Shown here: piece by piece, positions 1 through 35,958 of the stretch | Layout: every line of letters begins with the position of its first letter | How positions within the stretch are numbered: position 1 is the first letter of the stretch | Assembly (NCBI GenBank): GCA_936914905.1 | Contig: CAKZGI010000355.1 | Span: forward strand, 1-35,958 | Direction: 5' to 3' | From: an uncultured Trichormus sp. | Lineage (GTDB): Bacteria; Cyanobacteriota; Cyanobacteriia; Cyanobacteriales; Nostocaceae | Length of the DNA: 35,958 bases | The notes under the pieces: generated by a model | Seen by the model: only the letters and a program-made list of their open reading frames with translations | The model's database searches: none | Told to the model about the DNA's origin: nothing | Program-made: the position numbers and the translations under genes

Positions 1-181
1 CTGCTAATACTACTAATGTCATAAAGTCTTCATACTTAATCCCAATTAATCTTTTTGATTCCTGGAGGTATAATTCTATTCTTTCTAGGGGACTTGTCAC
101 TATTGATATACATACTTACATTTTTTCTGTTTATTTTCCCACAAAATTGCTTTTAAGGATAGGTCTATTATACTGCTTAAA

Positions 182-212
182 CTAACTCAAAATTGAATTG
201 ATTTTGAGTTAG
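182..212. terminator. 12-bp perfect hairpin at the end of the peptide cluster
   Basis: CTAACTCAAAAT at 182-193 and its exact complement at 201-212 surround a 7-nt loop. It lies about 70 bp beyond the last (decayed) peptide gene on the minus strand. The U-tract is weak on both strands, so termination is an inference. The rest of 1-280 shows no gene. Confidence 0.45.
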
Positions 213-282
213 GTAGATGAGTGATTTTCTACCCCTTTAGTTAATCAGATAGTAAAAATTATGCGATAGTTTTCTTAAGTTA

Positions 283-487
283 TTAATAGCCAAAAACGGT
301 ACCTGGTAACACACCATAGCAATGCATACCGGGATAAGCACCATAGCCTAGACCACCACCATAGCCAAATCCGGCATCAGGTAGACCATACACCTAAACG
401 AGCATAGCCAAGCCGACCAGATGCTAAATCTTGTTCCTCTGTTGGTAAATCCACAAATAATTAACATTTAAGGATTTGAACTGACAT
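283..487 (-). pseudogene. Decayed double-glycine-leader peptide gene
   Basis: Read from the ATG at 487, the first eight codons (MSVQILKC) are followed by TAA at 461-463. The frame then continues as LFVDLPTEEQDLASGR, which aligns residue for residue with the intact leader of the gene at 1976-2212 (MSDKIKKSDLVAELCTEEQQ and onward); the stop falls at leader codon 9. The usual GG cleavage site has become SG-R. A frameshift near residue 36 then moves the frame into a Gly/Tyr-rich tail (GFGYGGGLGYGAYPGM and on) that ends at a TAA at 283-285. The shared initiation box (GCCTCACTTAC on the plus strand, 496-506) is still present 8 nt upstream of the ATG. At least two disabling lesions make this a dead member of the cargo family. 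It was probably once a Gly/Tyr-rich secreted peptide like its neighbour at 1976. Confidence 0.8.
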
Positions 488-630
488 AATTTTTAGCCTC
501 ACTTACAAAAATAGGTCTTTATGACCTAATTAATAAATATATTTTGCAGAGATTAAACTAATCTAAAGTGATAAATAAGAATCTAAATATTTATATCTTC
601 GGAAACAAGTTGATGAGAAAGATAGGAAAG

Positions 631-700
631 GTTAAGGGATAAAGAGTAAAGAGTAAGTGGTGAATCAAAATATTTTATCTTTGCTCTTTTACCCTTAACT
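631..700 (-). terminator. Long imperfect hairpin after the Trp/Gly peptide gene
   Basis: The arm at about 631-652 (GTTAAGGGATAAAGAGTAAA and on) is nearly complementary to the arm at 679-700 (TTTGCTCTTTTACCCTTAAC), giving a stem of about 20 bp. It begins 45 bp past the stop of the peptide gene at 745. It could terminate or stabilise that transcript. Related A/G-rich versus C/T-rich hairpins follow other cargo genes. Confidence 0.5.
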
Positions 701-744
701 AAAAGGAATTGGATATCTATTTTGTGGATTTGTCTAGCTCACTA

Positions 745-987
745 CTACCAATACTGATGTCTTCTTTGCCAGGGACCACCGCCCCAGGGACCACGACCCC
801 AGGGACCACCGCCCCAGGGACCCCAGGGACCACCGCCCCAGGGACCCCAGGAACCACCGCCCCAGGGACCCCAGGAACCACCACCCCAGGGACCCCAGGA
901 ACCACCACCCCAGCCACCAGATATAAGTTGCTGTTCTTCGCTGGATATCTCGTGAACCAAATCAGATGTGATGTGTTTATCTGACAT
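745..987 (-). CDS. Double-glycine-leader peptide, Trp/Gly/Pro repeat type
   Basis: 80 residues. The start is the ATG at 987 (MSDKHITSDLV); GAGG lies about 8 nt upstream inside a partial copy of the cluster's initiation box, so an upstream GTG in frame is not needed. The leader ends LVHEISSEEQQLISGG, a typical substrate for C39 peptidases, with predicted cleavage after GG. The core is a tandem repeat of an 8-residue unit (SWGPWGGG or PWGPWGGG), drifting into GRGPWGGGPW and a basic, aromatic end QRRHQYW. It has no Cys. It is probably matured and exported by the C39 transporter at 2981-5149. The mature function is unknown: an adhesive or matrix glycine-rich peptide, an amyloid-former, or a bacteriocin are all possible. 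The GC-rich repeat also opens a long proline-rich frame on the other strand that is not a gene. Confidence 0.8.
   Translation of the reverse strand: MSDKHITSDLVHEISSEEQQLISGGWGGGSWGPWGGGSWGPWGGGSWGPWGGGPWGPWGGGPWGRGPWGGGPWQRRHQYW
770..915. repeat. 24-bp coding tandem repeat
   Basis: About six drifting copies of a 24-bp unit (CCAGGGACCCCAGGAACCAC-like on the plus strand) encode the SWGPWGGG units of the minus-strand peptide. Arrays like this change copy number by slippage, so length variation between strains is expected. Confidence 0.8.
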
Positions 988-1002
988 AAATTTTAGCCTC
1001 AA

Positions 1003-1529
1003 TTTGGTGTTATCAATCTATACTTTTTTTATAAACACAAATAACAATAAATCCAATAATTCTCTAGTCATAGTTTAATGGATTAAAACTTCTACCTTTT
1101 GGTTGTTATAAATTAAGAGATTATGAATTAGATGGTTGATAATTTATTTTAAAAATTAATCCTATTTCTGTATATTTATATTTTTTAGAAATTTGAAGAG
1201 AAAACTAGATATGGAGTCTAGATGTTTCTTCTCTAAGAAAATCATCGGTTATAGCAGTTGCCAATGTAATTAAGAAAAATTTGAAGACTCAGCTTATAAA
1301 TGGCGTGCGCTGCCCCCCATAGGGTAGCTTAGACATTAGCTGGCTGCTATATTTGCTCAATCTTAAAGAAGATAAGACCCTGATTAGGGTTTCGAGTTCT
1401 ACAAAACTCGATTTATAAAAGGTGAAGTTATTTAAATTTTCTCTTCAAACTAGAATTAGAGTTTTGAAAAACACAAACTATCCTATAGTACCTATTTTGG
1501 GGACTTTACTTACTGGATGTTAGTTCTTA
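1003..1529. other. Intergenic region with hairpins, no gene
   Basis: Separates the peptide genes at 745-987 and 1530-1706. A hairpin at about 1191-1233 pairs AAGAGAAAACTAGA with TCTAGATGTTTCTTCT. Two small hairpins, ACCCTGATTAGGGT (1377-1390) and CGAGTT/AACTCG (1393-1410), lie about 120 bp past the stop at 1530. A GC-rich patch at about 1300-1330 (TGGCGTGCGCTGCCCCCCAT) resembles a small dispersed repeat. No open frame with a leader was found on either strand. Confidence 0.5.
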
Positions 1530-1706
1530 TTAGAACCAGGAAGAGTAATCACAGTCTTTATAGGGTGTAGACTCAGGGTAGGGTTTGTATCCACAGCATT
1601 TACGAGGTTTATAGCAAGGGGAATAATCGCAATATCCCCCGGATATAAGTTCTTGTGCTTCTGTCGTTAATTCCACTAAATTTGATTTATTGATTTGATT
1701 AGACAT
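1530..1706 (-). CDS. Double-glycine-leader peptide, Cys/Tyr-rich core
   Basis: 58 residues from the ATG at 1706 (MSNQINKSNLVELTTEAQEL). GTAAGTGAGGC ends 8 nt upstream of this ATG and supplies the ribosome binding site, so the longer reading that begins upstream is unlikely. The leader ends in ISGG. The 34-residue predicted core starts YCDYSPCYKPRKCCGYKPYP and carries five Cys, seven Tyr and several Lys and Pro. An odd Cys count allows two intramolecular disulfides plus one free thiol, or a disulfide-linked dimer. It is the only strongly Cys-rich member of the group. It is expected to be processed by the C39 transporter downstream in coordinates (2981-5149); no modification enzyme sits nearby. 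The function of the mature peptide is unknown. Confidence 0.78.
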   Translation of the reverse strand: MSNQINKSNLVELTTEAQELISGGYCDYSPCYKPRKCCGYKPYPESTPYKDCDYSSWF

Positions 1707-1830
1707 GATGAATTGCCTCACTTACATTGTTACCTTTGTCAATGTTTAGGTAAGATCCCATATTTAAAAAATCGGATAGTTGGGAAATGACAAAACTCAG
1801 TAAATGGAAAACAAGATTGTCATCACAGCA

Positions 1831-1921
1831 AAGGAGGAGAAGAAGAGATTATTTGAATTCCCTCAAATTTTGATTTTCATTTTGATTGCGTTGAGTGAAT
1901 TAGATGTTTTTTCTCCTCCCT
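1831..1921 (-). terminator. GGAGGAGAA/TTCTCCTCC inverted repeat
   Basis: GGAGGAGAA near 1831-1839 and TTTCTCCTCC near 1911-1920 face each other across about 70 nt. It lies 55 bp past the stop of the peptide gene at 1976. The arms resemble those of the terminator at 7269-7341. The long loop makes termination uncertain. Confidence 0.35.
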
Positions 1922-1975
1922 GTAGTGATTGAAAAGTCTAACTTACAGAACTGTTAGTCTGTAGATGGTGCTGGT

Positions 1976-2212
1976 TTAGTAACCGTAGCCGTAAATAGGA
2001 CGACAGATATAGGTGGGGTAACGTTTACCACCTTGGTAGCCACCACCAGGATAACCATCACCACCTTGGTAACCACCACCAGGATAACCATCACCACCTT
2101 GGTAGCCACCACCAGGGTACCTGCCCATACCGTATTGACCTCCGGAAAGAAGCTGTTGTTCTTCTGTACATAATTCAGCAACTAAATCTGATTTTTTGAT
2201 TTTATCTGACAT
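1976..2212 (-). CDS. Double-glycine-leader peptide, Tyr/Pro/Gly repeat type
   Basis: 78 residues from the ATG at 2212 (MSDKIKKSDLVAELCTEEQQ), with GAGGT 9-13 nt upstream; a longer in-frame reading from about 2251 has no comparable site. The leader ends LLSGG. The core contains three copies of an 11-residue unit YPGGGYQGGDG (the last ends in KR), then YPTYICRPIYGYGY with one Cys. The unit is 33 bp long and nearly identical between copies at the DNA level. The core resembles glycine/tyrosine-rich structural or adhesive peptides more than a typical bacteriocin, but that is only composition. Export and leader removal by the neighbouring C39 transporter is inferred from the GG motif and position. 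The decayed gene at 283-487 is its closest relative in the leader. Confidence 0.82.
   Translation of the reverse strand: MSDKIKKSDLVAELCTEEQQLLSGGQYGMGRYPGGGYQGGDGYPGGGYQGGDGYPGGGYQGGKRYPTYICRPIYGYGY
2028..2121. repeat. 33-bp coding tandem repeat, nearly three copies
   Basis: A 33-bp unit starting CCACCTTGGTAGCCACCACC occurs at 2028, 2061 and 2094 (the last partial), differing by single bases. It encodes YPGGGYQGGDG on the minus strand. The low divergence points to recent expansion or homogenisation. Confidence 0.85.
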
Positions 2213-2412
2213 GATTATTGACCTCAAAAACACATTTAGGTGTGTAATCACCTATGCTTTTATTATTAATGTTTTATCTTTTAATAAAATTGAACTCTGG
2301 TTATATTTTTATTTAAAATATTTCTTTCTTTTAACTCATGATTTTTCAGAAAAATAGTAAAGTTTACGAGATATATATTATTAGTGTTTTTTATTTATAT
2401 GAGCAACAGAAA

Positions 2413-2444
2413 TGTAGAGATATAAAATATAGTTTCTCTCTACA
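2413..2444. terminator. TGTAGAGA/TCTCTACA hairpin between peptide genes
   Basis: An exact 8-bp inverted repeat with a 16-nt spacer sits in the AT-rich gap 2213-2646 between two cargo genes. No gene was found in that gap. An AGGTG/CACCT hairpin at about 2239-2255 lies just upstream of the gene starting at 2212. Confidence 0.35.
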
Positions 2445-2646
2445 CAATGATAATGATGTTGAAATTCTAAATTTGCGGTTCTTGAATTCTTTTTAAGGAA
2501 AACCGGGTTTATTTCATAGGCATTTCATTCAAGACAGATCATAGTTATTCATAACCCTTACAGGGTAAGGGTTTTGCTATGATTAATCCTCGATCACCAT
2601 AAAAACAAGGCAAGAGCCAAATTTGTGCTTCAGGAAAACAAGTTAT

Positions 2647-2946
2647 TTAGTAAATTAGGTAAAAATCACTCAATTCGTTACCAGGATAATTGATTATGGG
2701 TATACCAAAAGTGAAAGAAGTAGCTATGGTAATTTGTGATAACTTATATTTACTACTTTGTGTACTAGATTCACTAACTCCTAGATTTAAGTCACTATCT
2801 GCGGCGCTGTCAATGTCAGTTTTTTGGAAGAAAAAGTCAGTTTTACCAATAACATTAAAAACTTGCCCAGCAATTAATATTTCTTGATCTGCTTCAGATA
2901 AGTCATGAAATAGTGCCTGATGCTTAGATGTCTGATTATCTGCCAT
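2647..2946 (-). CDS. Leader-bearing small peptide with Ala-Gly site
   Basis: 99 residues from the ATG at 2946, with AAGGA about 10 nt upstream. The N-terminus MADNQTSKHQALFHDLSEADQEILIAGQ has the shape of the other leaders (aliphatic-rich helix, LSEADQEIL) but ends in Ala-Gly rather than Gly-Gly; GA and GS variants are accepted by some C39 peptidases, so cleavage after AG is plausible. The core (VFNVIGKTDFFFQKTDIDSA and on) is not repetitive. It is acidic and Ser/Thr-rich and finishes in a hydrophobic stretch, FGIPIINYPGNELSDFYLIY. The stop is 203 bp before the stop-side of the transporter's strand partner, and the gene begins 34 bp after the transporter stop, so it may be co-transcribed with it. 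It may be the primary cargo or a diverged member. Function unknown. Confidence 0.7.
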   Translation of the reverse strand: MADNQTSKHQALFHDLSEADQEILIAGQVFNVIGKTDFFFQKTDIDSAADSDLNLGVSESSTQSSKYKLSQITIATSFTFGIPIINYPGNELSDFYLIY

Positions 2947-2980
2947 AGTGTTAAATCCTTACAAGACGAGAGCATTAATT

Positions 2981-5149
2981 TTATATAGTTAAAAACTTCA
3001 TATGCTCTCCTTTCTGAGAAAGAAAAGTTTCTAGGCTACCTTGCAATTCTACTTCACCTTGATCCATTAACACTATCCAATCTGCTCGATTAACCACACT
3101 GGGACGATGGGTAATCAAAATTGTGGTTTGACCTTTGCGAGATGCCAACAATCTATCTAAGACATGAGTTTCGCTTACTGGATCTAGTCCTGCCGTTGCT
3201 TCGTCTAAGATTAAAATGGGTGGATTGGTAAGTATTCCGCGTGCGATCGCTAATCGTTGTCTTTGTCCACCAGAAAGATTTGCACCAAATTCTCCTAACA
3301 CCGTTTGGTACTTGTTAGGTAATTGACTAATAAAACCATCAGCATCAGCAATTTCACAGGCTTGAACAACTTGATCAAAAGGAATAGAAGGTGTTCCTAA
3401 ACGAAAGTTTTCTAAAATTGATCGACTCCAAAAATGAGGTTCTTGGGGTACATAAACTACTTGTTGTCGCAAACAATCAAGAGAAAGGTCATGGATATTA
3501 AAAACCCCAATGCGAATATTACCTGAAGTTGGCTGATATAAACCTGCTATCAATTTTGCTAAGGTACTTTTACCACAACCTGATTTACCAATTAAAGCAA
3601 TCACCTTTGCACCGGGAAGTTTAAGAGAAAAATCTTCTAATAAATCAACTCTTCCTGCGTGGTGAAATGTAAGATGAGAGAAATGAATATCGGCATCACC
3701 GGCGATTTGTGCAAGAGGCTTTTGACTACCTCCAACTACTTCTGGTGTGGCATCAATAACTTCTAGCAAACGAGAAATTGCAGTTTGAGAACGGAAATAT
3801 TCATCTACTAATCCTACCAAAGAACCAATTAAAGCTAAAACATTCACTTGTAAGGCATTAAAAGCTAGCATTTGACCAATAGTTAATTTGTTGCTAATTA
3901 CTAACATACTGCCTATACCCAGTAGAATTACACCACCAAGAGTAGAAAGAAGCTTTGCAACAGTACCGTTGATAATACCAATTTGAATTGTGCTGAAAGT
4001 AAGATTAGCTAGACGACCAAAACGGCTTTGAAATTCATCCAAAAATTGAGGAGTAGCATTAGTTGTTTTGATTACTTGTGCGCCTTTGAAAGTTTCTACT
4101 AATACCCCTTGATTTTCTGCTCCCAGAACTAATAGACTGCGGGTTTTTTGTTGAAGAATTGGCAAGAATGGCAGAGTTGATAAAGTCATTAGAACACCAA
4201 AGCCAATTACAGCTATTGTTAATTGCCAGCTATAAAACATCATTAAGCAAAATGAAATAACGGCAATAAAAATCTGGCTAGGCAAAAGAACTACTACCTG
4301 AGAAACTAATTGATTAATTTCATTAATATCACTTAATCTACTTGTAATTTCACCACTCCGGCGAGACTCGTAGTAATTTAAAGGTAATTGCAGTATTTTC
4401 CGTCCAAAATCTAAGACTAAGCCTAATTGCAATCGTTGACCAAAATGAGCAATCATAGTAGCTTGAATGACTTGTAAACTACTACTGAATATGGTCATAA
4501 CGACAACAGCAGATACCACAACTGTAAGTAGCTGAATATCTCCCCGCACCAGGACATCATCGGTTAGTAATTGAATTAAAACAGGAGTTCCTAGAGCTAA
4601 GACACCCAGGATAATATTTATCATCAATACCTGAGTGAGTAATCCCCGATAGGGCAATATTCGCATGAAGAAGCGTAACAAGCCACCGTGAGGTTTTTCT
4701 TGGGGTTGTTGAGAAAAACGCTCTGGATCTGGCTCTAGTAAGAGCATGACTCCGTTCCAAGCTGCTACTAATTCTTCGCGTTTGATATAGCGAATACCTA
4801 CAGCCGGATCAGCAATGACATACTTTTTACCCCGTTCTCCATATAAAACAACCCAGTGATAACCGCGCCAATGAATAATTGCTGGTAGTTGGATTTCTGT
4901 GATTCTATCTACAAGTTCTAGTGAGGCTTTAACAGCTCTAGCATTGAATCCTAAATCATCAGATCCACGTTTTAAACCTAATAAAGTTGTACCTAGTTGT
5001 CCTGTTCCTACGGCTTCTCGACCTTTATTTATGCTTAAGAAGCGTCCGTAATATTTGCAAATGGACGCTAGACAAGCTGCACCACAGTCTTCTTCACTTG
5101 CCTGTAAAACAGATTGGTATTTTTTTTGAGATTTGAATGGATTAAACAT
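2981..5149 (-). CDS. Peptidase-containing ABC transporter (C39 peptidase, PCAT)
   Basis: 722 residues from the ATG at 5149; a TTG-started reading adds 18 residues of repeat-like sequence and is less likely. The N-terminal C39 peptidase shows the oxyanion Gln16, Cys22 in QASEEDCGAAC, His98 in GYHWVVLYG and Asp114 in IADPAVG, so it looks catalytically complete. A six-helix ABC exporter membrane domain spans about residues 160-470. The nucleotide-binding domain has Walker A GKSGCGKST (about 521-529), Q-loop YVPQEPH, signature LSGGQRQR (about 625), Walker B ILILDEAT (about 646) and the H-loop ITHR. In this family the peptidase removes double-glycine leaders while exporting the peptide across the inner membrane. 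It follows the HlyD gene by 93 bp on the same strand and is flanked on both sides by leader-bearing cargo genes. HetC and the Synechococcus biofilm transporter PteB belong to the same class; orthology to either is not claimed. Confidence 0.95.
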   Translation of the reverse strand: MFNPFKSQKKYQSVLQASEEDCGAACLASICKYYGRFLSINKGREAVGTGQLGTTLLGLKRGSDDLGFNARAVKASLELVDRITEIQLPAIIHWRGYHWVVLYGERGKKYVIADPAVGIRYIKREELVAAWNGVMLLLEPDPERFSQQPQEKPHGGLLRFFMRILPYRGLLTQVLMINIILGVLALGTPVLIQLLTDDVLVRGDIQLLTVVVSAVVVMTIFSSSLQVIQATMIAHFGQRLQLGLVLDFGRKILQLPLNYYESRRSGEITSRLSDINEINQLVSQVVVLLPSQIFIAVISFCLMMFYSWQLTIAVIGFGVLMTLSTLPFLPILQQKTRSLLVLGAENQGVLVETFKGAQVIKTTNATPQFLDEFQSRFGRLANLTFSTIQIGIINGTVAKLLSTLGGVILLGIGSMLVISNKLTIGQMLAFNALQVNVLALIGSLVGLVDEYFRSQTAISRLLEVIDATPEVVGGSQKPLAQIAGDADIHFSHLTFHHAGRVDLLEDFSLKLPGAKVIALIGKSGCGKSTLAKLIAGLYQPTSGNIRIGVFNIHDLSLDCLRQQVVYVPQEPHFWSRSILENFRLGTPSIPFDQVVQACEIADADGFISQLPNKYQTVLGEFGANLSGGQRQRLAIARGILTNPPILILDEATAGLDPVSETHVLDRLLASRKGQTTILITHRPSVVNRADWIVLMDQGEVELQGSLETFLSQKGEHMKFLTI

Positions 5150-5242
5150 ATAATACAAAAGTTTAAATTCAAAATTTAAAAACAGAAAATGTCTGTAAAT
5201 CAACTAATGACCAATAACCAGTAGCCAATGATTTATGACTAA

Positions 5243-6790
5243 TTACAAATCAGTAATTAATCGAGCTTTCCTGAGAATAAATTGCAGTACAGTTTCTTCA
5301 CGGGAAATAATATCAGTTCGACCTTGCATTCCTGGTTGTACATGACATTGCCGATCACCTCTACCTACATATAATGTTTCTGGTTCAATAGTTACTTCAT
5401 AACCATTGACCTGCTGAATATTTGCGGCTGTATTATTTTGAGATTGGGTTTGTGCAACTGGAAAAATATCTGGGGCAACATTTTTGACAATGCCTTTGAG
5501 AGTGCCGTAATCTGGATAAGGACAAGCAGAAACTTGCATTTGGACTTTTTGACCTGCTTCTACTTTATTAATCTCTTGAGCAGGTACATAAGCCTTGATT
5601 TGTAAAGGAGCATTCAAGGGAGCGATCTGAGCAATGGCTTCACTGGGTTGTACCACTTGTCCAGGGTTGCGAAGTCTAAATTGTAGTAAAGTGCCAGTAA
5701 TAGGTGCGCGAATTACACTATGATTCAAATCAGTTTCTGTTTGTAGCAAGTCCTGACGACCGCGAATAAGCTGCTTTTGAATTTCTAGACGTTGTTGGAG
5801 TAGAGTCTGAAGTTCTCTTTTCAAAGCGGCTAAGGTAGCTTCACTCCTAGCTTGTTCTTGTTTTATTCGTTCCGATGCGATAATTACCACAGAATTACTA
5901 GGATTGATAGCTGTTCTTGCTTTATATAGATTTGTTTTAGCAATTTCTAGGGCTTGTTGTTTTTCTTCAAGGAGAGTTTTAGCGTTGTTTTTAGCTTGTT
6001 CTAACTTGGCTTGGGCAGATTTAACGGCTTGTTGTTTTTCTTCCGACATACTGTGAGATATTGCACCAGAATTGCCGATCGCTTGCAATCTATCTCTTTG
6101 CAACTTGGCAAGATTTAACGCTGTTTGTGCTTCATCTATCGTTGTGGTTAATACTCTCTCTTGTTGTAAGCGTTCAAGTTGTGATTTCGCAAATCTTAAA
6201 GCCACTTCAGCTTGTGACATCTCTGCATTAGCTTTGATTTGTTGATCATTAAAGTTGCGTTGAGTACCACCTAACTCAGCTTGTGCAGCTAAAATTGTGC
6301 GATTATTTAAATTTGCCTGTGCCAGAATCTGAGTATTAATTTCACCTAGTTGAGCATCAATTTGTACAAGTTGTAATTTACCTTGCTGAATATTACTTTG
6401 TAGTTGGCTTTTTTGGGTTTGCAGAGGGGAATCATCAACGTAAGCGATCGCATCCCCCTGAGTTACAATCTGATTGTCTTTAACCACAATCTTTTGCACC
6501 TGACCAGAAATAGCTGACTCAACTAGCCTTAGTTCTCCCATCGGTCTAATACTGGCAGGAACTTTTACCGTTACTTTGTAATTGAGTACAGTTGTCAAAC
6601 CTACACCCACTACAAAAATAGTCAACATTACCCCCACACCAATGCTAGTCCATTTGTGAATTTGGGGTAGAAACTCATTAACTTCAACTAAATGCAGATG
6701 TTCAGAATTCGGATCATGAGATCCATTCCAAACATTGTTTTCATAGCGGCGTAAAGAGTCCACAGCGTTGCACCTTTTTGTTTGAAACAT
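5243..6790 (-). CDS. HlyD-family periplasmic adaptor of the peptide exporter
   Basis: 515 residues from the ATG at 6790. A cytoplasmic N-terminus is followed by one membrane helix at about 48-69 (WTSIGVGVMLTIFVVGVGLT), then a lipoyl/biotinyl-like half motif (VVKDNQIVTQGDAIAYVDD), and long Gln/Ala-rich coiled coils from about 120 to 345. The second lipoyl half (APITGTLLQFRLRNPGQVVQ) and a beta-barrel region finish the protein. It is the expected membrane-fusion partner of the C39 transporter encoded next, joining it to an outer-membrane channel such as a TolC homologue, which is not in this window. The order hlyD then ABC on the minus strand suggests an operon. No strong ribosome binding site is visible. 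The 93-bp gap to the transporter holds tandem TGGTTATTGGTCATTAG-like repeats. Confidence 0.92.
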   Translation of the reverse strand: MFQTKRCNAVDSLRRYENNVWNGSHDPNSEHLHLVEVNEFLPQIHKWTSIGVGVMLTIFVVGVGLTTVLNYKVTVKVPASIRPMGELRLVESAISGQVQKIVVKDNQIVTQGDAIAYVDDSPLQTQKSQLQSNIQQGKLQLVQIDAQLGEINTQILAQANLNNRTILAAQAELGGTQRNFNDQQIKANAEMSQAEVALRFAKSQLERLQQERVLTTTIDEAQTALNLAKLQRDRLQAIGNSGAISHSMSEEKQQAVKSAQAKLEQAKNNAKTLLEEKQQALEIAKTNLYKARTAINPSNSVVIIASERIKQEQARSEATLAALKRELQTLLQQRLEIQKQLIRGRQDLLQTETDLNHSVIRAPITGTLLQFRLRNPGQVVQPSEAIAQIAPLNAPLQIKAYVPAQEINKVEAGQKVQMQVSACPYPDYGTLKGIVKNVAPDIFPVAQTQSQNNTAANIQQVNGYEVTIEPETLYVGRGDRQCHVQPGMQGRTDIISREETVLQFILRKARLITDL

Positions 6791-7746
6791 CAATGAACAT
6801 GAGGGTTATCTGGGTTTGCAGTTGATATTGAGACGGCTTAGATAACTCCATATAACTTGATTGCAAATCCCATCTCACAGAAAAATCACTGTCTGAAGTA
6901 ATCTGTCCTCAGAGAGTAGTAAAAATTTGTAAAAGTGTTCTACTTGGAGAAACATAATCAAGCAGCCAAGTCTAACATTTTATAGTTCGGCGATTATTCA
7001 GAACCACCTCTCGACAAATAACCTTCGAAAAAGATATCTTTGCCTCTATCTTTTGGTGAAGATAAAGAATATCCAAAATATCAACCTTGTCAAAACAGGA
7101 TAACAACAGGTCTTAATTCAACTAAACAGCACCAGAATAAAATAAGTCTCTCACAACAGTAAACATCATGGTCAATAATCCTCTATAATAATTAGTGGGG
7201 GATAAGAAAAGTAACGGCTGACCATAGCAAAAACTTTTCTTTCAATCTCTGAAGTGGGCACGGTTGAGAAAAAAACAGAGGAGAACGCTCAATCTCACTC
7301 AAAGACCTCACTTACGTTGAGCGAGTAGTAAGAATCTCCTCTCCCCCCTTCCTAATTACAAACACCAGATTCCACATATTTACTTGCCGATTGAGTTTTA
7401 AATTACTGACTTAGCCAATAACAATGAAATGATAACTATTGGAATTTAATTGTCAGTGTTTACTAGACAAACAAAATAGTCAAATAACTTTGACGTAAAA
7501 AATTTACTCAAGCCTCAAACTTAACTGTTTAATAATCCCAAATTTATTTGGGAATAAATTGTGTATAAAATTTGCTTTGTGCAGTACTTCTATTCTAGTT
7601 ACAGCATATTGCAGGTAAATTAAGTACATAATTTAAACCAAAAACCTGACTTGTGACTCTTGAATTATGTTGTATTAATGTATAGGTAGCGGAGATTTTA
7701 GTCCGCCAAAATTGACAAAATTTTCTGAAATGAGAAACCATAAACT
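6791..7746. other. 956-bp region upstream of the HlyD gene
   Basis: No coding region was recognised on either strand. It contains the strong hairpin at 7269-7341. The rest is AT-rich and should carry the promoter of the transport operon, which I could not pinpoint. Confidence 0.5.
7269..7341 (-). terminator. Intrinsic terminator between upstream cargo genes and the transport operon
   Basis: On the minus strand GAGGAGA (7335-7341) pairs with TCTCCTC (7278-7284) and CGCTCAA (7317-7323) with TTGAGCG (7286-7292), followed by TGTTTTTTT (7269-7276). The U-run directly after the stem is classic. The loop contains ACCTCACTTAC (7305-7315, plus strand), one base different from the initiation box used by several cargo genes, so it may have formed from the start of a lost peptide gene. 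It implies that the upstream precursors and hlyD are separate transcription units. Confidence 0.65.
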
Positions 7747-8070
7747 CTAGAGTGTTTGACTGGAACCCAAAAATGCTGGCAAAATCATAATATCTTCTGC
7801 ACCAGTACTAGTACCCTTACCCTGTCCAGTGGAATTACCAATACTACCTAGTAGTCCAGAATTAGTTACTCCTTGTAGGGTATTATTACCCAGTTTAGTT
7901 TCTGAACCATCATTGATAGCTTTACCAATTGGATTGACTGGTCTGCCTCTGAGAGCAGTAATAGGGGCAAGAAGTGGATCAGCAGACCCAACCTGACCAC
8001 CAGATAAAAGTTCCTGTTGTTGATCAGATAACTCAACTAGCCGTTGTTGTATACTGATGGAATTTGACAT
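7747..8070 (-). CDS. Double-glycine-leader peptide, Asn/Gly/Ser-rich
   Basis: 107 residues. The leader MSNSISIQQRLVELSDQQQE continues LLSGG and fits the family; cleavage after GG would release about 82 residues beginning QVGSADPL. The core has the pattern GLLGSIGNSTGQGKGTSTGA, which parallels GPAGSTGNSIGTTSAVNTAA in the precursors at 9468 and 10172, so all are likely one paralogous family despite low identity. It has no Cys, few charges and ends PAFLGSSQTL. The start ATG is preceded by AAGGTGA, a usable ribosome binding site. It is the cargo gene closest to the transport operon on the upstream side. A role as a secreted peptide handled by the C39 transporter is inferred; function unknown. Confidence 0.8.
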   Translation of the reverse strand: MSNSISIQQRLVELSDQQQELLSGGQVGSADPLLAPITALRGRPVNPIGKAINDGSETKLGNNTLQGVTNSGLLGSIGNSTGQGKGTSTGAEDIMILPAFLGSSQTL

Positions 8071-8184
8071 GATTGTTCACCTTAGTTAAATTGGCTTTTA
8101 AATTGGGAAAGCCCCACAGATGGCGTGATTTCTTTGTTACAAATAAAAGAAACAAAATCTTGAGGTTCATGAGTCTTCTACTTA

Positions 8185-8484
8185 CTAAACCATTGTTGAT
8201 GAAAATGGTTGACTGGGTGCAAAATTATTTACACCACCCATAGGGGAAACTCCCAGAGCATCAGATGACAAAATTGTTTGTGCGCCACTATTGACATCAG
8301 CTAGTTGGGTATTAATCTGAGAAACATTCCCTAATATACCAGTCTTATTAGTTGAATTTGTATTTCCAGTTCTTTGAGCAAAATTGTTGTTATTAATCTG
8401 AGGTTCAGCACCACCAGACATTAATTCTTGTTGCCCTTCAGATAAATCAATAAATAAGTTTAGTATGATAATTTGACATGACAT
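8185..8484 (-). CDS. Double-glycine-leader peptide, Asn-rich
   Basis: 99 residues from the ATG at 8484. The leader MSCQIIILNLFIDLSEGQQE continues LMSGG. The predicted mature part (about 74 residues, AEPQINNNNFAQRTGNTNST and on) is rich in Asn, Thr, Ser and Gly, with ILGNVSQINTQLADVNSGAQ aligning with the NSIGTTSAVNTAAQDL segment of its paralogues. The leader is more hydrophobic at the start (IIILNLFI) than its neighbours, which could give it an amphipathic helix. It lies 42 bp downstream of the next cargo gene on the same strand, close enough for co-transcription. Asn/Gly-rich composition is compatible with amyloid-type assembly, as known for secreted GG-motif proteins in Synechococcus biofilms, but this is only a resemblance. 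Confidence 0.78.
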   Translation of the reverse strand: MSCQIIILNLFIDLSEGQQELMSGGAEPQINNNNFAQRTGNTNSTNKTGILGNVSQINTQLADVNSGAQTILSSDALGVSPMGGVNNFAPSQPFSSTMV

Positions 8485-8526
8485 GATTGTTTGCCTACCA
8501 TAGTTTTTTAGTTTGGCCGAATTTAT

Positions 8527-8898
8527 TCATCTGCCAAAACCGCTAAAACTTGGTGCAAAGTCACCTAAACCTAATAAGCGACCTAAACCACCTAACCGTT
8601 TTGTAAATTCTGCGGGTAAGCCAGTGAGAACTGGTGCAGAACCCAAAGCCGGAAAGTTAGGTATAGATGGCGCACCCAATCCCAATAAATCTTGTGCAGC
8701 GGTATTGACTTGTGAACTTTGACCTGATGAATTTGCGAAACTACCGTTTAGTCCAGAAAATACAGACCCTCGTAAAACAACCAGTCTGTTAGCAAAATTA
8801 CTGCTAGATAACTCAAAGTCTGTACCGCCAGTTAGAATCTCCTGTTGCTGTTCAGATAAATCTGCCAACAAATCGGATATAACAATATGAAGTGACAT
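8527..8898 (-). CDS. Double-glycine-leader peptide with LGLGAP motif
   Basis: 123 residues from the ATG at 8898 (MSLHIVISDLLADLSEQQQE, continuing ILTGG). After GG the core starts TDFELSSSNFANRLVVLRGS, shares VNTAAQDLLGLGAP with the copies at 9468 and 10172, and ends in a Gly/Leu/Phe tail (RLGGLGRLLGLGDFAPSFSG). The initiation box has drifted: AAGTTGCGCTAAAAATC replaces AAGTGAGGCTAAAAATT, so the GAGG core is gone and translation may be weaker. A longer reading adding ten residues upstream exists but removes the leader-like start. The tail is moderately basic (Lys/Arg), unlike the other members. Likely exported by the C39 system; function unknown. Confidence 0.8.
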   Translation of the reverse strand: MSLHIVISDLLADLSEQQQEILTGGTDFELSSSNFANRLVVLRGSVFSGLNGSFANSSGQSSQVNTAAQDLLGLGAPSIPNFPALGSAPVLTGLPAEFTKRLGGLGRLLGLGDFAPSFSGFGR

Positions 8899-9387
8899 GA
8901 TTTTTAGCGCAACTTGCGTAATATTCAAATACAGGATTCCAGAAGCTGAATCATGGATTTAATTTTCTCTCTGACAAAAGTCAGACAATTCAGAATTTGC
9001 AGTTAAGAAAATAATAGAAAAGCCTCTAGAATCGATACTTGCTACTTCCCAAGAGACAGAAACTTATACGAATTGGGAAAATGATTGCTACAGATGAATT
9101 GCTGAAAAAATTATTAAGTTAAGTTTTCATAATCCCAAATTCAAAGTGGAATTTGGAATTAGATACCTGAAACGGTCTAGTCTAATTTCCAAAATACAGT
9201 TTCTTGGTAAGACAAGGGAATGCAGCAAAGTTCGGTAATTGCCTACGGTAAATATACCAATAAGTCTTCTATTAAAGCATCATGTAAAAATAAGTTGTAC
9301 AATTTTTATCGAAAATCGAAAATGGATTGTTAATCCAACTTCCATATAAAAACTGTTCAGGTTATTGTTACACAAATCCTAAGACTT
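8899..9387. other. Intergenic region, no gene
   Basis: AT-rich spacer between cargo genes, containing an inverted repeat near 9132-9160 (TCCCAAATTCAAAGTGGAAT with TTTGGAATT). I found no leader-like reading frame and no other recognisable element. Confidence 0.4.
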
Positions 9388-9467
9388 CTACAAAAGTGTT
9401 CCGGGCGCTCCTAAACCTAAGCCTCCTAGAGGACTGGTAAGGACAGGATTGATGAAAGCATCGGCTC

Positions 9468-9776
9468 CTATCCTAGTGCTGGATTTCCTGCTGCTAGACC
9501 ATTGAGAATTGGCGCTGCACCCAACGCACCAACAGTCGGGACTGCCGGCGCACCCAATCCCAACAAGTCTTGGGCTGCGGTGTTGACAGCGGAAGTTGTA
9601 CCAATAGAGTTACCAGTACTACCAGCAGGGCCGGAAGCTGTGGTACCTTGCAGGTTTGCTAATCTGTTGGCATAGTTACTACCAGCTAGTTCAAAGTCAG
9701 CCCCACCAGTTAAAAACTCTTGTTGGTGATCAGATAAAGCAACAAACAAGTCGGACGGATTTATTTGATATGACAT
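9468..9776 (-). CDS. Double-glycine-leader peptide, frameshifted copy
   Basis: 102 residues from the ATG at 9776 (MSYQINPSDLFVALSDHQQE, continuing FLTGG), with the full box GTAAGTGAGGC 8 nt upstream. The core starts ADFELAGSNYANRLANLQGT and includes VNTAAQDLLGLGAPAVPTVG. A 234-bp block (9504-9737) is identical to 10289-10522 in the next gene. This copy stops early at ...LAAGNPALG. After the stop, another frame continues GADAFINPVLTSPLGGLGLG and ends with a TAG at 9388-9390, a Gly/Leu tail like that of the intact paralogues. So a small insertion or deletion near 9470 probably truncated the peptide by about 25 residues. Leader and most of the core survive, so a shorter product could still be secreted. 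Confidence 0.75.
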   Translation of the reverse strand: MSYQINPSDLFVALSDHQQEFLTGGADFELAGSNYANRLANLQGTTASGPAGSTGNSIGTTSAVNTAAQDLLGLGAPAVPTVGALGAAPILNGLAAGNPALG

Positions 9777-10171
9777 AATTTTTAGCCTCACTTACGTACA
9801 TAATCAAACAAAGGATTCAAGAGAATTACTTATCGATCCAGTGTTATTTTGGGCAACAAGAAAGCCTATCAGTATCTGTCATGGAATGTCTAGTTGCTAA
9901 CTCCCAACAATAGGAAACCCAGAACGCTCAGTTTGCTCAGTACCAGCAGCACCGCAGAGATCGAGATGCAGCTTGATGTAACTGAACTATAATCATCAGT
10001 TAGTTATGGGAAATAACAGTTGCCGTTGGGGTAGGGGTATCAAGAAAAAGCTGGGTATTTGGTTCTTTGATCACCCCGATACACCATTCCCAAGTCTAGA
10101 TAGGCGAAGTGATGAGGTATGAAAATTAATTTTCTAGCCACCATTGGGAATGGTGACAAGGTTTAACTGAT
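9777..10171. other. Spacer between the two near-identical cargo genes
   Basis: No coding region seen. CACCATTCCCA near 10082 and TGGGAATGGTG at about 10144-10154 form an inverted repeat. The latter is also half of a local hairpin, CACCATTGGGAATGGTG, about 20 bp past the stop of the gene at 10172; it lacks a U-tract. Confidence 0.4.
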
Positions 10172-10561
10172 TTAGATAATGCCAGGTTCAAAGCCACCTA
10201 AACCACCCAAAGCAGGAGTGCCCAAGCCACCTAGTCCACCTAAACCTGCGGCTGGTGCAGCTGCTAATGGGGCTGCTGCTAGACCGTCGAGAATTGGCGC
10301 TGCACCCAACGCACCAACAGTCGGGACTGCCGGCGCACCCAATCCCAACAAGTCTTGGGCTGCGGTGTTGACAGCGGAAGTTGTACCAATAGAGTTACCA
10401 GTACTACCAGCAGGGCCGGAAGCTGTGGTACCTTGCAGGTTTGCTAATCTGTTGGCATAGTTACTACCAGCTAGTTCAAAGTCAGCCCCACCAGTTAAAA
10501 ACTCTTGTTGGTGATCAGATAAGACAACAAACAAATCGGACGTATTTATTTGAGCTGACAT
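10172..10561 (-). CDS. Double-glycine-leader peptide, full-length LGLGAP type
   Basis: 129 residues from the ATG at 10561 (MSAQINTSDLFVVLSDHQQE, continuing FLTGG), with GTAAGTGAGGC 8 nt upstream. The predicted mature peptide is about 104 residues: ADFELAGSNYANRLANLQGT, a Ser/Gly/Thr linker, VNTAAQDLLGLGAPAVPTVG, and an Ala/Gly/Leu repeat tail (APLAAAPAAGLGGLGGLGTP) ending GGFEPGII. It is the first cargo gene of the cluster in transcription order and the intact reference for the frameshifted copy at 9468. The two share 234 identical bases, including the end of the leader and most of the core, while flanks and tails differ; this points to recent duplication or gene conversion. Likely substrate of the C39 transporter; function of the mature peptide unknown. 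Confidence 0.82.
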   Translation of the reverse strand: MSAQINTSDLFVVLSDHQQEFLTGGADFELAGSNYANRLANLQGTTASGPAGSTGNSIGTTSAVNTAAQDLLGLGAPAVPTVGALGAAPILDGLAAAPLAAAPAAGLGGLGGLGTPALGGLGGFEPGII

Positions 10562-10842
10562 AATTGTTGGCCTCACTTACGAAATTAGGTAAATCGCCAC
10601 CTAACAACCCAACTATAAGCATTCTTCCTCACCAATTCATAAATCTAGGGATAGAATTCAAATTTGGTAGTTCTACTTCTCAAAGTAGATATAAAATTTT
10701 TTAATTTTTACAGATATAATCATACCTTTAGAGAAGGTATATTAAATATTTTATGTTTTTGAATTAACTTGCCAAATCCATACAGATTCTTCAGTTTTTT
10801 GAGGGTATATTGCAAGCAATATATAATTTAGTATTTAGCTAT

Positions 10843-11550
10843 TCAATTAAGCACCAGTATCTGGACTAAGCTATAAGCTAAGGCCGCACTACCAATAGGA
10901 ACCGTTAAATTATCAATACCTAAAAATGAAAAGGCTTCTAATGTAGTCGCTACTATGGCTACAACTATTGATATTACCCATGTTTGCCAGATGTTTCCTT
11001 GTGTTGCCAATAAAATAAACATATTAATTAGGAAACTAAGAAATGTCATTGTCAAAGAACCTTCCCAGCTTTTGTTTGAGCCGAAAAGTTTATATTGATG
11101 TTTACCAAAACGTTGACCAATTAAAGCCGCTAGTCCATCTCCCCAAGCCATGGTTAAAATTCCTATAGCAGCATATTCTGGTTGTTGTAAATACCAAAAT
11201 CGAGCTACTAAAATACCAATACTGAGAGCGTAAAAAAATGTTCCTAAACTTTGGCGGCCAACGCTGTTAATTCCTGACAAAATTGGGAAGATGTAGGACA
11301 ATAGTGTGATGATAATGGCGAGAATCGAGGCTGTAATACCCACAATGGCTGGAATGTTTAACCACCAAGCGATCAAAATTACGTTTCCAGTGCCAATATG
11401 CACGATTTTGCGGATGATTTCTGGTTCACTGTTGGTAAAACGACTGACTCCCCAAGCGATAAGGATTATCAATACAACCCAAGCAGCAGCCAGGGTAATT
11501 TGCAGCCACAATAGAGAAATGGATTCCAAACCAGGAAATAATGTAATCAA
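10843..11550 (-). CDS. Phytol/polyprenol kinase-like membrane protein
   Basis: 235 residues, almost entirely membrane helices (about seven). It belongs to the CTP-dependent dolichol/phytol kinase and phosphatidate cytidylyltransferase-like group, recognisable by IIRKIVHIGTGN near residue 45, TMAWGDGLAALIGQRFGK at about 132-149 and LFGSNKSWEGSLTM at about 154-167. In cyanobacteria such proteins (VTE5/VTE6 type) phosphorylate phytol or phytyl phosphate salvaged from chlorophyll, feeding tocopherol and phylloquinone synthesis; which step this one performs cannot be told. The only in-frame start is a TTG at 11550, since a stop lies about ten codons upstream and no ATG or GTG is nearby; a start-codon change is possible. 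It diverges from yidD across 46 bp, so both promoters must overlap. Confidence 0.82.
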   Translation of the reverse strand: MITLFPGLESISLLWLQITLAAAWVVLIILIAWGVSRFTNSEPEIIRKIVHIGTGNVILIAWWLNIPAIVGITASILAIIITLLSYIFPILSGINSVGRQSLGTFFYALSIGILVARFWYLQQPEYAAIGILTMAWGDGLAALIGQRFGKHQYKLFGSNKSWEGSLTMTFLSFLINMFILLATQGNIWQTWVISIVVAIVATTLEAFSFLGIDNLTVPIGSAALAYSLVQILVLN

Positions 11551-11596
11551 CAGAGAAAATTCTTGACTTCTATCACTACTTTATTAGATTTGGGCT

Positions 11597-11842
11597 ATGA
11601 AAATATTATTGATTTGGATTATTAAAGGCTATCGGTTATTCGTCTCTCCTCTTTTTCCTCCTACTTGTCGCTTTCAACCAAATTGTTCGATGTATGCTAT
11701 CCAAGCGATCGAACGTTTTGGGGTACTGCGTGGTGGTTGGATGGCAACTTTGCGGATTTTACGCTGTCATCCTTTCCATCCTGGTGGTTATGATCCTGTA
11801 CCAGAACTAGGGGAGAAATCCTGTTGTGACCATCATGATTGA
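11597..11842 (+). CDS. yidD: Membrane protein insertion efficiency factor YidD
   Basis: 81 residues. The small YidD family is clear from [39 protein letters not shown] and the Cys/His/Pro-rich end [17 protein letters not shown]. The family is linked to YidC/Oxa1 insertion of inner-membrane proteins and has an amphipathic N-terminus and conserved Cys residues. The length is normal. The last seven residues (KSCCDHHD) add an unusual Cys/His cluster. In many bacteria yidD sits between rnpA and yidC; here it stands alone next to a divergent membrane kinase gene, so no operon context helps. Confidence 0.93.
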
Positions 11843-12151
11843 CCAAAACTAGGGTGCAGGTGAAGAAAAACAGTTTCTTTCATTCGTAGCGGGTAGTTTA
11901 CCATTTGTGAGGCGCTCCTAATTAGCAACTTATGTTAATCCCACATTTCGCACTTAAATAAGTAGCATAAATAAACTACATTTACAGGCAATTCAGAACT
12001 ATAGTTTTTAAAAATCCAGTAGCCATGAAAATATAAATTATGCACCTCAAAGTTCCAGCTTTCTTATTGTGTAAAAAAAGCTAGTTAGACAACAATGTTT
12101 AATTTGAATTTTTCAATCACTTATGAAAATACAAGACTATGCAATAGTGAA

Positions 12152-13806
12152 TTAGAGATTTGAAAAGTAGGAAAATAAATAATACTTTTGACAAGTTGTA
12201 GGTAGGAATTGGAAAATTCGACAACGTTCCTCTGTCAAGTTCAGAATCCTATGAACTCCTTGTGTATTCAGAAAATGAATCCCTTGAAAACATACGCCAG
12301 TTGCTTCCAGTCGGGGAACCCAACGCAGTAGCTCTGAAATATCCAAGGTAAAGTAGGGGATTCTGTAGGTTTATTCAGTTGATTTTCAACTGTAGCTTTT
12401 TGCGTCTTTAATGAGATTCTTAGTTGTCTTTGTCCCAGATTATAAACCAAGAGACACAATGCCATTAACATCATCATTTTCTCTACTCTTTCTGGATTTT
12501 TTACAAAAAGACTATCGGCTAAAAATAACGGGTCTTTGATAAATCTAAATCCTATTTCTGTTGATTGCTGTCCTTTATATATTCTCAATATTTCTATGGT
12601 TTCTAATTAGGTTGTCTCTAAAATATTCGTTGCTAAAATAAATCGACAACAAGAGTTATGATATTCGGTGATTAACTCCTGATTTTCTATTAGTTTATCA
12701 AGTAAGAGGTAAACTACTGTTTGTCCTTTATTTAACCTCTCGGTAATTTCTAAGTCCGATATTTTATGATATTTTAATTTTGCTGCCAGTTCTTTAATTT
12801 TTAATTCCGCTAACGATCTCTGTTCAAATTCTTCTTTGACTAATCTACCTACTTGTCTACTGATTTTTAGAAACTCCTCTTGAATGCTTTGCATTAATTT
12901 CTTTAAGTCTGCTTTTTTCTCTCTGCACTTTCTACTAATAGCCATCTTTGCCCTATTCCCCCATAAGATACTTTTTCTTCTTGACAGCTATATCCTTTGA
13001 TTTCACTTGGTTTTAGTTCTGTACTGGTAAATGCTTTGACCAAGTTCTTGGCTTTTTTAATGGATAAAGGTACTCGACTTATCCATTTCATGTTCGACAT
13101 TAATTTTAAATTACTTTCGCTATATAATGCACTATCAGCCACCATTATACTTTCAAAATCTATTTGTTTGTCATACTCCACCAAGATTTGAGAAAATACT
13201 GCTTTATCTGATTCATTTCCTGATGCTCCTCTAAAAAAAAAATAAGGGTATATCTCTGTCACTACTTACCAGTAAGTATAGCATACATTGTTTTAAGTCT
13301 GGACGATGGTCACAAGAATATCCTTCTGTGATATTAATAGGATTTTCTTGGTTTATTCCTAATTCTTGTCCTAAATTATTTAGACAATTATTATACTCTC
13401 CATCCAAATGCAATGAGCTTGAACCTAAATGGGAATATTTGGTTGCTACTCCATATTTTTTTACTACTTATAAGGCAATTATTAGGAATAATCTAGTTAA
13501 TCCATATTTGTATAGCCTATCCATTACTCTGCCTATTTTATCATTATTTAAATCTTCGGGTTCAATTCCCGCTCCTAATAAATGTCCTATAGCTTTTTCC
13601 TCAGAAAGTTGAGGAAATAAATATAATGGTCTCCATACAAAACCTAGTCCATTCAGAATGATTGCTTTGACTATTTCTCCTGTATTCACTTTCTCTCTAC
13701 TATCTATTAAGAATATCTCATTGATTTTTTCTACAATTCCTATCTCATCTATTATTCCCAAGTGTTCCAAGTTCTTACTCTCAAACTCTTCTTTTTGGTA
13801 ATTCAT
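12152..13806 (-). pseudogene. IS1634-family transposase, multiply broken
   Basis: Fragments in several frames together rebuild a transposase of roughly 550 residues. The N-terminal part from 13806 (MNYQKEEFESKNLEHLGIID and on) has the DUF4277-type start of this family. Middle pieces follow (YCERGEG-unrelated text absent; instead DSALYSESNLKLMSNMKWIS, with DADxAlYS-like DDE region, and IPLSIKKAK-like VPLSIKKAKNLVKAF). The C-terminal pieces include EIGFRFIKDPLFLADSLFVK and HRILNLTEERCRIFQFLPTT. At least four frame changes or stops occur. One of them is a 41-bp insertion at 12293-12333: removing it restores WIFQCFQG, the expected family sequence. No functional protein can be made. Confidence 0.88.
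12293..12333. repeat. 41-bp small dispersed repeat inside the transposase
   Basis: Deleting these 41 bp rejoins the transposase frame exactly at WIFQ|CFQG, which defines the insert to within a base or two. A related sequence occurs at about 31895-31938 (both share AGC.ACTGCG, then GTT.CC and AAGCAA.TGGCGT when read on the same strand). Such short mobile repeats are known from Nostoc genomes as small dispersed repeats. Confidence 0.75.
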
Positions 13807-14181
13807 ATTTTTGGGTATTTTTATTTAATTCAGGCTCATTTACATTCATTTTCTCATCTTTTATTCTCAATTTATTGTCAATACTTAGCAGTTCCAAGTT
13901 GTTGGCAATTTCTATTGTATTGTCTATTTTTTTTACTATTTTAAGTATGTGTTTACCACGTAGCTTTTCGTAATTTTTCTACATTTGTAGATGTAATACA
14001 AAATGAAGTGCAGAATGTGGGTTAATAGGCAGTTGTGTAAGTTCTATTCTTTTAACTTGTTCCCAACTCTTATAAAAGTTACTGTTATGTGCCTTTTGTA
14101 AATCTTAACCACAATACAATGCAAGTATTTTAGATGAATCTGGTATAAACTAATTTATACTACCTAAATCTTTTCTGAAAA

Positions 14182-14712
14182 ATGCAACCTATTCAAAGCA
14201 GATGGATTGGGTTTTCATCTAGGTTAATGGTTTTAACAGTGCCATCGGTAACAAAGGCTAATGATCCGGGTCTTTGTTTTATGACGACATCATCAGGTAA
14301 AACTATCAGTTTGGGGGAAATGTGCAAGGTTATACAAACCACGGATACTGTTTTTCGCATCCCTATTAAGCGTCGTCAGGCAAAGACTGCGATTATAGAT
14401 GTTAAGTTTAATGGTGGTCAAGTTTTTGAGATGGTTTTTGATACTGGTGCAAATGGTATCTTGATTACTCAAGAAATGGCGAAAAAGTCGAATATCAAGC
14501 CTGCGGGAAAAAGTCGATTTACTATTGCTGATGGTAGTGTAGTAGAATTCCAAACTACAACAATTCTTTCTGTCTCTGTTGGGATTGTTGTTGTCAACAA
14601 TGCCCAAATTTCTATTGCGCCTAAAGCTGAGATTGGTTTACTTGGTCATGGTTTTTTTGACAATTATGATGTAAAAATTCTGCAAAAACAGATTGAATTT
14701 CATAAGTGTTAA
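14182..14712 (+). CDS. Retropepsin-like aspartic protease (clan AA)
   Basis: 176 residues. The single catalytic motif VFDTGANGILIT places the aspartate at residue 87. Downstream are FTIADGSVVEF (flap-like region) and the glycine-rich IGLLGHGFFDNYDVKI near the C-terminus, the pattern of the bacterial single-domain retropepsin group that works as a dimer. The N-terminus carries a weak hydrophobic stretch (WIGFSSRLMVLTVPSVTKA) that could be a signal peptide cleaved before NDPG, followed by LCFMTTSSGKTISLGEMC, a segment with two Cys found in cyanobacterial homologues. A periplasmic location is likely. The substrate is unknown. The gene begins 156 bp after the insertion sequence, which may have separated it from its original promoter. 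Confidence 0.78.
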   Translation: MQPIQSRWIGFSSRLMVLTVPSVTKANDPGLCFMTTSSGKTISLGEMCKVIQTTDTVFRIPIKRRQAKTAIIDVKFNGGQVFEMVFDTGANGILITQEMAKKSNIKPAGKSRFTIADGSVVEFQTTTILSVSVGIVVVNNAQISIAPKAEIGLLGHGFFDNYDVKILQKQIEFHKC

Positions 14713-14923
14713 AACAGAGTTAAAATTGTCAGGATTGAGTCACAATAAGTAGGAAGGCACAAAAAAACCGTAGACGCACAGCGACTTCTCTAAGAGTAGT
14801 ATGTAACGAAAAGTAAAATTGACCAAAACCTATTGCCTATTGCCTTTTGCCTTGTCATAACGACAATTGTTAACACCCACCTACTTATATGATTCAGAAT
14901 AAATCAGTCTTCTATGTGCAGAA

Positions 14924-15106
14924 TAGACCTCTTGCAAAATTGTTTCTGTGGTATGATAGAGAGTTTTAGATTTTATGTATCTTTTTTTATGTATCTTTGG
15001 TGTTCTTTGCGCTCGCCAATTCAAACATAACCATGTAACTCTAACTTTTGGCTAAAACAAAGACAACGCGCAACTATAACATAAAATTAATTCTGCAAGA
15101 GGTCTA
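14924..15106. mobile_element. 183-bp MITE-like element with 18-bp inverted ends
   Basis: TAGACCTCTTGCAAAATT (14924-14941) and AATTCTGCAAGAGGTCTA (15089-15106) are inverted repeats with one mismatch. The terminal TA on both sides would fit a TA target duplication, as in IS630/Tc1-type elements. The inside has no coding capacity. The parent transposase is not in this window. Confidence 0.65.
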
Positions 15107-15142
15107 ATGGTCAATTTGTAGGAAGGGCAGAATTTTAGTTGT

Positions 15143-15210
15143 GTCATCCTCTAACAGGATTTTGGATTCACCCCACAGATAAATCCGAGGGCTTGGACTA
15201 TCAAGGAATT
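15143..15210. repeat. 68-bp dispersed repeat, copy A
   Basis: Starts GTCATCCTCTAACAGGATTT and ends GGCTTGGACTATCAAGGAAT plus one base. Copy B at 21787-21854 has the same length and clear similarity throughout; a partial copy lies at about 24078-24110. The central part, CCACAGATAAATCCGAGGG, is imperfectly palindromic, which could mark ends of an IS200/IS605-like or palindrome-associated element (inference). Confidence 0.6.
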
Positions 15211-15311
15211 ATTGGACGGATGTCTATTAATGTGTTAAATTATTAATTTAACGATTTTCTCAATTTTGATTTCTCAATTCTTACAAATCTAAAATCCGAA
15301 ATTTAAAATAA

Positions 15312-16007
15312 ATGCAACCTTATCACCAAATCTCGATTATTGAATGTGGTGAACTATTAGTGAAGATTCCTCTGGAGTTATTTGCTGTGGAATCTCCCCA
15401 TCCTTATGAAAAGTTGGGTGCTACTTATGGGGAATACTCACCTTATTATCTCCGTCAGAGTGTTGTTAAGAATTTGATTGAGGCGCAAAATTATTTACAG
15501 TTGCTGCATCCTGGTTGGTATATTCAAATTTTTGATGGTTATCGACCTGTAGCTGTGCAGCAGTTTATGGTGGATTACAGCTTTGGGGAAGCGTTGCGAG
15601 GGAGGGGACTGAGTGCAGAAGAGTTATCACCCCAGCAACGAGAAGAGGTTTGGCAACAGGTATATGAAATTTGGGCTGTACCAAGTTTGGATATGAATAC
15701 TCCTCCTCCCCATAGTACAGGTGCTGCAGTGGATATTACGCTGGTGGATGATGATGCGGAAGTTATAGATATGGGTTCTGCAATTGATGAGATGTCTGTG
15801 CGATCACACCCAGATTATTATGCTCAAAGTAACCCACACTATCATGCTCACCGTCAATTGTTACGAGATATCATGCTAAAAGCAGGATTTCAACGCAATC
15901 CTAGAGAGTGGTGGCATTTTTCTTTTGGTGATCAAATGTGGGGTTGGTTATATAATCAATCCAATCCTGATTATCCCGTCACTGCACGTTATGGGAGATT
16001 GATATGA
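15312..16007 (+). CDS. D-alanyl-D-alanine dipeptidase (VanX/DdpX-type, M15D)
   Basis: 231 residues. The zinc-site motifs of the family are complete: His134 and Asp141 in HSTGAAVDITL, His202 in REWWHFSFGD with Glu199 as the catalytic base, and the substrate-binding arginine in DGYRP (Arg78). The enzyme cleaves D-Ala-D-Ala. In cyanobacteria, which lack a vancomycin-resistance operon, it most likely recycles peptidoglycan dipeptide. No signal peptide is visible, so it should be cytoplasmic. It stands alone: repeats lie upstream and the convergent HAD gene ends 31 bp away. The start ATG at 15312 gives the normal family length; no strong ribosome binding site precedes it. Confidence 0.93.
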   Translation: MQPYHQISIIECGELLVKIPLELFAVESPHPYEKLGATYGEYSPYYLRQSVVKNLIEAQNYLQLLHPGWYIQIFDGYRPVAVQQFMVDYSFGEALRGRGLSAEELSPQQREEVWQQVYEIWAVPSLDMNTPPPHSTGAAVDITLVDDDAEVIDMGSAIDEMSVRSHPDYYAQSNPHYHAHRQLLRDIMLKAGFQRNPREWWHFSFGDQMWGWLYNQSNPDYPVTARYGRLI

Positions 16008-16038
16008 TTGAGTATGGGAGTACATTAGTAACTACGAA

Positions 16039-16836
16039 TTATTTGCAGAAAAGCTTTGCAAAATATAATTTGGATAACTCACAAAATCCTTCTCCTTCAG
16101 CCGCAGTCGTTATGTATGCTGGTTGATGCTGCAACTGACTGGAGTATTTGCTAACATTGGCTACACCAACAGAAATTGGAAAATAACGTTGATCAAATAA
16201 ACTTTCATCATTGGGACTGTCACCAACTGTGACAATTTGCGATGCTGTATATTCTGGAAAATATTCGCGTAAAACTTGTAACAATCCCACTGCCTTATCT
16301 TGTCCTTCGGGTTTAATATGACATTGGACATTGCTGTAAGTAAATCCCCAGCCTTGTTGTTGACAAAGAACACTGAGATATTGCAGTTCATTGGCTGTCA
16401 AAGCTGCTACATCAAACGTCCAGTCAGTGATACGAAAATTATTATCAGCAGATTCCCTCAGTTGAGGAAATTCCGATTGTAATTTTTCAAACATTCTCAC
16501 TAAGTGCTGACGATGGTTAGCTAAATCAGGAATGGGTGTTAAAGCTACTGATTCTAATCTTGTAGATGGATAGAACAAAGCACCATTTTCTGCTACGGCA
16601 CCTGCAACCGGCATTAAACTATTTAGCCCATTCAGCTAACCCGCTGATCGTCCAGTTACAATCAGTACCTGTACTCCAGAGGCGGCGAAATTATCCAAAG
16701 CTTGCAATAGTGAAGATGTAAATTTTCCGTAGGTTGTTAAAGTCCCGTCCATATCTGTAGCTACGAGACAAATATTGCTCAAGTCATGAGAATGACTAAT
16801 GTGACTAGACATATAAAATGGGGATTGGGAAATCAT
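16039..16836 (-). pseudogene. HAD-family phosphatase interrupted by one amber codon
   Basis: Two open stretches in the same frame are separated only by TAG at 16636-16638. The first (from 16836) contains the HAD nucleophile motif LVATDMDGTLTTYG and motif II LIVTGRSAG. The second continues LNGLNSLMPVAGAVAENGAL and ends with motif IV VTVGDSPNDESLF. Read through, it is a 265-residue type IIB (Cof/sucrose-phosphatase-like) phosphatase. The residue at the stop is most simply Trp, since GRSAGW is what I recall for homologues, and TGG to TAG is one base change. Everything else looks intact, so the mutation is either very recent, a sequencing error, or suppressed. The initiator may be the Met at residue 9 (MSSHISHSHD). 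Confidence 0.8.
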
Positions 16837-16927
16837 GATGTAAAAAAATACTAACTATACGGTAATGTGATAATAAATAGTTAGGCATCTTAATCATATA
16901 AGACTAATATTTTTCAGTTTGCTAATC

Positions 16928-17746
16928 ATGCTTAATATCTTGTTTCTGGCCCAGTCTTCAACTTCGAGGACTAAAAAGACGATCAAAGCAGTGCCAGCTA
17001 GTGAATCTCCAATCACATATTTATTAATGTTTAGCAGTGGAGGACTACTTTTAGCCCTAATTGCTGGGATTGTGTATGGCAAAATTTTAGTGCGTAACTA
17101 TGATAAAAAAGTTAAGTTTGAAAAATTCCGGACTAGAGAATTAGAAAAAAAATTGAAGTTAGCGCTGGAAACCATTCGCAAAATGGAAACTAACCCTGAT
17201 TTAGTTCACTCACGGGACTTTAACCTCGATTATCTGCGAATGCGGATGTCAGAGGAGGTATTTCATTTTGGGGTTGTTAATCAAATTAAACTCAAGATTA
17301 AAGATAAAATTTCTCTGGCGCTGCGTCCAGGACAATCTCAACAGGGACAAGTTGGGATTGCTAGTAACGCTGGTAGACAGGTGGATGAAATTTTTGATGT
17401 TGAGTATGAAACTGGTGTTTCACCCAATATTGTTAAGCGAGTACTGTTTCGGATTCAAATTCGCTTGATGAAATTACCTACCCAAGCTACTTCTACTACT
17501 ATTAGTCAAATAATGGACTGTATAGAAACTTACCTTAGTCCTAGAGAAGATGACGATTCATGGCAGCCGACAATTCAAGGTCGGATTGTTTATATGCACT
17601 GGGATCAAAAGGCTAAACCCACTCCTCTGTTAGTGCTGGAACAATCTAATGAAGGTGTAAATGTAACCTTCCGTACTACTCGCCAACCGAATGCTACTAT
17701 ACCCCCGAATCCACCAATTCAAAAAAACAAGGCACAAGGCTCTTAA
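16928..17746 (+). CDS. Conserved cyanobacterial membrane-anchored protein, function unknown
   Basis: 272 residues from the ATG at 16928; a TTG three codons earlier is also possible. An N-terminal segment is followed by one clear membrane helix at about 31-54 (YLLMFSSGGLLLALIAGIVY), then a basic, Lys/Glu-rich helix likely to be a coiled coil (KKVKFEKFRTRELEKKLKLA, about 62-90). The remainder looks like a soluble domain with LALRPGQSQQGQVGIASNAG and a C-terminal half containing IQGRIVYMHWDQKAKPTPLL. The tail is Pro/Asn-rich. I recognise it as a type conserved in filamentous cyanobacteria but can assign no function. It converges with devA, the stop codons overlapping by 4 bp. Confidence 0.7.
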   Translation: MLNILFLAQSSTSRTKKTIKAVPASESPITYLLMFSSGGLLLALIAGIVYGKILVRNYDKKVKFEKFRTRELEKKLKLALETIRKMETNPDLVHSRDFNLDYLRMRMSEEVFHFGVVNQIKLKIKDKISLALRPGQSQQGQVGIASNAGRQVDEIFDVEYETGVSPNIVKRVLFRIQIRLMKLPTQATSTTISQIMDCIETYLSPREDDDSWQPTIQGRIVYMHWDQKAKPTPLLVLEQSNEGVNVTFRTTRQPNATIPPNPPIQKNKAQGS

Positions 17747-18471
17747 ACTCCTTCTGCTACCTTGGGACTACTAACTACATTTTGGGCATCACGAGTTAAT
17801 AAACCGTCTTCCATCTCGACGATACGATCGGCTATATCTAATATGCGGTTATCATGGGTGACTAATAAAATAGCAGTTCCTTGTTCTTTGGCCAGACGCT
17901 GCATGATTTCTACCACATCACGTCCTGATTGTTTATCTAATGCGGCGGTGGGTTCATCTGCTAGGACTAATGGAGGATGATTGACTAGGGCGCGGGCGAT
18001 CGCTATTCTTTGTTTTTGCCCACCAGATAGATTGTCTGGATAGTAGTTCATTCGTTCTGCCAAGCCAACTGATCCCAACATTGCTTCTGACTTCTTAATA
18101 GCTTCTGATTGAGAAATATTATTATTTAATTCGACTGCCATTTGCACATTTTGCCTAGCAGTTAAGAATCCTAGTAAATTGTGAGCTTGAAAAATATAAC
18201 CTATATTACGTCTGCTTTGCACTAGTTTACTTTGACTGGAGCCTGAAAGTTCTTTACCTAAAAATTTTAAACTTCCTTCCTGTACAGACCTCAATCCACC
18301 TATTAGGCTCAGTAATGTAGTTTTACCTGAACCAGATGGACCAGTCATAATCACAATTTCTCCGGCATATATTTCTAGATTAATATCAAATAAAATTTGT
18401 TTTCTAAGCGCACCTCTGCCGTAGTAATGGTTAATATTTTGAATGGCGATTACAGGTTGTGTGTTTATCAT
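17743..18471 (-). CDS. devA: DevA-type ABC transporter ATPase
   Basis: 242 residues from the ATG at 18471 (MINTQPVIAIQNINHYYGRG). An open frame extends 60 codons further upstream, but that part is repeat-derived and overlaps devC, so it is unlikely to be coding. All ABC motifs are present: Walker A GPSGSGKTTL (about 43-52), Q-loop FQAHNLL, signature NLSGGQKQR, Walker B LVLADEPTAALD and the H-loop VTHD. It belongs to the MacB/LolD-like group that powers DevBCA exporters, which in Anabaena move heterocyst glycolipids through the cell wall. It is the last gene of the devB-devC-devA operon, separated from devC by 113 bp that contain heptameric repeats. Confidence 0.9.
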   Translation of the reverse strand: MINTQPVIAIQNINHYYGRGALRKQILFDINLEIYAGEIVIMTGPSGSGKTTLLSLIGGLRSVQEGSLKFLGKELSGSSQSKLVQSRRNIGYIFQAHNLLGFLTARQNVQMAVELNNNISQSEAIKKSEAMLGSVGLAERMNYYPDNLSGGQKQRIAIARALVNHPPLVLADEPTAALDKQSGRDVVEIMQRLAKEQGTAILLVTHDNRILDIADRIVEMEDGLLTRDAQNVVSSPKVAEGV

Positions 18472-18544
18472 AAGGGTGTAAGGGTGTAGGGAGATGGGGT
18501 AGATGGGCGTGATTGGGGTGATAGGGAAATATTTTCTTCTCCTG

Positions 18545-18575
18545 AACTTCTGACTTCTGACTCCTGACTCCTGAA
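18545..18575. repeat. Heptameric short tandem repeat between devC and devA
   Basis: CTGACTTCTGACTCCTGACT-type units (CTGACTN, about four copies). Such STRRs are characteristic of heterocystous cyanobacteria. It lies in the spacer inside the operon. Confidence 0.7.
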
Positions 18576-18584
18576 TTCTTACCT

Positions 18585-19739
18585 TTAAAAAATATCTGCT
18601 GGATCGGCGGAACGTAATTTTCTCATAGCGATTATTCCAGATATAAAACACATGAAAATTGTTAATATTACCACCATGATGGCGCGTTCATAACTCATAA
18701 TAACTGGTAGAAGTGTAGCATCTCTAGCCACATGGTACATAAACAAAGCGCAAGTAAATCCAGGTATATATCCTAAAACTGCTAACATGAATGCTTCTTG
18801 AAGAATGACAGTTAATAAATAGTTTTGTGTATAACCTATGGCTTTGAGGGTAGCATATTCAGATAAATGATCTGTTACTTCTGTATACAGAATCTGATAA
18901 ACAATTACAGTTCCGACAATAAAACCCATAATTGTTCCTAATGTGAAAATGAAGCCAATGGCGGTACTACTTGCCCAGTAATTTCTTTCATAGTCAATAA
19001 ATTCTTGTTTGGTTAAAATATTGACATCTGTAGGTAAATGAGTTCGCAAATAGGCGGCGACTTGGTTGGGATCTTCTCCTGGTTTTAATTTAATTAAGCC
19101 AATATCAATTAATCCTCTTTGTCGGGTAGTAAATAACCGCAAAAAGTTGATATCGCTGGTAATGAGGTTTCCATCTGCACCAAAGGATGCACCTAAAGTA
19201 AATAATCCTGTGACTTTTATTTTTCGTCGTCTAACTTCTGCTGTTACATTTTTTCCTTGATCAAAATCAGCAGCTATTGGACCATATTCAAGTCTGGAAG
19301 AACGGTCAAATAATACTACATCAGGTAGTTTAAGTTTATCTAAATTTTCCTCAACACCAGGTAAATCAAAGACATTAAATTCAGGATTGATGCCAAAAGT
19401 GAGGATGCTGCGGGGGCGACCTGTTATGGGATTTTTCCAGCTTGTGTAGTCCAAATATATGGGATGTACTGACTGTACTGCTGGTAAATCTAAGGCTTTA
19501 TATAATCGCCGTTGGGAAAAAGGTTTCATTGCTAACACGGCATTAGATTGAGTGTTAATTAGAACAATGTCACCCTTTAAGCTGCCGTGCATTCTAACGT
19601 TGCTGTAATATAGTGCATCTCGGAAACCAAGCTGCATAAACATCAAAATATCAGCGAAAGCAATACCTGATAAAGCCACAGCTAGGCGAGTTTTTTCCCT
19701 GGTTAGTTGTAGCCAAGATAAAGGTATTTTCTGAGTCAT
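18585..19739 (-). CDS. devC: DevC-type ABC transporter permease
   Basis: 384 residues. MacB/FtsX topology: an N-terminal helix at about 20-38 (LAVALSGIAFADILMFMQLG), a large periplasmic domain to about residue 260, then three helices (around 262-288, 312-338 and 350-375). It starts MTQKIPLSWLQLTREKTRLA, the usual beginning of DevC proteins. It forms the membrane component of the exporter with DevB and DevA and starts 33 bp after devB on the same strand. The C-terminal MRKLRSADPADIF is a typical family ending. Cyanobacteria carry several devBCA paralogues, so the cargo (heterocyst glycolipid or another envelope lipid or peptide) is not settled by sequence. Confidence 0.92.
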   Translation of the reverse strand: MTQKIPLSWLQLTREKTRLAVALSGIAFADILMFMQLGFRDALYYSNVRMHGSLKGDIVLINTQSNAVLAMKPFSQRRLYKALDLPAVQSVHPIYLDYTSWKNPITGRPRSILTFGINPEFNVFDLPGVEENLDKLKLPDVVLFDRSSRLEYGPIAADFDQGKNVTAEVRRRKIKVTGLFTLGASFGADGNLITSDINFLRLFTTRQRGLIDIGLIKLKPGEDPNQVAAYLRTHLPTDVNILTKQEFIDYERNYWASSTAIGFIFTLGTIMGFIVGTVIVYQILYTEVTDHLSEYATLKAIGYTQNYLLTVILQEAFMLAVLGYIPGFTCALFMYHVARDATLLPVIMSYERAIMVVILTIFMCFISGIIAMRKLRSADPADIF

Positions 19740-19772
19740 TTGCTATGAAATATTGCAGTATCACTTCTTTGA

Positions 19773-21212
19773 CTACTGTTTATGAGGAAGTTCATCAGTA
19801 TTAATTTCTACCATAACTTTGGCATTTGTTAAACCGGAAACTCGCTGACTATAATTTGAGGGGAGAGCAATTTTTACTTCGACTACTCTGGCATCAATAT
19901 CTGCGGCTGGATCGTTATTTAACACATCTTTTTTGCCGATTTTCCTGCCAATTTCGGTGATAGTTCCTTTTAATTGGTCGTTAAATGCGCCGTTATCACT
20001 GGTGATAGTCGCCCGTTGACCAACACGGATTTTACCAATACTATCTTCAGGAATTTCTGCAACTACAAACATCTGATCAGTTTGTCCAATTTCAGCAATG
20101 CCATTTGTACTCATGACTTCCCCTGATTTGGTGTGAACTTTTAAAATTTCACCGGGGGTTGGTGCTTTGACGTAACTTAATTGCAGTTCTGCTTGGGCTT
20201 TTCTGATCACTGCGATCGCATTAGTAACTTGGGCTTGTGCTATTTGTTCATCAGTGGGACGAACATCAAGCAGTCTGCTCAATCTGGCTCTTTCTTCGTC
20301 TATTTGCTTTTGCAAAGTGGCTACAGTTTTATCGCGGGTAGCTGTGGCTTCGATTAGTTGCTGTTCTAAGGTGGCGATCATTTGAATTTCGGTAGCTCTG
20401 GCTTGTGCTATTTGTTGTTGTAATGTTCCCAGTGCTTGTCTCAAACTGGCTTGAGTTTCACGCAGTTGCTGATTAGCTGTAGCCGCACGCAAACGCCTTT
20501 TGTCTCTTTCTTGCTGAGAAATAGCACCTTCTCGGTATAAAAACTCATAGCGTCCGGCATCAACTTGAGCGTCACGCTGTTCAGCTTGTACTTTGGAAAT
20601 GGTCGCTCTTAAACCGTCTTTTTGCCCTCTGAGTTCAGCTTCTAGACGTTTGATACCGGCTTGTTGAGCAACTTTTTCACCACTTAACTCGGCTGCTATG
20701 CGGGAAATGCTCGCTTGTTGAGCTTCTCTTTCCCCATTTAACTGTGCTTGCAAACGAGCAATGATGGCTGCTTGAGCCTGAATATCTCTTGGTGAAGCAG
20801 CTCTTATTTGGCCTAAATTTGCACGAGATTCTTGCAGTTTGGCTTTTGCTTCTTCGACTGCGGCCATGTTGCTATCACGGCTGTCTAAAATAGCAATGAC
20901 TTGACCTTGCTGCACTCGTTGTCCTTCTCTGACTAAGAGTTGCTGCACTCGTGAACCTGCTGAGAGTCCTGAGTTGGGGGCAGCAATTTTAATCACTTCT
21001 CCTCGCGGTTCTAATCTTCCTATAGCACTGATGCTTCTAGGAGTTGGTGTCATGGATACGGAGGAAGTTAGTTTTTTTAATTGTTCAATTTTCGCTGTAG
21101 CTAGGTATCCAGCTGCGATCGCTACAGGCACGGCTACAGCAATTTTTAACCAAACTTTAGATTTTTCTAGTGTCTGTCCTGTTAACTTTGGCTTCTCACT
21201 CACCCTTGACAT
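19773..21212 (-). CDS. devB: DevB-type membrane fusion protein
   Basis: 479 residues. One N-terminal membrane helix (about 24-41, IAVAVPVAIAAGYLATAK) is followed by a lipoyl half-motif (LLVREGQRVQQGQVIAILDS), about 210 residues of alpha-helical coiled-coil hairpin rich in Gln, Ala and Arg, the second lipoyl half (SYVKAPTPGEILKVHTKSGE) and a beta-barrel part. It is the periplasmic adaptor of the DevBCA exporter and should connect DevC to a TolC-like outer-membrane channel. It is the first gene of the operon; upstream is a 935-bp gene-free region, so the promoter should lie there. I did not find a convincing NtcA box (GTA-N8-TAC) close to the start. Confidence 0.92.
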   Translation of the reverse strand: MSRVSEKPKLTGQTLEKSKVWLKIAVAVPVAIAAGYLATAKIEQLKKLTSSVSMTPTPRSISAIGRLEPRGEVIKIAAPNSGLSAGSRVQQLLVREGQRVQQGQVIAILDSRDSNMAAVEEAKAKLQESRANLGQIRAASPRDIQAQAAIIARLQAQLNGEREAQQASISRIAAELSGEKVAQQAGIKRLEAELRGQKDGLRATISKVQAEQRDAQVDAGRYEFLYREGAISQQERDKRRLRAATANQQLRETQASLRQALGTLQQQIAQARATEIQMIATLEQQLIEATATRDKTVATLQKQIDEERARLSRLLDVRPTDEQIAQAQVTNAIAVIRKAQAELQLSYVKAPTPGEILKVHTKSGEVMSTNGIAEIGQTDQMFVVAEIPEDSIGKIRVGQRATITSDNGAFNDQLKGTITEIGRKIGKKDVLNNDPAADIDARVVEVKIALPSNYSQRVSGLTNAKVMVEINTDELPHKQ

Positions 21213-21373
21213 GGTATATTACCTATCTCCTATCTGATTTGTGCTGATGGAAGTAAAAAAGCAAATTAGCCTCAGTTGAAAAAAAATCAAACAATTTTAA
21301 ATTTTAGATTTCCTTTAGTCAAGGGTTATGTAGCTTGCTTCTTTGCAGGATGACCAAACAAGCTAAATCCCAG

Positions 21374-21396
21374 ATCTAAAATCTAAAATCTAAAAT
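21374..21396. repeat. Heptameric tandem repeat (ATCTAAA)3
   Basis: Three perfect ATCTAAA units plus two further bases, a typical cyanobacterial STRR, upstream of devB. Confidence 0.8.
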
Positions 21397-21500
21397 TCGC
21401 ACAGTCAAATTATCAGTTCCAGAACTTAACTGAACAGTTTTGACTTGGTATAAATTTGGTAGATATAATAATGCAGTGATATTCTCGGCAGTAAACAATC

Positions 21501-21623
21501 AGGACTTACGTAACTAGCATATTAGTATGGTGCTTCAGACCTATAAATTGGTTAGTATCAACAGATTTTTGACATCTGACTGACACTACAAGAGACATTA
21601 AGTATGACACCTGCGTAAGTCCT
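21501..21623. mobile_element. 123-bp MITE-like element
   Basis: AGGACTTACG (21501-21510) and its complement CGTAAGTCCT (21614-21623) form terminal inverted repeats. AACAAT occurs directly on both sides (21494-21499 and 21624-21629), with one extra C between the left copy and the repeat; this looks like a target duplication. There is no coding capacity. Confidence 0.65.
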
Positions 21624-21786
21624 AACAATGCTATTACCAATATCAGTTATTACTTATCATTCTGTGAACTGTTCCCGATTTGTTGATTCGATAATTGAAT
21701 GTAGGTAAATACGCCAAAAAATCTAAAATCCTCAATTTAAAATCTGAAATTGGCACGGTTAAAAACAAACAGAAATATATCTATTT

Positions 21787-21854
21787 GTCATCCTATAACA
21801 GGATTTCAGCTTGGACCCACGGATAAAATCGGGGGCTTGTACCATCAAGAAATT
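21787..21854. repeat. 68-bp dispersed repeat, copy B
   Basis: Begins GTCATCCTATAACAGGATTT and ends GCTTGTACCATCAAGAAATT. It aligns end to end without gaps with copy A at 15143-15210. Confidence 0.6.
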
Positions 21855-22147
21855 GATGATTAATTAGAGCACTTTTAACATCACAGTTTACCTAACCTGA
21901 TTGTTAACTGGATTGTTACTGCGTATTGCAGTTAAATCAAGTGAAGAATTTAATGACAAAGCTGTGCAACCAGAGGCTTTTATTGCTGACGGCTAACCGC
22001 TGATTGCTGAATACTAACGTTTTTAGACTCCATGAGACTTCGGTTAAATGAATTCTACATTCATCAGTTGCACGAAAACGTAACGGAACTTACAGATAGA
22101 GAGATGAGGACATGGGAAATGTGAGGAGATGGAAATATGATTTATGA

Positions 22148-22885
22148 TTATTGTGGCAAGTCAAATAATACAGTGGTCATGTAATTTTCTGCCCAATCTG
22201 TACCAAAAGCTTTTTCTAAAACTCGACGGGTTTTATCATTTTGTTGCTGTTTCGTACAATAATTTTTCTGCCCAGCGATAATCTGATCTACTTTTTCTGG
22301 TGCTACAGGACTAGATGCGATCGCTTGAGTACAATGAATATCTAAAAAGTCTTTTACACGCTGGAGAAACATTGATTCTTCCTCAACAGAGGCAGGACGA
22401 ACAAAGATACAAAAATCAGAAAATATCTTTCCCCATTCTGGTAATTCACGGGGTTGGGAGAATTCAAAATTGGTTAAATTACTCAGATCAGAATTATAAC
22501 TATCTGGTAAAACACGTTCTAAGTTTACAGGAGAAAGGTCAGCAATAGCAGCACTAATTTGACCTCTACCTCCAACTAAATCGCAACCAAACATGGGAAT
22601 GTCATATTCTGGACAGGGAAACATCACGCAATGCAAAATATCTAAGATATTTCCCACTCTCGCTAGTTCCAAGTGCATTTTGCGGAAATGTGGTGTTTGA
22701 TAACAGCGGTTTTCTATAATCAGTTTTTCCCCTTCTAGTCTACCTTCTACATATCCCAATTCCGCTGGTAAATGATAGGTTGATAAGTCTAGGTGTTGAT
22801 GCCAAACTGATTCTATACAATCAGCTAGTTGACGAATCAGGGGATGTTGTTCTTCACGGAGAGAGGGGGTAGAAGTGGAAGACAT
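22148..22885 (-). CDS. pcyA: Phycocyanobilin:ferredoxin oxidoreductase
   Basis: 245 residues, the usual PcyA length. It reduces biliverdin IX-alpha by four electrons from ferredoxin to phycocyanobilin, the chromophore of phycobilisomes and phytochromes. The catalytic residues are visible as Glu73 in HLELARVGN, His85 in DILHCVMFP and Asp102 in FGCDLVGG, each three positions earlier than the well-known Glu76, His88 and Asp105 of the Synechocystis enzyme. The N-terminus is Ser/Thr-rich and matches related proteins from LREEQHPLI on. It stands alone on the minus strand with repeat-rich DNA downstream. Nothing suggests damage. Confidence 0.96.
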   Translation of the reverse strand: MSSTSTPSLREEQHPLIRQLADCIESVWHQHLDLSTYHLPAELGYVEGRLEGEKLIIENRCYQTPHFRKMHLELARVGNILDILHCVMFPCPEYDIPMFGCDLVGGRGQISAAIADLSPVNLERVLPDSYNSDLSNLTNFEFSQPRELPEWGKIFSDFCIFVRPASVEEESMFLQRVKDFLDIHCTQAIASSPVAPEKVDQIIAGQKNYCTKQQQNDKTRRVLEKAFGTDWAENYMTTVLFDLPQ

Positions 22886-23069
22886 ATTATTTGAACCATG
22901 TAATTTAGTGTCTAGTTTACAATTAGTAAGTACATTCTGTTATATTGAGAAATATAAACACACAACTATACTTTAGTTTGATAATTTTTGGTTAACTGAA
23001 TTGGCAATAGAAACAAATTTATGTAACAAGATTTACGCAAAAACAACAAAAATAGCAAAAAAATGAAAT

Positions 23070-23381
23070 ATGAGCTATGACAGAACCCTTAAATACTTAA
23101 TTGAAGATTATTCTCAAGCTATTGTTCAATGGTTACTTAATATTATACAAGAATCTGTCGTGTATCAAAAAATCATTCGAGAAGGTTTGGAACAGGGAAG
23201 ACGTTCTGAAGTTAAATTAATTATGCGTCTACTTCAGCGTCGTTTGGGAAAAATAGGTATTGAAATTCAAAATCAAATTCAAGATTTATCTTTTACACAG
23301 TTAGAAGATTTAGGCGAAGCTTTATTAGATTTTCAAACTGAAGCTGACTTAATTAATTGGTTGAGTGAGCATTTTCATTGA
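23070..23381 (+). CDS. Internally deleted Rpn/DUF4351-type protein
   Basis: 103 residues. The first 16 residues (MSYDRTLKYLIEDYSQAIVQ) resemble the start of the Rpn/YhgA-like PD-(D/E)XK nuclease family common in cyanobacteria. The C-terminal half (EGLEQGRRSEVKLIMRLLQR through LEDLGEALLDFQTEADLINW) matches the DUF4351 tail of these proteins. Full-length relatives have about 250-300 residues, so most of the nuclease core is missing. The frame stays open across the join, so it may still be translated, but a nuclease function is very unlikely. It is probably a remnant. It is flanked by pcyA (divergent) and maf (convergent). Confidence 0.65.
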   Translation: MSYDRTLKYLIEDYSQAIVQWLLNIIQESVVYQKIIREGLEQGRRSEVKLIMRLLQRRLGKIGIEIQNQIQDLSFTQLEDLGEALLDFQTEADLINWLSEHFH

Positions 23382-23415
23382 AAAAGTAATCTTTTCTCAA
23401 AACCAACAATAATCA

Positions 23416-24009
23416 CTATTGCCAAAAATCAACTACCTCATACCCAAATTCAGCTAACATCTGCCGTAGTAGGGGTAAACTCAACCCAATTACATTACTG
23501 TGACAACCTTCGATTTTTTCAACAAATAAACTACCAAAGCCTTCTAAAGCAAAAGCTCCAGCACATTTAAGAGGTTCATCTGTGGCTACATAAGCTTGAA
23601 TTGCGCGATCACTCATCGTCCCAAAATAAACCCTAGTAACTTGGCACTTGACAATAGCATAACCTTGTGAAGTGTCAATCAAAACATGACCAGTGTACAA
23701 GTCACCAAAATTACCTTGCATTAACTTCCACCGGCCGATCGCCTCCTCTGCATCCCCAGGTTTACCATAAACCTCACCATCAATAGCCAAAACCGAATCA
23801 CAACCCATAACCAAAGCCGATGGAAATTGTGAAACCACAGTTTCTGCTTTACGCTGAGCCAGCGTTTTTACCAATTCGCCTGGTTCAGTCAGTTGTATTT
23901 GCGACTCATCAAAATCACTAGGGCAAATTATCGGTTCAATACCGACAGTTTGCAACAAGCGACGACGGGCAGGAGAAGCAGAAGCGAGTATAAATTGAGG
24001 AATGGTCAT
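23416..24009 (-). CDS. maf: Maf-like nucleoside triphosphate pyrophosphatase
   Basis: 197 residues from the ATG at 24009 ([20 protein letters not shown]); the frame extends eight codons upstream (MNSLKALT) but the family starts just before FILASASP. Motifs: [10 protein letters not shown] (substrate loop), [38 protein letters not shown] with the catalytic Asp, and [28 protein letters not shown]. Maf proteins hydrolyse non-canonical or methylated nucleotides (dTTP/UTP or m7GTP types) and are tied to cell-division arrest. Here the segment around WKLMQGN rather than a typical WRxMRGR leaves the substrate subtype open. It is convergent with the DUF4351 remnant. Confidence 0.93.
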
Positions 24010-24077
24010 AGTCAACGCCTTCAGGGAATTCAAAATAGTGCTTACACCAGGCTACGCCAACAAAATTCAAAATTGAA

Positions 24078-24110
24078 GACCCCACGAATAAATCCAGGGG
24101 CTTGTATCCT
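24078..24110. repeat. Partial copy C of the 68-bp dispersed repeat
   Basis: GACCCCACGAATAAATCCAG followed by GGGCTTGTATCCTGATTG corresponds to the middle of copies A and B. It lies between maf and psbP, next to short tandem repeats (24160-24200). Confidence 0.5.
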
Positions 24111-24202
24111 GATTGTTTTTGGTCAAGAATATAGGTAATTTGTAATTGCTCACTAGAAGAACTCTATTCCCAGTCCCCATTACCCATTCCCAAATCACCT
24201 CA

Positions 24203-24748
24203 TTAATAAACCGTAAAAGAATTTACAAGTTCATCAATTGTGCGTTGAAGTTTTTTCCAACGCTTTTCTGGTACTGAAGCATTAAAAGTAAAAAGCTTAC
24301 CACGACTCACAGCTATACTAGATGCATTGTGGCGTTTTTGCTGATTGGCGAGAGTTATCTCATACTCTAGAAGGTAGTAAGTTTTACCATCAACTTCTTT
24401 TTGACCAACATTGATTAATTCAGCTGAACGGCCAGAATCTACAGGAGCAAGAGCAGATTTACCTAATTTATATCCTACTTCTGTCGGTGTCCCTAGTTCT
24501 GTCAAAGTTCTACCGTCAGGAACAGGACTAATCACCACAGAGACATTTTCTGATACCTCAATTAAATCATGAAATACCACATCGGGACCGTTGGCAACTT
24601 TAACTTGCAACCAACCATTAGGATATAAAAACTGATAACCATCAGCACTATCTATAAAGCTTTTAAGTCCAGAAGCAGTAGCTACACCAGGGTTACTCAG
24701 GCTGATACTGAACACCAAGACCAAGATTAACGCAATTCGTTTCCACAT
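24203..24748 (-). CDS. psbP: Photosystem II PsbP family protein
   Basis: 181 residues from the ATG at 24748 (MWKRIALILVLVFSISLSNP); a 17-residue upstream extension lacks the signal-like start. The hydrophobic N-terminus to ATASG is a signal peptide directing it to the thylakoid lumen; no lipobox Cys is present, unlike the lipid-anchored CyanoP of Synechocystis. The PsbP fold is recognised by GYQFLYPNGWLQVKVANGPD, VVFHDLIEVSENVSVVISPV and the C-terminal FNASVPEKRWKKLQRTIDEL. PsbP proteins assist assembly or stability of the photosystem II oxygen-evolving side. The gene stands alone on the minus strand between maf and an antitoxin gene. Confidence 0.92.
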   Translation of the reverse strand: MWKRIALILVLVFSISLSNPGVATASGLKSFIDSADGYQFLYPNGWLQVKVANGPDVVFHDLIEVSENVSVVISPVPDGRTLTELGTPTEVGYKLGKSALAPVDSGRSAELINVGQKEVDGKTYYLLEYEITLANQQKRHNASSIAVSRGKLFTFNASVPEKRWKKLQRTIDELVNSFTVY

Positions 24749-24880
24749 TTGACAAAAGTCCTTTGGGTTGGAAGCAATATATGACAAGGATGATTGCAAG
24801 TTTTTATTCTCCCATTAATAGGTACGCTTTGGGGGTAAATTTCACGCAGAAGTGCAGAGGTACGGAGAATGAGAGAAGGT

Positions 24881-25225
24881 TTATTTTACTTCTAGTTCTG
24901 AAGGTTGCTTTTCTAATTCTCCCAGTGAAGAAATAATCACAGCTGGTCTATCAGGAAATTCTGGTACAAGTTTTACCTCTCCTCCCATAGCTTTTAGGTA
25001 ACTACGCAATGTAGAAAGAAGGAGCTCAGCACGTTTTTCCAGTCTAGAAACAGTATCTTGGCGAATTCCTAATAGTTCTGCCATAGATTCTTGAGTTAAT
25101 TTTCTGGCTTTTCTCATATCTTGAGGCGTCATGTTTTCAACAATAAGCTCTTGAGCGCGAGCTTCAATTTTTGCTCGACGTGCTGGTGGGAGTTGTGCCA
25201 TTACATCACTCGGTCTTGTTGCCAT
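24881..25225 (-). CDS. XRE-family antitoxin (HigA-like), orphaned
   Basis: 114 residues. The central helix-turn-helix covers about 37-65 (MRKARKLTQESMAELLGIRQ, then DTVSRLEKR). The C-terminal half (SYLKAMGGEVKLVPEFPDRP) is typical of HigA/XRE antitoxins paired with RelE/HigB (Gp49-like) toxins. AAGGAG lies about 10 nt upstream of the ATG at 25225. The preceding gene on the strand, 5 bp away, is a toxin remnant with a missing N-terminus and an internal stop, so the antitoxin has lost its partner. It appears intact and could still repress its own promoter or cross-neutralise other toxins, though the loss of the upstream region may also have cost it that promoter. Confidence 0.87.
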   Translation of the reverse strand: MATRPSDVMAQLPPARRAKIEARAQELIVENMTPQDMRKARKLTQESMAELLGIRQDTVSRLEKRAELLLSTLRSYLKAMGGEVKLVPEFPDRPAVIISSLGELEKQPSELEVK

Positions 25226-25229
25226 ATCT

Positions 25230-25424
25230 TCATTCTCCTTTGTCTTTTAATTCCTGAAGATGCGAGTCAAATCGCTTATCTGCTTTTGCAATCAGTCGTT
25301 TGTAAAATCATTTTTCACTTGTTCCTGCTTTGTTACCAGCTACAAGTAATATTGCTTTTTTCTTTGGGTCAAAAGCAAATGCTAATCGCCATACACCATC
25401 ATTTGCATAAAAACGAATATTCAC
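25230..25424 (-). pseudogene. RelE/HigB (Gp49-like) toxin remnant
   Basis: The frame VNIRFYANDGVWRLAFAFDP continues KKKAILLVAGNKAGTSEK, then TGA (25308-25310), then FYKRLIAKADKRFDSHLQEL and KDKGE with a stop at 25230-25232. It matches the second half of Gp49-like toxins; the stop sits where Arg (CGA) is expected, so one transition accounts for it. The N-terminal 50-60 residues are absent: the preceding DNA is the end of the SWIM gene, in the same frame and ending two codons earlier. Both lesions inactivate the toxin. Confidence 0.8.
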
Positions 25425-25427
25425 TCT

Positions 25428-27201
25428 TCACCCCAAACCCCGTTCTTTTAACAATCCCATCAATTTACGCTTACGTCGATAAACTAGCGTTAGCTTTTGC
25501 CGATATTTTACCCAATCGGCTTTTTTCCCAGATGCTAAATAAGCTGCGCGTGCTTATTTTAGCCAATCAACTGCGTCACTATAATATAGTCCCTTGCTGG
25601 CACCCATAATTAAATCAGCAGGACGACGCGAATTAGCAATTACCCAGTTAGGTTTATAGGGAACAGCAGCGGTAATAACTCTGTGAATTAAATCGTTATG
25701 ATAAGCATCCAGTTCACTGACAATCTTGATTGCATCATCAATTAATCCTTCATCTAAAAATAGATCTACTTTGGCTGGTTCTGAACCCTAACCTCCATAG
25801 GTGCGGATTATTTGTAATAAATCTAATTTCTCATTTTCCCAATCTTCACCAACCAATGTTTTGATTTCTTGGTAATCTGCTAATAATGGTTGAATTTGTA
25901 AAATAGCTTTATTTGCTCATAGATCGGCTTGATTATCTCCCAATTTCCCTGCTAAATTACTTGTCCAGATTCCTAGTTCAAATTGACAATCTCCTGGTAA
26001 ATTTAATCCTGTTTTAGCAATTTCTAAAGCCTGGTTTAATTTCCCCTGTTCTGCTAAAGTTCTCGCTAAACTAAAAGCCTGTTCCATTCTTTTCATCTGG
26101 GTTTGGGCTGCTTGAATTGTTTCTTCAACTCTGCCTAAAGGCCCTAACATGGCTAGATAATGTTGAGTTTGCCCTTTTGCTTCTGCTAAATACAAATATT
26201 CTTGACAACGTTCTTGCCTTTCTAATATTTAAAGACGAATCAATACTAAATCATATGCAAATTCTGGGACCTCTTGTGTCCAAACTCCTCTGGGAGTGAT
26301 GTTTCTCATCATCACTTGTATTAATCTTGGTTCATCCCAATCTTGATACAAGGCTTCTAAACTCATGGAGAAATCAGTATTAAATTCATCTTGCAATGTA
26401 TCTAAATTTACTGTGATGTCTGCTTTCTCTTCTGGGTGAAGTTGAGTGGTAAAGAATTGCTTGAGGCCAAGCATAATTTAATTCCTGAACAATTTCATCA
26501 TTTTCTACGCCGTATTCGGCTACTTCATCCCATTTTTCCACACAGGTAGCGGTAATGGCTTCCAAAATTGCGATCGCATTATGTCCTTCCCCACGTTCGC
26601 AATAATCTACCGCAATGTTTACCAACTTCAGCAAGTCTTCAGTAATTGGGTCTTCCTCACAGCCATATTCCAAATCCCGCACACCATCCCGGAGAATTTG
26701 ACGTACTTGCTGGCAATAGGGAACTATATCAATAGTAATCTCTTATTTGGTAGGTTTTCCCACATATATGGGATTTGTCATCCAACTGACTTGTTGATCA
26801 ATCCCTTCTAGTATGTGCGGATGTTTTGCTACCAACTCTCCCAGCAGCTTTTGGGTTTGGTATAATCTAGGCGATTGAGTAGTTCTTCCAAGCTGGGACG
26901 ATGTTCAATAATTTCAGGCTGACGCACACAAACAAGCATCGTCGCCACAATATGTTTACACCATCCTTCTAAGTGGTAAGGACAGGTACAGCGGCCAAAT
27001 GTTGACCCATCAACGTTTAAACTAATATTGACGTGGTAAATTTTAGCTTCAGTGCCTTCAACTTCAGCCTGAAACATTTTTTTCCCACGTTAGGGTTACA
27101 GAAATGACAGCACCCATGTCATAATATGCCTCTCCTTTCTGGAAAGATTTGGCGCTGGCATGACGGCGAATCGTAAATTCACTGAATAGCGAAATAGAGA
27201 T
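25428..27201 (-). pseudogene. SWIM zinc-finger protein gene, heavily eroded
   Basis: Fragments line up as one gene of about 590 codons. The N-terminal part (SEFTIRRHASAKSFQKGEAY, near 27180) runs out of frame at a run of seven T's (27077-27083) before FQAEVEGTEAKIYHVNISLN and the SWIM zinc ligands in CTCPYHLEGWCKHIVA (CxC...CxH). Later fragments are acidic, TPR-like stretches (ITEDLLKLVNIAVDYCERGE; FNTDFSMSLEALYQDWDEPR; LAEQGKLNQALEIAKTGLNL). The C-terminal part is YYSDAVDWLK, stop, ARAAYLASGKKADWVKYRQK. I count at least five disabling changes, and no ATG is visible at the expected start. SWIM proteins of this kind are common in cyanobacteria and their job is unknown. The frame of the last piece runs to a TGA at 25428-25430, next to the toxin remnant. 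Confidence 0.82.
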
Positions 27202-27490
27202 GGGGCGGTACTTTAATTGGCTACGCCTACGCCTGTGGAAATTTTAGGGCTGGATAAATATTACCTTTACTGTCGGTATGTAAATCATGAGTTGTAATGA
27301 AACTCAAAGTTACAGGAAAATCCGCTAAAATTACAAAATGTCAAGAAAAACCGATGATAAACATATAACCATATATATAACCATAATTTTACACTCATCC
27401 CCATTCTGAACACTAACGCATTGGGTGAAATGTTTTAAAAGGGGGAGATCAAGTTAAAAATAAGTAGACTAAAAAAACGGGGAGACTAAC

Positions 27491-28921
27491 GTGAGTTCTG
27501 GATTCGATTACGATTTAGTGATTATCGGCGCAGGTGTAGGTGGACATGGCGCAGCCCTACATGCTGTCAACTATGGTCTGAAAACAGCGATTATTGAAGC
27601 AGCACAGATGGGGGGAACCTGTGTCAACCGGGGCTGTATTCCCTCCAAGGCGCTTTTAGCGGCTTCAGGAAGGGTGCGGGAGTTACGCAATACCCACCAC
27701 CTCAAATCTTTAGGAATTCAGATTGGTAATGTAGAATTTGATCGGCAAGCGATCGCTAATCATGCCAATAATCTTGTTTCTAAAATTCAAGGAGACTTAA
27801 CCAACAGCCTCAAACGCTTGGGAGTCGATATAGTCCGGGGTTGGGGAAAATTAGCTGAAACACAAAAAGTCTCTGTCACCACAGATAAGGGTGAAAAAAC
27901 CATCACGGCTCAAAATATCATTCTTTCCCCCGGTTCTGTTCCCTTCGTTCCTCCCGGAATTGAAATAGACGGCAAAACAGTGTTTACCAGTGACCAAGGG
28001 GTAAAATTAGAATCTCTACCCAAGTGGATAGCAATTATTGGTAGCGGTTACATTGGTTTGGAATTTTCTGATATTTACACCGCTTTGGGCTGTGAAATCA
28101 CAATGATTGAAGCCCTAGACCTGTTCATGCCAGGATTTGACCGTGACATTGCTAAACTAGCAGAACGGGTTTTAATTACTCCCCGTGATATTGAAACCAA
28201 AGTCGGGATTTACGCTAAAAGGATTATTCCTGGTTCTCCAGTTGTGATTGAGTTAGCCGATTTCCAAACTAAAGACGATTTAGAAGTATTGGAAGTTGAT
28301 GCTTGCTTAGTAGCTACAGGCCGCATCCCCGCTACCCAAAATCTTGGTTTAGATTCTGTCGGTGTGGAACTTGATAGCCGGAAATTTATTCCTGTTAACG
28401 ATTGTATGGCTGTACTTTCAGCCGCTGAAGTTGTTCCCCATCTCTGGGCTATTGGTGATGCTAACGGGAAAATGATGTTGGCACACGCAGCTTCGGCACA
28501 AGGTATCATAGCTGTAGAAAATATCCTTGGTAAAGACAAAAAAGCAGACTATCGCAGCATTCCCGCAGCAGCCTTTACCCATCCAGAAGTTAGTTATGTG
28601 GGTTTAACTGAAACAGCAGCCCAAGAAATGGGTTTAGCTGAAGGATTTGAAATTGGTATTAGTAAGAGTTACTTCAAAGGTAATTCTAAAGCTTTAGCAG
28701 AAAATGAAGCTGATGGCATCGCTAAGGTGATTTACCGTAAAGATACAGGTGAAGTCTTGGGTGTGCATATTTTCGGTTTACACGCTTCTGATTTAATTCA
28801 CGAAGCATCCGCAGCAGTTGCACAACGTCAGTCTGTAAAAGACCTCGCTTATTTAGTTCACGCCCATCCTACACTATCCGAAGTTCTAGATGAAGCTTAC
28901 AAACGAGCGATCGCAAGTTAA
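27491..28921 (+). CDS. lpdA: Dihydrolipoyl dehydrogenase (E3)
   Basis: 476 residues from a GTG at 27491, with GGGGAG about 8 nt upstream. It is a flavoprotein disulfide reductase that reoxidises lipoamide in pyruvate dehydrogenase and the glycine cleavage system, passing electrons through FAD to NAD+. FAD site [15 protein letters not shown] (about 11-25), redox pair Cys44/Cys49 in [16 protein letters not shown] site [11 protein letters not shown], second FAD motif [17 protein letters not shown], and the C-terminal active-site His in [13 protein letters not shown] are all present. Length and motifs are normal. It lies on the same strand as trpC, separated by 163 bp of tandem repeats. Confidence 0.96.
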
Positions 28922-28951
28922 TTGAAGACAGGAGGCAGAAGGAAGGCAACA

Positions 28952-28979
28952 GGCAAAAGGCAAAAGGCAAAAGGCAAAA
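28952..28979. repeat. STRR (GGCAAAA)4
   Basis: Four perfect heptamers GGCAAAA just after lpdA. Typical of Nostocales intergenic DNA. Confidence 0.9.
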
Positions 28980-29021
28980 GATAAATATTCTTCCCCTGCT
29001 TCCCCAATCCTCAGTCCCCTG

Positions 29022-29082
29022 TTTCCCCATCTTCCCCATCTTCCCCAGTCCCCAGTCCCCAATCCCCAATCCCCAATCCCCA
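29022..29082. repeat. STRR of CTTCCCCAT / CCCCAGT / CCCCAAT units
   Basis: Pyrimidine-rich heptamers running up to 3 bp before the trpC start codon. They replace any normal ribosome binding site there. Similar G-rich (complementary) units follow trpC at about 29970-30065. Confidence 0.85.
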
Positions 29083-29084
29083 CA

Positions 29085-29969
29085 ATGCAAATCCGTCGTC
29101 GTTCACCTAGTCCCACTATTGATGTCTCTTTGATCCGCTACCAAGCAGCTTTAGAAGATGCAGCGCCAAATAATATTTTGGAAGAAATTGTTTGGCAAAA
29201 AGAGATAGAAATTGAGCAAATGCGGGAAAAGCTGCCTTTGCGAGAATTGCAGAAAAAGGCGCTTTCTGTACCTCCTACCCGTGATTTTGTTGCCGCACTC
29301 CGTCAATGTAAAACCAAACCCGCACTAATTGCTGAAGTGAAAAAAGCTTCTCCTAGCAAGGGAATTTTACGCGCAGATTTTAACCCAGTAGCGATCGCAC
29401 AATCTTATCAAGAAGGTGGTGCTAGTTGTCTTTCTGTACTCACAGATAGGAAGTTTTTTCAAGGTAGTTTTGAGAACTTATCTTTAGTTCGTGCTGCGGT
29501 AGATTTGCCAGTATTATGTAAGGAATTTATCATTTATCCTTATCAAATTTATTTAGCGCGAATTAATGGCGCAGATGCGATTTTATTAATTGCGGCAATT
29601 CTCAGCGATCAAGATTTACAATATTTTGTCAAAATTGCCAATAATCTAAAAATGGCAGCTTTGATAGAAGTTCATAGCTTAGAAGAACTTGACAGACTTT
29701 TATCCTTAGATGGTGTTTCCTTAGTTGGTATCAATAATCGCAACCTAGAGGACTTTTCTGTTAATTTGCAAACTACTTGTCAGTTACTAAAAGACAAAGG
29801 TAGTCAATTACAGGCAAGAAATATTTTGGTAGTTAGTGAATCAGGAATTCATAACCCAGAGGATTTAAGTGTAGTAGAAACAGCCGGCGCATCAGCCGTA
29901 CTCATTGGTGAGTCATTGGTCAAACAACCAGATCCAAAACTGGCAATTACTAATCTTTTTGGTAAATAG
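29085..29969 (+). CDS. trpC: Indole-3-glycerol phosphate synthase
   Basis: 294 residues. It closes the indole ring in tryptophan synthesis, converting CdRP to indole-3-glycerol phosphate. The (beta/alpha)8 barrel motifs are present: [15 protein letters not shown] with the catalytic Lys and the PSKG loop (about 82-96), [42 protein letters not shown] and [19 protein letters not shown] for phosphate binding. The extra 30-40 N-terminal residues ([20 protein letters not shown]) are usual in cyanobacterial TrpC and support this start. The CCCCAAT repeats immediately upstream leave no Shine-Dalgarno, so initiation depends on something else. The gene is isolated from other trp genes, common in cyanobacteria. 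Confidence 0.95.
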
Positions 29970-30153
29970 GACTGGGGAATGGGTACTGGGGAAGATGGGG
30001 AAGATGGGGAAGTAATTTTCGCAATGCCCAATGCCCCATGCCCAATTACCAATCACCAATCCCCAAACTTTGTTTCCTATGTATCAATTTAATTGATAAG
30101 AGATAAACTCTTTTTAACCTAAAATCTCACATTGGCAATTTTCAATTAAGTTC

Positions 30154-30390
30154 ATGGAGCAAATTCCTCTACCTGCACCTATTCACTACGAACTTATACT
30201 TCAACTGTTAGAAAAGCAGACGATGAGTGCTATAAATAACAACCAAGAGTTACGGCAACAAGTCAGTCAGCTAATTATTACCCTGCGAAAAGCTGCGGCA
30301 CAACAAAAGCGATTAGAGGAAAGTTGTCAGGCTTCCTCCGTAGAAGTTGACCACCGTTGGTCACTTAATCATCTGGGGAGAAGGTCATGA
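30154..30390 (+). CDS. Small conserved cyanobacterial protein
   Basis: 78 residues: MEQIPLPAPIHYELILQLLE leads into a Gln-rich amphipathic helix (about 34-60, LRQQVSQLIITLRKAAAQQK) likely to form a coiled coil, then a polar tail (VEVDHRWSLNHLGRRS). The pattern recalls the small cyanobacterial family annotated DUF5340, but I cannot confirm it. No ribosome binding site of note. It sits between trpC and the aminotransferase on the same strand with gaps of about 185 and 318 bp, so it is probably its own unit. Function unknown. Confidence 0.6.
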   Translation: MEQIPLPAPIHYELILQLLEKQTMSAINNNQELRQQVSQLIITLRKAAAQQKRLEESCQASSVEVDHRWSLNHLGRRS

Positions 30391-30708
30391 CTGACGAAGG
30401 GTAAGGGGGAAGGGTTAAAGGGGAAAGTGTATGAAAAACTACCTTCCCTATGAAGTCTAGGACAGATTGATTTATGGGTAACTTGAATTTACGGTGTCCT
30501 GAGCAAAAACCCCTGCTTTTAAGCATGGGGTTTCCCTTTCTCCCTTATCCTTGAACCTTTTCCTTTTGATTTCTGATTGATACCTACAGTAGATGTCGCT
30601 CTCTCAGGTACTATGATCTGATGACGAAATTGGTAAATGAATATCTAAAATTTGCCATCGGATTTAATTATCTTCACACAATTTTGATTCTTATTGGATT
30701 TTTAGGAT
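30391..30708. other. Intergenic region with a GC-rich hairpin
   Basis: No gene seen. CCCC-TGC (30510-30516) faces GCA-T-GGGG (30523-30530) with TTTCCCTTT following, a possible weak terminator for the preceding small gene. The rest should hold the aminotransferase promoter. Confidence 0.45.
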
Positions 30709-31857
30709 ATGGACAATAAACTAATGTTGATGATTCCTGGACCAACCCCAGTTCCAGAAGCAGCCTTATTGGCATTGGCCAAGCACCCAATTGGACACCG
30801 CACTGCTGAATTCAGCAACATGATGGCGGAGGTGACAGAAAACCTCAAATGGCTGCACCAAACTGAAAGTGATGTGCTAATGCTGAATGTTAGCGGTACT
30901 GGTGCAGTAGAAGCGGGAATAATTAATTTTCTTTCTCCAGGCGATCGCATTGTAGTCGGTTCTAATGGTAAATTCGGTGAACGCTGGGTAGAAGTTGGTC
31001 AAGCGTTTGGTTTGAATGTGGAAACTGTCACCGCAGAATGGGGACAACCTTTAGACCCAGCTAAGTTTGCCGAAAAGTTGCAAGCTGACACAAATAAGGA
31101 AATTAAAGCTGTAATTATTACTCACAGCGAAACTTCAACAGGTGTAATTAATGATTTGGTAGCTATCAACAGCCATGTAAAAGCACATGGTGAAGCCTTA
31201 ATTATTGTTGATGCTGTCACCAGCTTGGGTGCATACAATGTTACAGTTGATGCTTTAGGTTTGGATATAGTCGCTTCCGGTTCCCAAAAAGGCTACATGA
31301 TACCACCCGGTTTAGGATTTGTGTCTGTGAGTCCTAAAGCTTGGGAAGCTTATAAAACTGCGAAGTTGCCTAAATATTATTTAGATTTAGGTAAATATCG
31401 CAAATCGACTGCTAAAAATACAACGCCTTTTACTCCCCCAGTTAATTTGATTGTGGCATTACACACCACCTTGGGGATGATGAAGAAAGAGGGTTTGAAG
31501 TCAATTTTTGCTCGTCATGAACGTCAAAAGAATGCTACCCGCGCAGCAATGAAAGCTTTAAATTTACCATTGTTTGCGGCAGATGAATGTGCTAGTCCAG
31601 CTATTACCGCTGTATCAGTACCGGGAATGGAAGCAGATAAAATTCGGTCGTTGATGAAAAAGCGGTTTGATATTGCTTTAGCTGGTGGTCAAGACCATTT
31701 GAGTAATAAAATTTTCCGTATTGGTCACTTGGGATTTGTGAGCGATCGCGATATTCTTACCTGTATAGCATCATTGGAAGTCGTACTTTCAGAACTGGGC
31801 TATGAAAACTTTACCCCTGGTGCTGCTATAGGCGCAGCAGCGAAGGTTTTTGGATAA
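30709..31857 (+). CDS. Alanine-glyoxylate / serine-pyruvate aminotransferase family protein
   Basis: 382 residues. PLP-dependent class V aminotransferase; Lys194 in ASGSQKGYM is the expected Schiff-base residue and Asp168 in LIIVDAVTSLG the pyridine-nitrogen partner. PGPTPVP at the start and GHRTAEFSNMM near residue 29 are family hallmarks. These enzymes make glycine from glyoxylate (or use serine) and support photorespiration; older annotations call the same protein the 'soluble hydrogenase 42 kDa subunit', a historical misname. GGA precedes the ATG by 5 bp. The C-terminal FTPGAAIGAAAKVFG is typical for cyanobacterial copies. Isolated gene. Confidence 0.92.
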   Translation: MDNKLMLMIPGPTPVPEAALLALAKHPIGHRTAEFSNMMAEVTENLKWLHQTESDVLMLNVSGTGAVEAGIINFLSPGDRIVVGSNGKFGERWVEVGQAFGLNVETVTAEWGQPLDPAKFAEKLQADTNKEIKAVIITHSETSTGVINDLVAINSHVKAHGEALIIVDAVTSLGAYNVTVDALGLDIVASGSQKGYMIPPGLGFVSVSPKAWEAYKTAKLPKYYLDLGKYRKSTAKNTTPFTPPVNLIVALHTTLGMMKKEGLKSIFARHERQKNATRAAMKALNLPLFAADECASPAITAVSVPGMEADKIRSLMKKRFDIALAGGQDHLSNKIFRIGHLGFVSDRDILTCIASLEVVLSELGYENFTPGAAIGAAAKVFG

Positions 31858-32293
31858 GAGAATAGGTGACAGGTGAGTCAGCGCGGTCTTGGGGAGCAAC
31901 TGCGGTGGACGGGTTTCCTTACATAAAGCAAGTGGCGTGGTTTCCCCCATGTAGGCGCTTCGCCTTCCCGCAGGGTGCGACTGATGTTTGCGTAGCGTGC
32001 TGGAGGCATCACCCGAAGGGTGACAGTGAAGAGATTTACAACTGACAATTGACAACTGACTACTAAAACCAAAAGAGCGAGTTGTTTGTTCAACCCGCTC
32101 TTTTAATTTGGATATCAATGAGTAAAAACTGTCTGAGTTAATCGTTCTCTCTATCAAACTTTGCACAGGGCAGAGTTGATTTGACATACCTCAAATACTC
32201 CTCAAATAGCTCAACCGTTTCACATTTTATTTGTCTACAGTTAGCTGCAATCATAGCTATCAGCAATGGATTTTTTCAAAATACATTGCTAAC
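31858..32293. other. Intergenic region with small dispersed repeats
   Basis: No gene. A relative of the 41-bp repeat found in the transposase sits at 31895-31938. Next come GC-rich palindromic pieces AGGCGCTTCGCCT (about 31953) and TCACCCGAAGGGTGA (about 32009), then tandem GACAATTGACAACTGAC (about 32042). An AGAGCGAGTTG/CAACCCGCTCTTTTAA hairpin at about 32071-32105 may be a terminator for the aminotransferase gene. Confidence 0.6.
32071..32106 (+). terminator. Likely intrinsic terminator
   Basis: AAAAGAGCGAGTTG pairs with CAACCCGCTCTTTT (one mismatch) and ends in a run of T on the plus strand. It lies about 215 bp past the aminotransferase stop, beyond inserted repeats, which may have pushed it away from its gene. 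Confidence 0.6.
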
Positions 32294-32485
32294 CTATGCC
32301 GTCTCTAGCCAATCATAAATTTTTTCTAACTGTTCTAGAGTAATCAAGCCATACTGCCACAGGATCATGGTTAAAGAACCAGGATCTTGCTCTCGGTGAC
32401 GCAGTGCTACAGCCAGAGAAGCCGCGGAAATCGCTAAATCTTCTTGGAGAAAATTAATTAAACGAGAATATCTCGATGGTGCCAT
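32294..32485 (-). CDS. DUF2949 small protein
   Basis: 63 residues from the ATG at 32485 (MAPSRYSRLINFLQEDLAIS). A strong site AAGGAGGTGA about 7 nt upstream decides this start over an upstream one. The sequence (AVALRHREQDPGSLTMILWQ, YGLITLEQLEKIYDWLETA) fits the short helical DUF2949 family of cyanobacteria and contains the typical PGSLTMILWQYGLI core. Function unknown. It has no operon partner and sits between repeat-rich regions. Confidence 0.85.
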   Translation of the reverse strand: MAPSRYSRLINFLQEDLAISAASLAVALRHREQDPGSLTMILWQYGLITLEQLEKIYDWLETA

Positions 32486-33237
32486 TTGTATCTCACCTCC
32501 TTGAGTAGAGTGTATTATCATATATCTTGACCTCTTTTCTCAATGATCTAAAGCCAGTATTTTATTTGTCACTGTGCTGTGACTGAATTGATACCTTAGC
32601 ACAGCTAATTTATTATTCCTCTGAGAGTAAATTCATGTTCATTAAAGCCTGAGTTATGTGCAGAAAAGCAAATTCTGTCCTGCTTGTTTGCCCCCATCTT
32701 AAGGAGCATTAACTGTTTCAGACTTTTTGTTAAATTAATTTCATCCTGTTGACTTTTTTGTACTGGATATAATTATATTTGGAGTAACAAAGATTCCATA
32801 GCCTATATTCCTCTATTGATGACTATTAACACTTATGTCAAAAGGAGGATTTTTCTAGCTAAACTTTAAAGCCAGGACTATAACTGAGGAATAAAAAAGT
32901 TGAATGTGATTAGTGCTACTATTGAATAGTAACTCTTAACTATTATTATTGCTATTTTACGGAATAGTTTTATAACCACTAATCTTCATCAAAACTTGAT
33001 AGACTCTTCACATAAATATACTACAAACGGGTGAAACTTGGACTTATGTCATACTGATAGCGGAGCTTGGCGTAAGCCATGCGTAACGTAGTACAGTCAG
33101 GTATCTCGGAGATTCTTCACTATCTCTTTTAGAGACGCTCCGCGAACGTTCAGAATGACACTTTTAAAGCGTTTTTAGTATAACAGGGTGTGAGGTGTGG
33201 GAAGCAACAGTGACAATTGATAACTGATAATTGATAA
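32486..33237. other. 752-bp intergenic region
   Basis: No gene recognised. The left part is the probable promoter region of the DUF2949 gene; the right part (33017-33165) is a repeat whose 41-bp edge recurs inverted at 34031-34071. It includes the GC-rich piece GAGACGCTCCGCGAACG. Confidence 0.5.
33017..33057. repeat. 41-bp inverted repeat, left copy
   Basis: TATACTACAAACGGGTGAAA and on. The complement recurs at 34031-34071 with 2 mismatches in 41. The pair encloses the DUF192 gene (segment of 1,055 bp). TGTCATACTGA here also pairs with TCAGAATGACA at about 33151-33161, making a local palindromic unit. Confidence 0.85.
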
Positions 33238-33762
33238 CTAAGAACCTGGGGATTTGAAGAATTTCATTTTGACTTGATCACCTGCCTGTAAACCTAGTTC
33301 GGTAGCTCGTCCTGCCCTTAGTTCAATTACTTGATCTATCAGTACATTAGGTCCATAGGTGGGACAAGGGTCACTATTACAGGGAGGTGTAGCAGTTTGA
33401 ATATACTTGACTACACCCTTGTCAAGGAAGACCATATCCAAAGGTAAGGGTACATTCTTCATCCAGAATTGCACTGGTTGAGCAGAGGGAAAGACAAACA
33501 GCATCCCACGATCATCTGGTAAAGCTGATCGATACATCAACCCCATCATTTGCTCTTCTGGTGTTTGTGCTACTTCCAGCTTAATTTTTGTCCCATTGGG
33601 AACAGTGGCTTGAGCAGAAATTGGCAAAGTTTGAGCTTTAGATATTGGTGCTTGAGCTTGAGAAACTGATGTCGGAGTGGCAGATTGTGCTGTGGTTAGT
33701 GCAGAACAACCCATAAGTGAAATACTTAGCAGTACACACAACAAAGTTAGCTGACGCAACAT
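33238..33762 (-). CDS. DUF192 lipoprotein
   Basis: 174 residues from the ATG at 33762 (MLRQLTLLCVLLSISLMGCS); the longer reading starts at a GTG six codons earlier. A lipobox LMGC puts the lipidated Cys at residue 19, so this is probably an envelope lipoprotein. A Ser/Ala/Gln-rich linker leads to the DUF192 domain with EVAQTPEEQMMGLMYRSALP, MLFVFPSAQPVQFWMKNVPL and the C-terminal VIELRAGRATELGLQAGDQV. Family function is unknown. Two Cys in PPCNSDPCPTYGP may pair. It lies inside a segment bounded by 41-bp inverted repeats. Confidence 0.9.
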   Translation of the reverse strand: MLRQLTLLCVLLSISLMGCSALTTAQSATPTSVSQAQAPISKAQTLPISAQATVPNGTKIKLEVAQTPEEQMMGLMYRSALPDDRGMLFVFPSAQPVQFWMKNVPLPLDMVFLDKGVVKYIQTATPPCNSDPCPTYGPNVLIDQVIELRAGRATELGLQAGDQVKMKFFKSPGS

Positions 33763-34030
33763 AAGCAGTTCAAAATTCACATTTCTAAATCGACAAGTGA
33801 TTTGCTAGTAAGGGTTATAGCCATGAAGGGTGGGAAAATTAAAGAGGTATTAACTGAATACTCTAGGTTTTTGTGATTTAGATTTCGATGTTACAGAAAT
33901 TTCCAAAAAATAGCCCACTATTTACAATCATTTTTTTTAATCAAACACCAATGATAAAAATTCTTGGCTCTATCGTACTTTTTGTACTATACTAAAAAGG
34001 GTTAAAAAGTATCATTCTTCACTATCTCTT

Positions 34031-34071
34031 TCAGTATGACATAAGTCCAAGTGTCACCCGTTTGCAGTATA
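34031..34071. repeat. 41-bp inverted repeat, right copy
   Basis: TCAGTATGACATAAGTCCAA and on, complement of 33017-33057 apart from two bases. Adjacent TTCTTCACTATCTCTTT (about 34016) also occurs near the left copy at about 33114. Confidence 0.85.
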
Positions 34072-34239
34072 AATCACCAGTCTAAAAGAGGGAACAGAGG
34101 AAAGAGGCACTATGCAATAGTGTTAAAAATGATGCATCATTAAAATTATGCATCATTTCTGATCTGATAGATAGTCGGCTTTTGTGAGATTTTTTGCTAG
34201 ATTTTGCATATTAGGTACTGAAGAACCAAATTCTTTTTG

Positions 34240-34273
34240 ATCAAAAATAAAGGCTGGAATTATAACCAGCCTT
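34240..34273 (-). terminator. Intrinsic terminator of the ferredoxin operon
   Basis: On the minus strand AAGGCTGG, 8-nt loop, CCAGCCTT, then TATTTTTGA. It lies 31 bp past the ferredoxin stop. Stem and U-run are textbook. Confidence 0.85.
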
Positions 34274-34303
34274 CTAAAGTATTAATTGCTTGATATTAGG
34301 ATT

Positions 34304-34759
34304 TTATGGTTGTTTCTTATTTAACTTTTGTTTCTTCCGACGTTTTTCTGTAGTAGCGACAGCATGATCTACAGGATAACCAACTACAGGAATAACCTGA
34401 TATTTGCGGTCGTCTTCCAATTTTCTTAGTTCAGTGTAATCAACCCAGTGAATACAATCAACTGGACAGGTATCTATAGCTTCTTGAACTACTTCTTCTG
34501 CGTCACCATCTTGGCGAATGACACGTGATCGCCCATAATCTGGTTCAATATAAAAGGTATTACGCGCAACATGAGCGCAATTTTTACAACCGATACAGGT
34601 AATTTCATCTACATAAACGCCCTTCTGGCGCAGCATGCCGCCCAGTTCCGGTTCTAAACCAGAGCGTTCTGGCTCATATCGTAAAAAACTGCCTAATTCT
34701 GGCTCTAAACCGGAACGATTATTTTCTAAATCTTCTGGTAACGGCTGCAATTGGGTCAT
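34304..34759 (-). CDS. [4Fe-4S] ferredoxin with duplicated N-terminal motif
   Basis: 151 residues. Cys55, Cys58 and Cys61 in ITCIGCKNCAHVA and Cys98 in DTCPVDCIHWV bind one 4Fe-4S cluster; Cys102 is extra. The family is the cyanobacterial/plant-type single-cluster ferredoxin of about 120-150 residues. The N-terminus carries two copies of RSGLEPELG (residues 15-23 and 32-40), each followed by a short linker to LR; this part precedes the fold and its role is unknown. The C-terminus is very basic (TTEKRRKKQKLNKKQP). Its ATG overlaps the stop of ycf35 (TAATG), so the two are translationally coupled, in line with a joint role. Electron-transfer partner unknown. Confidence 0.9.
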   Translation of the reverse strand: MTQLQPLPEDLENNRSGLEPELGSFLRYEPERSGLEPELGGMLRQKGVYVDEITCIGCKNCAHVARNTFYIEPDYGRSRVIRQDGDAEEVVQEAIDTCPVDCIHWVDYTELRKLEDDRKYQVIPVVGYPVDHAVATTEKRRKKQKLNKKQP

Positions 34760-35145
34760 TACGCACTCCAGCGTTGTAATACTAAGCGAATAGAACCATC
34801 TTCATTCTTTTGTTGTTCAGCAACTTGAAAGCCCACTTTTGTAGTTTCTTTCATCACTGTTTGATAAGCATAACGCTGAGTAACTTGGCGCAAAAATCCA
34901 TCTACAGACAAATCTTGCTGCCAATATTGCAGGTCAGCTACCAATTCGTATTCCTTTCCATTCCATCTAAAACCGATGTCATAACCATTTTCCTGCTCAA
35001 TGCTAACTTCCGCTAGATGGGTTTGACCACTATAATCACCCACTTCACGGGGGCCTGGTCTCCAGTCTATACCTAAGTCAGAGAGAGCATCCTTTAAGGA
35101 TTCGAGGTTACGGATTTGTGTTTTAATTTGGCTAAAGTGTGACAT
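34759..35145 (-). CDS. ycf35: DUF1257 / Ycf35 protein
   Basis: 128 residues: MSHFSQIKTQIRNLESLKDA, LGIDWRPGPREVGDYSGQTH, GFRWNGKEYELVADLQYWQQ and the end EDGSIRLVLQRWSA match the Ycf35 family conserved in cyanobacteria and some algal plastids. Function unknown. It lies between DUF2997 (46-bp gap) and a ferredoxin (1-base overlap), an order that I recall as typical in cyanobacteria, suggesting a shared redox-linked process. No clear ribosome binding site. Confidence 0.93.
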   Translation of the reverse strand: MSHFSQIKTQIRNLESLKDALSDLGIDWRPGPREVGDYSGQTHLAEVSIEQENGYDIGFRWNGKEYELVADLQYWQQDLSVDGFLRQVTQRYAYQTVMKETTKVGFQVAEQQKNEDGSIRLVLQRWSA

Positions 35146-35191
35146 GGTGGTTTGTAATCTGTAGAAACTTTACTAGTTGGAAAACTTACCA

Positions 35192-35398
35192 TTAGCTGAA
35201 CGCGGTTTGCGTGTTCGCTATACCAGATTCCTGAAGATTGTTGGCGGTAAAAAATTCTGAGGTTGGGTCTTGAATGAGTACCTGTCCCAGTTGAGCCTCT
35301 ATTGCTGCTGTTACTTCAGCACAAGAAGCACCCACAATACCAGTGACTTTCTCTTGTACTCGACCGTCTGGATAAATTATAAATTCTAATGTTTCCAT
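35192..35398 (-). CDS. DUF2997 small protein
   Basis: 68 residues from the ATG at 35398 (METLEFIIYPDGRVQEKVTG). A 20-residue upstream extension exists but the family begins at METIEF/METLEF. The family is short, conserved in cyanobacteria and next to ycf35. The core IYPDGRVQEKVTGIVGASCA is well conserved. The last residues (IANTQTAFS) are encoded by TAGCGAACACGCAAACCGCG, which resembles a cyanobacterial dispersed repeat, so the C-terminus may be repeat-derived. Function unknown; first gene of the ycf35-ferredoxin operon. Confidence 0.85.
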   Translation of the reverse strand: METLEFIIYPDGRVQEKVTGIVGASCAEVTAAIEAQLGQVLIQDPTSEFFTANNLQESGIANTQTAFS

Positions 35399-35958
35399 TG
35401 TCTGAAGGCCAACCTCGATAGTACAATTGAACTTTACTACTGTAGCAGAGTTGGTCAAGACCTAGCCACAGGAACTATTTAGAAACAAACTTGCCATTTG
35501 TTAAATAATGTTCCATCTTTCAAAAGATGTATCTCAGAATCTTTACAAAAATTAATTTTTTATAAGCGGTTGCATCTGTTATTAGTAAGTTTCTCTTAAC
35601 CTAATCAATTAGTCAAGGTTAAGATTATCCAACATGAAGAACTGTAAAAACTCTTAAAAATTAGGATTACAGCCAAAAGACACACAAAGAGAAATCTAAA
35701 AAATACTAAAGCTTATTGATAATTTTATTATTTAAAGGCTATGTCGGATCGTGGTGATGCGATTGCTCGCTTGTATTGAGTATTTTTTTATAAAAAAAGT
35801 ATGTATAGTATTCTACTAGTTCTAGAGCTAAATCAGTGTCACAGAATTTTAGAAAGAAATAGGCTGAAAACCCTTAGTCTAAGCTCATTTGTGACAGGTT
35901 AACGCTGAAAGTCTTTTGTCAAGAGGCTTTGAGAGAATTTTTGAAAAAAACTGGTCGG
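35399..35958. other. Intergenic region to the window edge
   Basis: No gene recognised. AT-rich with a probable promoter region for the DUF2997 operon in its left part. Nothing else stands out. Confidence 0.4.

What the first reader, a model, noticed from the sequence alone, without database searches (positions are those of the whole stretch)
283..10561. One C39 transporter serving about nine dissimilar double-glycine peptides
A complete C39 peptidase-ABC gene and its HlyD partner sit between two sets of leader-bearing genes (five upstream, four plus a dead one downstream). The leaders are alike (…EEQQLISGG type) while cores differ sharply: Trp/Gly repeats, Tyr/Pro/Gly repeats, Cys/Tyr-rich, Asn-rich, and Ala/Gly/Leu-rich. 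No lanthionine, cyclodehydratase or radical-SAM enzyme is nearby. The set looks like a multi-cargo secretion system, perhaps for matrix, adhesion or amyloid peptides as with the Synechococcus EbfG/PteB biofilm system, or a bank of bacteriocins.
Basis: partly seen in the sequence, partly recalled or inferred. Interest (0 to 1): 0.85.

Follow-up and report, generated by a model that had tools for sequence, protein, structure and literature searches.

The report
Three-part secreted-peptide cluster, one transporter
A filamentous cyanobacterium carries one peptide exporter flanked by nine intact genes for small secreted peptides that fall into three classes with a conserved layout and shared control signals, which looks more like a kit for building something outside the cell than a bag of unrelated toxins, though no function has been tested.

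Summary
Nine intact double-glycine-type precursors (five upstream, four downstream) and one dead one flank an HlyD gene and a short C39-ABC gene with intact catalytic residues. The kind is known: it matches "group III" of Wang 2011, and the upstream five are NCBIfam "CTB family bacteriocins".

New here is the order behind the "dissimilar" cargo, seen in 80 related loci. Class A lies upstream, single-copy class B mostly right behind the transporter, and a variable class C further downstream. A and B are lost together (40 loci both, 16 neither, 1 A alone) while transporter and usually C stay. A and B cores are each modelled as one long beta-hairpin. C arrays tend to end with an aromatic-Gly-Arg/His peptide. 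Many cargo genes share an AAGTGAGG start element, repeated inside a conserved element upstream of hlyD.

My best reading is a co-regulated export system for surface or matrix peptides, A and B co-assembling. This is inferred: secretion, cleavage, fibres and activity are untested, and an antimicrobial role is not excluded.

The parts
10172..10561 (-). A1, class A (CTB family) precursor, GG leader
   Evidence: (NF038167 78.7 bits, cutoff 32)
9468..9776 (-). A2, class A precursor; core shorter (77 aa) than in three relatives (93-102 aa)
   Evidence: (82.2 bits)
8527..8898 (-). A3, class A precursor
   Evidence: (75.5 bits)
8185..8484 (-). A4, class A precursor, Asn-rich
   Evidence: (48.9 bits)
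7747..8070 (-). A5, class A precursor
   Evidence: (36.5 bits)
7255..7350 (-). Conserved, probably structured element upstream of hlyD, with the 10-mer GTAAGTGAGG in a loop; strand of any RNA unsettled
   Evidence: no Rfam match
5243..6793 (-). HlyD-family adaptor
   Evidence: HlyD_3 1.6e-17
2981..5203 (-). Short-type C39 peptidase-ABC transporter (740 aa as an open frame)
   Evidence: Gln34, Cys40, His116, Asp132, Walker A Lys545 invariant in 81 of 81
2647..2946 (-). B, single-copy class B precursor, AG at the cleavage site; C-terminus differs from relatives
1976..2212 (-). C1, Tyr/Pro/Gly repeats ending RYPTYICRP
   Evidence: 33-bp DNA repeat
1530..1706 (-). C2, Cys/Tyr-rich
745..987 (-). 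C3, Trp/Gly/Pro repeats with Arg/His tail
   Evidence: 24-bp DNA repeat
283..487 (-). C4, dead precursor gene (stop plus frameshift)
   Evidence: open copy in congener
10571..10603 (-). Dyad TAGGTG..ACCTA plus AAGTGAGG before A1
2237..2254 (-). Dyad TAGGTG..CACCTA before C1
497..528 (-). Dyad (TAGGTC..GACCTA) plus AAGTGAGG before dead C4

Best explanation
One C39-ABC/HlyD machine (with an outer-membrane channel encoded elsewhere) recognises a shared leader helix, cuts after GG and exports a co-regulated set of peptides that build or coat the cell surface or matrix. Class A hairpins and the single B hairpin are needed together and probably co-assemble into beta-sheet material. Class C supplies lineage-specific low-complexity peptides (acidic/basic, Cys-rich, aromatic-Gly-Arg/His) that may act as adhesive or cross-linking parts. 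Shown by sequence: gene set, intact active site, conserved layout, joint loss of A and B, dN/dS below 1 in the cores, shared start elements. Predicted: the hairpins. Inferred: cleavage, export, assembly and role.
For: Active-site residues invariant in 81 of 81 transporters. Class A upstream in 86 of 86, B directly downstream in 43 of 45. A and B co-occur in 57 loci: 40 both, 16 neither, 1 A only, Fisher p 3e-13; L038's truncated B was set by hand to present, otherwise 39/16/2. Seven independent pairs on supported branches of a quick tree agree, p 0.016 (up to 0.031; in a few of 200 random pairings six agreed and one did not differ; same hand-set L038), although A and B lie on opposite sides of hlyD-C39. 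Relics of A remain in several losers. A and B models: two strands of 21-25 residues each, block-mean pLDDT mostly 80-92 there. B's strands alternate conserved and variable faces, the conserved one Q/T/I/T/A/N/L and Q/T/Y/L/Q/T (p 0.006 and 0.011). Cargo genes share AAGTGAGG (51 of 82 A, 57 of 132 C in the close loci; expected 0.4 and 0.2). No clear candidate immunity gene. Precedent, abstract and passages seen: EbfG1-3 form amyloid, and PteB, a C39 protein, is implicated in EbfG secretion (PMC9981879, PMC4997328).
Against: No secretion, cleavage or assembly data. Model confidence is modest (mean pLDDT 73 for A and 66 for B; pTM 0.41 and 0.36). A and B cores show no sequence homology to each other, and class A's strands show no significant face alternation. 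Many C cores are cationic and Gly/Trp-rich, as some antimicrobial peptides are (recalled). In this genome A2 is shortened, B's C-terminus differs and C4 is dead, so the system may be decaying here; against the close congener several dN/dS values exceed 1, on few changes. Two of 52 related loci keep the transporter with no C gene found, one of them (Cuspidothrix, L045) with no leader peptide found at all.
Confidence: 0.5

Rival explanations
1. A bank of unmodified bacteriocins: the peptides are released to inhibit related strains, and class C diversity reflects an arms race.
For: Databases name class A 'CTB family bacteriocin'. Class C repertoires turn over fast: 329 peptides of all classes fall into 112 core clusters, 83 of them singletons, 66 of these downstream. 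35 aromatic-Gly-Arg/His cores carry net charge 0 to +10. In passages seen of PMC9846622, CTB genes of Nodularia rise under phosphate starvation, and bacteriocins are discussed there as allelopathic.
Against: No clear candidate immunity gene among 61 leaderless frames of the cluster. Class A and B are found across many genera (42 loci and 73 of 147 sampled family genomes) with core dN/dS below 1. The name comes from genome annotation; the listings showed no title or abstract with an activity test of CTB peptides.
Confidence: 0.25
2. A and B together form an oligomeric beta-barrel or ring in a membrane, each chain giving one long hairpin.
For: The weak top structural matches of both models are mostly hairpins of ring-forming proteins (pore stems, flagellar MS-ring collar), E 0.16 or worse; for B, Z at most 3.6. 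A-B mutual dependence would fit two components.
Against: None of the matches is significant; any long hairpin would give them. No strand has a clearly hydrophobic face.
Confidence: 0.08
3. Signals for development or cell-cell communication, as proposed for the unknown substrate of HetC.
For: Peptidase-ABC export of a signal is proposed for HetC (passages of PMC10986499).
Against: Several copies of A per locus and long repeat cores are unusual for signals (inference). The transporter's at-least-78%-identical form is absent from about half of the sampled family genomes (70 of 147 have it, my count), which argues against a core developmental role.
Confidence: 0.1

Closest known systems
Cyanobacterial group III 'bacteriocin' clusters (Wang, Fewer, Sivonen 2011, PMC3140520; parts 1-3 of 5 read)
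   Same: Short C39-ABC without cyclic-nucleotide domain, HlyD, no SurA or LanM, several precursors with diverse cores
   Different: The parts read do not describe the A/B/C positional classes, A-B co-loss, the shared start element or the conserved element upstream of hlyD
CTB family bacteriocin, NCBIfam NF038167
   Same: A1-A5 pass its cutoff
   Different: B, C1, C2, C3 do not; the family covers only part of the cargo
PteB/EbfG1-4 of Synechococcus elongatus (PMC4997328 part 1 of 5; PMC9981879 abstract and passages)
   Same: One C39 transporter serving several GG or GA peptides; possible beta-rich assembly (here by prediction only)
   Different: Here nine intact peptides in three classes; the CTB profile finds nothing in the S. 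elongatus control genome; no biofilm or amyloid data here
Curli-type functional amyloid (recalled)
   Same: Idea of a single-copy partner (B) and a multi-copy subunit (A)
   Different: Different secretion route; no direct sequence comparison was made, and PDB profile searches with A and B found no relative

Membership tests
C39 peptidase-ABC transporter (PCAT) | C39, ABC membrane and ATPase domains with catalytic residues | tested here: met
C39 peptidase-ABC transporter (PCAT) | cleaves these leaders after GG | not testable with these tools
   needs enzyme assay; B has AG
Wang group III cluster | short-type transporter (no CAP_ED) plus HlyD | tested here: met
Wang group III cluster | no SurA, LanM or second peptidase-less ABC in the cluster | tested here: met
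   (ORFs scanned; the DevBCA genes lie about 7 kb away)
Wang group III cluster | transporter falls in clade III of their tree | not tested
   their reference sequences were not at hand
CTB family bacteriocin NF038167 | profile score over 32 bits | tested here: met
   A1-A5 only: 78.7, 82.2, 75.5, 48.9, 36.5 bits
CTB family bacteriocin NF038167 (B, C1-C3) | profile score over 32 bits | tested here: not met
   14.2-20.8 bits
EbfG biofilm peptides | sequence relation to the class A cargo | tested here: inconclusive
   no CTB match in S. elongatus control genome; direct comparison not possible
EbfG biofilm peptides | secreted, amyloid-forming, needed for biofilm | not testable with these tools
   wet experiments
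Class II bacteriocin | dedicated immunity gene beside the precursor | tested here: inconclusive
   of 61 leaderless frames those shared with 9 or more loci (7215-7325, 7268-7411, 10564-10701, 10655-10759, all plus strand) overlie the element upstream of hlyD or the A1 promoter region; I read them as non-coding but ran no coding test, and a fast-changing immunity gene cannot be excluded
NHLP/Nif11 leader RiPPs | NHLP or Nif11 leader model match | tested here: not met
   no such NCBIfam match for the eight precursors or for A2

The most novel reading that the evidence does not exclude
A widespread, self-contained kit for an extracellular composite: obligately paired A and B hairpin peptides polymerise, tandem-repeat class C peptides give each lineage its own adhesive chemistry, and a previously undescribed structured RNA upstream of the exporter gene carries the same 10-base start element as the cargo genes, so that exporter and cargo output are matched by competition or antisense pairing.
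Probability: 0.15. Interest if true: 0.85.

Novelty: new variant of a known kind. Interest (0 to 1): 0.6.

Why it matters
Such clusters are common in cyanobacteria, and their genes are labelled bacteriocins on sequence grounds. The A/B/C dissection gives a testable split: A and B should act together, C separately. If A and B form fibres, many annotated bacteriocins of these filamentous cyanobacteria would be structural proteins. The cargo start element and the conserved element upstream of hlyD offer a handle on how one exporter's load is balanced, and a cheap way to find orphan cargo genes (the one orphan known in this genome is marked by it).

Tried and rejected
Structure searches: Foldseek on both models (best E 0.68 for A, 0.16 for B) and VIA-align on B alone (Z at most 3.6) gave nothing significant. 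Profile searches of A and B in the PDB gave nothing convincing (best E 0.43 and 0.23).

A and B as one sequence family: rejected on sequence, since the profile match covers mostly the leader and cores alone do not match. Class A of the window and upstream peptides of the more distant clade do look related (E 2e-16 with leaders; cores alone E 2e-4 against 0.03 reversed).

Known regulators: NtcA and PHO-box patterns are not enriched before cargo genes. The sRNA Yfr1 exists in the genome and carries CCTCAC, only six bases complementary to the cargo start element; left as a lead.

The dyad alone is not specific: the exact 6+6 form occurs at four places in the genome, one in the window; one of the others lies inside what reads as a coding stretch. 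With GTGAGG behind it, it occurs twice in the genome, both in the window (16 matches in 31 genomes against 5 for the reversed pattern).

The dyad as an RNA hairpin: undecided. Pairing is kept (87.5% of cells against 24-43% when slid), but RNAalifold predicts nothing and G-U changes are no commoner than A-C changes (22 against 20), which fits a DNA operator as well. For the element upstream of hlyD the outer stem gave 14 G-U against 7 A-C (p 0.19), while one inner pairing leaned the other way (2 against 14), so the strand is unsettled. A single-sequence fold of the window copy was not clearly more stable than shuffles (z -1.08).

The plus-strand Thr/Pro/Gly frame opposite C3 (709-984) was rejected as a gene: it is the other side of the repeat, and the leader lies on the minus strand.
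Full report
WHAT IS THERE. The window is a whole contig (C355) of a genome of 5.87 Mb; by its transporter the nearest named relative is Sphaerospermopsis kisseleviana. On its minus strand lie five leader-bearing genes (A1-A5), hlyD, a C39-ABC gene, four more leader-bearing genes (B, C1, C2, C3) and a dead one (C4). The transporter has Pfam C39, ABC membrane and ATPase domains and no cyclic-nucleotide domain; Gln34, Cys40, His116, Asp132 and the Walker A lysine are invariant in 81 of 81 compared transporters. A 15-column leader matrix, seeded with eight window leaders and iterated on 80 related loci, scores the nine intact window peptides 26-46; scans of 20 shuffled loci per round gave up to 16.9 in the first, eight-sequence round, 4.4 in the second and none over 4 later. 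It found 320 leader ORFs over 10 bits in the 80 loci, a few of them clearly false (odd last residues).

THREE CLASSES. Core clustering gave 112 clusters for 329 peptides (window included), 83 of them singletons. Cluster 0 (class A, 86 members) lies upstream of the transporter in 86 of 86. Cluster 1 (class B, 45 members) lies just downstream in 43 of 45; the two others are in distant loci. Class B ends in GG in 26, AG in 18, SG in 1. The other leader genes downstream are class C. A1-A5 pass the NCBIfam CTB cutoff; B and C1-C3 do not. Transporters split into 57 loci, window included, at 76% identity or more and 24 below. Class C occurs in 50 of 52 close loci with at least 2.5 kb downstream and in 0 of 20 distant ones, one 185-residue frame (L070) left out by its length. 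Several distant loci have A-like and B-like genes, so A+B with hlyD-C39 looks older than C (inference).

A AND B GO TOGETHER. In the 57 close loci 40 have both, 16 neither, 1 A only (Fisher p 3e-13). One locus (L038) has a truncated B that I counted as present; counted as absent the table is 39, 16, 2. On a quick transporter tree A changes at least 9 times and B 10; seven independent pairs on supported branches agree (p 0.016, up to 0.031; in a few of 200 random pairings six agreed and one did not differ). The two lie on opposite sides of hlyD-C39, so one deletion that spares the exporter cannot explain this. Relics of A remain in several losers. In 147 sampled family genomes the transporter is present at 78% identity or more in 70 (my count), and class B is detected in 73, some of these beside more distant transporters.

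SHAPE. AlphaFold2 on 86 class A and 45 class B sequences gives for each core one long two-stranded hairpin: A strands 26-49 and 52-76, B strands 34-54 and 60-80. Confidence is fair in the strands (block-mean pLDDT mostly 80-92) but low overall (mean pLDDT 73 and 66, pTM 0.41 and 0.36). In B every second residue is conserved (p 0.006 and 0.011) and the conserved face is mostly uncharged; class A shows no significant alternation. No structural match is significant.

CLASS C. 35 of 128 cores are aromatic-Gly-Arg/His-rich by a rule made after seeing them; they take the last place in 28 of 41 arrays with two or more genes and other places in 7 of 78 (none of 20,000 within-locus draws as high). None of 86 A and none of 45 B cores fits the rule. 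The window's C3 and C1 sit on 24-bp and 33-bp DNA repeats, and repeat make-up differs from the congener. Core dN/dS against two related genomes is 0.13-0.61 where defined, against 0.11-0.12 for the transporter (point estimates; leaders range to 1.4 on few changes). Against the close congener several values exceed 1 on very few changes (same call).

CONTROL SIGNALS. AAGTGAGG stands before 51 of 82 A and 57 of 132 C genes of the close loci, expected 0.4 and 0.2. In the whole genome AAGTGAGG followed at 4-12 bases by ATGTC occurs five times (reversed control: one): four in this cluster and one before an orphan leader peptide on another contig, C307. A dyad like TAGGTG..CACCTA precedes many first genes: a stem of 7 or more stands before 33 of 40 first A genes (expected 11), 28 of 52 first C genes (expected 9) and 32 of 74 later C genes (expected 14), but only 6 of 29 later A genes (expected 6). 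The exact dyad alone is not specific to the cluster. A conserved element about 460 bases upstream of hlyD (window 7255-7350) is found in 47 of 57 close loci and 0 of 24 distant ones, also where A is lost; 46 of 47 carry GTAANTGAGG. Its outer stem has five pairs with changes on both sides. A covariance model built from 41 of the 47 rows matches 25 of 60 family genomes at E 0.01; 23 of them score 70 bits or more, all among the 28 of those 60 with the close transporter (my count). The other two are weak, one of them (G056) without the close transporter. No Rfam family matches. The transcribed strand and function are unknown.

AGAINST KNOWN SYSTEMS. The gene set fits group III of Wang 2011 (PMC3140520, parts 1-3 of 5 read). 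The nearest tested system is PteB/EbfG, where GG motifs and the C39 cysteine matter for biofilm (PMC4997328, part 1 of 5) and EbfG1-3 form amyloid (PMC9981879, abstract and passages). The CTB profile finds nothing in the S. elongatus control genome. Searches of the open PMC library listed no paper that, from titles and abstract starts, describes this layout, the A-B coupling or the element; subscription papers are not held, and one search listed 12 of 18.

VERDICT. A real, conserved, multi-cargo export locus of a known kind with a new internal logic. Surface or matrix function is the best guess (0.5), bacteriocins the main rival (0.25).

Noticed in passing
window, about 10290-10560 and 9505-9775: A1 and A2 are nearly identical over about 85 codons, and the congener's two copies share at least one residue change with each other, which suggests gene conversion.
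   Followed up: partly
contig C307, 785-1036 (L005): Orphan leader peptide with the same start element; it may be a stray class C gene, or the contig may once have joined this one.
   Followed up: partly
window 12268-13806: Broken IS1634-family transposase pieces beside the cluster.
   Followed up: no
window 17743-21212: DevBCA-type exporter genes, about 7 kb beyond the cluster's upstream end.
   Followed up: no
window 14182-14712 and 15312-16007: A retroviral-type aspartyl protease and a D-Ala-D-Ala dipeptidase (M15) next to each other.
   Followed up: no
own genome contig C396 (L090): A second C39-domain protein (720-aa frame, so short-type in size) with no leader peptide in the 3.4 kb held.
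   Followed up: no
L045 (Cuspidothrix issatschenkoi): Transporter and hlyD kept but no leader peptide found within 10 kb on either side.
   Followed up: no
upstream of class B genes in several loci (L010, L024, L050, L058): GTGTGAGG before B, eight bases complementary to the CCTCACAC of the sRNA Yfr1.
   Followed up: no
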